From the NCBI GenBank assembly GCA_019321725.1, contig CM033114.1, positions 10,830,278 to 10,894,277 on the forward strand: a stretch of DNA of 64,000 nucleotides, written 5' to 3'. A program made the translations under genes and the position numbers. Of the stretch, positions 1 to 64,000 are shown piece by piece (positions within the stretch are counted from its first letter, which is position 1; every line of letters begins with the position of its first letter). Under the pieces are notes generated by a model. It saw only the letters and a program-made list of their open reading frames with translations, was not told the origin of the DNA and searched no databases. Source of the stretch: Paulownia fortunei (Eukaryota; Streptophyta; Magnoliopsida; Lamiales; Paulowniaceae).

Positions 1-1072
1 TTATGAACAGTTAGGTTTGAGAGAACTTAAAACAACTTATGTTGTACTCCAACTAGTTGGCCGTTCGATTAAAGTTCCAAAGAAAATAGTAGAAAATATG
101 TTGGTATAAATTGATAAGTCTTACTTTTCAATTGATTTAATTATTTTGGACACAGAGCCTGTTGCACAAACTCATACAAAAATTCCTATCATTTTGGGTT
201 GTCCTTCTCTTGCAACTTCAAAAGCTTTGATCAATTATAGGAATGGTATTTTGAAGTTATCATTTGGAAATATGACTTTGGAACTAAATGTGTTTAATGA
301 ATATGGATTCAATTGAGGAACTTATTCATGAATACTTTACTACCACTAACTCTTCAGATTCTTTGGAGACTTATTTCAAAAGTAAAAGTATTTGTAGAAA
401 GGCACATACTAATACTATCTCTAAATTTTTATAGGTACAAGAAAAATGGAAGCCAAGGTTTGAAAAACTTTCATCATCAACAGTAAAATCTATTACATCA
501 AGTAATAAAGCTCTCGTGGTTGATTTAAAACCTTTGCCAGTTGATTTGAAATACTCTTTCTTGGGTGAGAATAAGACTTTTCTAGTAATAATTTATTCCA
601 AACTCAATGCATCTCAAGAAGGTAAGTTGATCGAAACTCTAAAAATGCATAAGAATGCTTTAGGATGGACCATTATTGATATTAAAGGTATTAATCATTT
701 CATTTGCACACATAACATCTATTTAGAGAAAAATGTTAAACCTTCTAGAGAAATGCAACGAAGGCTAAATCCTAATATGAAAGAAGTAGTGAGAAATGAA
801 GTCATTAAACTCTTAGATAATGGAATCATTTATTCTATTTATGAAAGCAAATGGGTAAGTCCTACTCAAGTTGTACCTAAGAAATCTGGAGTTACTGTAA
901 GAATGAGAATAATTAATTAATTCGAACTAGGACTATTACTGGTTGGCGAATATGCATTGACTATACGAAACTCAACTCAGATACTAGAAAAGATCATTTT
1001 CCTTTACCTTTCATGGATCAAATTTTAGACACCAATTTTATTGCTTTTTAGATGGATATTATGGGTATAATC
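1..1072 (+). pseudogene. Athila-type pol fragment (protease C-half to RT N-half), element E
   Basis: The first 300 bases encode the C-terminal half of a retroviral-type aspartic protease (YEQLGLRELKTTYVVLQL near the start, IPIILGCPSLATSKALINY near 190-240), with a stop at about 107. From about 436 an RT N-terminal region follows: SKLNASQEGKL, then KWVSPTQVVPKKSGVTV near 850-900, the usual Athila RT entry motif. A frameshift near 915 moves the reading to TGWRICIDYTKLNS and RKDHFPLPFMDQIL. The frame ends at MDIMGI where the LTR of element A begins at 1073. The same segments occur on the opposite strand in F and D, so family assignment is firm. In the element this polyprotein would cut Gag-Pol and copy the RNA; here it is broken by stops, a frameshift and an insertion. 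The 5' part of E lies left of the window. Confidence 0.88.
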
Positions 1073-3590
1073 TGTAACACCCCCAATACTACACACACAC
1101 ATATATTTATGGATATAATAGTTTTGACATGAAAAATCCTGTGCGCATGTACAATTTTTTTCTTCTTCCTGTAACAGCATAATAAATAATAAACTATTTT
1201 TCTCACTCACAAACTAATATATATACTTACAGAGGACCCATAACAATCATAACATTTACATACCCATGTACAGAAAAGTTTTAAAAGTAACACACTGTAC
1301 AAATCCAAAAACCTAATACAATAAACACCAAAATCAAATAAGTTAACAACCAGGCCAACAGGTCGTCATCCATGTACACTGATCCTCAGAACCTGTAGGA
1401 GCTCCAACCACTCACTAAGTAAGTTCATGGCTTCAAGTATCATCAAACTCACCTACAATGCATGAACTATGTGAGTTAATGCTCAGTAAATGAAAATCAT
1501 GCATGCTGAAGGGGATAATCCAATACAAATGCAATGTATTTCTATGAGATTATGACAAGAATGCGAACTCATGCATCAAAATCATTTCATTCAAAATCAT
1601 TTTTCATCATTGGGCCCTTGGCCCACCTACTATGTATCGGATAGAGCTCTCAACAATATCAATAATCACATGGCCATAAACAGATCGACACAGTCCGGGG
1701 GCCATCTCCTGAGATCACCAAAGGTCTACCCCCTGTCCTCCCCTGTGACCCTCCAGAAATATTTCTACCAGCGGCATCAATAAGGCACAGTCAAGTGGTC
1801 CACCCTCTCGTGACCACCAGAGGCACACCCCCTGTCAACTCTATGATCATCCGAAAAGTAATACTCACGGCGCCCCAAATATCATATAAATAAGCCACAC
1901 ATGGGCCTCGGTACACTAGTAGTGGCCAACCAAAATATTTTCTTTCTGAAAATAATATTATGCATGCAAAACCTCAACTGTGAGCACATGTTATGCATGC
2001 ACGTGTAAATGTTGATGAATGGCATGTTCAATGACACAGCGAATCACATATCCTATCATCCAAACAATGTATGCACTATAAGATATTTATAATACTCATC
2101 AAAATACTCATCAAGACACAAGGATCACATTTAATATAAATAAGCCAAGAAATACGATGCCCATACATTGTAGTTGTAAATGTATTTTCACTTATTTTCC
2201 ACCTTTGATATCCTATTGAAGGTTAACAAGATTCTTCTCCCTAACCTTAGATATAAGGTAGCCTGTAAAAGTATAACGTATGAATTTTCATTCTTAATCA
2301 ATAGGTTTCTATATCAAATTTCATAAGGGACCTTAAATCTTAAATTTAATTAAGTAAAAATCAAACCTTAAAATTTTTATATTTCACCCCAATTAGAACC
2401 TTTTAAATACCTTAATTTTTTGTCTTGAATTTATTCTAATATTATTTAATTGATATGTTATAATCCTGTAATCAATCCCTCAATTTAATTAACTTCATCA
2501 TCCAATTAGTACAAGATAATAAAATCGAATATTTTTAATTAATTTCAAATTAAAGGTATTGTCTCACAAGTAGATAACTAATTAACTTGGATAAAAAAAT
2601 TTCTTTCAAATTAGAAATAAACGATATAAATATATATTTTTATCCGTACAAAAATAAGAAGGGACTTACCTAAAATTTTTTCAAATTTCTACGGTGAAAG
2701 TTTGTTCGCGCTATTTCTTCTTCCCCCCCTCCCCCTTTTTTTTCTTCTCTTTTCCTTTCCTTTGCTGTAGCCGTGTTTTGTGTGGTGTATTTTGTAATAG
2801 CTTAATAAACTACTAAGAAAACATAATGTAATATATTATATATATACTTATCCTTAACATTAGTATTAAAGAAATCTAATATAATATATTATATATATAC
2901 TTAACCTTAACATTAGTATTAAAGTAATCTAATACAATATATATATATATACTTATCCATATCATATATATATGTATACACTACACGTGTATACCTACCT
3001 ATATGTATATATATATATATATGCTTATCTTCATCATATATATATATATGTATACACTACACGTTACATATATATATATTATATTACACACCATATACTA
3101 TATATATATATTATTTTTTCTATATAATCAATACAAAATATTATTTATTTATTTTTATATCTATTTATTTATAAGACCCTAAATTTATTTTATATTAAAA
3201 AATTTACACCCTCTTAATTAATATTTTAATGTCCTTATTTTTTATTATTATTATTATTATTACTATTACTATCATTATTTTCTCCCTAATTAATTTATTT
3301 ACATAGTTTATCCTACACCGATAAATACAATGATGCCACCTTTCACTTACGTGTATCATATATTATCATATAGTTGACACCTAAATTCTCATATCTTAGT
3401 ACCAACTCAACCAATTAGGTTAAATAATCTGAAAACTAATATCGGTGACAACTTCAAAAGTTTAATTATTAAAATACCGTATAAAATATAATGCATTATG
3501 AAATATCAATTAAAATGCAATGACACATACATGGCATAAAATGCATGAACTATATTGGCCAGGTGAGTAGCGCAAGGTTCGGGTATTACA
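1073..3590 (-). repeat. 3' LTR of element A (2518 bp, complete)
   Basis: Begins TGTAACACCCCC on the plus strand and ends GGGTATTACA, giving the TG...CA ends and short TGTAA/TTACA inverted repeat expected of an LTR. Positions 1073 to about 2387 repeat at 8238-9540 in the same orientation with a few differences per line. On the element strand it directly follows the polypurine tract at 3591. It contains a pyrimidine-rich run near 2724-2760, an AT-rich tandem array (2812-3115) and a TTA run near 3240-3270. The block around 1905-2040, with GGCCAACCAAAATATTTTC next to an ACTAGTAG motif, is also found in the LTRs of B, showing the two chromoviruses are related. Confidence 0.92.
2812..3115. repeat. 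AT-rich tandem repeats inside the A LTR
   Basis: Two near-identical 53-bp units lie at 2825-2877 and 2878-2930, and a partial third starts at 2931; each has a TA run followed by ACTTATCC/ACTTAACC and a CATTAGTATTAAAG motif. Downstream, a second motif TATGTATACACTACACGT occurs near 2970 and near 3050, about 72 bases apart, each time after TA runs. The matching part of the other A LTR is deleted, so copy number cannot be compared. Confidence 0.85.
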
Positions 3591-3604
3591 TCATTCCCTT
3601 CTTA
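3591..3604 (-). other. Polypurine tract of element A
   Basis: On the minus strand TAAGAAGGGAATGA lies directly before the LTR end TGTAATACCC. This is the expected site and composition for the plus-strand primer of reverse transcription. B has the cognate tract at 33500-33512. Confidence 0.8.
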
Positions 3605-3627
3605 TGAAAATTTCATCCTCGAAATTT

Positions 3628-4960
3628 TGCTTACCGAAAAAGCTCTAGGTATTTGGCTCTCATTTCATCTTCTCTTTCCCATGTAGCCTCTTCCATTGAC
3701 TGGTCCCTCCATAGTACCTTGACTAATGGGATTTTATTATTTCTAAGTTGCTTTATCTCCCGTAGTAGAATCTCGATAGGTCTTTCCTCGTAACTCAAAT
3801 TTGATCTCAACTCTACTGGTTCATTTTGTAGAATGTAAGATAGATTCGCAATGTACTTTCTCAATATGGATATGTGGAATACATTGTGTACTTGAGGCAT
3901 TGATATAAGCAGATCAAGTTTGTAAGCAACATCACCTATTCTTTCGATAATAGAAAATGGACCAATATATCTGGGACTCAACTTTCCTTTCTTCCCAAAC
4001 CGCATAATACCTTTCACTGGAGCTACCTTGAGAAATACTTGATCTCTTATGGCAAACTCTAGTATCCTCTTTCTTTGGTCTGCATAACTTTTCTGTCGAC
4101 TCTGGGTAGTTTCTATTCTTTTTTGGATTTATAACACAGCTTCTATCATTTCCCGAATCATGTCCGGCCCTAAAAGTTTTCTTTTACCTACTTCATCCCA
4201 ATGAATTGGAGATCTGCATTTCCTGCCATATAGTGCTTCATAAGGAGCCATCCCAATTATGGCCTTATAACTATTGTTATATGAGAATTCTACCAGAGGT
4301 AGATACTTGCTCCACTGTCCTTGGAAATCCAATACGCAGGCTCTAAGCATATCTTCTAAGGTTTATATTATTCGTTCAGATTGCCCATCAGTCTGAGGAT
4401 GATATACAGTACTGAAAGATAGTTGCGTTCCCAATGCCCTCTGTAGACTTCTCCAGAAGGTAGACAGAAATCTCGAGTCCCTGTCAGAAGCAATGGATAG
4501 TGGTACACCATGGAGTCTAACCACTTCATGTATATATATCTGTGCATATCGATCTACGGAATATGTTGAACAAATGGGAAGAAAATGAGCTAATTTAATT
4601 AATCTGTCCATAATCACCCAAATAGAATTATGACCTTTCACAGTTTTGGGTAAACCCGCCACAAAGTCCATAGTGATTCTTTCCCATTTTCATTCTGGAA
4701 TAAGTAGAGATTGCAAAGTTCCCGTTGGTCTTTGATGTTCTACTTTTATCTGCTGACATGTCAAATATTAGTCCACGTACTGTGCAATATCTCTTTCCAT
4801 ACCTGGCCCCCAGTAATGCATTTTCAAGTCTCTATACATAGCTCCTGTATATATTGAATAAGGTGTTAAATGTGCCTCTGTAAGAATATCTTTTCTGATG
4901 TTATCCATAATGGGCACATATAATCATTTCCTAAATTGTAGCACTCCATTTATGGATATT
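3628..4960 (-). pseudogene. Integrase with C-terminal chromodomain, element A (broken)
   Basis: On the minus strand, about 4960 to 4740 gives the zinc-binding part (TEAHLTPYSIYTGAMYRDLKM, then LTCQQ). Next, 4671-4363 holds the catalytic core: first Asp in DFVAGLP, second in SDRDSRF, Glu in SERII, so all three DDE residues are kept. 4350-4129 continues with FSYNNSYKAIIGMAPYEALYG, and 4017-3631 ends in the GPF/I module (LSPRYIGPFSIIERIGDVAY) and a chromodomain with LRNNKIPLVKVLWRD and EEATWERE, which in chromoviruses is thought to guide insertion to heterochromatin. The segment below about 4700 is one frame broken only by point nonsense changes: the TGA between PE and KWERIT, TAA at 4363-4365 where the family has Gln, and 4129-4131. 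It is in a different frame from RT-RNase H, so at least one indel lies between 4700 and 5274. Confidence 0.92.
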
Positions 4961-5199
4961 TTAAAATCAGACGGTACCCCCGAAGCAATATCCTTCTTTA
5001 CCTTGATAAAATATTCGTCCCTTTATTGTCCCTGTTGAATTTTATCAATTAAAGTCGGTTGGAGTGTCAAGGCTGCCAACTTTATTTCCATTTCTCCAAT
5101 TGTACAATCTCCACATTTATTTTCTAGAATTTAATTAACTCTGGTCTCTAAACAGAAAGAGTAGCTGTGGTACCTTGCATTAGTTTTCTGCTCAATGCA

Positions 5200-6563
5200 T
5201 CTGCCACCACATTAGCCTTACCCTGATGGTAGTTGATAACACAGTCATAATCCTTTATTAGCTCCAACCACCTTCATTGTCGCATATTCAGTTCTTTTTG
5301 TGTGAAGAAGTATTTTAAACTCTTGTGATCTGTATAGATTTCACACCGCTCCCCATATAGATAGTGCCTCCATATCTTTAATGCAAATACCACTGCAACA
5401 AGCTCTAAATCATGTGTAGGGTAATTTCTTTCATATCCTTTCAGCTGCCTTGATGCATATGCAATCACTTTCCCATTTTGCATTAGTACACATCCCAAGC
5501 CATTCTTCGAGGCATCACTGTAAACTACAAAGCCTCCAGTACCTGATGGAATTGAAAGAATTGGTGCTGATGTCAACCTCTTCTTCAATTCTTGGAAACT
5601 TTGCTGACATGTCTCTGTCCATTTAAATGTTATACCCTTTCGCGTTAACTGTGTTAAAGGAGAATCAATCTTGGAAAATCCTTCTACAAATCTACAGTAG
5701 TATCCAGCCAAACCAAGAAAGCTACGTACTTCTGAAGGATTTGTAGGTTGTGACCAGCTATTAATAGCTTCTACTTTACTTAGATCTATTGATATTCCTG
5801 TCCCTGATATGATATGTCCCAAGAATACCACTCGGTCCAACCAGAATTCATAATTCTTAAATTTAGCATATAATTATTTTACCTTTAAAACCTCAAACAC
5901 TATTTTCAAATGTGTCACATGCTCTTTCTTTATTTTGGAGTAAATCAGGATGTCATCAATAAACACAATAACAAATTTATCCAGAAATTCTCTGAATACC
6001 CGGTTCATTAGATCTATGAAAGCTGCTGGGGTGTTAGTTAATCCAAATAGCATCACCAAAAATTCATAATGTCCATATCTTGTGCGAAATGCTGTCTTCG
6101 AAATGTCATCTTCTTTTATTTTTAATTGATGGTACCCAGATCGTAAATCAATTTTTGAAAATACTGCTGCACCCTGGAGCTGATCGAATAAATTGTCAAT
6201 TCAAGGTAAAGGGTATTTATTCTTGATTATAATCTTATTCAATTCTTGGTAGTCTATGCACAGTCTCATTGTACCATCCTTCTTTCGTACAAACAAGACA
6301 GGCGCACCCCACGGAGAAAAGCTAGGTCTAATAAAACCTTTTTCCTGTAATTTCTGTAATTGTATCTTTAATTCCTTTAACTCAGATGGAGCTATTCGAT
6401 ATGGGGATTTTGAGATTGGAGCTGTTCCCGACTGCAGGTCAATAACAAACTCTATCTCACGATCGAGTGGTAATTTAGGAAGATCATCTGGAAATACTTC
6501 AGGGTATTCCTGAACCACTGGTACTTCACTAAGTATAGGATGGTGTTGTTCGTCAAGGCTCAT
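5200..6563 (-). pseudogene. Reverse transcriptase and RNase H, element A (two in-frame stops)
   Basis: One reading frame runs from 6563 down to 5274. RT starts with [21 protein letters not shown], then [12 protein letters not shown] and LCIDYQELN, then [23 protein letters not shown] and the catalytic VFIDDILIY (near 5960). RNase H follows: [45 protein letters not shown], with its acidic residues kept. Only two nonsense codons interrupt it, at 6201-6203 (TGA where the family has Arg, a CpG-type change) and 5874-5876. An additional stop comes right after NMRQ at 5274, after which the linker to integrase ([24 protein letters not shown]) reads on. The enzyme would copy element RNA in the particle; this copy cannot make it in one piece. 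Confidence 0.93.
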
Positions 6564-6607
6564 AACACTGACTAAATACCCCTCACAACCCGCTTCTAAT
6601 AAATGTT

Positions 6608-7000
6608 GTGCTTTTAGCGCTGATATTAGTGGAATCTAAAGTTCTTCATAATCCCAACAAACATAAAAGGTTCTTCTCCAAGAGGTTGGAATGTCACTGT
6701 CTTTTTCTGGTAATCTATGGTAGCACAGTACTTTGATAACCAGTTCATGCCCAAAATTATGTCATAGTCATGCATGGCCAATACAATCAGATCAACATAT
6801 AGTTCTCTATCTTCAATAGGATTGACACAAGCTTTCAAAATCTGATTGGTCTGCTTTGAGTCTCCAGAAAGAATCGTCACATTGTAATTAATTTTTGTTA
6901 TGTCAGGTGTCCTACCCAGTCTCTTCACATACTCAGTGGACACAAATGAATGTGTAGCTGAATCAAATAGTATGAATGCTGGAGTATCATGGATGAAGAG
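6608..7000 (-). pseudogene. Aspartic protease, element A
   Basis: Reading down from about 6990: DTPAFILFDSATHSFVSTEY carries the active-site region (D-S-A-T in place of the commoner DSGAT), then the C-terminal hallmark YDIILGMNWLSKYCATIDY near 6740. The frame differs from both gag and RT, showing indels on either side, although plant chromoviruses normally encode Gag-Pol as one polyprotein. Matches B's remnant at 30309-30640 position by position. Confidence 0.85.
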
Positions 7001-7019
7001 TTTACCTGTTACTACCGAT

Positions 7020-8079
7020 GGATTTGCCTCTGCGTCTGCTCTAGTGATGGTAAAAACTCTAGCAGGTACATTCTGTTATTTTATGGAGTTTGGGTTCTTC
7101 AAGCATATTCTGGCAACATGGCCAACTTTTCCACACACATAACACCTTTTAGGATCTGTAGGGCAGTTTCCCACATGTTGACCACCGCATCTAGGGCACA
7201 TATATTGTGGCATTGGCGCTTTTCTCTACTCTATCTTTGGTCTCTTATTTTGCTCCCACTATTGCTACCCTGGTTTCAATCGAAATTCAGGTTTCTTATC
7301 CTTGCTGAAATTAACGACGAGCTTCCAACGCACGAATAATTCTAAGTTCAACTTGCTCAGCAACTAATACTCTCTCAACAATCTGTGAATAGGTGACTTC
7401 TTGAATTCCTGCTATATTAGCATCTCTGTATAGTTCTAGCCTCAAACCTTCAAGGAATCTTTCTACTTTCAGTGCATCAGTGCTAATCATATGCGTGGCA
7501 AACCTGGATAACTGTTCAAATTTTTGAATGTAGTCCCCAACTGTCATAACTCTCTACCGTAGTTGTATAAATTCATTCATCTTCATTACACGAACAGGCA
7601 CTGTGAAGTATTTTTTTTTTGAATAACTCTTTAAATCTTTCCCAAGTCATAGTAAAGGGATCCTCTATGCTCCTCATTGTATCCTACCAGTGCCCAGCAC
7701 TTCCACGAAGCATAAATGAGGCGCATATCACCTTCTCTTCCTCTGGGACTCTGGTATACTAGAACATATTTTCTAGAGTTCTCAGCCAATCCTCTGCAGC
7801 TGTGGGATCTACCGCATCTTCAAATATTAGTGGATTGAGTTTTCTAAATCTTTCCCCAACTATCTCCACTGGTTCTACTCGGGGCTGTGGTTGATTCATT
7901 TCAGATCTCTGTTGTCCACCCATATCCCTCTACTGGATGAGTTGTTGATTTTTTTCTGATTGTCATTGAATGAGTTCTGTAAGTCGGTTTATAATAGTGT
8001 CCCGATCGTCATTTGTCATAGGTGTCTCTCCTTCTTGGTTTCTACCTCCACTACTATTCTCACTCCTTGTTCTTGTCAT
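7020..8079 (-). pseudogene. Gag with two zinc knuckles, element A
   Basis: The ATG is at 8077-8079 (MTRTRSENSSGGRNQEGET). The capsid-like part follows (NPLIFEDAVDPTAAEDWLR, ICASFMLRGSAGHW, then DYIQKFEQLSRFATHM within 7547-7311). Near 7205-7090 are two zinc-binding motifs: CPRCGGQHVGNC and the canonical CCHC knuckle CYVCGKVGHVARIC. Several stops (for example after LTELIQ and GHW) and a frameshift below 7311 break it. Gag forms the particle and binds the RNA. The start is chosen because it follows the leader after the PBS and B keeps the same leader. Confidence 0.88.
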
Positions 8080-8222
8080 GGTTGCAATATTGTTTTAAAA
8101 TATGGTCAATATAATTCATGAAACAATGATGCATCACATAATAAAATAAAACTTACGAGCAAAGCGGTGCTCCACAAGTTCCAAGTTTACGTACATGGAC
8201 AGTCTATAGAATCTATAACCGC

Positions 8223-8234
8223 GCTCTAATACCA
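8223..8234 (-). other. Primer-binding site (initiator tRNA-Met type), element A
   Basis: Minus strand TGGTATTAGAGC differs at one base from the complement of the plant initiator tRNA-Met 3' end (TGGTATCAGAGC). It is three bases (GAG) from the LTR end at 8238, which fixes that LTR as the 5' one and confirms element direction. Confidence 0.9.
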
Positions 8235-8237
8235 CTC

Positions 8238-9540
8238 TGTAACACCCCCAAAATTCTACACACACATATATATTTATAGATATAATAATTTTGACATGAA
8301 AAATTCTATGTGCATGTACAATTTTTTTTTCTTCCTGTAACAACATAATAAATAATAAACTATTTTTCTCACTCACAAACTAATATATATACCTGCAGAG
8401 AACCCATAACAACCATAATATTTATATACCTATGTACAAAAAAGTTTTAAAAGTAACACACTGTATAAATCCCAAAACCTAATACAATAAATTCTAAAAT
8501 CAAATAAGTTAACAACTAGCCCAACAGGCTGTCATCCATGTACACTGATCCTCAGAACCTGTAGGAGCTCCAACCGCTTGCTTAGTAAGTTCATGGCTTC
8601 AAGTATCATCAAACTCACCTACAATGCATGAACTATGTGAGCTAATGTTCAGTAAATGAAAATCATGCATGCTGAAGGGGATAATCCAACATAAATGAAA
8701 TGCATTTCTATGAGATCATGACAAGAATGTGAACTCATGCATCAAAATCATTTCATTCAAAATCATTTTCCATCACTGGACCCTTGGTCCACCTACTATG
8801 TACTGGATAGAGCTCTCAACAATATCAATAATCACATGGACATAAACAGATCGACACAGTCCAGGAGGCATCTTTTGGATCACCAAAGGTCTACCCCTGT
8901 CTTCCCCTGTGACCCTCCAAAAGTATTCCCACCAGAGGCGTCAATAAGGGTACAGTCAAGTGGTCCACCCTCTTGCGACCACCAGAGGCACACGCCCTAT
9001 CAACTTCTATGATCCTCTGAAAGTTAATACTCGCGGCACCCCAAATATCATATAAATAAGCCACACATGGGCCTCGGTACACTAGTAGTGGCCAACCAAA
9101 ATATTTTTTTTCTGAAAATAATGTTATGCATGCAAAACTTCAACTGTGAGCACGTGTTATGCATGCACGTGTAAATGTTGATGAATAGTATGTTCAATGA
9201 CACAGTAAATCACATGTCCTGTCATCCAAACAACGTATGCACTATAAAATAATTATAATACTCATCAAGACACAAGGATCACATTTAATATAAATAAGCC
9301 AAGAAATACTATGCCTATACATAGTAGTTGTAAATGGATTTTCACTTACCTTCCATCTTTAATATCTTACTGAAGGTTAACAAAATTCTCCTCCCTAACC
9401 TTAGATATAAGGCAACCTGTAAAAGTATAACTTATTAATTTTCATTCTTAATCAATAGGTTTCTATATGAAATTTCATAAGGGATCTTAAATCTTAAATT
9501 TAATTAAGTAACAATCAAACCTTAAAATTTTTATATTTTA
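8238..9540 (-). repeat. 5' LTR of element A, truncated
   Basis: Starts TGTAACACCCCC like 1073 and follows the 3' LTR to about its position 2387 (phrase near TTAAAATTTTTATATTT). The homology stops at 9540/9543, leaving about half of the LTR; the part holding the AT-rich array and the TTACA end is missing. The three C's at the break are shared by the LTR and the following palindrome, so the joint has about 3 bp of microhomology. Confidence 0.9.
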
Positions 9541-9633
9541 CCCTTCTTATTCATCTTGCAACATCTCATTTTTAGTTGCAAAGTGCTACGAGTTGCAACT
9601 AAAAATGAGATGTTGCAAGATGAATAAGAAGGG
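9541..9633. repeat. Perfect 41-bp palindrome with 11-base loop at the A/E junction
   Basis: Arms 9541-9581 and 9593-9633 are exact reverse complements; the loop is 9582-9592. The right arm is normal E sequence: element D carries the corresponding single copy near 45356-45415, without the inverted partner. The left arm is therefore an extra inverted copy added exactly where the A LTR breaks off. Confidence 0.93.
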
Positions 9634-10296
9634 TCCAATTCAATAACAATAGACCCTAGTGTTGAAATATGTGGAGTTTGAGAATTCTTCATCAATAAAC
9701 TCTATGTCTCTAATTCCATGAAGTTTTAAAACCTTTATTGCATCTTATCATTTTACTTCTTAACTACATCACTACCCTTTGGCCCTATTACAACCTTTGT
9801 TGAAAACCTTTTGATTTCGTGTGGTATCTTAGTGTAGTGGAGATTTGCACCAAAGGAAAAGCCTATGATGTTAACTTTTCTGTTACAGATTGGGTGATGG
9901 TTTTTGTAAGGTTTAATGAGAATTTACTTATTTGAAGCATGCATAGTTTCATCACTATTGACATTAACTATCCTCACACACACTTGAGTATGCTTATTGT
10001 AGAAATGTATTGACTTTTGAATGACTAAGAGTTAAACTCAACAGTTGTTTGATTTTATTTCTATATTACTTTGTTGTTTCATGAGAATAAAAGTTAGAAG
10101 ATAGTTATTATAGGTGTTTGTGGGTATCACTGCTGGAAACCTTCACGAGATTATAACTCGTCCTCTATGGCCCACCTAGGGGTTTAAAAGCTTGTTGTAT
10201 ATACTAAATGCAATCGTGATTTTCTATGAAAGTGGATTAGATTAGGTTTGTTTTAGGCTTGTTCGAGGACAAGCAAGGGCCAAGTGTGGGGGAATT
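9582..10296 (+). other. 3' non-coding region and polypurine tract of element E
   Basis: No long reading frame. The sequence matches, in opposite orientation, the part of D at about 44688-45430, including the phrase around a conserved GTTTGAGAATTC/GAATTTTCAAAC block and the CTTGTTCGAGGACAAGCAAG motif near 10258. It ends with the purine tract AGTGTGGGGGAATT (10283-10296) directly before the LTR. The RT C-half, RNase H and integrase expected between 1072 and here are absent, so they were lost when A arrived or when the A/E junction was rearranged. Confidence 0.85.
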
Positions 10297-11519
10297 TGAT
10301 AAATGCATATTTTAACATATTTTTATATCAAATCCTTTATACTTTTCTTTCTTTATTCTTGTTAATATTATTGTTTTATTAATGTTTTATGTTAGGGAAT
10401 AAATGGAAGCATGTTTCCAAACTTGTGTAGTTTTTATAATTTAAGCATAATTTCATGATCAAAAGCCCTATGGACCTGAAACTTGTTTTATTTGAAATCC
10501 AAGAGATAGAAGTATAATTTTTCTGTTGGAAGATCAAGCCAATTCAATTTTTATTTTAGTATAAAATTCATCCAAATAGTTGCACAAAATGGATCACCAA
10601 AATTCGGATAAGAGTTTAGCCCAACATTGACTTATTTTACCAATTGGATCATATCTGTTAAGCTCAAATTTATTTTAGACTAAAATTTGGATATGTTATA
10701 CAAAAGTATAAATAAACAAGTTTATTGAAGACAATATGTGAGAAAATGTGTCGAAATTGTAAAAACATAAGCTGAAAGTTACTGCTGCTGTTAAAGGACG
10801 GCTCTTGGACATGATTAGGTACTATAATTAGGCCATGTATTAAGCTTGTAAGAGAGAGGGGGGGTAGAGGGTTTATTTAGGCTAAATTTTCTAGTTTGTA
10901 TATTTTCTAGTATTCTAAGTTTTCTAGTAGTAATAGAAATGCATTCTCTAGTTTCTCTTATATTTTTAGTCTTTGCTACTTTTATTATGTATTTCTAAAT
11001 TTTATTTTGTTGAGGAAAAATGGTTAACCTCTTTGAGGAAGAGGAATGGTTATATGAGTAAAAAATATTTAAGTATGTTGTATTATTATTTTGAGTTTTG
11101 ATCTAAACCCTGCTTGATCCCACAAATAAGTATTGGCGTTAAGAGATAATTTGCAATAGTAAGACAATATTATGATTACCTTATTACATGAGTTATTTGA
11201 TAATATCTTTCCATTGGAACCTTCATTATGTATGAATTCCAATTGTGGCAATTAATAGAGGTAAAAAGAATAAATAACTGTTTCTCTCTCCAAAACTCAA
11301 GAGTGGATCTCTAATCCTCAATACTTTTATTACTTTAATTCTTATTTAGTTACAACATACATTAATTGTTCATATATTTTGATTCACATAAATCCAATTT
11401 TTTTAGAAATATAAACTTGAATTCTTCAAACAACTTCCCTGTGGATCGACCTCGTACTTACGAGAAATTTATTACTTAATACAATCAGCAATTAGGTTTG
11501 CAAACTTAAAGTTGTAGCA
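10297..11519 (+). repeat. 3' LTR of element E (1223 bp)
   Basis: Begins TGATAAATGCATATTTTAAC after the polypurine tract and ends AAAGTTGTAGCA, with TG...CA ends. The same LTR appears reversed at 15798 onward (F), 43034-44687 and 52218-53541 (D) and 62505-63025 (L). The base after 11519 is integrase sequence of F on the other strand, so 11519 is a true element end. The 5' LTR of E and its target duplication lie outside the window. Confidence 0.92.
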
Positions 11520-11700
11520 TTTTTGAAAAGTGTTGGCCAATAAAATCTATATTGCAAGGTCTTTGCAGCAGTTTTATTTGCCAAAAAGTAACCACCACAT
11601 TCGTTTGAATAACAAAATTTAACAATATTACCTATCACATTATCAGGTACGCATCTTTTAAAGATTTAATTCGAAAAATATTTGAATAAGTATGGAGCAT
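11520..11700 (-). pseudogene. Integrase zinc-binding N-terminus, element F (cut by E)
   Basis: Minus strand reads CVPDNVIGNIVKFCYSNECG, then GGYFLANKTAAKTLQYRFYW and PTLFKNA, the Athila integrase start in which a His/Cys cluster binds zinc. It stops at the E LTR end; the homologous domain in D is at about 49020-49160. Confidence 0.85.
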
Positions 11701-11749
11701 CTTAATAAAAGTTTCTCACCTTAGTCAAAAACTTCTTTTTGTCTTGGGA

Positions 11750-13240
11750 GTTCTAATGCGGTGGCATCTTTCCTATCACAAGAAAATTAACAATGTCAAA
11801 AACTCTAGTAAAATAAAAAATATTAAATAGTTGTTCATCAGGGAAAGTGTTATTAATGGGTGTGATTTGAAAAGAGTTATCACAAACTAGTCTTGACAAA
11901 TAATTAGCCACTACATTCTCTACTCCTTTCTTATCTCGAATTGTAGTGTTGAATTCTTGGAGTAAGAGAATCCACATAATTAATCTAGGTTTGGCATCAT
12001 TTTTTGACAAAAAATATTTCCAAGCCGCATAATCATTAAAACAACAACTGGTGAGCCAACAAGATAAGATCTAAATATATCAACTGCAAAAATTACAGCA
12101 AGTAATTATTTTTCAGTTGTTGAATAATTCAATTGAGCACTATTTAAAGTTTTACTTGTATAGTAAATAATATATTAGCTTCTTATCTTTTCTTTGTCCT
12201 AAGATAGATCCAACAGCATAATCACTGGCATCACATATTATTTCAAAATGTAAAGTCCAATTTAGAGGCTGTATGATTGGAGCAGACGCAAGCATGCTTT
12301 TAAGTTCAACAAAAGCATTTTCACAATTTTTAGTCCATTCAAATGTATTGTCTTTTGTTAGAAGATTACACAAAGGTTTAGATATTATATTAAAAAATTT
12401 TGATAAATCTTCTATAAAAACCAGCATGGCCTAAAAATGATCTTACCTCCTTCACAAATTTTGGTATTAGCGAATTAGTAATTAACTCGATTTTATATTT
12501 ATCTACTTCAATACCTTTTAACGAAATAATATGTCCAAGAACAATACTAGTTGTTACCATGAAATGACATTTCTCCCAATTGAGTATAAGGTTCTTTTCT
12601 TCACACCTGATCAAAACTTTTTCTAAATTAGGCAAGTAATCATTGAATAAATTACCAAAAATAGAAAAATCATACATGAAAACTTCAAAAAAATGTTCAA
12701 CCATGTCACTAAAAATAATAAGCATGCATATAATCCAAAAGGCATCATTCGATATGCAAAAGTACCAAAAAGACATGTAAAACTTGTTTTCTCTTGATTT
12801 CAAGGGTAATTGCAATTTGATTATACCCAAAATATCCATCTAAAAAATAATAAAATTTATGTCCCACAACTCTTTCTAAGATTTGATCCATAAAGGATTA
12901 TGGAAAATAATCTTTTCTATTAACTAAATTGAATTTCTATAGTCAATGCATATTTGCCAACCAGTAATAGCCCTAGTTAGAATTTTACCCATATGTTGTC
13001 ATAAATAGGATAAATGATTCCATTATTTAAGAGTTTAATGACTTGATTTTCCACTACTTCTTTCATATTAGGATTTAGTCTTCGTAGCATTTCTCTAGAA
13101 GATTTAGTATTTTCCTCTAGATAGATGTTATGTGTACAAATTAAAAGCCTAATAACTTTTAATGTCAGCAACGGTCCATCCTAAAGTATTGTTATGCATT
13201 TTCAGAGTTTTAATCAACTTACCTTCTTATGATGCATTAA
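11750..13240 (-). pseudogene. Reverse transcriptase and RNase H, element F
   Basis: RT begins near 13240 (KLNAS, then REMLRRLNPNMKEVV and IKLLNNGIIYPIYD). Further motifs are MDILGIIKLQLPLKSRE, then IFSDMVEHFFEVFMYDFSIF, where the catalytic YMDD-type box reads MYDF and has lost its second Asp, then LNWEKCHFMV, VLGHIISLKGIEVDKYKI and SFLGHAGFYRRFIK. RNase H follows: FEIICDASDYAVGSILGQRK (12220-12270) and, near 12000, [17 protein letters not shown] with DKKGVENVVANYLSRL. The frame changes near 12410, 12840 and 12980, and several stops are present. The region 12010-12150 between the RNase H halves is also degenerate. Confidence 0.9.
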
Positions 13241-13324
13241 GTTTGGAATAAATTATTATTTGAAAAGTTTCATTCTCACATAAAAAAGAGTATTTCAAAT
13301 CAAATGGCAAAGATTTCATATCAA

Positions 13325-14179
13325 TCACATAAACTTTAATACTTGATGGAATAAATTGTACTGTTGACGATGAAAGTTCTTCAAACCTTGGTTTCCAAAA
13401 ATATTTTTCTTGTACTTGCAAAAATTTAGAGAGAGTATTGAGTGTGGCTTTTTCCAAATACTTTCAATTTCAAAACAAGTCTCCAAAGGATCTGAAGAAT
13501 TGACGGTAGTAAAATATTCATGAACAAGATCCTCAATTGAATCCACTTCATATACTTCGACATCTTCTGCAAGTTGCTTACAAATATTAAACACATTTAG
13601 TTCTAAAGTCATATTTCCAAAAGATAACTTCAAAGTACCATTCCTACAATTAATCTAAGCATTTGAAGTTGCAAGAAAAGAATGACCCAAAATGATAGGA
13701 ATCTGTGTATGTGCAACAGGCTTTATGTCCAAAACAAGGAAATCTATTGGAAAGTAAAACTTATCAATTTGTACCAACATATCTTCTACTACTCCATTTG
13801 GAAATTTAATCGAATGGTCAGCTAGTTGGAGTACAACATAAGTTGTTTTAAGTTATCCTAAACCTGACTGTTTATAAACTGAGAAAGGTAGAAGACTTAC
13901 ACTAGCACCAAGATCAAATAAAACACGCTCAATTCTAATATTTCCTATGGTACATGAAATGGTTGGACAACTTGGATCTTTGTACTTGGGTGGAGTGAAT
14001 TGTTGGATAATTGAATTAACACTTTCAGTTAAAAATGCCTTCTTTTTTACATGATATTTTCTTTTGATTGTACATAAATCTTTCAATAATTTAGCATAAG
14101 TTGGAACTTGCTTGATTGCATCTAATAAATAATGGAATATTAGTCTTAACTTATTTAAAAACTTTAAAGATTTCAGCAT
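13325..14179 (-). pseudogene. Aspartic protease region, element F
   Basis: The frame 14179-13853 reads DAIKQVPTYAKLLKDLCTIK, then FTPPKYKDPSCPTISCTIG, then the active site RVLFDLGASVSLLPFSVYK with the D-L-G-A-S signature intact. Downstream, about 13800-13640, comes the FPNG.VEDMLVQIDK/PIILG-type C-terminal half, then MKLSFGNMTLELNVFN and the spacer to RT. The frame breaks after SGLG. E (1-300) and D (49960-50700) carry the same region. Confidence 0.88.
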
Positions 14180-15602
14180 TTGAGTTCAATTTTTGATTTG
14201 GTTGCAATCTTTGAGAAAAAGGCACTAGAAGTGAGTATTTTTCTTTTTCATCATTTTCAAATTCACCTTCATTAAACTAAACTTCATCATCAAGACTATT
14301 TCCATTCTTCATTTCTGAAGGTGGATTAGAAACTTTCTCCTTGAGATGAATAATCTTGTCAATAACTTTTTCATTACGAAGAGTTGTGACCAAATTAGCC
14401 TCCTTGATTGAATTTTCACCTGAAGAAAAAACATGATATTGAATGGAATGATTAGGTTGAAGTTAAGCAGAAAATTTACATTTTTCATGAGTACGCAAAA
14501 AAAACTATCAGTGTTAAAAGTGTGCTTTTGATTTCATTGATGGCTTGTGAAGTTTGGTTATTGATGTTTGTTTGTCCATGCATAAATTCTTGCAAAGTTT
14601 TCTCAAGAGATTTTATATGTAGAGCTGGATAAGAAGGAAAGTTTGGTGGCTTTTGTGAATTTAGTGGTTGGGCACAGTTTTCATCTCACCAACTGAAATT
14701 GGGATGACTTCTCCATTGTAGATTGTAAGTTTCAGAATATGGAGAATGAAAAGGTTTTTTGAATATGTTCAGGACATTTGTTTAATGTTTATGCATTTAT
14801 TGGTGAGTATCCAACAAGTTCACAATTGCTACAAATTTTTTTCTCTTACACAAATTTGATTTTTTTTACTTCTTGAAGTTCCCTGGCTTCAACTTTTTTG
14901 GTTAAACTAGCAATCCTAGTATTTAGATCATTTTCTTGACTGAGGTAATATTTTCTTTTATATTAGTAAGCTTTGATCTAATAGAACCTTTGAAAGAATT
15001 AATATTATGCCATGATTGAAGGTTTTCTACCAAATGGTCTAGATATTTTAGGGGTTCATCAGGTTCTTTATTAAGAAACTCACCATTACACATTGTTTCA
15101 ACAAATATTTTGCTTCAAAAGTTAAACCTTCATAAAAGAAACTAATTAAGCGCCATTTTTCAAAACCATGATGTGGGCATGAATTCATCAAATCTTTAAA
15201 TCCTTCCTAATATTGAAAGAAATCTTCATTTGAATTTTAAGAAAAACATTAATTTTATGAGTTATAAAGAACTTTTTCAAAAATTCAACTTGCATTTCTA
15301 GCTAAGTGCCAACTAACTTAAGTTTTAAATAGTGAAGCCAATTATTTGCTTTATCTTTTAAAGAAAAAGAAAATAATTCGAGCTTAATGATCACATTTAT
15401 TTCAGATGCAAGTAAGGGTTTTCAGAGTCTAAACCATGGAAACTAGGAAGTAAAGGGATCATAACTGACTTGAATCGGAAGTTATTTGCTTTAGGAGGAA
15501 AAATAAAATAAGGAGAAAATTTTCTAGGAGGTTGCAAGTAATAATATATGGTAGACCCCTGTTGATTCTTATTTTCATCCTGGATACTTTTATTTTTGCC
15601 AT
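14180..15602 (-). pseudogene. Gag, element F
   Basis: The start corresponds to the ATG at 15600-15602, where D has its gag ATG in the same context after the PBS. Readable pieces are QDENKNQQGSTIYYYLQPP, then PLLPSFHGLDSENPYLHLK, and toward the C-terminus SETYNLQWRSHPNFSW and SQKPPNFPSYPALHIKSLE, matching D's gag. The central capsid part contains many stops and an internal deletion relative to D (after ENPYLHLK), so it is more decayed than the D copy. Confidence 0.82.
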
Positions 15603-15773
15603 GGTGAAAGCGTGCAAAGGTAACTCAAACAAATTTTCAAATAAAGTTTCAGAATTATTTCTAACTAAACAGAATTATGACTATGATACCATATAACCCT
15701 ATAATTATAAAGAAAATAAACACATAATATTTATGAAGAAAAATATTTTCAAACCTGAATACTTACCTTGCCT

Positions 15774-15791
15774 TCCCTAACAACGATGCCA
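15774..15791 (-). other. Primer-binding site (tRNA-Asp type), element F
   Basis: Minus strand TGGCATCGTTGTTAGGGA, separated by AGTTTT from the LTR end. It fits a decayed TGGCGCCGTTGCCGGGGA, complementary to the tRNA-Asp 3' end, the usual Athila primer. D (52194-52211) and J (59695-59712) have cognate sites. Confidence 0.8.
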
Positions 15792-15797
15792 AAAACT

Positions 15798-17155
15798 TGC
15801 TACAATTTTAAGGTTCCAAACTCAAGTGTTGGTTGTGTCAAGTAATAAATTTCTTGTGAGTTCGAGGTCGATCTATAGGGAATTTGTTTAAAAATTTCAA
15901 GATTATATTTTTAAAGAAAAAAGATGGACATTATGTGGTTTTGAATATATAAGAAAATAATCATGTATGCTATAACTAAAAAAAATCAAAGTAATAAAAG
16001 TACCGAGAATTAAGGATCCGCTCTTGAGTTTTGCATAGAGGAATAATTATTTATTCTTTTCACCTATTTTAATTACCACTATTGTAATGTATATATAATG
16101 AAGGTTCCAATGGGAAGTTGTTATCAAATAGCTCACGCATTAAGGTCATCATAGTTTTATCTTACTATTTGCAAATTATCTCTTAACACCAATACTTGTT
16201 TATAGAATCAGTATTTATGCACTCGTTTGTCTACAACAAACCAAGGTTTCATGTTAGCGGTTGGTGTAGTAAAACCAAATGTCTAGCTAAATGAACCTAG
16301 GTATTTATTGTGCCAATAGTGATACTTAAATCAAGAATCACCATAAAACAAGTAGGGTTTATATCAAAAATTAAAATAATAATACAATATACTTAAATAT
16401 TTTCTATCTTTATAACTATTCTTTTTCTTCCATCAAGAGGTTCACCCTTTCTCCTCAGCAAAATTAAATTTAGAAAAATATAATGAAAGTAGAAAAGACT
16501 AAAAATAGAAAAAAAACTAGAGAATATATTTCTAGTACTACTAAAAAACAAAGCTTAAAGAAAGACAACAATAAAATTTTCTTTTCCCTCTAACATCCCC
16601 CCCCCTCTTACAAGCGTAATATATGGCCTATTTATAATGCTTGGAGTATGCTAGAGGCCAAATATATAATGAAGGAGTTAAACAATCAAGTGGTATGCTA
16701 GTTGTCAAAAGTTGGTAAGTTGTTACACCAAATCCTCAAAATTTTCACCTACTCGATTGAATTGAATTTTAATGCCGGATACAACCAGACTTTGATGATG
16801 GGTAAAAAAAATAAAAATTGTAGATCTTTCTTTCACGATATATTTTACATATGTCATTTGTTAAATTAAGGTGCAGGATAAGGGAGATATGTTCAAATTA
16901 GGGGATTATGTTCAAGAGTCATCTTTCAACATCAACAACGTATTGCAACATGATTATTGACTATTTTGACATATTTTCTCACCATCTTGTCTACATACGA
17001 ATTATTTATCTACCTCTTATGTATAATATATCCAAACTTCATCCCAAAATAAATTTTTGTTTAAGAAATATAACCCAATTGGTAATATAGGCCTGGGCTG
17101 ACTTAACTCTGATCCGAATTCTTGGTAATCTATTTTGTGTAGCCACTTATAATCC
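15798..17155 (-). repeat. 5' LTR of element F, outer end missing
   Basis: Starts TGCTACAATTTTAAGG on the plus strand and matches the D 3' LTR (43034-44687) up to the phrase around GTGATCCATTTTGTATAACC (here GTAATCTATTTTGTGTAGCC, about 17130-17145). After that the homology stops, and the expected CTTATCA end is not found. The right boundary is therefore a truncation, placed to within about 20 bases. Confidence 0.85.
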
Positions 17156-17329
17156 AACTTTTTTAATCCTTACATGATTAGTATAAGACCCAAAGTCAGC
17201 ATAAACTTGCAGATGAATGATATATCAATCCATAGCCTGAAAAATTAACCTAAAACCATTTTGAAATCAAAAGTTACGCCAGTTTCTCTAAAACCTACAT
17301 ATAAAAAAAATTAATCTCATTTTTTTATT

Positions 17330-18999
17330 TTGATTTCTCATTTATTCCTAAAACACAAAAATGCTTTAATTGGAAGTTCTAATGATAATTTCAAAGTGAA
17401 AATAATTATACAAATCCTAATTAATTGTACATTTTTAAATGTCATCAAGAAGAATAGGACTTTTGTCTTCAAGTTTACTTTATATGGTGGTTACAAAAAT
17501 TAGGTCAAACCTAAAATTAGCCCCACTTGTTAATTTCGTTGTTTGGAAAGTCTAACTTTCCTAACTAACCAAATCCACATCATATCAAAGACTTTCCTAA
17601 CAAACCAAATCCACATCATATCAAAATCCCATATTCCTCCTATTTTGAATGGCTGAAAATATGGCCTCTAATTGGCCAACAATTTCCGGCCTGTCTCTTC
17701 TCTAGATACTCTTCTCCAAATACATTAAACATATCCCATAAATTCAATCTTGATATTCATATACATTGAACCAATTCCATAAATTCTATCTTGATATCTT
17801 ATATTAATTTAAATAAGAAAAATTATTTTTTCTATTTAATTTAATTCTTCTAATATTTCAAGTCAGCTTCTATTAATGAGTTATTTTTAGTTAGGCTTAG
17901 ACTTCATTAAGCACATTAATTAATTCAATCAATTAATCAATGCACTCAAAATTGGATTTCCAATCTTATTGGGTCCAATTAAATAATCCTATTATTTAAT
18001 TAGATAATTAACTTATTAATTTAAATTAATTTAATCCTTAATTAATTAATCCAATTAATTAATTATATCCAATTCTTTGGATTAATTTTAGACTAGAGAT
18101 TATTCATTCCAAATTGTGTATGACTCTTTAGCTACTACTGGTTTGCAACATTTACAACTTATGAATAACAATTATTGTGACTAATTAATCCACTTGGAAT
18201 TAACTCTTTAAAATCAAGAACTTCACTATCTATAAAAACATCTAGCAAGTAATCATAGTAAACTAGTTTTAGGTGAAATAGCAAGTGATCCTATTACAAT
18301 TACGAATACCATGCACATAAGGTTCTTCCATCAACTAATCTTCTAATTGAGTTTAGGGTATGGATAAAAGTTAAAACCCTAATTGACTCAATAACTATGA
18401 TTTTATTTCAAGTTCCAGTAGCTCTAGACAAATCGTCAAAAACTCTTTTCTAATATTTATCATACCTTGGCTAAGGATTTCAGAGTTATGAACTATAAAA
18501 ATATAGGAGTTTTACTTATTATACTAGACAAGTGATGGATCATCTGTTGGTCGCTCATTAACCTCCATACGTATAGATGTAATACCCAATGTATTCCATT
18601 TGTGATTTTCATACAATCAAAGAAGACATCAAAGTAAGACATGACACGAACAAGATTATAATAGTGCCTCAAGGCAAAGGACTAGTCCCGTACTATCGTA
18701 ACACAGAGATATGTGAGTCTATTGGGCTATTTGATATCCCATCTCAAAAAGCCCTTGACTCAAAATTTATTTAAGAATAAAGCTTTAGAGGCATGTTCCA
18801 TGATTGCCATTATATGCGTGACCGAGCCTCGTAGCTATATTTGGTCTAAAGACTATATCAAATATGTTAAAGGAATATACAAGACATAAGATAAAAAAGT
18901 ACCTTTTATATTAATATGATTCCCAACAATATTGTTTTACAAAAGAAAGAAGTACAATACACCCAATCTAATTGGGGCGTCAGGCATCCTACTTCAACA
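17330..18999 (-). repeat. Copia LTR G (family of I and K), outer end at 18999
   Basis: The plus strand ends CATCCTACTTCAACA at 18999; read on the minus strand this is the TGTTGAAGTAGG start of an LTR like those of K (TGTTAGAGTAGG) and I (TGTTAGAGTAGTGG). Shared internal blocks include the GAATTAACTCTTTAAA...AAGAACTTCACTATC stretch near 18200 (K: near 42595) and the GATTGCCATTATATGCGTGACC stretch near 18803 (K: near 53780). No polypurine tract precedes 18999, so G is a 5' or solo LTR whose outer edge abuts H's LTR at 19000. Its inner end is lost toward F; the left limit is approximate, and 17156-17330 is unassigned. Confidence 0.75.
17555..17625. repeat. Two-copy 36-bp tandem repeat in LTR G
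   Basis: 17555-17590 and 17591-about 17624 repeat a unit starting ACTTTCCTAAC and containing CCAAATCCACATCATATCAAA, with one or two base differences. Period is 36 bases. It looks like a local slippage duplication with no evident function. Confidence 0.85.
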
Positions 19000-19163
19000 C
19001 AGCATGATTTTTATCTTATTAAACAAAACCAGGACATAATATTTCAAAAGAATCGAGTATAAAGTTCAAACAAAGGAATTTTGAAAAGGAAGAAAGTAAG
19101 AAAAAAATTGAACGCTCTATTCACCTCCCATTGTGAACCTTTTCATGCTACTTGGAACTAACA
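19000..19163 (+). repeat. 5' LTR remnant of element H
   Basis: Only the last 164 bases remain, ending CTTGGAACTAACA just two bases before the PBS. The stretch near 19120-19145 (CTCTATTCACCTCCC, then TTGTGAACC) resembles the U5 end typical of SIRE-type LTRs. Its left side is replaced by LTR G, whose outer edge is at 18999; CAGCA (19000-19004) would be the right target duplication of G, untestable because G's other end is lost. Confidence 0.7.
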
Positions 19164-19165
19164 AA

Positions 19166-19180
19166 TGGTATTAGAGTGGT
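19166..19180 (+). other. Primer-binding site (initiator tRNA-Met type), element H
   Basis: TGGTATTAGAGTGGT, two bases after the LTR end CTAACA; one mismatch to TGGTATCAGAG. It marks the start of the internal region of H. Confidence 0.8.
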
Positions 19181-19269
19181 TGACTTTTGAAAAGTCTTAT
19201 TTTTTTTTTCAAATCTCATGATTTGAATTGGATCTATTTTTAGTGGACTTATACTCATATTTTCAACAC

Positions 19270-20640
19270 GAAAAATATTGATAGCATATCAAGAATTCTT
19301 ATGTTTTATATAGATGAATATGATGATCGAAAAATTCATATGCAAGCACACTTGTTGAAGTTAGATGATGATATATGGGTAGTGTTAGAAAAATGTCTTA
19401 AAAGTCACAAACATTGTGTCATCTAGTAGAAACGAGCTTATTAACAAACCTAAAGCTGAATGGATGCTTATATGCCAAAAGAAGGCATATTGTATTCACT
19501 ATGGCCAAAAACTTCTGATTCAAAACTCTTGATAAGGACATGTTTAACCAAGTCAAGAAATGTCAGACTGCAAGGGATATCTAGAAAAAAGATTACCCTA
19601 ATCTATGAGAGGACAGATCAAATAAAGAAGAACAAGATTTTCATAGCAGGAAAGAAGTTTAAAACTTTCAAGATGAAGTTAGGTAAACCTTGGATGAGAT
19701 GGATGAGAAATTCTCTACTCTTATCCATGAACTTACAACTCTTGAGAAAAAACACATCATTGAGGAAATGGTGTTAAAGTTGATTAGAGGACTGTCGAAG
19801 GAGTAGGATATATAGACAGTGGCTATACGAGAATCAAAGGATCTCTTGAAAATATCCCTCCATGAGTTCTTCTTAGACCTTAAAGCCTATCAATTCTAAA
19901 TAGGAATAAGTACGAAGGAAGAAGCCAACACATCAGATCAAAGGACTGCTATGCTAGTAGCCACATAGGTTACTGATCTAATAGATGATTAGCCAATGGG
20001 CCTATTGATGAAAAAATTTCGAAGGCTCGTAAATAAAAACCTTAAAGAACAAAGGGAAAAACATTTATGCCCAAAAGATAGCAGCAAAACAAGGTTAGTG
20101 ATAAAAAACTTGGTAATAAACCACTTATTGACTTGTGCTATAACTGTAGAAAACCAGGATACTTTATACGAGAATGTTCATTTTCTCTCGTACAGAAGTA
20201 CATTGAAAAAGAGATGAAAGCTCAAAGAGCAGAAAATTTGGAAAGAAATAAGAAAGCTTAGTTGCTGAAGCAAAAACCAACAAACAGTCAGCAAAAGCTA
20301 AAGCAAGATATGAAGGATGAAGTATTAATGCGCTTGATAGAAAATAATGCGCTTGAATCTACTTCAAAGATCAATGAGGTAAGCCTTTCTTGCTCTAATA
20401 ACTTTCCACATGAGAATTTATATGTATATTTTCAAGAACGTACGCATGATCATTTTTTCTATCATAGAGAAGCACATACTTCTCACAACAGAGAATCAAA
20501 AACTTAAGAGTGAGCACAAGATTCTTCATGCTGAGTTGAGAAACCAACAAGGCTGTGTAGATGAGTGCAATAATTTTAGAGCAGAAAATGGTCAACTAAA
20601 ATAAGATATTCAACTCATAATACAAAGAGAAGCTAAGTTA
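19270..20640 (+). pseudogene. Copia gag of element H
   Basis: Pieces in several frames: MFYIDEYDDRKIHMQAHLLK and LDDDIWVVLE near 19305-19395; DEMDEKFSTLIHELTTLEK near 19690-19750; then MVLKLIRGLSKE and SLHEFFLDLKAYQ (UBN2-type gag end) near 19770-19900. A zinc knuckle CYNCRKPGYFIREC lies at 20136-20177, with the His of CCHC changed to Tyr. Downstream, 20180-20640 reads Lys/Glu-rich, coiled-coil-like sequence usual behind this knuckle. Stops and frameshifts break it at many points; 20640-21260 continues as low-complexity Lys/Asn-rich remnant without a clear domain. Confidence 0.8.
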
Positions 20641-21259
20641 ACTTCAAATAATGCAAACTGAACAAGCTAATCTCTTCATTTTGAAAAATGCCCAAGTCAA
20701 TGAATATCATGATAAGCATGTAGAAAGCATTTGATGACTAAGTTAGATTAGGATTTGATTGCAAAAATGTTGCCAGATCCTCTCTTGCTGAGACGGAGAA
20801 CAAAAAGGATCTTCATAAAGAAAAGGAAAAGATAATCTTCATCAAAAGTCAAAATAAGCAGACTCAAAGGCTATACCATCGCAGGATGATTAGAATGTCT
20901 GAAACCAACAAAGTTAATAAAGAGAGTTGGGATATGTGGAAGAAAATAAACCTACTAAACTTGAACATTCAAAGTTCAAAGTCCTAAAGTATGACCAACT
21001 ATAGGGCAAAGAACACAAGGTGGACTAGTTCTAGGCATGAAAATATAGAAAATCCATATTAAGCCACCCCACATGACTTGGAAAAATATGAGGACCTACT
21101 ATCAATCTAATAATATGACAGGAAGACTTCACAGAGGGTATAAGAATCACTCAACTGCCATATATGATCTCTACCATATACCTACACAAAATAGAATACA
21201 TAAATCTAATGTACATAAACTTTATCACACACATGGACATATACATCACTCACCTACTT

Positions 21260-22222
21260 GTTAAGATTATTCATATGTGAGTTATATAATACATTAGAGG
21301 AATGCACACACAACATAATAAATAATTTGTGCATAGAAAACCTAGAAAGATTTACCCTCCCAGAAATGAGGTTAAACAAGTACGTGTTCCCAAAAAAACT
21401 AACTATGAAGGTCCTAAAGAGAAATGGGTATCTAAATCCTAATAACTTATCTATAGGTTAGCAGGATAATCAATGGTCCTCCACTATGGTGTATAAATTG
21501 CTTGAGACACATGACTGGAGATAGAAATCTATTGATAAAATTTAAAGTAATTAAAGGCCTCGATATAGTTTTTGGAGATAACTCCAAAGAAAAACCTAGG
21601 GGATAAATAAAGTGTGCAAAGGTAACATTTCTATTATTGATATTTCTATTTTAAAAACTCAAGTATAACTTGTTCATCATTAGTCAACTCTATGATAAAG
21701 GTAACACTATAGAATTTTCCAATAATTACGGCACTACTGAAGATAATTAATCTGATCAAATCAAACTACTAGAGCTAGAAAAGATAATATCTATATTGTT
21801 TAGTGGTTATTATCTTTTACTGCTAACCCTACTTGTTTTATAGTAAATAATACTTCAGTACAGGGTTGGTTATGACATAAATGCTTAAACCACATCAATT
21901 TTTAGGATGATTGCAAAGCTTTACACACATGGTTTGGTACATATCAAAAGGGAAAAGTATGTTAAGCTTACCAACTGAGTAAACATACCAAATCAACTTT
22001 CAAGATTAAGAATTATTTGTTGACCACTAGAGTATTGGAGCCACTCCACATTAATTTATTTGGACCAATACATGCACACATTCTAAGTGGCAAAATGTAC
22101 GCCATTGGGTTGTATTTCTGCACCAAATATAATTGGGTTATATTTCTATAGAGAAAAGATGGAACATGCAACAAGCTAACTAAACTATTCGAAAAAATTC
22201 AAACAGAGAAAGGCCAAGCTAT
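21260..22222 (+). pseudogene. Copia protease, GAG-pre-integrase and integrase start, element H
   Basis: Near 21500 LRHMTGDRNLLIKFK and VIKGLDIVFGDNSKE match the copia protease start, but the catalytic D-S-G is not there. Then SQLYDKGNTIEFSNNYGTT (21690-21735), the His/Cys region W-HKCLNHINF near 21870-21900, and the integrase core: THVLEP.. replaced here by TTRVLEPLHINLFGPIHAHI (22025-22080), in which the usual first catalytic Asp (MDLFGPM) reads Asn, then KYNWVIFLERKDGTCNKLTK and IQTEKGQAIVRV. It ends where LTR I begins; the rest of integrase is missing. Confidence 0.82.
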
Positions 22223-24275
22223 TGTTAGAGTAGTGGCGGGGTGCCAAATAATGGCCGATATTATACTCTTATAAAATATAGTCTTTTCAAAATATAGTAA
22301 TAAAATGGCACTTTTTATCTTCATTTGTATTTAGATAATTAGATAAAGTCCTTATACCATATTTAGCTAAAAGGAATGGTCGTGCATATGATGGCGATCA
22401 TGAAATAGCCTCTATGGCTTTGGTCTTAAAATAGTTCCAAGTTGAAGGTTCATCAAATGAGATATATATCAGCCCATCAAGACTTATACACACAATATAC
22501 GCTCAAAAAGAGGATGTCTCTCTCTATAGGCATCAATATAGGTATGTTAGTGTATGTACATTGAATGGGCTCATTAAAATTTTTCAATTGGGAATGTTTT
22601 TCGTTGAATGAGAATTTTCTAGTTACTATAGTGCAAGAATTAGTCATTAGATTTGAATCATCATGGTAGCTTTGTGCACAACATGTTGGACTTTGATATA
22701 TCACTTGATTGCTTGATAATCACAAGGGAGATATATTACGTTTAGCATCTTCGTATATGGAGGTTAATGAGTCACTAATAAAGACCCATCATCTATCTAA
22801 AAAAATAGGTGAATCTCCTATGTTTTCATAGTCCTTGACTTCGAAGACCATGGAGTCAAAGAGCTTGACCAAAGTAAGATGAATATTAGATGATGGTTTT
22901 CTAATGATTCATCAAAGGGCCAATGAGACTTGAAATAGAATCATAGCTGTTAAGTCAAAATATGATTGTAACTAATAATCCATGTGCTAGACTTAATCAA
23001 GAGATTAGGACATGGAAGAATATTACTTACATGGTAATCATAATTAAAATAGGTTTGTTGATCACCTAATATTAGGCAATCATGATGCAATGTTAGGTCC
23101 TTTTATGACATGTGAGGTTCTTGGAATTAAGGAATTAGTTCCAAGATGATAAATTAATTAAATTAATTAATTAGAATAAATAATTATTCACTTAACTTGC
23201 AAGAGTTGCAAGCCTACCGCTAGCTTAGTTGTGAACTAAAGGGATCGCACACAAATCAGGAAAGTCCATTCTAATCCGTAAGGTAATCCAAGGAGTTGGA
23301 TTAAATTAATTAATGAAGAATAATTAATTGCAGCCAGATTAAGTTATCTAAATAAAAAATTATTTAATTGTATATAATAAGATTATGGGCTCATGTGGAG
23401 TAACTACGTAGTTGATTAGATTAATTAATTAAAATAGACATATATTCAATTAAATACTATAATTATTTAAATTATTTAATTGGGCCAAATTTAATTAAGT
23501 GGCTAAATAGAACTAATTAACTAACTGATTGGATCAATTAATTAAATTGAGCTTGTTTAAATGATCAAGATCAATTAAATGGACTTGATTAAATTAATTA
23601 AGTCCAAGCCCAAGGACCCACGGGAGAAGCATACTAAGAGTCTTGGTGATCAAGTCAAACACTCTTAGTCTTTGATCGAAAGAAATGGATAAGATGGAGA
23701 TGGAAGGAGTTAGTTTTCTAATTAGATTAGTGCAAGAAATAGTGTGCATAAATATACACACAAAAAGCTAAATTTCAGATGCTCCTTGAAGTAAAAATTT
23801 GGCCACTTTGGAAGAGAGAAACACCGCCCACTTTTATCTTATTTTGTGCATCGTTGTTCCATCTAAATGGTTCACCTTTTTTTATTTATATTAATTCTTC
23901 TAATTATTAGTTAATTTAAGAATTAATTTTGCACGCAAATTTAGATTAGAAATAGAGTTTGAATTTCTAGCAAGAATTCAACACTCATAGATGTGCTTGA
24001 GGTATGGATACCAATAGAGGAAAGACGATTAGATTCCTTGCAAGCTTATTTCTAATCCAGGGCTAACGATCTGAATCGATGTCATATCCTACATCAACTG
24101 AAGTGCTTATTTAGGTATAATTTTTTAAACTCTTATTCTAGTTATAAAGTGGGTCATCAAAAATGCAAACCAAATAACTATATTGGTTTCCATGAATGCA
24201 TGTTTAATTACTTTGCATGTATTTAGATTTTAAAATTTTTGTTGCATACCTATCCTAAGATATATAAACCCAACA
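22223..24275 (+). repeat. 5' LTR of copia element I (2053 bp)
   Basis: Starts TGTTAGAGTAGTGG and ends ATATATAAACCCAACA, with TGTT...AACA ends. A PBS follows one base later, so this is a 5' LTR on the plus strand. It contains the GTGCATATGATGGCGATCAT block (near 22383) shared with K's LTR (near 53780 on the opposite strand) and AATTAATT-rich stretches near 23150-23600 shared with K and G. The left five bases GCTAT (22218-22222) belong to H's integrase; the right target copy was not found because I's 3' half is gone. Confidence 0.88.
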
Positions 24276-24276
24276 G

Positions 24277-24289
24277 TGGTGTCAGATCC
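24277..24289 (+). other. Primer-binding site of element I
   Basis: TGGTGTCAGATCC, one base after the LTR end; two mismatches to the initiator tRNA-Met complement TGGTATCAGAGCC. It defines direction and internal start of I. Confidence 0.78.
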
Positions 24290-24818
24290 TGGGTTTATAT
24301 GTTATGAATACTTTCATGATTATATGCCTAAAATTTTATGTGATAAAATTTGATTTTTTATGTGCGATAAATCATTTATTTAATTCAAAAAGTTTAGGAT
24401 TAAATTGCTCAAAAATGGAAATAAGTTGGAAATGGATCATAGACCATAGCGCAAAGTCAGAAGATGCCACGGTGCCAGTCTAGTAGAAAATTAGGCGTTG
24501 TTGCCCTTATCGAATAGTGTGTTGACATATCCGTTTCATTTCCAAATGTGTAATCATTATACACAAATTTTTGGATCAATTCATTTTTAAAATTAATTAT
24601 TAATTTTAAATTAACAAAATACTTTTATGAACAACCAAAAATTGTTAATCTCAAATTTAAAATCAGCACATAAATTGGTAAATTTACATGCTTTGAATTA
24701 TTTTGTGATTATTAATTGAGCACGCTGTGAATGTTGGATGATCATTTCCAGAGCTTTAACCAATGTGATTGGATATTTTATATTAGTAACTTATGTTTTA
24801 AGGGGTTGTTTTTTAAAA
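24290..24818 (+). other. Leader of element I, first part (non-coding)
   Basis: AT-rich leader between the PBS and the insertion point of B, with no reading frame. Its continuation lies after B at 36646. Confidence 0.7.
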
Positions 24819-24823
24819 TGAGG
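24819..24823 (+). repeat. Target site duplication of element B, left copy (TGAGG)
   Basis: TGAGG immediately before the LTR start TGTAATACCC; the identical five bases follow the 3' LTR at 36641-36645. A 5-bp duplication is normal for Ty3/gypsy insertion. Confidence 0.95.
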
Positions 24824-27800
24824 TGTAATACCCAATCCTCACACTACTCACTTGGCTAATATGATTCATGTATTACATGTTATTCATAAGTGCTTGCACT
24901 AAAATTACATGGTATGATCCGTTTTACCTTAAAATCACATTTGATCATTAAATTTCTAGAAAATCTCATATGGTGTTGGTTATCAATCAACATAATATAA
25001 GTAATCAAAATCAAATTAAAATAAGAAAAAAAATAAGGTTGATCAATATTAGATGTCGATGGGATATATAGGTTATAATTTTGGAAGTGTTAAAGTTGAT
25101 AATAGTAAGATTATACGGTTTGATTCGATTTCATCTATGTATTTCAAAAGTATATATCGGTAAATTGCATATTTGGAACAATGGGAATAAGATAATATGA
25201 TTCAAAGGTGATATTACAATATTCATTTATATATAAGATCATATAATTTTTAATATGGACAATTATTTAAGAATCGGGTGACAATCAGATGAAAAATTAA
25301 ATGAACGGCTAGAAAATTAGCTTATGAATTATCTGTGGTATCTTGTGGTAATTAAACTAGGATGCACTAAAATTGATGTATAGTAACACACATCTAATTT
25401 AGGCTTGAAAGATGGGTGAAAGGTTGGATTTATACAACAACCTACCACCTCATGCTTGCTACCAAGCTTAAGCAAGCACCTCAAGTGCCACCTCAAGCTT
25501 TCTTTCACTCTTAGCCATTTACCCACGACCCTCAACCATTTTCAATTATTTTTAGCATCCAAACTCATATCAAAATCTCTCTGAGCTGGTCCTAATTGAT
25601 TCCAAGTGATAGAAAAGTGCAACGGAAGCAAAAGGAAGTAGTAATCACAAGTAGAAGCAGAAACTGGCATATGTGAGGTTATATACAGTTTTGACATCAA
25701 TTTTTATATTATTTGAGGTTTTTGTGATTTCTTAAGATTCTTATCTTGTTCATGATGATGTTAGAGGTTATTCATAGGGTTATTACGCATAAAAAAATGA
25801 TTTGTGGTTGTAAACACATAATAGAAACACTAGGGGCAGAATCTGTGTATATGTTACTTTCTAATTTATTGAGCTTAAAATTTGTAAGAAACCATGGGTA
25901 AATTCTAAATTTATCATCATTAATGTGTTTATATAGGAGTTAAGATTATGTATTTAGGATTGGATAGCTTGGGAATTAAAATATGGCATGACAATTACAG
26001 AGATGTTCAAAACTGTTTCCATCGAATTTCAAATTCTGCCTGTGTGAAGAGGACTGGTTTTACAGCATTCAATCCATTAGTTTTGGAAATACTATGACCT
26101 AGTTGTCTCTTGTATACGTTATCTAAGTCTGGTGAAAATTTGGGAGAGGTTGAATACACTTAAGGGCGCCATAACCATTAATGTCATGAAGTGAGCCAAA
26201 TTATCACAGTAGGAAAAATCAATTTTAGTATGCTGTGAAGGGAGCTGAACTTAGGATGCTATATCTATGAGTTTTAGCTATTATATGACATGGTTACATT
26301 GTTTTTGATGTTAGCTAAGTGTGATAAATATTGGGGAGTAAATGAGTATGTTTAAGGGTATCAAAATCATCATACAAATTAATGTGGCAGCAAGAAAATG
26401 TGAAGTTGCGAATCTATCCCATTTGGTTCATTAATATATTCCAGCGTAGATGTGGTGCATTTGATCCCTAACATTTAGGGCGATGTTGTAAGAGTTATAA
26501 TACATCAATTAAGTGAGGTTAGTATACATTTAAGATGTGGAACAAAGGTGCGCAGAAGGTTGAATGTTGTTATAGTTTTTATGTGGTAAGGTTGTTTAGT
26601 TAAATTGAAGATCTTTATACTACATTAGGTATAATGAACTTGTTAATTGAGGATGGTGATTAATATCTTGTATTTTTACAGATTGTTTCATATATAGGGT
26701 TGGGGAGTAATACTTTAGAAATTTAAAAGTAAAACACAAGCAATCAAAAGTAAGTAAAAATCTATTTGCAACTATAAGGCATGAACATAGTATGTCTTGA
26801 AGCAATTATACTTAATGTGTTGATGATATTTAAATTGATTGGATGGCAAGTATAGTATGTAACTTAAGAGTTTTATGATGCTTGAAACATGTTGAGAGCA
26901 ATATGACTTATATTTCATATTGAACCTACCATTCATGAGCATTTACATGTGCATGCACAACATATGAGTATAGTTGAGGTTCTTACACGCATAATATGAT
27001 TTGAGACATGATTTTTAGGAAAGAAAAAGAATTTAGTTGGCCACTACTAGTATACCGAGGTATGCGAGGCGTGCTTATATGATATTTTGGAGAGTTGTGA
27101 GTGTTAATTCTCGAAGAATTATCGAGATTGATAGGGGTGTGCCTCTGATGGTCACGAGAGGGTGGACCATTTGACTATACCGTTATTGATGCTGCTGGTG
27201 GGAAGACTTCTAGAGAATCATAGAAAAAGATAGGGGGTGGACCTCTGGTGATCCCAACAGATGGCTTCTAGACTATATCAATCTGTTTATAGCCATGTGA
27301 TTATTAATATTGTTGAGAGCTCTATCAGATACATAGTAGGTAGGCTAAGGGCCCAATGGTGGAAAATAATTTTGAATGAAATATTTTGATCTAGGAGCTT
27401 GCATTCTTGGTATGATTTCATAGAGATGCATCACAAATATGTTAGATTATCTCTTCAGCATGTATGATTTTCACTTACTGAGCATGAGCTCATGTAGTTT
27501 ATTCATTGTAGGTAAGTATGGTGATACTGAGGCTTACTGGGCTGGTTGTTGGAGCTCCCAGAGGCTTCTAAAGATCACTGTACATAGATGATGACCTGCT
27601 AGGTTGTGTTGTAGACATATTTTAATTTTTACAATCATTATTATTGTGTAAATTATTATTTATATATAAATGGTTACAAGATGTAAAATGTTATTACTTC
27701 TTTCAAAAGTATAGGCTATTATTTTGATTTTTGTGTGTATCATATTATAACTTTGGGATGTCGTGTCCTATATAACTCTTGAAATTTTATAGTAAATAAG

Positions 27801-30141
27801 TTTGAGAATAGCGTGACTGTGATGGATGTTGTGTTTTTTTATATAAACGGTGATTTTTCTATATACAGGGTTATATGTAACAAAATACTTTTACTATTTT
27901 TCAAAGTGATACAGTTGACAAAAAATCTATATATATACACATATGTTCTACCTTGTCAAAATTATTATTATATCATTATCTATATTTAGTGGTGGGGGTG
28001 TTATAGAGTGGTAAATTCTATATTTATCATAATGAACGTGTCTATATAGGATTTAATTCTATGTTTTTAGGTTTGGATAGCTTGGGAACTAAAATATGCA
28101 TGCATGACAAAGAAAGAGATGCTTAGAATTGTCTCTATCAAATTTTAAATTTTGTCCTATGTGAAGGGGACTAGTTTCACAGCATTCAATCCATTAGTTT
28201 TGGAAATTCTATGACCTAGTTATCTCTTGTATATGTTATATAAGTGTGGTGAAAAATTGAAAGTGGTTGAATACACTTAAGGGTGCCAAAACTATTAATG
28301 TCATGAAGTGCGCAAAATTGTCACGGTAGGAAAAAATCTATTTTAGCATGTTGCGAAGGGAGCTGAACTTGGGATGCTATATCAATGATTTTTAGCCATT
28401 ATATGACATGGTTACATTATTTTTTTATGTTAGGTAAGTTTGATAAAAATTGGGGAGTGAATGAATATGTCTAAGGGTATCAAAATCATAATGCAAATTA
28501 ATGTGGCAGCAAGAAAATGTGAAATTGTGAATCTGTCCCATTTGGTTCATTAATGTGTTCCAGCATAGATGTGGTGCATTTGATCCCTAACATTTAGGGC
28601 GATGTTGTAAGAGTTATAATACATCAATTAAGTGAGGTTAGTATACATTTAAGATGTGGAACAAAGATGCGAAGAAGGTTGAATGTTGTTATAGTTTCTA
28701 TGTGGTAAGGTTGTTAGTTAAATTGAGATTCAAGATCTTTATACTACATTAGGTATAATGAACTTGTTAATTGAGGATGGTGATTGATATCTTGTATTTT
28801 TACATATTGTTTCACATATAGGGTTGAGGAGTAATACTTAAGAAATCTAAAAGTAACACACAAGCGATCAAAGGTAAGTGAAAATCTATTTTCAACTACT
28901 ATGCATGAACATGGTATGTCTTGAAGCAATTATACTTAATGTGTTGATGATATTTAAATTGATTAGATGGCAAGCATAGTATGTACCTTAAGAGTTTTAT
29001 GATTCTTAAAATATGTTGAGAGCAAGATGACTTACATTTCATATTGAACATATCATTCACGAGCATTTGCATGTGCATACACGACATATGAGTATAGTTG
29101 AGTTTCTTGCATGCATGATGTGATTTGAGACATGATTTTTAGAAAGAAAAAAAAAGGTTTTGGTTGGCCACTACTAGTGTACCAAGGCATGCGAGGTGTG
29201 CTTATCTGATATTTCGGGGTGCTGTGGGTGTTACTTGTCAGAGGATTATAGGGGTTGATAGGGGGTGTGCCTCTGGTGGTCATGAAAGTGTGGACCACTT
29301 GCTGTTGATGTCGCTGGTGGGAAGACTTTTAGAGGATCTCAGGGGAAGAGAGGAGGTGGACCTCTGATGATCCCAAGAGATGGCCCTCGGACTGTATCAA
29401 TTTATTTATGACCATGTGATTATTGATATTGTTGAAAACTCTATCCAGTATATAGTAGGTTGGCCAAGGGTCGAATGGTGGAAAATAATTTTGAATGAAC
29501 TATTTTGGTCGAGGACCTTTCATTCCTGACATGATTTCATAGAGATGCATCACATATATGTTAGATTATCTCTTCAGCATTCATAATTTTCACTTACTGA
29601 GCATTAGCTCATGTAGTTCGTGCATTGTAGGTAAATATGGTAATACTTGAGATACTGAGGCTTACTGGGCTAGTTGTTGGAGCTCCTAGAGGCTTCGAAG
29701 GATCACTGTACATAGATGATGACCTATTGGGTTGTGTTGTGGGCATATTCTAATTTTTACAATTATTATTATTGTGTAACTTATTGTCTATATATAAAGA
29801 GTTACAAGATGCAAAATGTCCTTACTTTTTCCAAAAGTATAGGTTATTATTTTGATTTTTTACTCTATTGTATTATAACTTTGGGATGTCGTGTCCTATA
29901 TAACTCTTGAAATTTTATAGTAAATAAGTTTGAGAATAGTGTGATTGTGATGGGTGTTGTGTTTTTTTATATAAATGGTGATTTTTCTATATACAGGGTT
30001 ACTTGTAAGAAAATACTTTTACTATTTTTCAAAGTGCTACAGTTCACAAAAAAACTATATATATACATATGTACACACATGTGCTACCTTGTCAAAATTA
30101 TTGTTATATCAATATCAATATTTAGGGGTGGGGGTGTTATA
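24824..30141 (+). repeat. 5' LTR of element B with internal 2.1-kb tandem duplication
   Basis: Starts TGTAATACCC; ends GGGGGTGTTATA at 30141, where the 3' LTR ends TGTTACA. At 5318 bp it is about 2.2 kb longer than the 3' LTR. The excess is a tandem duplication of period about 2113 bp: 25897-28009 and 28010-30145 follow each other with only scattered differences. The short frames seen in this LTR are not genes: the same blocks recur in every LTR of this group, including both LTRs of A. Confidence 0.93.
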
Positions 30142-30145
30142 GAGT
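25897..30145 (+). repeat. Tandem duplication, two copies of about 2113 bp, joint at 28009-28013
   Basis: Copy 1 begins in GGGTAAATTCTA (25896); copy 2 begins in TGGTAAATTCTA (28009). At the joint, the LTR end GTGTTATA, the three bases GAG and the first bases of the PBS are followed directly by copy 2. GGTA is common to both donor sites (25897-25900 and 30146-30149), so the joint has 4 bp of microhomology. Both LTR-end copies (28005 and 30141) carry TTATA rather than the TTACA of the 3' LTR. Confidence 0.92.
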
Positions 30146-30156
30146 GGTATTAGAGC
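30145..30156 (+). other. Primer-binding site (initiator tRNA-Met type), element B
   Basis: TGGTATTAGAGC, three bases (GAG) after the LTR end, identical to the site in A. It is followed by a leader (30157-30300) that matches A's leader, including the GTAAGTTTTATTT motif. Confidence 0.92.
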
Positions 30157-30308
30157 CCGATTTGTGGTTCTGTAGACTGTTCATGTACATGATATCTGAA
30201 ACTGGTATAGCACAACCATACCAGTAAGTTTTATTTGTTATATAATTCATTTTGTATTTCATGAATAATATTAACCATGTGTTTTAAGATTCTGTATAAA
30301 ATAATGTT

Positions 30309-31500
30309 GAGGCAGATTCGTCAGTAGTAACAGGTACAAAATTTATAGTTGGTATTCTATCTTTAGAGCTATATATTCTATATTATCCACTAAGTATGTA
30401 ATAAGACTGGATAGGGTACTTGATATATATATGACGTCAATTATAATGTTTTAATTCCTTTTGGAGGTTCAAGATCAACTAATTAGATTTTAAGAAGTTT
30501 AGGTTAATTTTGTTATATTGGCTAGGATTATGATATAACCTTTTGTGTAGATTGATTTATTCAAAATTATGCATTGTGGATTATTTTAGGATTATTAAGA
30601 CTTTTAAATTCTAGGTGATGAAAATTTAGAAATTTTATGAAGGCCATAGCAGAAGAATGTTTACTATTTGCAGAAAATAAAGAAGATTGTCAAATTATAA
30701 TTTTCTACAATTACCGTAAAAGAGAGTTGTAAGAAAGAGTTATTATCGATCTTTGAGTTGTGTTAGAATTTTTAGAAATGACCAAGTTTACTAAAATTCT
30801 ATTTATGTGATCTTAGATCTCTTGATACATGTTGAAAAGAAGTTTTTGGGCATGCTATTGATTAACCAACTAATTTTATTCGAGATATAGTTATAAGAGC
30901 AAATCCAATCTCTTTTTTTAGTTTATCATATACACCTATTGGGATTCGATGAACCTTTAGTGATATTGTTATTATATTGGGTAAGGCATTACGGTCTAGT
31001 GCTTCTCCTAAGCAAGCTCCACTTCATATTCACCTAGAAGAAAGATGAATCTTGAGGTTATGTATTATTTATTGCAACTGAATTGAGTAATATTTTGTAA
31101 TAAGTACAATTTTTCATACTAAGGTTTATTTGATAAATTAAGAAGGGCTACTGTGATCTTGAGGATTGATTTTAACTTTGAATTAATTATGAATTTCTTG
31201 TTGTGCTATTGGGTTGACTAATGCCTTAATTATTTTGATATACGTGATGAATAATGCATTTGATGATTTTATATGGGTATTTTTGGGGTGATATTCATTG
31301 ATGATATGTTAGTGTACAACGAGGAAAAATATGATTGACATTTTAATATGATCTTGGAAACTCTAAGGAAGTAGAAAATTATTTGTTCAATTTAGTAAAT
31401 GTGATCTTTTAGTTATGTAATACAATATTTATTTTTAAGGCTAGTAATTTTCTTAAAAAAGTGTCTTTGTAAATATTCAAAACTTCGAGGTTGTACTGAA
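30309..31500 (+). pseudogene. Protease and reverse transcriptase remnants, element B
   Basis: From 30309 the sequence GAGGCAGATTCGTCAGTAG matches A just upstream of its protease, and STKYVIRLDRVLDIY (near 30395) matches A's STEYVKRLGRTPDI. RT is visible near 31205-31310: GLTNALII, MNNAFDDF and FIDDMLVYNEEKYD, the last holding the catalytic FIDD box, then MILETLRK. Stops occur every few dozen codons and the frame changes often. Between the protease and RT motifs (30640-31200) the order is as in A, but residues are hard to follow. Confidence 0.78.
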
Positions 31501-33480
31501 ATAGGGAAGACCAATAAATGTGATAGAAATAAGAAAAGTTTCCTGGCTTAGTGATGTTATTATTCCTCCATAGTTGTTACCGCTTTATTTCATCATAATT
31601 GTTGGTATATGAAATTTGGATAGTTTGCTAAGTGAGAAGAAATCTCTAATTACTTAAAGAGAATTGATTTAAGCTTCGATCGTAACTCAAACTTTAGATA
31701 TAAGTTATTTATTGTGTATTATGGTGTATCTTGTTGTGTTTTGGTATATGTTTGATGCAATAAAGAAAAGTTACTCAACACTCTTCGAGTTAATTAGATT
31801 ATTTATGTAATTCTACATGTGACATTACAAAACCAAAGTACTTTAAATATCTACATACTCAAAAGGAGTTGAACTTGAAGAAAGGATGAATATTACTAGT
31901 AAGTGAATATATTGTATGATCGATCTAACTACAAATGTCATTGGAATGAAATATCTCAATAGACTAATATTCATACAAATTTTACATCATAAACTATTAT
32001 GCGAATTGAGGTTGTATCAAGGATGAATTAGAATAAATGATGAATTATCTGTTTATTAATAGTTTGGTAAGACTAATTTTGATTGATCCAATTTCAAATG
32101 CTCAAAAAAAGGTCGATGAAAGGTTAAGGTTAAGATTAAGGTGAAAGACATAAAAGGCACTTAAATATATTTTTATGATAAGTGATAATAATTTTTTAAT
32201 AAGAGGTAGATATGAAAATGAGGGATAAGAAATTGCAAGACTAAGTTTTAGGTGATGATCATGTACCTTTTTATTTGTTTATTTAGTGGAATGAATGATG
32301 ATTGTGATGTCAAGAAAACGTACATCGAATACTAGATGAGCTATTATGGGATATATTGTTAATATTTGGTTTGTCATCTAAAAAAGTGATAATTGTAAAA
32401 GTGCATATATAGGAATGATTTAGTTTTGATTTTATTTTCCGGTGGAAATAAAAAGCATTCATGAATTTTGTATATGATGGAATTGAGTTATTGTTCATAA
32501 GTTAACTGAATATGGTAATTCTTTCTGAATTTACCCTAGGTATTCCATGGAAATCTATGGAAAGATAAATGTGTAGGAAGTGGATTGACTTTATGGTTTA
32601 TTAGTGTCTATTAGTTCTGATGTAGGTTTGTCCACTTCCTAGAAAATTTTACATTAGGTATTGGGATACAAATTATATTTTAGTATTGTGATTATCCATG
32701 TATCATTGGGCAACCAGGACAAAGAAATTAGACTTTGCAAGATATGCTTAGAGATTGTGCTTTAGATTGTTGATGTCAATTCAGAAATTTTTTCCTTGGG
32801 TGGAATTTCTTATGACAACAATACAATAATAAGACTACTTGAGATAGTTCTCTATGAGACATTATATAGAAAATATAGGTCATCATTTTATTAAAATGAA
32901 TTTGGTATTATTTTTGCCTGAATATGATTTGGGAAATAATAGAAGTTGTAGAACAAAATCCCAATGTATGGAAACTAATTAGAGGTGACCAAAGAGTTAT
33001 GCATATTAAAGAAGAATATTGTTGCAATGTATGATAGGGGATCAAATTTTGGAAGGTAACTTTAATGAAAGGGATTATGTGGCTTAGGCAGAAAAAAAAA
33101 TATTTGAGGATGTTACATACAAACTTGATCCTAGGTACAATGGTTTAGTTTGCATTACTGAGAGAATTGGGGATATTGCCTATAAACTTGATCTCTTTGC
33201 ATCAATTTCTGGAGTTCGTAATGTGTTTCATGTGTTCATTTTAAGAAAGTATATGATGAATCTATGGCATCTACTGAATAAGGAAACAATGGAACTAAAC
33301 TGAGGTCGAAGATATGAAGAAAGACCTATAGAGATTATAGTAAGGGATGTAAAGTAGCTTCAAAATGAGAATATCTCATTAGTTAAAGTACTGAGGAGAA
33401 GTCATTCAACATAATAAGCTACTTGGGAAAGGAAGCAAAAAATGATAATTAAATATCTAGAATTTTTGGGTAAGTAAATT
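31500..33480 (+). pseudogene. RNase H, integrase and chromodomain remnants, element B
   Basis: RNase H is barely traceable (FKYLHTQKELNLKKG near 31840-31885 against A's [14 protein letters not shown]). The stretch 31960-33060 has the length expected for the linker and integrase but no motif I can confirm. From about 33105 the end is clear again: TYKLDP, then ERIGDIAYKLDLFASISGV and VFHVFILRKYMMNL, then RRYEERPIEIIVRDVK near 33305-33355 and chromodomain pieces NISLVKVL and ATWERK (33375-33440). The same domain in A is at 3631-4017. No full function can remain. Confidence 0.8.
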
Positions 33481-33499
33481 TTAGGGATGAAATTTTAAT

Positions 33500-33512
33500 A
33501 AGGAAGGGAGGA
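33500..33512 (+). other. Polypurine tract of element B
   Basis: AAGGAAGGGAGGA directly before the 3' LTR start TGTAATATCC, in the same place as A's tract. Confidence 0.88.
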
Positions 33513-36500
33513 TGTAATATCCAATTATCACACTACTCACTTGGTCAATATGATTTATGCATTACATGTTATTCATAATTGCTTGCATTGAAACTACATG
33601 GTGTGATCCATTTTTCCTTATAATCATATTTGATCATTAAATTTCTAGAAAATCTCATATGGTGTTAGTTGTTGATCATCATAATATAAGTAATCAACAT
33701 TAAATTGAAATAAGAAAAAAATGAGGTTGATCAGTATTGGATGTTAATGGGATATATAGTTTATAATTTTAGAAGCGTTAAAGTTGTTAGTAGTAAGTTT
33801 ATACGGTTTGATTCGATTTCATCCAGGTATTTAGAAAGTATATATTGGTAAATTACATATTTGGGAAAATGGGCACAAGTTAATATGATTCAAAGGTGAT
33901 ATTACAATATTCATTTATGTATAAGATTATATAATTTTTATTATGGATAATTATTTAAGAATCGGGTGACGATTGGGTAAGAAATTAAATGAACGGCTAG
34001 GAAATTAGCTTATGAATTATCTATGGTATCTTGTGGTAATTAAAATGGGATACAATAAAATTAATTTATAGTAAGACACATCTGATTTAGGCTTGAAAGA
34101 TGGGTTCCACAACCTACCACCTTGTGCTTCCTACCAAGCTTAAGCAAGCACCTCAAGTGCCACCTCAAGCTTTCTTTCACTCTTAGCCATTTACCCACGA
34201 CCCTCAACCATTTTTAGTTATTTTTAGCATCCAAACTCATATCAAAATCTCTCTAAGCTGGTCCTAATTGATTCCAAGTGATAGAAGAGGGCAAAGGAAA
34301 CAAAAGGAAGTAGAAATCACAAGTAGAAGCTGAAACTGGCATATGTGAGGTTCATATAATATTTTTACATTTATTTTTATATTATTTGAGGGTTTTGTGA
34401 TTTATTAAGATTCTTATCTTGTTCATGATGATGTTAGAGGTTATTCATAGGGTTATTATGCATAAAAAAATGATTTGTGGTTGCAAACACATAGTAGAAC
34501 CACTAAAGGGCAGAATTTGTGTATATGTTGATTTCTAATTTATTGAGCTTAAAATCTGCAAGAAACCTTGGGTAAATTCTATATTTATCTTCATGAACAT
34601 GTTTATATAGGATTTATGATTATTTATTTAGGTTTGGATAGCTTGGGAATTAAAATATGGCATGACAATTAAAGAGATGCTCAGAACTATCTCCATCGAA
34701 TTTCAAATTCTGTCCTATGTGAGGGGACTGGTTTTAAAGCATTCAATCCATTATTTTTGGAAATACTATGACCTAGTTGTCTCTTATATATGTTATCTAA
34801 GTCTGGTGAGAATTTGGGAGTGTTGAATACACTTAAGGGTGCCAAAACCATTAATGTCATGAAGTGCGCAAAATTGTCATGGTAGGAAAAATCTATTTCA
34901 GTATGCTGTGAAGGGAGCTAAACTTGGGATACTATATCCGTGATTTTTAGCCATTACATTATTTTTTATGTTAGCTAAGTGTGATAAAAATTTGGGAGTG
35001 AATGAATATGTCTAAGGGTATCAAAATCATCATGCAGATTAATGTGGCAGCAAGAAAATGTGAAGTTGTGAATCTGTCTCATTTGGTTCATTAACATGTT
35101 CCAGCATAGATGTGGTGCATTTGATCCCTAACATTTAGGGCGATGTTGTAAAAGTTATAATACATCAATTAAGTGAGGTTAATATACATTTAAGATGTGG
35201 AACGAAGGTGCGTAGAAGGTTGTATTCGGTTATTATTTCTAAGTGGTAAGGTTGTTTAGTTAAATTGAGATTCAAGATTTTTATACTACATTAGGTATAA
35301 TGAACTTGTTAATTAAGGATGGTGATTGATATCTTGTATTTTTACAAATTATTTCACGTCTAGGGTTGGGGAGTAATACTTAAGAAACCTAGAAGTAACA
35401 TACAAACATAAATGAAAATACATTTGCAATTACAATACATGAACATAGTATGTCTTGAAGTAATTATACTTAATGTGTTGATGATATTTAAATTGATTGG
35501 ATGACAAGTATACAATGTACCTTAAAAGTTTGATGATTCTTGAAATATGTTGAGAGCAAGATGACATATTTTCATATTGAACATACCATTCATGAGCATT
35601 CACATGTGTATGCACGATATATGAGTATAGTTGAAGTTCTTGCATGCATGATCTGATTTGAGACATGATTTTCAGAAAAAAAAAAAAAAAAAGGTTTTGG
35701 TTGGCCACTACTAGTGTACCGACGCATGCGAGTCGTGATTTTGTGATATTTTAGGGCGCTATGATTGTTACTTCTGCGAGGATCATAGGGTTTGATAGGG
35801 GGTGTGCCTCTTGTGGCCACGAGAGGGTAGACCACTTAATTGTGCCCTTATTGACGCCGCTGTGGGAAGACTTTTGGAGGATCACAGGGGAAGACAGGGG
35901 ATGGACCTCTAGTGATCCTAGGAGATGGCCCTCAAACTGTGTCAATCTATTTATGGCCATGTGATTATTGATATTATTGAGAGCTCAATTTGGTACATAG
36001 TAGATAAGCCAAGGGCCCAATGGTGGAAAATAATTTTGAATGAACTGTTTTGGTCCAGGAGCTTGCATTCCTAGCATGATTTCATAGAGATGTATCACAT
36101 AGATGTTAGATTATCTCTTCAACATGCATGATTTTCACTTACTGAGCATTAGTTCATGTAGTTCATGCATTGTAGTAAGAATGGTGATACCTGAGACTCT
36201 AAGGCTTATTGGGCTGGTTGTTGGAGCTCCTAGAGGCTTCTAAGGATCACTGTATATAGATAATGACCTACTGGGTTATGTTGTGGCATATTGTAATTTT
36301 TACAATCATTATTATTGTATAAATTATTATCTATATATAAAGGGTTACAATATGCAAAATGTCTTTACTTCTTCCAAAAGTATAGGCTATTATTTTGATT
36401 TTAGAGTCTATCGTATTTTAACTTTGGGATGTCGTGTCCTATATAACTCTTGAAATTATTTAATAAATAAGTTTGAGAGTAGCGTAATTATGATGGGTTA

Positions 36501-36640
36501 TATGTAAGAAAATACTTTTACTATTTTTTAAAGTGCTATAGTTGACAAAAAAATTATATATATATACATGTACACACATGTGCCACATTGTCAAAATTAT
36601 TATTATATCAATATCTATATTTAGTGGTGGGGGTGTTACA
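33513..36640 (+). repeat. 3' LTR of element B (3128 bp)
   Basis: Starts TGTAATATCC and ends GGGGGTGTTACA, followed by the target duplication TGAGG. It matches the 5' LTR throughout but contains only one copy of the 2.1-kb segment duplicated there. The conserved block with GGTTGGCCACTACTAGTG is near 35698-35717. Small frames in it are repeats of LTR sequence, not genes. Confidence 0.93.
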
Positions 36641-36645
36641 TGAGG
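36641..36645 (+). repeat. Target site duplication of element B, right copy (TGAGG)
   Basis: Exact copy of 24819-24823, directly after the LTR end TTACA. Confidence 0.95.
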
Positions 36646-37830
36646 CCTACAAGTCTCAACTTTCTCTATTTTATTTTTGAATAAATTTTTTTATCTTTCT
36701 CTCATGTACCTCCCCTTGAAAGAAATTCCAAAGTTACTTATAGGATAGTATTTATAATGAAAGTAAATGATAGGTGGTGAGATTTTCTTTTTGTAATTTT
36801 GCGGATATTATAAATAGAAAGTGTAAGATACAGTAACAAGGAACAGAGGCCCAAAATGGATAGGATGCATTCATTTAATAGATAGGATTTATTTTCATTT
36901 TAGTTGTCCCCTTAGACAGGCCTAGATCTACTTTAGCTCAAGGGAATCACATAGGACATGACCCAATGATCATCTCATTTATTTATGAATGTATGGAGAT
37001 GCATGCATGGTTTAATGAATTTTTTTTCTTATGATTATACTTGCAATCACTAGGATAATGCAATATTATACAAAACCTTAAGCAATAACTACGGGGTCTT
37101 GGATTATAAACATGGAGCATCACTTAAAATTAAATTCAATGTTAAGAAATTTTTAAAAAAATTCCAAATCAAGTTAAAATATGTCATCATGGGTTGAACT
37201 CAATCGTTCATGCCTTCCATTAAAAGTAGATGACATGAAGATGCTACCATATTTAGGAATTGATAATGGGTTATGGGATGTGTGAATGATGAAAGTTTGT
37301 GATCACTACTAAGCATAGAGATGCCCATGGGGTAGACTAGTCTTTATTGTTGGCCATGAGTCATGAAACATTTGGATGCTCCATCTATATAGATGTTTGA
37401 TGGGTTTTGCTTGACACTTGGTAACATATGGGCTAATAAAATTTGAGCATATTGGAAGAGGTGTGGTAAAATAGCTTAAGGATTGTATGTGTATGCAATC
37501 GTTAATGTTTTAACCACCTTGTAATAGTTTTGTATAGGCACATAATATTGGAGCATACAAAATTTTAATTGGACCTCAAACCCACTAGAAAATTGAATTT
37601 TCAAATTTCCATCTAAAAGGTGATGGAATTCAAATAAAATAGTGAGAGACATTTATAATTAAAGACTATATTATAAATGAATATACATTCAAATAGATGC
37701 TTCTTTCCAGCTTAAGATAATATTTGTCGCTTTTAGATCCACTTAAATCATTCTCGACAATAATAAACGTCACTAAGCTCCCATCTATCTGGATTACTTT
37801 TGAAAGTTGAGGATGATTCTCGAATTTAAG
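36646..37830 (+). other. Leader of element I, second part (non-coding), truncated
   Basis: Continues the leader of I after B. From about 37200 to 37690 it matches, on the opposite strand, the leader of K at 57390-57865: shared blocks include TGTTGGCCATGAGT, ATTGGACCTCAA and GGTGATGGAATTC followed by TAGTGAGAGACATTTA (K: TAGTGGGAGACATTTA). That match is what shows I and K are one family. In K, gag starts right after this leader; here no gag follows, and sequence of H takes over near 37840, so gag-pol and 3' LTR of I are deleted. Confidence 0.75.
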
Positions 37831-37839
37831 AGGTTAATA

Positions 37840-38640
37840 AATATGTGTAAGGGAATTTCTATAATAGTCATAGAAACAACTCCCACAAAATTGTGGAAGG
37901 ACCTCCTATGCACACATTCTAGTCCCTATGGGAACATCCACCTACCTTGATAAGAGTGAAAATGGTAAATATGTCCATGTAACCATGTATAAAGGTTTGA
38001 TTAGCTCCATACTTTACTTAACTACTAATAAACCTAATATAATGTTTTGATATCAACACATGTGCTTGTTTTCAATCTAATTGCAAGGAATCTCACTATA
38101 TTGCTGCAAAGAGAATTCTAAAGTACTTGAAATGAAGACTGAATGTGGAAGTTTGATACCCTAAGGATTCTACTTCTAATCTTATTGGGTATTGAGATGC
38201 AAATTGTGTAGGTTGAAAAATAGATAGAAAAAAGCACTATCATAACAAGTCAAATGCTAGGAAATCGATTGGTATAAAGGTTCGGCCAGAAGCAAACTTC
38301 CATAGCCATATCTATGGCACAGGGTGAGTATATTACAATAAAGAGTTGTTGTGCTCAAATCTTAGGATGTATTAATAGTTAAGAGAGGAAACAACACGAC
38401 GCCAATCTATTGTGATATTGTAATCACACACAACCAAGTGCTACGTTCAAGGACGAACCATATTGACATCAGACACCATTTGGTGAGAGACAACACGAAA
38501 AAGAAGAACATATTCATTGAATACATAAAACTGAGAATTAACTTACTGATATTTTTAGAAACCCCTTTATGACTTATTTGTCTTCTTACGATGAGAACTC
38601 GACATGCTTGATTTAAATGTTTTAACTTTTGGTGGATGCA
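37840..38640 (+). pseudogene. Copia RT end and RNase H, element H resumed
   Basis: Readable segments: MGTSTYLDKSENGKYVHV, then MYKGLISSILYLTTNKPNIM (37985-38045), then CNCKESHYIAAKRILKYLK-like sequence near 38075-38130, SIAISMAQGEYITIKSCC in the 38300-38350 frame, and the RNase H end DIRHHLVRDNTKKKNIFIEY (38470-38525). These are SIRE/Maximus-type copia motifs and continue what H lost at 22222. The missing part is the rest of integrase and most of RT. Multiple stops and frameshifts. Confidence 0.82.
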
Positions 38641-38644
38641 ACTT

Positions 38645-39190
38645 AGGGGGAAGAAATATTAATTGATAGTAAGTTATTGAGATAAGAAATATATTGTTAG
38701 ATTGTTATTATATTTCTGGTCTAAGTTAATTGGCAGTTGAGTTAAGATTATTTCATATATAATTCTTATCAGCAGATATTTTTTTAAATATGATCTTTAT
38801 GACTTTTCATGCAAAACCATTAGAGGCACATATTTCAAAGCATTGTTTATTGAAGTACACTAATTCCGAATATGTCTATCTGAACTCTCACTTTGCAAAT
38901 GAGGATATCATTAGCACAAATTCCAAATAGTTATAATGGCGCGAAATCTAAAATATTATATTTCAAAAATTGAGACCACATATTTTGGTTGTTGGCCTTT
39001 TTAAAAAGGTCACATCTTCTAATTTCACTGAGAAATGAAAATTATACACAATCTTTTCATGTCTATATAAAAGATAACGTGACTGCATTTTCTTTCATAC
39101 CACAAAAGTAGACAAACTTCCTCTATCTCTACATCAGTTCTTCTATCACTCTATGCCTCGTTCACTTTCACTTATTAGGCCTTATTTATT
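38645..39190 (+). repeat. Polypurine tract and start of 3' LTR, element H (partial)
   Basis: AGGGGGAAGAAAT at 38645-38657 is the expected polypurine tract after the H RNase H. The following about 530 bases have no coding content and contain a TATA-like box CTATATAAAAG at 39064, 60 bases before a pyrimidine-rich stretch, as in a U3/R region. The 164-base H 5' LTR remnant (U5) has no match here, so the LTR is probably cut short near 39190. The exact LTR start is not defined by a clear TG. Confidence 0.55.
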
Positions 39191-39199
39191 AATTTATTC

Positions 39200-39780
39200 A
39201 ACCTAATCAATTGAATACTTTGTGTTATTGTGGCCCAGTTGATAACCTGAAGCCTGATATAATTTTGAATTTTCGGCTGATTATAATCCGGCCCAAGAGG
39301 TAGGATCCATTTATCCCTCAAGGTCCACCATCTATGCTTGAGTTTAAATTCTCATTTTTATCCCTAAAATTTAATATAAAATTACCATGTCTTCCCTTCC
39401 ATTTTATACCAAGAAATAATCATATATCAGTGAAACCCATCAAGCTCCGATGCAAATCTCGGCACTATCATCCTCCAACTTTCTTTAGTTCCTTCGCCTC
39501 AGCCGATGAGGTAACCGGTTGTATTCGAGTTTCTTTGTTGCAGCTGACGAGGTATTCAACTCTTCCTTACCCTTCTTTACATCATCAATTTTGATGGAAG
39601 CTATCGCGAGCTCTCTTGCATAGAAGTAGATAGAGCTTGTAAAGGCCGACCATTTCTGGCCAATAGCCTCAGCGAAGAGCACATCCAAAGGGGTGAAAAT
39701 GTACATGGACATGGCTTACAAGAATTCCTCTGTTCCATTTAACAACCTTTTGCTTTATTTTTATTATTTTTTATTTCTTA
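39200..39780 (+). other. Unassigned stretch with coding-like frames
   Basis: Slightly GC-richer than its surroundings. One frame opens at 39334 (MLEFKFSFLSLKFNIKLPC, later FFSSFASADEV) and a second, overlapping frame from about 39547 reads ADEVFNSSLPFFTSSILMEA and, after two stops, IELVKADHFWPIASAKSTSK. The words GCCGATGAGGTA (39499) and GCTGACGAGGTA (39542) are near repeats about 43 bases apart and each looks like a splice donor context; TTTCTTTGTTGCAG before the second looks like an acceptor. I recognise no family. It could be a decayed exon of a host gene or an unknown transposon gene. Confidence 0.35.
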
Positions 39781-40200
39781 TACTTTTTAACCTTCTTTAA
39801 TAAAATTCATAATTGTAAGTTTCTTTAATTGACATTTTAAATATGACAATTTGAAATTCTGATGTGTATTTTATGAATCATATGTAATTTTTAATTATTG
39901 AAAAACAAACAAATAAATTTTCTTAGTATAGTATTCTAGGAAATTAGAAAAGAAAAAAATTTAAGGCAAGGGACTGCTAAACATTTGGAATATGAGAAAG
40001 GGCATTTTGGTCATATGATTATTATTACAATAATTATCCCACAATGTATACATTTGATTAGATTTTGTATTAAAATATCACTCATACAATCCATTTAAGT
40101 ACACAAAATATTTATTGATGATATAATTCATATCCAACAACTTATCATATTTTTTATCATTTATTTTATATCCCACTCAACAAAATAAACGACTCCTAAT
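39781..40200. other. AT-rich spacer, nothing recognised
   Basis: No frame, repeat or motif supported; long A/T runs only. Confidence 0.6.
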
Positions 40201-40249
40201 GTCTAGAACTCTAATTTTTAATTATAAGTTAAACAAAAAGAATAACAAT

Positions 40250-41140
40250 AACAAGAGCAGAAAAAGTAAACACTACAAAGCATGGTGAGGGCCCTAGAAA
40301 ATCCAAAAACATCGGAAGGGCAAAGCAAAAGAAAGATCTCAACACGTGATAACTCTTTAGCAAAGAAGCTAAAGAGATCTTTGGAAAGACTCCATAATAT
40401 AGACCGCTTGGAGAATGAGGAATCAATGGACCACGTCTAGTCAATTCATGTTGAACCATCCCAATTGAATCAAAATATATTTGAACATGCAACGAGTAAG
40501 AAAGAAGCTTCAATAAAGAAGAAAACACCGCCTCCTGTGGCTAAAAACATATACAGGAAGGACCACAACCAAAAAAGACTCATCTTGTTTTAGGCAAAAG
40601 AAAGGATTTTTTTTTTGTGGAATCGCCCAAACTCAAAAGGCCTAGCGCTAAGGAGCGACTTGACAACAAACTTGACAATATATCTTTCATAAATTAGAAA
40701 AGCAGGTACATGTTTCTAGAGAGATGCCAGGCTAGAAATGCTTTCCAAATAACTAAAAAAATAGCTTAACTTTGAGAAAAAAAAAGTGGCCAATCAAATG
40801 GACTGGTTATAAAAATTTGCGAGATGCTCTATGCAGTACTTCCTTACCAAGGGGAATCCTACGATGTAGACATGAATGGATTAGAGAGCTAGCCGAGGAG
40901 AGAAAGAAGAATATGGAGATTAACCCACCTAAGTATATCATGTTGGAGAAAGCAGTGACAAATCAATTGGAACTCTTACTTTTGAAAGAGAGTAATGGTG
41001 CAGGGAATACTTCATGGGAGACTAGAGTTATGTTTGGCGGCTATGCAATTCAAAGAGACTCCACAACCAGACTTACCGATCTGTCAAGCGGTCCCTCAGC
41101 ACCTCAAGAATTAGAGACCCGCACAACGAGCTCATGAAGG
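40250..41140 (+). other. Unassigned coding-like stretch, possibly a decayed transposon or host gene
   Basis: The plus strand has low stop density for such AT-rich DNA. From 40282: MVRALENPKTSEGQSKRKIS, then LAKKLKRSLERLHNIDRLE up to a stop near 40440. An open frame from 40772 to 41137 (121 codons) reads WPIKWTGYKNLRDALCS, then RHEWIRELAEERKKNMEINP, then a low-complexity Ser/Thr end. The product would be Lys/Arg/Glu-rich and soluble. An opposing frame at 40229-40528 is probably its antisense. I recognise no family and see no LTR, terminal repeat or zinc knuckle tied to it. It lies between the end of H and the outer end of K's 3' LTR, so it may be the oldest DNA in the window. Confidence 0.4.
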
Positions 41141-41281
41141 ACATACACCTGATTTAGTGTTTGTTCCTTTTACAACCATTCAACCTACAAATGGTGTGCA
41201 TTCAAACTGAGAGAGACATAGAGGAGAGATCCTCTAACAACCATGGCGCGAAATTTAAGGTTCGCTATAATCGATGGGGCA

Positions 41282-43033
41282 TGTGTAGTAAAAAAATAAT
41301 TTTTTTATAATAACAAGATTCATCAAATAAATATATTCTCTCGATTTTAAAACGATTCTAACAATCGCATGTATTAAATTCAAATTATACCTTCGAGCAC
41401 TCTTATTGATGTAGGGAACGAAGCAATCAATTGCTATATTCTTGGCTTATCAAAGTCATAGGTATTTACATATCTCTCTTCGATAAGAAAAAGCAACATC
41501 GATTAAAAAGATTCGCTAATGTCTTTAAAATCATTTCTGGTCTAGATTTGGAGTAATACTTGTCCTTTAAACTAATTGATGGATCAAGAACAATATAATT
41601 TGATTTTTTAAGTTCTTGAAATTTTGATGTGAAGAGAACATCAAGAAACTAATTTAGAAAAAGAAAATCAAGATTTTCAATAAACACTTTTCCTTTTTTT
41701 TCTTGGAGAGAAAAATAGAAGACAAAAAAATATTTTTTCTAAAAATCTTAATGCAATTTTCGGCCCTTTTCCAAAAATTTGCCTTTCTCAAACTCTTAAA
41801 GAGTTTGTTAATTTTTTAACCATTTTAAAGTTTGATCTTGGAAGGATTCTAAATATTCCAACAAATCTTATATTTTCTCTCTCCAATATATGTGAACTTA
41901 TTTAAGACTACATTAGTTATCAAAAATTATATACATACATTCTTGATATTAATTTGAACTCTTTAAATAATATCAAGACAGATATATATCAAATATATAT
42001 TATAAATATATAATGGCATGCACAAGAGGCCTGAATGCATACAGAGCATGTCAATAAACAACTAAAACGAATTATACATAATAAAAACCTAAGTTGTTGA
42101 TTTTTATCTCATAAAAATTGGTCACTATTTATTTATTTATTTAAATATATTAATTAAATAAATTTTATTTATTTTAATTATTCTCTTCATATTCTAGTAG
42201 GTTTCTTAAGTAATCCACTTTAATTTTTGGGCTTGAATTTAAAAAGTCCATAAATTAATCCAATTGATTTAATCCCATATTAGTCAATCCAACTAATTAA
42301 TTTTAATTTACTCCAATTGGGCTTCCTAACCAAAATAAGTCCAATCGAATAATCCAATTATTCAATTGAATAATTTAATTTAACCATTAAATTAAATAAA
42401 ATCCTTAATTAATTAATTAATTAATATTAATTAATTTCTAACTATTGAAAAATTCCAAAAATAGAAATGTCACTCTCCATAAAGATGTGTAATCATCATA
42501 GGTTCACAACTAAACTAGTAGTGGGCTTATATTGGAACTTATAAATAATAATTATTTTGATTAATCAATCTAATTAATTAATCCGCTTTGAATTAACTCT
42601 TTAATTGCAAGAACCTCACTATCCATGAAAATACCTAATAAATAATCATAGCAATTTAGTCTTAGGTGAAATAACGAATAAACCTATTTCAGTTGCGAGT
42701 CTCATACACGTATGGTCCTTCCAACAACTAATCTTCTAATTGAATCTTGGGCATAAATTTTATGTTAAAACCCTAAATGATTCAATAATTGTGATCCCAT
42801 TTCAAGTTTCAATGATTCTTAATGAATCAAAATTTATCCTGTCTTGGCTAAGGTTTTTGAATCACGAACTATAAAAATACAAGAGATTCTCTTGTTTAAA
42901 AAGACAAGTGTTGAATTATATGTTGGCTATTGACAAATCTCCATACAAACAGTGCAACACCCAACATACCCCCTTTGTGATTGTCAAGCAATCAAAATAT
43001 ATCTAAGTGCTATAGAATGCACACAAGACTACC
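41282..43033 (-). repeat. 3' LTR of element K, outer part
   Basis: Plus-strand start near TGTGTAGTAAAAAAAT at 41282; runs to the D insertion at 43034. It shares with LTR G and LTR I the AATTAATT-rich stretch near 42370-42440, GAATTAACTCTTTAA...AAGAACCTCACTATCC near 42590 and CCTTCCAACAACTAATCTTCT near 42718. Together with 53542-53974 it makes about 2.18 kb, close to the 2053 bp of LTR I. The outer boundary is placed by TG and by the loss of similarity and may be off by a few bases. Confidence 0.78.
43029..43033 (-). repeat. Target site duplication of element D, left copy (CTACC)
   Basis: CTACC directly before the LTR start TGCTATAATT; repeated at 53542-53546 directly after the D LTR end TTATCA. 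Confidence 0.95.
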
Positions 43034-44687
43034 TGCTATAATTTTAAGGTTGCAAACCCAAGTGTAGGTTGTGTAAAGTAATAAATTTCTCATGAGCCCA
43101 AGATCGATCCACAGGGAAGTTGTTTGAATAATTCAATATTATATTTCTGAAAAAATAAAGTTTATGTGATTCGAAATATATAAAAAAATAATATATGTTG
43201 TAACTAAAGAAAAAACAAAGTAATAAAAGTACAGGGGATTAGGGATCCACTCTTAAGTTTTGGATAGATAAACAATTGTTTATTCTTACCACTAATGAAA
43301 TCTATACATAATGAAGGTTCCAGTGGAAATATATTATCAAATAACTCATATAATAAGGTAATAATGATATTATCTTATTATTTGCAAACAACCAACACTT
43401 GTTTATGGGATCTAATATTTATGTACACCTTTGTCTACAACAAATCAATATTTAACATTAGCAGTCGGTGTAGTAAAACTAAACGTCTAGTTAAATGAAT
43501 CCAAGTATTTATTGTGCTACAGGTGATACATAAATCAAGAATCAATACAAAACAAGTAGTGTTTATATCAAAACTCAAAATAATAATACAACCTACTTAA
43601 ATATTTTCTACCCTTATAATTGTTCATCTTCCTCCATCAAGAGGTTCACCCTTTTTACTCAACAAAATAAAATTTAGAAAGACCTAATAAAAGTAGAAAA
43701 AACTAAAAATAGAAGAGAAACTAGAGAATATATTTCTATTACTACTATAAAACTTAACCTAAAGAAACCCTCTATCCCCCAACTCATACAAGCTAAATAT
43801 ATGACCTGTTTATAGTACTTGGAGTATGCTAGAGGCCAAATATATAACGGAAGAGTTAAATAAATGGTATACTAGTTTTCAAGAGTTGGTAAGTTGTTAT
43901 ACCAAAACCTCTAAATTCTCACATACCCGATTGAATTGTATTTTTAGGTCTGATATAGTCAGATTTTGATGATGAGTAGAACAAAAGTTGTAGACACTTC
44001 TGTGCTTATATATTTTTATATATCATTTATCAAATTTGGCTGCTGGATGATAGAGATATGGTCAAATTACCGAATCATGTCCAAGAGCGGTCCTTTAATA
44101 TTAGCAGTACATTACAATATATATTCTTACCATTTTGACATATTTCCTCACCATCTTGCCTTTAGGAAATTTGTTTATTTACCTCTTGTGTATAACATAC
44201 CAAAATGTTAGTCCAAAATCAATTTGGACTTAAGAGATATGACCCAATTGGTAAAATAAGTATGGATTGGGCTGAACTTTGATCCAAATTTTTGGTGATC
44301 CATTTTGTATAACCTTTTTGGACGAATTTTATGATATAATCAAAACTGAATTGGGTTGAACTTTGAACAAGAAAGTTGTAGTTCTATTTATTAGATTTCA
44401 GATGCAGCAAGATTCAAGTCCATAGGGGCTTTTGATCATGGAGTTATTCCCAAAATACAAAAACTATACAAGTCTGAAAACATGCTTATTTTGATTCAAT
44501 GAAATATTCTTTCCTAATTTGCTCATGACACGTGTGTTGTCTTCTTCAGTTTTATTTTGTTTTTTTTTATCTTTTTTTGTTCATTGATTCCTAACTCAAA
44601 ACATTAATAAAATAATAATAACAAGAATAAAGTAAGAAAAATATAAAGGATTTGATAAAAAAAATATGTTAAAATATGCACTTATCA
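43034..44687 (-). repeat. 3' LTR of element D (1654 bp)
   Basis: Plus strand starts TGCTATAATTTTAAGG and ends AATATGCACTTATCA; the element-strand start is TGATAAGTGCATATTTT, as in E at 10297. It is about 330 bp longer than the 5' LTR because that copy has a deletion near 53073. Confidence 0.93.
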
Positions 44688-44703
44688 AATTTCCCCACAC
44701 TTA
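44688..44703 (-). other. Polypurine tract of element D
   Basis: Minus strand AAGTGTGGGGAAATT lies directly before the LTR start, matching E's tract at 10283-10296. Confidence 0.88.
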
Positions 44704-46424
44704 ACCCTTGCTCGTCCTCGAGCAAGTTTAAAAAAAATATAAACTAATCCACTTTCGTAGGAAATCACGATTGTATTTAGCATATGGAACAAGCCTTTAA
44801 ACCCCAAGGTGTCCTATAGAGAACGAGTTACTGTCTCGTGAGGGTTTTTAGCGGTGATACCCACAAACACCTATGATAACTATCTTCCAACTATTATTCT
44901 TAGGAAGTAACAAAGTAATTTGAAAATGAAATCAAACAAGTGTTGAATTTAATTCTTAGTCATCCAAAAGTCAAATACATTTCCATAATAAGTATACTCA
45001 GTGTGTGTGTGGATATTTAATGTCAACGGTAACAAAACTATACATGCTTCAAATAAGTGAATTCTCATAGAACCTTATAAAAACCATCACCCCATCTCTA
45101 ATGGAAGAGTTAAACATCATAGACTTTTCCTTTGGTACAAATCTCCACTATACCAAAGGCACCATATGAAACAAAAAGTTTTCAACAAAGGTTGTAATGG
45201 GGCTAAAGGGTAGCGATGTGGTTAAGAAATAAAAGGAAATGATGCAATAAAGGTTTCTAAAAACTTTATGGAAATAGAGACATAGAGTTTGTCGGGGAAG
45301 AATTTTCAAACTCCACGAATTTCAACACAGTGGTCTATTATTATTGAATTAGACCCCTCTTATTCATCTTGCAACATTCTATTTTTAGTTGCAACTCTTA
45401 GCACTTTGCAGTTTTTTCTTCTTTTTTTATATATATTTTTTTTCTTTTTCTACTTTTTAGAAGAGAAACTCCCCCACACTTATCTTCTATTTTAAACTAA
45501 ATTTCTTTTGCAAGTTCACCATATCAATGGAATGTTTCTTAAACTCTAAATTATTTTTAGAACAAGGGTTGGATAATAGTATATTTAGGCTAGGTAAAGA
45601 GATATGGTTACCACAAAAAAAAAATATTTATTTATTGAAAGGCTCAAAGTGGCTCACTAGGGGAATGTTCTCTTGGAACATCATATGGGGAACAAGCTGA
45701 TTTGGCAATGGTGCTAGAAAGCTTAATACTTTAATCATTTTTCTAGTGGTGTTCTATCACTCGTTCAACTTAACAGACCAAAAGGAAAAGTTCTAATACT
45801 TAACTCCTACATGTTGAAGATCCAAGTGAAGATTAAAGCGAGGGCATAATAACTTACTATTTTGACATGACTGTCGTCACATTAAATAACATAACTCTTT
45901 GTGCAAAAAAAAATTGACTATAATTATCACAAAAATATATTAACCAAAGAACAACATCAAAGTCCAAAATATCACATATCATCAATCAAACCACATTATT
46001 CATACTTAATTTTAATCATTGAAGATGGAAGAACCTCTACGACTCAATTTATTTTTTGGTAATTCACGAACTTTTGTTAAAAACTTCATAAACTTACCAT
46101 GTTATGCAAAAAATAGGAGTGTGTCTCAAAAGTACTACAATTACCCTTTACTCTGCCATTCTTTTTCATGATTTCAATAGACCATAAGAAAACAAACTTG
46201 ATTATTTTTTTGTGAAATAAAATACTAGAAAAACTCACATTAAACACATAAGTCATGATATCAACTATCCCTTCCCCCAACCTAATCAAGACATTGTCCC
46301 CAATGTAAAAAATAGATAGAAAAGTAGAGTTCAAAAGATATCACGTGAAGTGTGGCTTATTGAAAAAAAAAAGCTGAAATAATATCAAACACACACTATT
46401 AGATAAAACCATTAACAATAAGTA
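44704..46424 (-). other. 3' non-coding region of element D
   Basis: No coding region supported. 44704 to about 45430 matches E at 9593-10290 in opposite orientation, including the single copy (45356-45415) of the sequence that forms the palindrome in E. 45430-46424 has no counterpart in the window because E and F lack this part; it contains several A/T runs and short frames such as 46086-46334 without recognisable motif. Confidence 0.75.
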
Positions 46425-47078
46425 TCACAAACTAAGAGTCAAATTCATTTTACATCTTTGTCTATTGTTCCTGTTAGGCCAATCCACACAAGCTAAGACT
46501 GGATTAGGTTCTGGCACATAATGCTAGAAGTTGATCAATCAGTTGGTCAGGTGTCGAAGCAGAAATGAGGTTTTTTCTTGCAGACGGTGAAATAACACTT
46601 TTTTCACAGCATGATCTACAAAAGATAGCAAACCATCATAAAAATTATTAACATTAAGAATACTTAAAGGTTTTTGGTGAATACTGAGTTGTGCCTAAGA
46701 GACAATTTAGAATAATTCCTCCAGTGTACCAAAACCAGCAGGTAGAATAATGAATGCATCTGCATTATTTAACATGTTAGTCATTCTGTCCGGAATATAT
46801 AACACTTTTTGCTCATCTCCGATGGTCATACCTATGACATTCTATATCGTTAAAGGTTTTGGGATAACTCCCAGAACTTTGACTCCTCCTACATGAGTAA
46901 AAGTAGCAACACTCCCCATTAACCCCAAATTGCCTCTCCCATACACTAAATGAATTTTTGTTTCTATTAAAGTTCTGCCAAGGTTATTGGCTGCCCCTAT
47001 AAACTCACTATTTTTTTCTGGATTAGATCCACAAAAGACATAAATGTAGTTGAATTTGTGAGTCAAAGAGACTTCAAT
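46425..47078 (-). pseudogene. LOG-like cytokinin riboside 5'-monophosphate phosphoribohydrolase, captured copy
   Basis: LOG enzymes cleave cytokinin nucleotides to the active free bases in the cytosol. On the minus strand the copy reads through the whole family: HKFNYIYVFCGSNPEKN (from about 47058), LGRTLIETKIHLVYGRGNLG with the LMG that follows, VLGVIPKPLTI, MLNNADAFIILPAGFGTLEE (family PGGxGTxxE), [20 protein letters not shown], then [47 protein letters not shown] and a natural-looking end NLTLSL with TGA at 46425-46427. Length is about 218 codons, the normal LOG size, without introns. It is dead: ATT stands where ATG is expected (47076-47078), three stops (after PLTI, ELF and IVS) and two frameshifts (near 46608 and 46515). 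It lies on the element's coding strand between integrase and the 3' non-coding region. Confidence 0.93.
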
Positions 47079-47940
47079 TTTTTTTCTTTTTGAAAGTGAG
47101 TTGTGCAAAAATAGAGTGAGTATGGTGTTGTTTATTGAGGTGTGAACGAGGAATATATTTATTGCACATCTTTTTCTTTTGTCAGAAATATTGAAAATAA
47201 GGACACACAAAATTTAAAAATTACCTATTTCCACGTAAATGTACATGTAGTTATGATTGTGGCTCACATCTTCCTCTGGTTTTATCTTCAATAACGGCTT
47301 AAACGCCCTCTATGGGTCGAGGATATGCTTCCCATCTAGTTTTCTTATAAACTAGCAAACAAGATCTTTTAATGTCAGATTCCCAAGACTATAAAGCTCA
47401 TATTCAATTCAAAAGTGATCCCATAAATCAAGAATTTCATATTATACTAATCCACATGAATACGTCTCAAGGGTCAATATAATGTGATCTAAAGACTCCT
47501 TACTTAGCTCATCCATAATGAATTTAAGTTTATTTTCTTGATTTTGAGAAAGCATTTCTAAGGAATGAGACTTTGTGTTGCCAGTCCATGTAGCACATTT
47601 GTGAGAAACTTTCATTTTTTTGGCCCTTTGTTTTTTTGAATATGTGATTTTACCAAAACCAAGCATGTATCTAGTAAACATCTGGAAATTTATGTGAAAA
47701 CTCACCTACTCTTACCTTTGCTTTAATTATCCATCGTATATCCTTTGGGATGCCCTTGTGCATAAGCATCCTTATTCTTTCAATCCTGATTTTATAAATT
47801 TTTAAAATTACATTTTTAGGAAGAAAATGAAATTGCTTCTTGAGAGATAGAAGAATGTCACCCATTTTGAAAAGAACAACAAAAGAGAACAAGAAAAGTA
47901 GAAAAACTTTGTAAAGAGATTTCAGTTGTTTGAGAATTAT
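47079..47940 (-). pseudogene. Unassigned coding-like stretch next to the LOG copy
   Basis: From 47862 down, a frame starts MGDILLSLKKQFHFLPKNVI after a pyrimidine-rich lead (47870-47940) that resembles a plant 5' UTR, and reads on to MLMHKGIPKDIRWIIKAK near 47720, where AAAGGTAAGAG and AGGTGAGT look like splice donors. A second frame, 47705-47442, reads SHKCATWTGNTKSHSLEMLS, NKLKFIMDELSKESLDHIIL and TLETYSCGLV, and after a stop continues LDLWDHF, YSLGNLTLKDLV and KPLLKIKPEEDVSHNH to about 47260. 47079-47250 is A/C-rich and could be the untranslated leader of the LOG transcript. None of this matches Athila pol in E or F as far as visible. I do not recognise the protein; a second captured host fragment is possible. 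Confidence 0.4.
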
Positions 47941-49160
47941 AAAGCAAAACCTTTTGAACAATTTCAAATATTTTTCTTGAAATTTTATTATCATGAAAAT
48001 CTTTGATTATTGTTTTATAAATTTTAGAATTCTCATATACATAATTTCTCAATTCTTGAAGTTCATTGATTTGTAATTTGTGTAATTTTGAAACTTTATC
48101 AAGGTTGAAGTTAAATATTTTGATTGCCCAATAAGCATTACGTTTAAGTTCAACAGTTAAATAACAGGGTTTTGCATAAACTATCCTATAAGTAAACATG
48201 CCTAATAGCTTAAGCTTTATATTCTAAATGGTACATAAAGTTCTTCAAACATGATGTGAGAGATAGAAATTTGCAGTATACATTAATTAAAACACAAATA
48301 AATTCACTTCATTTGTTAATAATGTTATTTGAAAAATGTATCACTAAGCAACCTTTCACCATAATTTCGTAAACACAACAAGAAGTAATCAAAATGGATA
48401 TTTCGTATGTGGTTAATTTATTCCTTTTTAACTCAGTGGGGACGAGTTGCATATAAGATGTTTTGACAATAATTCTATATGCCCAAAGTGTATCGGTAAG
48501 TTTAAGAGATCAATCTTTATGGTTTGGATTAACTGTCATTTTCATAATTTATTTTAATTCCCTATTTACAAGTTCAACTTGTCTATTTTTCTAAGGGTGC
48601 TAAGGGGTTGCAACTTTATATATGATTCCATATTTCCTCGTTAAAGTTCTAAAAACTTTGTTACAAAAATATTTTCCTCCATTACTGATAATAGATCGAG
48701 GAATTCCAAATCGACCTAAAATGTTTTCTTTCAAAAATTTTATCACTATTTTGTGATCATTGTTTTGACAAGGAATTTCGATCCATTTTGAAACATAACC
48801 TATGGAAACTAATATGCAAAGAAATCTAAATGATAATGGAAATGGTCCCATAAAGTCAATACTCCAACAGTTGAAGGTTTCAATCACTAAGATAAGATAT
48901 AGGGGCATCACATTTCACTTTGAAATGGGCCCTAACTTTTGATAATTTTCATAACTTTTGCAAAAAGTGTAACTGTCTTTGAAAAGAGTTAGCTAGTAAA
49001 ATTCACATTTACAAGATTTTTACAGTAGTTTTCTTTGCTGAAAAGTCATCACCACGTACCTTTAAATGACAAATTTTAACAATATTACCTATCTCATTGT
49101 CAAGCACACATCTTTGAAAGACTTGATCAAGACAGTATTTGAATAGGTATGGATCATCCC
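47941..49160 (-). pseudogene. Integrase, element D
   Basis: The zinc-binding part is near 49150-49020 (VLDNEIGNIVKICHLKVRG). The core in 48911-48600 reads WSIDFMGPFPLSFRFLCILV with the first Asp, IPCQNNDHKIVIKFLKENIL, and SIISNGGKYFCNKVF, where the second catalytic Asp of the family (SDGG) is Asn; it ends KYGIIYKVATP at a stop. The C-terminal part, 48199 to about 47945, reads RIVYAKPCYLTVELKRNAYW and DKVSKLHKLQINELQELRNY, ending KVLLYNSQ. The stretch holding the catalytic Glu (HPQTSGQ region) is deleted between 48600 and 48200, and the GPF-type end is replaced by the unassigned stretch. Confidence 0.87.
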
Positions 49161-49199
49161 AATAAAAGTTCTTGACCTATGTCAAAAACTTTTTTTTGT

Positions 49200-49960
49200 C
49201 TTGAGAGTTCCAATGCGATGACATCTATCATTTCACAAGAAAATTAACAATGTCAGCAAACGAAGGTAAAATAAAAATATTAAATAGTTGTCCATCAGGA
49301 AAAGTGTCATTAATGGGTGTGATTTAAAATGAGTCATCACAAATAAGTTATGGCAAATGATTAGCCACTACATTCTCTACTCTTTTCTTATCTCGTATCG
49401 TAATATTAAATTCTTGGAGTAAGAGAATCCACCTAATTAGTCTAGGTTTGGTATTTTTTTTAACAAAGATATTTCAAACCTGCATTATTACTGAAAACAA
49501 CAACTGGTAAGCCAATAAAATAAGATCTAAATTTATCCAATACAAAAACTACCACAAGTAACTCTTTTTTAGTTGTTGTATTCTTATGCATTACCTTCTT
49601 GAGATGCATTAAGTTTGGAAGAAATTATTACTGAAAAGTTCTCATTCTCACTCAAGAAAGAGTATTTCAAATCAATTGGAAAATGTCTCAAATCAACCAC
49701 GGGAGCTTTAGTACTTGATGGAATAGATTTTACTATTGATGATGAAAGCTCTTTAGACGTTGGCTTTCAAAAATAATTTTCTTGTACCTGCAAAAATTCA
49801 AAGAGAGTATTAGCGTGTGCATTTTTACAAATAATTTCACTTTCAAAATAAGTCTCCAAAGAATGTGAAGAGTTAGTGGTAGTAAAGTATTCATGAACAA
49901 GTTCCTCGATTGAATCCAGTTCTTGTACTTCGACATCTTATGCGGGTTGCTTACAAACAT
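49200..49960 (-). pseudogene. RT N-terminus fused to RNase H by a deletion, element D
   Basis: 49960-49590 carries the RT lead-in (SKLNASQEG at about 49590, as in E near 600). It is followed within about 20 bases by TTKKELLVVVFVLDKFRSYF (49575-49520) and the rest of RNase H (SNNAGLKYL, then SRLVCDD-like decay, to about 49260). In F these two points are about 1.1 kb apart and enclose the whole RT catalytic core, including the YMDD-type box. D therefore has no polymerase active site. Confidence 0.85.
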
Positions 49961-50700
49961 TAAACATATTTAGTTCCAAAATCATATTTTCAAATGATAA
50001 CTTCAAAATACCATTCCTACAATTGACTAAAGTATTTTAAGTTGCAAGAAAATGATGACCTAAAATGATAGAAATTTGTGTATGTGTTTGTGGAATAGGC
50101 TCTGTATCCAAAATAATGAAATTGGCTGGAAAGTAAATTTTTTATTAATTTGTACCAACACATCTTCTACTACTCCCTTTGGAACTTTAATCGAACGGTC
50201 AGCTAGTTAAAGTACAACAAAAGTTGTTTTAAGTTCTCCCAATCTAACTATTCATAAACTAAGAAAGGTAGAAGATTTACACTAGTATCAAGATCAAGCA
50301 AAGCATGCTCTGTTCTTATTTTGTTTATGGAACATAAAATGGTTGGACAACCTCGATATTTGTACTTAGGTGGAGTGAATTATGGAATAATTGAACTAAC
50401 ACTTTCAGTTAAAAATGCTTTCTTTTGTACATGATGTTTTCTTTTGATTGTACACAAATCTTTCAAAAATTTATCATAAGGTGGAACTTGCTTGATTGCA
50501 TCCAACAATGAAATATTAATCTTGACTTGTTTAAAAACTTCAAAGATTTCAACATTTGAGTTCAATTTTTGAGTTGCTTGCAATCTTTGAGGAAATGGTG
50601 CTAGAGGTAAATATTTTTCTTTTTCATCATTTTCAAACTTACCTTCTTCAAAATTACCTTCATCGTAAAAATTATTTCCATTCTTCATTTCTGGAGGTGG
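49961..50700 (-). pseudogene. Aspartic protease region, element D
   Basis: 50688-50380 reads LLDAIKQVPPYDKFLKDLCT and KRKHHVQKKAFLTESVSSII, ending at a stop; then ALLDLDTSVNLLPFLVYE near 50300-50245, the active-site region with DLDTS in place of DLGAS. The C-terminal half follows to about 49985 (PIILGHHFLAT-type region). Collinear with F 13325-14179. Confidence 0.85.
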
Positions 50701-52033
50701 ATTAGAAACTTTCTCCTTAGGATGAATAGTCTTATTAATAAATTTACATTCAAAGAGTTGAGACCGAATTAGCCTCCTTGACTAAATTTTCATCTGAAGA
50801 AAAAATGACACTAAGTAGAAGGATTAGGTTGAGGTTGACTAGAAACTTACCTTTTTCTTGAGTGCACAAAGAAGCTGTTAGTGTTGAAAGTACGTTTTTT
50901 ATCTCACTGATGGCTCGTGAAGTCTGATTATTGATGTTTGTTTGTTCATGCATAAATGCTTGCAAATTGTCCTCAAGGAATTTTATATGTGGAGCTGGAT
51001 AAGAAAAAAAATTTGGTGGCTTTTGTGAATATAGCGATTGAGCACAGTTATCATCTCGCCAACATAAATTGGAATGATTTCTCCATTGTGGATTGTAAGT
51101 TTCAGAATTAGGAGAATGGAAATATTTTTTGAATGTGTTCATGAAATTCGTCTGTACTGGAATGTTTGGACATTCATTAGTGGAGTACTACAAAAGTTCA
51201 CAATTGCTACAAACTTCTTCCTACTGTACATATTTGATATACTTTACTTTTTTTAAGCTCCATGGCTTTAACTTTTCTTGTTAAACTAGCAATCCTACTA
51301 GTTAGATAATCTTCTTGACTAAGGTAATATTTTCTTTTCTTACTATTGGTAAGATTAGATCTAATAGAACCTTCTTGCCATTATTGAGATTTTCTGCCAA
51401 ATGATCAAGACTCTGAGGCTTCATCAGGTTCTTTACCAAAACATTCATCATTACACATTATTTCAATAAATTATTTTATTTTACGAGTTAAACCTTCATA
51501 AAAGAAACTAATTGAGAACCATTTTTCAAAACCATGATGTCACCATGAATTAAAAAAATCTTTAAATATTTCCCAACATTGAAAGAAAGCTTAGAATTTT
51601 GAGATAAAATTTGAATTTGTCTTTTCAAAGCATTAGTTTTATGAGTTGGAAAGAATTTTTTCAAAATTCCACCTTGCATTTCTTGCCAAGTGGCAATTAA
51701 CCTAGGTTTTAAAGAATTAAGCCAAGTTTTTGCTTTGTCTTTTAAAGAAAAAGAAAATAATTTAAGCTTGACAATCTCATTTGTGCAGGTGAGATCATCA
51801 AAAGTGGCACATAATTCATCAAATTCTTTCAAATGCGAGTAAGGGCTTTCAGAGTTTAAACCATGAAAATTAGAAAGTAAAGAGATCATACCTGGTTTGA
51901 ATCGAAAGTTATTTGCATTGCGAGGAAAAATAAAATAAGAAGGAGAAGAATTTGGATGAGGTTGCAAGTAATAGTGCATGGTATGCACATGGTGATTCTT
52001 ATTTTCATCGTGGACTCTTTCATTTTCAGCCAT
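50701..52033 (-). pseudogene. Gag, element D
   Basis: The ATG at 52031-52033 opens a 181-codon frame: MAENERVHDENKNHHVHTMH, then FRFKPGMISLLSNFHGLNSE, SPYSHLKEFDELCATFDDL, KLKLFSFSLKDKAKTWLNSL and QGGILKKFFPTHKTNALKRQ, the retrotransposon capsid domain. After a break at 51488, 51142-50750 carries SETYNPQWRNHSNLCWRDDN and KPPNFFSYPAPHIKFLEDNL. A degenerate knuckle, CSNCELL...NEC, lies near 51200-51170 with its His lost. Best preserved gag of this family in the window. Confidence 0.9.
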
Positions 52034-52193
52034 GGTGGAAGTGTGTGGAGATGATTAAAATAAATTTTCAGAATTCTTTCTAACTAAACATCGAGAATTA
52101 TGACTGCGATACCATATAACTATATATCTATAAAAAAAATACACTATATTTATAGAAAAAAAATATTTACGAACCTGAATACTTGCCTTGCCT

Positions 52194-52211
52194 TCCCCCA
52201 CAACAGTGCCA
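52194..52211 (-). other. Primer-binding site (tRNA-Asp type), element D
   Basis: Minus strand TGGCACTGTTGTGGGGGA, six bases (AGTTTT) from the LTR. It resembles TGGCGCCGTTGCCGGGGA with C-to-T type changes, the Athila primer site. Confidence 0.85.
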
Positions 52212-52217
52212 AAAACT

Positions 52218-53541
52218 TTCTACAACTTTAAAGTTGCAAACCTAAGTGCATGTTGTATTAAATAATAAATTTCTCGTGAGTTCGATGCCGATCCACAGGG
52301 AAGTTGTTTGAAGAATTTATGATTATATTTTTTAAAAAATAGAGTTTATGTGATTCAAAATATATAAAAAATAAAGTATGTTAAAACTAAAGAAAATAAG
52401 AGTAATAAAAGTATTAAGGATTAGGGATCCACTCTTGAGTTTTGAATAAAAAAACAACTATTTATTCTTTTTACTTCTCATAATTTCTACTATTAAAATC
52501 CATACATAATGAAGGTTCCAATGGGAAGATATTATCAAATAACTCATACAATGAGGTAATCATGATATTATCTTACTATTTGTAAATTCTCTCTTAACAC
52601 CAATACTTATTTTTGGGATCAAGTATTTATGCATAAATTTATCTACAATAAATCAAGGTTTCATATTAGCGGTTGGTGTAGTAAAACCAAACGTCTAGCT
52701 AAATGAACCCATGTATTTGTTGTGTCATGGGTGATACATAAATCAAGAATCACCACAAAAGTAGGGTTTATATCAAAACACAAAATAATAATACAATATA
52801 CTTAAATATTTTCTACCTTTATAACCCTTCCTCTTCTTAGATCAAGAGGTTCACCATTTTTCCTAAACAAAATAAAATTTAGAAAAACATAATAAAAGTA
52901 GGAAAAACTAAAAATAGAAGAGAAACTAGGGATTATGTTTCTATTACTACTAGAAAACTTAGTCTAAAAAAACCCTCTATCCCCCAACTCGTACAAGCTA
53001 AATACATGGCCTATTTATAGTACTTGGAGTATGATAGAGTCCAAATATATAATAGAGAAGTTAAATAAGTGGTCAATTTAGGCTTAAAAGATATGACCCA
53101 ATTGGTAAAATAAGTCAGGATTGGGCTGAACTCTGATCCGAATTTTTGGTGATCTATTTTGTATAATTTTTTGGATGAATTTTCTGCTATAATCAAGACT
53201 AAATTGGGCTGAGCTTTCAACAAAAAAGTTGTAGTTCTATCTCTTAGATTTCAAATAAAGTAAGATTAAGGTTTATAAGGTTTTTGATCATGGAGTTATG
53301 CTCAAAATACAAAAACTGCACAAGTTTAGAAATATGCTTCTTTTGATCTAATGAAATATTCTCTACCAATTGCTCATGAAACGTGTTGTCTTCTTTAGTT
53401 TGTCACTTTTTATCTTTTTGATCTCTTTCTATTTATTGATTCCTAGCACAAAATATTAATAAAATAATAATATTAACAAGAATAAATCAAGAAAAGTATA
53501 AAGGATTTGACACACAAATATGTCAAAATATACACTTATCA
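52218..53541 (-). repeat. 5' LTR of element D (1324 bp, internally deleted)
   Basis: Plus strand starts TTCTACAACTTTAAAG (the expected TG is TT here) and ends TACACTTATCA. Compared with 43034-44687 it lacks about 330 bases at 53073, where TTAAATAAGTGG runs directly into TCAATTTAGGCTT. The rest aligns throughout. Confidence 0.92.
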
Positions 53542-53974
53542 CTACCATCGTGCCTCCAGTCTGAGGATTATTCGTGTACTATTACAATATAGAAATTCTT
53601 ATTTCGACAGGCAAAGCCTTTAGCTATAATTTTTTTATGGGCAATGCTCAGTGTACTTGTTCTCTAACAAACACCCATATACATGTAATTGCGTCTCTAA
53701 GCTAATGCCGATGGAAAGCGATATCCTTACCTTATGAGCATACATCGTATGTATGAGTCTTATTGTATGTTCTATGATCGCCATCATATGCACAGCCATG
53801 CCCCATAGTTAAATTTGATCTAAGAACTTTATCTAATACGTGGTAAAAAAATTCATGATAAAAGATAAAGAAAGTTCCTTTTTATTAATATAATTTCCAA
53901 TAAGATTGTCTTTATAAAAAGAAAGTATAAAATGCACCCAATCTAATTGGTGCACTCGACATCCTACTCTAACA
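53542..53974 (-). repeat. 3' LTR of element K, inner part, starting with D's right target copy
   Basis: 53542-53546 is the duplicated CTACC. Ends ATCCTACTCTAACA at 53974, the TGTTAGAGTAGG start on the element strand, directly after the minus-strand tract GTGAGAGAT. It aligns with 18640-18999 of LTR G and, reversed, with the first 430 bases of LTR I. Confidence 0.9.
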
Positions 53975-53989
53975 ATCTCTCACTTGCCC

Positions 53990-55380
53990 TAGCTCCATTT
54001 GCCTATGTATCTAAGGCCCATCAAGTAAGTGGGTCTGCTATATTTTTTGCTAAGGCAACTTGGTCCATAATGATATCATATCTACCAATAATTTCTTTGA
54101 TCAAGTGATATCGTCTTATTATGTGCTTAGATTTTTAATGAGATCTTGGCTCCTTTGCTTGCACAATAGCTCCATTTTTATCACAATAAATCATAGCTGA
54201 ATCAACAATAGATGAAACTACATCCAACTCTTGAATGAAATTTCTCATCCAAATATTTTCTTTTATTGCATCTAATACAACAATATATTAAACTTAGGTG
54301 GTAGAGTCTGTAGTTATCTCTTACTTGGAATTTTTCCAACTGACCACACCATTATTCAGGGTGAATATATATCGAGATATGGATTTCGAGTCATCTATAT
54401 CAGACTAAAAACTAGAATCTGTATATCCCTCCATTTTTAGTTCTCCATTGCTGTATATGAAAAGGATATTTTTAGTCATTCTCAAGTACTTGAGGATCAT
54501 CTTAACGGCTTTCCAGTATCTTCCCTTAGATTAGACTGATATCTGCTCGTGACACTCAGAGAATGCGTGACATACATTATGCTCCAATTATGGTAGCATA
54601 AGGTATGTGGGTCATCCTTTCTTTCTCTTCAGGTATCTTGGGGACATAGCCTTACAAAGTGAAACACCAGGACTCATTGGCAGGAATCCTTGTTTGGATT
54701 CCTCCATGCTAAACCTTTTTAGCACTTTTTTTATGTACATAGATTGGGATAGTCTGATCATCCTTCTAGATCTATCTCTATAGATTTTTATCCTAGGATA
54801 AAAGATGCATCTACCAAGTTCTTTATGGAAAACTAATTAGACAACCAAGTGCTCGTTCACTGCAACATCCCTACATCATTCCCAATGAGTAAGTTGTCAT
54901 CAATGTAGAGCACAACAAATGTAACTACACTCCCATTAACCTTTTTTTTAGACACATGGATCATTTGGGTTCTTATGAAAAACATTTTGATTGTTTTAAC
55001 AAACTGGATGTTCCAACTCCTCGAAGCTTGTTAAATCCATAAATGGATATCTGGAGCTTGCAAACATTTTGGTCGCTCCCACTGGATATAAAGCCTTCTA
55101 GCTGCTTCATATAGATCTATTCCTTAATGTTTCCACTAAGGAAAGCAGTCTTCACATCCACATATAATATCTGATAGGCATAATATGTGGATATAGCTAG
55201 CAAATTTAGATGGATTTAAGCATCGCCACTAGTGAAAAAGTTTCCTCACAATCAATTCCTTGCTTTTGAGAAATAGTGTCCAATAAAATCATTTGGATAC
55301 CCCATGAACTTGCATAAGCTGGATCTTATATTCAACTTATTTCCCGCAGGTTGCTTCTCATAAGCAGCACACCTTCATAG
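53990..55380 (-). pseudogene. Reverse transcriptase and RNase H, element K
   Basis: On the minus strand: DVKTAFLSGN near 55150, IYMKQLEGFI near 55110, the catalytic VVLYIDDNLLIGNDVG near 54905-54860, then RNase H with the MIYCDKNGAIVQAKEPRSH block near 54200-54140, KSKHIIRRYHLIKEIIGR and QVALAKNIADPLT up to about 54020, the usual copia pol end. Many stops and several frameshifts. The YIDD box is intact in its own frame. Confidence 0.88.
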
Positions 55381-56230
55381 CCTAAGGTATTTATAGGAAT
55401 ATGTCTTACCACACAATATTTTATATGTTGTTTTGGGCACGACTTTAGATGGCACCTTATTTAATAAGTATGCCGCCATTTCCAAGGCATAGCCCCAAAA
55501 TGAAAGAGGTAATGTAGTGAAGCTCATCATAGATCGAATTATGTCCAACAAGGTTCAATTTCTATATTCCGTAACTCCGATAAGTTATAGAATAGCATGG
55601 GGGGTCCACTATGAGAGAATCCCATTCTCTTTTAGATAATCTAAAAATTTTGCGCTTATGTATTCACCTTATTGATCAGATCAAAGAGTTTTTATACTTA
55701 AGCCAGTTTGTTTCTCTACTTCAGTTCTGAATTCTTTGAACCTTTCAAATATTTCAGACTTGTACCTTAAAAGGTACACATAATCATACCTAGAGAAATC
55801 ATCAGTAAAGGTTAAGAAGTAGTTATAATTTCCTCGGGTACTAACACTTAGTGGCTTATATACATCTGTATAAATTAAATCCAATAGATGTTTGGCTCGT
55901 TCCACTTGTCCAACAAATGGAGATTTGGTCATCTTTCCTTTGAGACAAGATTCACATATTGATAGTTTTTTTTCGTTCTTTAGATCAAGTAATTGTGTCA
56001 ACTTGTTAATCATTTTCTTAGAAATATGCCCCTAATCTTACGTGCCACAAGCTAAATAGAACATTATCTGATTTTTTTTTATTTTGTTGAATTATGAAAA
56101 TAGGGTTATGGGGAGTAGTAGTATATAAATAATTCATCAAACAACCTAAATAGATAAAATCAGAATATTTGAAAATAGAATAATTTATATTCTCAATGAT
56201 AAATTTAAAACTTTCTCTATCCAAAACTGG
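55381..56230 (-). pseudogene. GAG-pre-integrase and integrase, element K
   Basis: 56224-56018 ends SDNVLFSLWHVRLGAYF with the zinc-binding His region; a one-base shift leads into 56013-55681: MINKLTQLLDLKNEKKLSIC, ESCLKGKMTKSPFVGQ, DLIYTDVYKPLS with the first catalytic Asp, YFLTFTDDFSRYDYVYLLRY and FKEFRTEVEKQTGLSIKTL. Further down the family's D (SDQ-GEYIS) and WGYALEMAAYLLNKVPSK are visible to about 55480. Several stops. Confidence 0.88.
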
Positions 56231-57357
56231 AATAGAGGTAATGTTATTAATAATATCTGGAACAAAAATGCAATTGTTTAAACTATTATAGAGCTATTTT
56301 CAAAAGCTAGATTAACAATGCCTATAGCTCATGCAACAACTCTTCCTCCATTTTCCATTCTTAGGACCGTCTCTTCTCCATCTAGCTTCCTACTTCTTAT
56401 CATCATCTATAGATCATTACAAATATATGATCCACAATTAGTATCCAATACCCAAGAAGCATCATTAACAGATAAGTTAACTTCAACAAAATATATACAT
56501 GAACTCTTCAGGCTTGTAAGATACTCCTTGCAGTTCCTCTTCTAGTACCCTGGTTTGCCACATTAATGGCATTTGCCATTGACTTGAGAAGAAACCTTCT
56601 TAACACCACCCTTCGCCATTGGCTTGAGAAGAAACCTTCTTGACACCACCCTTCGCCTTCAACTTGTTGGGTTTGGAGGAACCCTTCCATTTTCTTTTTT
56701 CTTTTTTGGGCTTTTTAGCCTTTGACCCTAAAGAGGATCAACAAGTAAAATCGACTTGTCCTTTTGCATAGTAGACTCAGTTGTATTTAACATGTTTAGA
56801 AGCTCAGAGAGACTTGTCTCCATGTTGTGTATGTTAAAGTTGACAACAAAGGTCTCAAATGAGGGAGGCAGAGACTACAGAAGAAGGTCCGTATAGAGTT
56901 CATTCTCCATAATGACTCCAAAGGGATGCCAACCTTTCAATGAGAGCTACCATCTTCAATCTATGGTCATAGACTGAAAAGCCCTCAGTCGTACGATATT
57001 TGAAAAGCTCTTTTGAGATTTGATATCTCGTCTGCCTAGTGTATTCACCATCTAACTCTTGTAGTGAGAGAGGATCCCATTAGCAGTATCTTGATCCCCA
57101 TTTTGCCTTTGCAACTCATTTGACATTGATGACATCATGTAACATTGAGCTTGTAGATTATCATCAACATAACGTAGGTAATCTACATAAACCTCTTAAG
57201 CAATATTCTCCGATGGAACCAAAGGAAGCGCGGTATCAAGGACATATACCCTCTTCTCATATTGAAGGACTATCTTAAGGTTTTTTAGTTAATCGATAAA
57301 GTTTGGTCCAATTAATTTGTTTTGTTCAAGGATTGTTGCTAGTGGATTTTTTGACAT
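56231..57357 (-). pseudogene. Copia gag and protease region, element K
   Basis: The ATG at 57355-57357 follows the leader and reads MSKNPLATILEQNKLIGPNF, then DTALPLVPSENIA. The zinc knuckle near 56570-56530 reads CH, stop, CGKPGY, stop, KRNCKEYL, in which both stops replace Trp-like positions and the His is Tyr. A 40-bp tandem duplication (56575-56654) shifts the frame just before it. The protease part toward 56231 is short and degenerate. Confidence 0.82.
56575..56654. repeat. Two-copy 40-bp tandem repeat in K gag
   Basis: Units 56575-56614 and 56615-56654 start GCCATTGACTTGAG and GCCATTGGCTTGAG and share GAAACCTTCTTRACACCACC. Forty is not a multiple of three, so the duplication itself breaks the gag frame. 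Confidence 0.9.
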
Positions 57358-57868
57358 TTTAGTATAAAAATCTACAAAATGTGCATGAAATTGAAAATGA
57401 GTAAACTATAGGAAAAACATATTCATTTAATACATTGTCTTTAATATTAAATGTCTCCCACTATTTTCTTCGAATTCCATCACCCTTATTAGAAGTTTGG
57501 GAAATTAAATTTCCTAGCGGGCTTGAGGTCCAATAGAAATATTTCACACCCCAATTTTATATGAGCCCATAAAATATTTCTATTGGTAGTCAACTCTTTA
57601 ATGATTGTATCACTATATAACCCTCAAATTTGTTTTGTATTACCTCTTTCCATATACCCTAATTTTATGAGCCCATATGGTATTAAGTGTTAAATAATAC
57701 ATATCAAACGTTCGTATAGATGGAGTATGAAGATGTCCCATGACACTCATGGCCAACATAATAACAATTCTATCCCACGAGCATCTCTGTGCTTGGTAGA
57801 GATCATAACTTTCCAACACAAGACCACCCCACAACTCATGGCCAGTGATCAAGAGCGGTAGCAGTCGT
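57358..57868 (-). other. Leader of element K (non-coding), cut by J
   Basis: Between gag and the J insertion. It matches the leader of I at about 37200-37690. A 70-codon frame at 57640-57852 is part of this leader and is not supported as a gene. The last five bases, GTCGT (57864-57868), would be the left target duplication of J. Confidence 0.75.
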
Positions 57869-59689
57869 TGATAAGTTAGTTTTATACCAATAATTCATAT
57901 ACCTTTTTATTAACATTTGGTTTGTTTCCAAGTGTTTTTTTTACTTTTTATGTATTTAGTTTAAAATCTTGTAGGTAATGACAAAAGGAGAAGAAAATTC
58001 AAAGAAATCAAAAACTTGGTTGAAATATTGAAGAATTCAAATTATAGTGCTACTGATGGCAGTTTTCGTATTTCAACCATAACTCTTAGCCCTAATTTTA
58101 TATTAACTTGATTCATGATCCATTGGAAAACCAAGAGATATATACAACCTTTATGTTTACTATAAAATCTAATTCTTTCGATTTCAAACATCGAGCTTAA
58201 TTGCTAGCACCAGACTAAAACTTTCTGGTATGATATATCTCAGTATTTTAGGCATAACTCTGTCCACAGATGCCATATTGAGTTTATTTAAGTGGATATA
58301 TAAAACCAAGACACATATATACAATTCATTAGAAGATACTAAAAGTTAATTCAGAATATAAAAAGGTAAAAAAATAGCTTTAAGTAAGAATGATCAGATC
58401 ATAAGGTGCCAGATGATAGATTGTTCGGTGTTGCAGTGCCCAAAATCAGAGCTGCGGTGTTGGAGGATAGAATGTTTGGCGCCCTAACACCAAATATCAA
58501 AGCCATGGCCCCAGTTCACGGATAAGTTAAAACTCGATGTTTAAATCCAATTTTGGGACTTCTTTTTGGAGGAATTTAAAGACAACTCAAAAACAACATT
58601 AGTGGGTTCTTTTGGCCTAAAAACATATAGAAAAAAGAAGGGAAAATGGGGGGAAAACTAAGAAAATGGGAAGAATTTCAGGTTTCTTTCGGAGAAAAGC
58701 CAAAAAAGGTGAAAGGATTTCAGGATTTGTTTTTGGAAGACTCTTGGGGAAAGAATCATTTGGGAGAAGTTTAAAAGGGGAAGATTAACATAAACTAAAG
58801 AAAGGGAGGTTCTTAGAGACAAAAGCTATTTATTTTTTTGGAACAAAAATAGGGCATTTTTGGGAGACAATGATCAATTTTTGGAGATAAGAAGAGCTTC
58901 AACCATTCTTCCCACTTCACAAATTGGTAAACAATTTCCATGTTCTTTCTTATTTAGTTTTTGAAGTTGTATTCATTCATGATGAACTAAACTTTTCTTT
59001 CTAGAGTATGATGCAATCTTATTTGATCCTATGTTCTGAATTCCCAACAATATTATTTCAAGTTATTCATCTTGTTTGTGTTATCTTGTTTAGTATTTCA
59101 TCTTGATTATTTGACCACTAATTAAGATTGTTTGATGTATGAGATTCGACACTCGAGAGAAAAAAGATTATATATGATCATAGGGATAACACAACCTAGG
59201 AATCATAGAGTTGAGAAGCTTATGAAACCTTTGAAGTTTTAAAGAAAAATTCATTGAACTTTTGTAGAGTTTTATTTTTGAATTTTTATAGAGATATCGA
59301 AATTCATGTTGGAACTCATAGTCAATTCGGCACTCGAGAGAGAAAATTGATGAGCTTGCAATTCTTAATTTACATGTGTTAATGACTTGAATTATTATAT
59401 TTTTGAAGGAAGAACATAGATGAAAATTAAGTGAATCATTCCTCTAGAATATCTTGCTCATAAGGTATTTGTTGTATTGCTTTTGAGAACTTTACTCTTA
59501 TCTTTGCATTTTTATATTTCTCTACTTTGTCTGCCAATCATCACTTGATTTTCTAAATAAAATTAGGACTATTTAAACTATGGTACTTGATGCAATTTTT
59601 TATTACGATCCCTGCGAATACTCAACTCAACTCACCATTGTAATAAAACTTGACACCATACACTTGTGGTTTGCAAAATTTCATGAACA
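57869..59689 (+). repeat. 5' LTR of element J (1821 bp)
   Basis: Starts TGATAAGTTAGTTTTATACC and ends AAATTTCATGAACA five bases before the PBS. Its sequence differs from the LTRs of E/F/D apart from the TGATAA start. An inner AATTGAGCTCGAGAGA-type phrase (CACTCGAGAGA) occurs twice, at 59151 and 59331, about 180 bases apart. No second copy is in the window, so its end is fixed only by the PBS. Confidence 0.82.
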
Positions 59690-59694
59690 AGTTT

Positions 59695-59712
59695 TGGCAC
59701 TATTACCGAGGA
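59695..59712 (+). other. Primer-binding site (tRNA-Asp type), element J
   Basis: TGGCACTATTACCGAGGA after AAGTTT; four mismatches to TGGCGCCGTTGCCGGGGA, mostly transitions. Confidence 0.8.
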
Positions 59713-59879
59713 TTGTTTATTACAATTGCATTAATATTGTTATGAGTTAGTATTGATTTTAGTTTAGATTGTTTTTATTTTCTTCCCAAATATTGATGTT
59801 GTATTGTCTTGCCTTGGATTATACATATTTGTGTGCATAAGGCTAGGAGTCTTGACTTGGGTTATTTTGATTCAGAAAT

Positions 59880-61300
59880 TGAGCAGACTCTTTGAGCTAT
59901 TAGAGCAGTAAAGAGATTTGACAATCAAGCCATGATGGATAATTTCAACAATGCCAATGTGAATGCCAATCTTCAATTGTAACAACCACCACCACAAGAA
60001 GTTATTCGAGACTATTTTCAACCAACCATGAACCAAAACTACTTCGGAATAGTAAGAAAACCAATCAATGCCAATAATTTTGAGCTTAAACTAGCTCTCA
60101 TCAGCATGGTGCAATAGAATCAATTTTGGAGGAAGTGTGTTGGAGGATCCTAATGCATCAAAATATTATTAGAGATTTTTGACACCATCAAAATAAATAG
60201 AGTTCCCAATGATGCCATTAGACTATGTTTGTTTTCATTCTCACTCTGGGATAAGGCTAGACTATGGTTATAATCTTTTGCACCAAGTAGCATACCGAGT
60301 TGGAATGACTTGACATAAAAATTTATTGTTAAGTACTTTCCACCAAGCAAGACACTTCAACTCAAGACTAAGATAGATCAATTCTGCCAACAAGATTGTG
60401 ACCCATTATATGAAGCTTGGGAGAGGTTTAAGGATCTTTTAAGATGGTGTCCTCAACATGGTTATGAGGATTGGTGGCAGGTACAACACTTCTACAATAG
60501 TTTGAATGGGAAAACTTGAACCATAATAGTGTGGGACTTTAATGTCTAAGACCGCAAATGAAACCCATATTTTGCTTGAGGAGATGTCTAATAATAGCTA
60601 TCAATGGCCTTCCGAGAGGTCTTCCATTAAAAAGGTTGCTGTTGTTCTTAAGGTAGATTCATTTACACAATTAGTTGCACAAATTTCTACTCTTTCTAAT
60701 CAATTTGTAGCTTGGACTTGTAATAGAGTTTCTCAAAGAATGGAGTCCATGGCATCCACTAGCACTTCATTGATGGAAACCAAAGGTAATGAGCAAATAA
60801 ACTTTGTCAATAACTGTAATTTCAATTTTAGGGGAAATCAATTACCTATTCACTACTACCTAGGGCTTAGAAATCATGAGAATTTTTCCTATGCTAACAA
60901 TCAAAATATGCTTCAACCCCCATCGAGTTACAATAGTCTACCAAATCCCAATCCTCATGTAGGTGAAAAAAAGGCATCATTAGAGGATTTTGCTAAGTAC
61001 TTTCATTAGCGAGACAAAAGCCCGATTTAATAAGGATAAAGTGAAGATAGACAACATTGAGACTCAATTGGGGCAGTTAGCTTCAAGTTTAGGAGCTCAT
61101 ATGAAATCAATGGAGATTCAAATTGGATAACTTGCTACTGAAATTAATGCTCAAAAACATAAAGGAAACTTTTCAAGTGATATGGAAATCAATCCAAGGG
61201 TGCATTGCAAAGCTATCCAACTTTGAAGTGGAACTAAAATCAAGGGGCCGGAAATGAAAAGTTCCAAAGTTGATGAGCAAATTGCAAGCACTTCAAGTGA
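59880..61300 (+). pseudogene. Gag, element J
   Basis: Reads FQPTMNQNYFGIVRKPINAN from about 60020, IKINRVPNDAIRLCLFSFSL near 60195, WDKARLWL, KYFPPSKTLQLKTKIDQFCQ and YEAWERFKDLLRWCPQHGY (60330-60465), typical Athila capsid motifs. A frame from 60542 continues MSKTANETHILLEEMSNNSY, QWPSERSSIKKVAVVLKVDS and on to 61009. Stops break it at several points (after MVQ, WL, WNDLT, NGKT), and the frame shifts once near 60540. 61010-61650 continues with gag-pol linker sequence (GQLASSLGAHMKSMEIQI). Confidence 0.88.
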
Positions 61301-61649
61301 AAATTTTATGAAAGAACAACCAAAAGAAGAAAAAATGCATTCAAATGAACCAATGGGGCTGAGAAGCTAAAATCTACTCCTAACTTTGAAACTTTTTCTA
61401 AATTTAATGTTCCTATTCCTTTTCCACAAAGATTTCAAAAGAAAAAGATTGATTCACAATTTGCAAAATTTTTGGAAATTTTCAAGAAAATTCATATCAA
61501 CATTCCTTTTGCAGATGCTCTTGAGCAAATGCAAGTTCATGAAAGATGTGATGTCAAGGAAAAAATGATTAGTGGAATTTGAAATCGTAAATCTCACAAA
61601 GGAGTGTACTGCCATTTTACAAAAAAAACTTCCTTAAAAATTAAAATAT

Positions 61650-62240
61650 TCGGGGATTTTTACTATTTCTTATACCATAGAAGGATCTTTCTTTGATAAA
61701 GCATTATGTGATCTTGGAACAAGTATTAATTTGATGCCACTTTCTATTTTCATAAAATTATGAATTGGAGAAGTCAAGTCATCCACTATCACCTTGCAAT
61801 TAGTGGATAGGTCTCTCACCTATCCAAGAGGAGTTGTTGAAGATGTATTGGTAAAAGTGGATAAATTTTCCTGTAGATTTTATGGTGTTAGATATGAAAG
61901 AAGACCAAGAAATTCCTTTAATTTTGGTCGACCATTCCTTGCTATGGGCGTGCTTTGATTGAAGTGCAATGCGGTTAATTAACTCTCAGAGTTAATGAGG
62001 ATGTAGTGATATTTAACATTTATCGTACATTGAAGTTTCAAGAAGAACCACATACTTGTAATAGGATTGAAATGTTAGAAACTTGCTTGCATGATGATTT
62101 TCTCAAACAACTTCCTATTGAACCTTTAGAGCGATGCATTATTCATTCCATAATTCAATGTAATGACTATGATATTGATAATGAGGATTTAATATGTTAC
62201 TTGCTTTTTCTTGAATCAGTAGTGGTGGAGTTGAAATAGG
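61650..62240 (+). pseudogene. Aspartic protease region, element J
   Basis: SFFDKALCDLGTSINLMPLS (61690-61745) holds the active site with DLGTS; then TITLQLVDRSLTYPRGVVED, VLVKVDKFSCRF and NFGRPFLAMG near 61935. A frame 62006-62239 carries the spacer to RT (ETCLHDDFLKQLPIEPLER). Indels near 61765, 61875 and 61945 change frame. Confidence 0.88.
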
Positions 62241-62269
62241 ATAAATACAAGGAAGCAATAGGAGATACC

Positions 62270-62504
62270 ACAATCAATGAACAAATAATATCACCAGATT
62301 TGAAAGCACTTCTCCAGCATTTGTGGTATGAATTTCTAGGTGCTAACAACATGTATCCGATAATTATTTCAGCATCCCTATCTCATTTAGAGGTTGAGAA
62401 ATTTCTTCGTATTTTAAGAGAGCATAAATCTGCTATTGGTTGGTCAATTTCTGATTTAAAAGGTATTAGTCCTTTAATTGTCATGTATAAAATCTTACTT
62501 GTCA
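62270..62504 (+). pseudogene. RT N-terminus, element J (cut by LTR L)
   Basis: LKALLQHLWYEFLGANNMYP, then LRILREHKSAIGWSISDLKG and ISPLIVMYKILL, the Athila RT lead-in, corresponding to E 516-720. It ends near 62504, where sequence of the E/F/D LTR begins. Confidence 0.85.
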
Positions 62505-63025
62505 TCCTTTAACAATAACAGCAACTTACGGCCTATGTTTTTACTATTTTGACATATTTTATCATCATCTTATCTAAGCAAACTTGTTTATTTACCCCTT
62601 TTGTACAACATATCCAGATTTCAACCCCAAATAAATTTGGGCTTAAGAGATATGACCCAATTGGTCAAATAAGTCAACACTGGGTTGAACTCTTATTCGA
62701 ATTTTGGTGATTCATTTTGTGCAACCACTTTAATGAATTTTCTACTATAATCAATATTGAATTAGGATGAGCTTCCAACATAAAAGGTGTACTTCTATCT
62801 CTTGACTTTCAAATAAAATAAGTTTTAGGTCCATAGGGATTTTGATCATGAAGTTATGCTTAAAATACAAAAACTGCACAAGTCTGGAAACATGTTTCTT
62901 TTGATCTTTTTATATTCATTGATTTCCTAACACAAAACATTAATAAAATAATAATATTAACAAAAATAAAGTAAGAAAAGTATAAAGGATTTGATACAAA
63001 AATATGTCAAAATATGCATTTATCA
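62505..63025 (-). repeat. Truncated LTR L of the E/F/D Athila family
   Basis: From about 62505 it aligns with the last third of the D and F LTRs (CTATTTTGACATATTTT at 62546; F near 16965) and ends AATATGCATTTATCA at 63025, the normal LTR end. No polypurine tract follows, so 63025 is an outer element end. The other two thirds of the LTR and any internal part are missing. Confidence 0.85.
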
Positions 63026-64000
63026 ATTTATACATAAATTTCTCATACATATCATATCTGCATAAGTAATCGAATAAAAAAATGACTTCTAAATGAAAAT
63101 AAGAATCAATTCTAATTTAATATAATACAAAACAAAGACAAACTTACAAATGTTGGAAATATAATCCAAATATTAGAGTAATTCTTACAGTTTCATCACA
63201 ATCTTACGAGTCATTATTAAGTGTTCAAAATTATCTTATTATTGTGAAAAAAGAAAATGGTTCTTCAAATAAAATGTAGTTTATATAAGTAGCTACACAT
63301 TTGTAAAATACTACTTGATGAAAAGTCTTCAATAAAAAAATTAATTTTAATGTTTTAAATGTGATGTTGTGAAATCATATTTCAAATTGTAACAGAAATG
63401 ATATGAGAATCTATTTCTTATTGGACAAATAAAACTAAAAAGTAAATGAAACGCAAAGTATTAGACAAAACTCAATAAAATAAATAAATTATATAAATGT
63501 GAATGAAAAAATGTTATAAGAAAACAATGAATTAAAAATATATTAAAAAATAATGAAGTTCTTAATTATTTTTATTGTGAAAGAGAACTATTGTTTAAAT
63601 AAAAATAATTCTTAACATAATAAAAATTTATAATAACATGTCAAAAATGGATTTGTTAATCAAACTCGCTTCCAAAAACTATTGCATACATTTAAGTATT
63701 ATTTCATAATCATTATCCAAATGAAATGTATTCTAAAAAACCTACACTTATGATTTCTTACAACATAAAAATTAGAATAATTTCAAATAATAAGTAAAGA
63801 ACATGAACTCAAATAAGTTAAAAACTAACAAATAAGTATAAAAAATAACAATAATGAGTAATTTTTGACTAGTTAAAACCATGTTTGTAGAGATAAAATC
63901 ATAATAAAGTTTTAATAGTACGAATACCTTCTAACACTTTATATTAATAATAAGAACCTAAAATTTTGAAAAAAATAAAATTTCAAATAATTTAAAATAT
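63026..64000. other. AT-rich stretch, nothing recognised
   Basis: No frame, LTR or motif identified. It does not continue the RT of J, so J must have been deleted or rearranged around L. Confidence 0.6.

Follow-up and report, generated by a model that had tools for sequence, protein, structure and literature searches.

A dead, intronless LOG coding sequence in an Athila-like retrotransposon of Paulownia fortunei, probably carried as inherited cargo

Plant LTR elements are well known to capture host genes, as judged from the available text of PMC13317346 and PMC5664825. The accessible part of PMC9289625 states that extra frames of plant Ty3/gypsy elements are most often without known conserved domains, and that of PMC1142308 describes a poly-A retrogene between pol and the LTR of the Populus element Tpb1-1, with no database match there. 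In the closest described case, PMC9289625 lists a YgdH/LOG domain in consensus sequences of Gypsy LTR retrotransposons from Citrus sinensis and Citrus clementina and, when no filter is applied, from Populus trichocarpa, citing Steinbauerova et al. (2011) for this domain in Gypsy elements. The kind of element described here is thus already in print, and the statement of a first-pass annotation of this DNA that LOG in Athila was undescribed is not supported. Steinbauerova and co-workers are also said to have reported, in 2011, two Athila-like elements with similarity to LOGL4.

The window, i.e., the whole 64,000-nucleotide stretch of P. fortunei DNA analyzed, contains an element of this kind, hereafter D, with the following features.

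43034..53541, minus strand: element D, an Athila-like Ty3/gypsy LTR retrotransposon with LOG (LTR pair, target copies, gag and integrase pieces)
52218..53541, minus strand: 5' LTR of D (LTR-pair alignment)
43034..44687, minus strand: 3' LTR of D (LTR-pair alignment), exceeding the 5' LTR by an extra stretch at about 43869-44218
52194..52211, minus strand: primer-binding-site-like stretch just inside the 5' LTR (by eye; placed as in Calypso and Diaspora)
44688..44702, minus strand: polypurine tract adjoining the 3' LTR (by eye)
43029..43033, no strand: target-site copy CTACC (sequence comparison)
53542..53546, no strand: target-site copy CTACC (sequence comparison)
51488..52054, minus strand: gag piece, PF03732 (1.2e-11)
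48600..48914, minus strand: integrase core piece, PF00665 (5.1e-07; 30.3 bits, just under the cut-off of 32.6)
50380..50781, minus strand: open piece whose motif is found again in the Xanthoceras model P0015, between its LOG pieces (pairwise match)
46425..47078, minus strand: LOG-like coding sequence, intronless and dead (start lost, three in-frame stops, one stretch frame-shifted)

With an LTR pair, CTACC target copies, gag and pol pieces, and, recognized by eye, a primer-binding-site-like stretch and a polypurine tract, D is an LTR retrotransposon, and its ends are as clear as had been claimed. Its provisional assignment as Athila-like rests on the gag-pol motif, which we take to be a mark of Athila, on the placement of the primer-binding site, and on the layout; no Athila ORF-1 domain was detected in the pieces scanned. 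The open piece at 50380-50781 had no Pfam match, and from its position it is provisionally placed in the gag-protease region. In Calypso and Diaspora, the primer-binding site likewise lies a few bases inside the LTR (PMC1142308, available text). The short open pieces of D between integrase and LOG (47082-48000) matched no family above a curated cut-off, and nothing else in the window resembled them.

The LOG-like frame runs on the minus strand from 47078 to 46425 and comprises 217 codons plus a stop after NLTLSL. Its read-through translation (P0002) matched PF03641 Lysine_decarbox in Pfam (2.4e-24; 86.4 bits, cut-off 27) and TIGR00730 in NCBIfam (1.2e-34; 119.6 bits, cut-off 96.35), and, in a protein search, a Paulownia protein of 217 amino acids (7.2e-87). 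These matches rule out chance similarity and place the read-through of D in the LOG protein family. The longest open piece of the frame matched Arabidopsis LOG3 at 1.8e-14 and, taken alone, had no Pfam match at 0.001. In a tblastn search, the Paulownia protein had a single match in the window, between its residues 1-211 and positions 47078-46446 (68%); since 211 codons correspond to 211 residues, the frame is uninterrupted by introns. The gag and integrase-core pieces are likewise on the minus strand. The position, normal length, lack of introns, and coding-strand orientation ascribed to LOG in the first-pass annotation are thus borne out. So is its reading that the copy is dead, as it yields no whole protein: residue 2 of P0002 is Ile where the relatives carry Met (start codon lost), in-frame stops occur at residues 80, 125, and 129, and residues ~160-188 are encoded in another frame. 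In addition, one Gly is altered in each of the motifs GGGxxGLMG and PGGxGTxxE, both of which are whole in the Paulownia relative. The C-terminal end was also rightly considered natural, in that a tail of the NLTLSL type occurred in 71 of the best 120 of 579 related proteins (described below) and in none of 120 LOG1/3/4/8-type proteins.

Further repeats were found in the window. A second Athila-like element (11522-17144, minus strand) is ~80% alike to D over 13219-16685. It has ~1.1 kb absent from D (its positions 12125 and 13219 match D 49581 and 49591), and because a third piece shares part of this sequence (858-1072 versus 12985-12819), the ~1.1 kb was probably lost in D. The third Athila-like element (plus strand; pieces 1-1072 and 9577-11525) was apparently inserted into the second at ~11522 and is itself interrupted by an LTR element at 1071-9543, whose LTR pair is 91% alike and at whose ends no clear target copies were seen by eye. 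A further piece of the LTR family of D, alike to both D LTRs, lies at 62505-63029, and 24820-36638 contains three copies of a long direct repeat, which are 85-87% alike across 2-3 kb. The 3' part of the second element, a possible place for LOG, is absent from the window as one piece. No LOG was detected by tblastn in the other Athila-like pieces; as 1-1072, 9577-11525, and 11522-17144 do not span the part of the element where LOG would lie, the integrase/LOG joint is seen once.

A single LOG in the window, with a joint seen once, would also be expected if a LOG retrocopy had entered D after D itself inserted. A search for insertion boundaries belonging to LOG itself, which the first-pass annotation had named as evidence against capture, gave no sign of such an event: the flanks of 152 and 165 bases shared no exact repeat of at least 10 bases, and the 524 bases after the LOG stop contained no sense A-run of at least eight. 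Moreover, LOG is in sense and sits where extra frames are usually found (PMC7264820, available text), and its relatives occur in many copies, all of which make a later, independent insertion extremely improbable.

The extent of decay also bears on when LOG arrived. Over 1292 aligned bases, the two LTRs of D share 85.5% identity (K2P 0.163). If 1.3e-8 or 7e-9 changes per site per year are assumed, the insertion would date back perhaps ~6 or 12 million years, respectively. In a neutral simulation scaled on LTR divergence, simulated copies had 0-4 stops and remained 80-89% identical to the starting protein after half of this divergence (the share of one lineage), and had 0-6 stops and 65-77% identity after the full divergence. 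D has 3 stops, and its pieces, each counted separately, share 125/158, 19/26, and 21/30 residues with the Paulownia protein (165/214; 77%). Because the decay of LOG is near that expected from the LTR divergence, D probably carried a nearly intact gene at its insertion, and the remaining difference between D and the Paulownia protein is probably due to older divergence from the latter.

Relatives of the LOG of D amounted to 579 protein matches, of which the best 120 are considered here. These are predicted proteins clustered at 90% identity, and clusters may mix species. They comprise Reevesia (62 clusters, 221 member sequences), Orobanche (29 clusters from three species, 735 members), Rehmannia (9 and 19), Xanthoceras (4 and 7), Paulownia (4 and 5), and unnamed sources (12 and 113), with two Orobanche clusters, P0086 and P0095, alone containing 244 and 328 member sequences. 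Paulownia, Rehmannia, and Orobanche belong to Lamiales, Reevesia to Malvales, and Xanthoceras to Sapindales, the order of Citrus. The strict motif PGGxGTxxE was present in 97 of these 120 relatives, compared with 113 of 120 LOG1/3/4/8-type proteins (fragments and chimeras counted), and its lack in 23 relatives indicates that some copies are decayed. In the Xanthoceras model P0015, two LOG pieces enclose ~40 residues resembling the piece of D at 50380-50781 (pairwise E 7e-15); the match is strong over only these ~40 residues, with weak alignment on both sides. For all relatives except P0015, we infer that LTRs and gag-pol lie beside them. Among 1715 candidate proteins of ~750-2,380 residues, none contained a D-type LOG, i.e., there was no fused gag-pol-LOG model, and of 10 stretches of viral contigs that matched a pattern, none encodes a close relative.

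Such relatives could be an ordinary expanded host gene family whose link to the element is accidental, and the sources do list them as plant proteins, several under the name cytokinin riboside 5'-monophosphate phosphoribohydrolase. However, their member counts are far above the 24 LOG genes of peanut and the 19 of Moso bamboo, as given in the accessible parts of the sources; in peanut, most LOG genes consist of 7 exons separated by 6 introns (PMC13257298, available text). The Reevesia gene names among the best 120 of 579 cover 19 chromosome prefixes, and the D-like motif between the LOG pieces of P0015 and the presence of LOG in Gypsy consensuses elsewhere (PMC9289625, available text) also speak against a host family, which we consider very unlikely.

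To place the LOG of D among these proteins, a gene tree was built from D, 48 of the best 120 relatives, 33 of the 120 LOG1/3/4- and LOG8-type proteins, and one bacterial LOG; its root rests on one distant row, and its host LOGs represent the LOG1/3/4 and LOG8 groups. D and the 48 relatives formed one clade (96/86; 100/98 when Xanthoceras is set aside), with the ordinary LOG1/3/4/8-type proteins on the opposite side of the tree (99/98). Within the clade, D grouped with eight Paulownia-type rows (100/99), and these with Rehmannia and Orobanche (100/99). D has a long terminal branch (0.53), as would be expected of a copy in decay. Nested with Paulownia inside a clade of several species, the LOG of D looks like old inherited cargo. 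The capture proposed in the first-pass annotation therefore stands as far as a whole, intronless LOG of the spliced-transcript type in an Athila-like element is concerned, and is not supported as regards a recent capture in this genome.

Xanthoceras branched outside Reevesia plus Lamiales, although Xanthoceras and Reevesia are malvid rosids and would be expected to group together to the exclusion of Lamiales. This placement may reflect horizontal transfer, separate captures, paralogous lineages of old date, or an error in the position of the root. If Athila-like elements had made separate captures in different plant lineages, the clade would represent one unsampled donor subfamily of host LOGs. 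The tree leaves room for this, as its hosts are only of the LOG1/3/4 and LOG8 types, and the available text of PMC11593424 divides angiosperm LOGs into four groups; the Xanthoceras rows, moreover, have no NLTLSL-type tail (0/4), keep the ordinary pocket, and branch outside the rest. Against it, D, the Lamiales, and the Reevesia rows form one clade at 100/98 with a common tail and a lost pocket Lys, and we regard separate captures as unlikely. The multi-copy relatives, the single clade, and the motif in P0015 together suggest that D most likely stems from an old LOG-carrying Athila lineage, of which it would be a decayed member with LOG inherited as a third, 3' reading frame. The earlier idea of a mobile ancestor carrying LOG is, on the same evidence, probable.

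The catalytic pair proposed for CgLOG consists of Arg99 and Glu122, and its prenyl pocket, likewise proposed, of Met96, His97, Lys100, Glu125, and Trp129 (PMC4979012, available text). Across 118 of the best 120 of 579 relatives, the catalytic Arg was kept in 107 and Glu122 in 113, and D retains both letters. By contrast, the prenyl-pocket residues were not retained as a set: Lys100 was kept in 2/118 rows (both Xanthoceras) and Glu125 in 3/118 (both Xanthoceras rows among these). His97 was replaced by Gln in all 50 Lamiales-type rows (12 Paulownia-like, 8 of them unnamed; 9 Rehmannia; 29 Orobanche), compared with His in 61 of 62 Reevesia rows. Trp129 was kept in 88/118 and was Arg in 25 of the 29 Orobanche rows, 28 of which had His for the pocket Glu. 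All seven residues were kept in 120/120 LOG1/3/4/8-type proteins, a set gathered by likeness to Arabidopsis LOG3 and LOG8. Columns near-invariant in ordinary LOGs varied less than others in the copies of Reevesia (0.10 versus 0.18) and Orobanche (0.07 versus 0.13), a pattern as under purifying selection; this sign is indirect, because gene prediction favors intact frames.

The predicted structure of the Paulownia relative (32-row alignment) had a mean pLDDT of 85.6, and its top structure match was Arabidopsis LOG3 (2a33; E 2.9e-22, TM 0.95 when normalized to the target and 0.76 to the query length). The product of live copies is probably a nucleoside-5'-monophosphate phosphoribohydrolase, perhaps with an altered base preference. 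LOG proteins with every critical residue may still differ in product (PMC11593424, available text), so the pocket change is a lead rather than proof. The label cytokinin-activating, attached to LOG at first, agrees with the mostly kept catalytic Arg and Glu and is uncertain for the branch of D because the proposed prenyl-pocket residues are changed.

An Athila lineage that took up a LOG of this type would have begun long ago, when an element incorporated the spliced transcript of a host LOG; the simplest route would be a template switch in the course of reverse transcription. The LOG frame would then occupy the place of the env-like frame of other Athila elements and have been copied along with the element since; at the protein level, the relatives remain within the LOG family, most of them retain the catalytic Arg and Glu, and the new tail is common to many. 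D would have brought LOG in at its insertion, gene and LTRs decaying together thereafter, as the decay comparison suggests. The product of a live copy would be made in cells where the element is active and might still free cytokinin, favoring cell division where the element moves, or, the proposed prenyl pocket being changed, might act on another nucleotide. A more far-reaching scenario, tentative and on balance doubtful, is that a single captured LOG has persisted in the lineage from roughly the time when rosids and asterids separated, with the catalytic pair conserved and the base pocket rebuilt stepwise (first at Lys and Glu, then at His in Lamiales and at Trp in Orobanche), and that its own phosphoribohydrolase would act on a nucleotide other than an ordinary cytokinin one, e.g., a host-defense signal, with hundreds of copies in the parasitic broomrapes. 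If elements in several plant orders carry a LOG that keeps its catalytic residues, this would be a cargo enzyme open to testing, acting on host cytokinin or on another nucleotide. Copies carried by elements may also inflate the number of LOG genes counted in some annotated plant genomes. In the literature searched, which included few subscription journals, we found none of the pocket changes, the tail, the breadth of the clade, or element-borne LOG in Orobanche, Reevesia, or Paulownia.

The LOG of D is thus a real but dead coding sequence, most likely inherited cargo of a known kind rather than a new capture, and its relatives show an unexpected active-site pattern. By description alone, D resembles the LOG-carrying Ty3/gypsy elements of Citrus and Populus in having a LOG domain inside a plant Ty3/gypsy element, there in other plants. 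With Arabidopsis LOG3 (2a33) and LOG8 (1ydh) it has the family and the predicted fold in common, the catalytic Arg and Glu being mostly kept in the relatives, and it differs from them in being dead and without introns and in its new C-terminal tail and changed prenyl-pocket residues. Athila, Calypso, and their kin likewise have an extra sense frame between pol and the 3' LTR, although that of D is a recognizable host enzyme and not env-like (PMC7264820; PMC1142308; available text). Finally, Bs1 of maize and the retroduplicated NLR genes of pepper likewise place intronless host coding sequence in an LTR element (PMC13317346; PMC5664825; available text); whereas these are lineage-specific captures, the LOG of D is apparently old cargo, present in many copies across plant orders.
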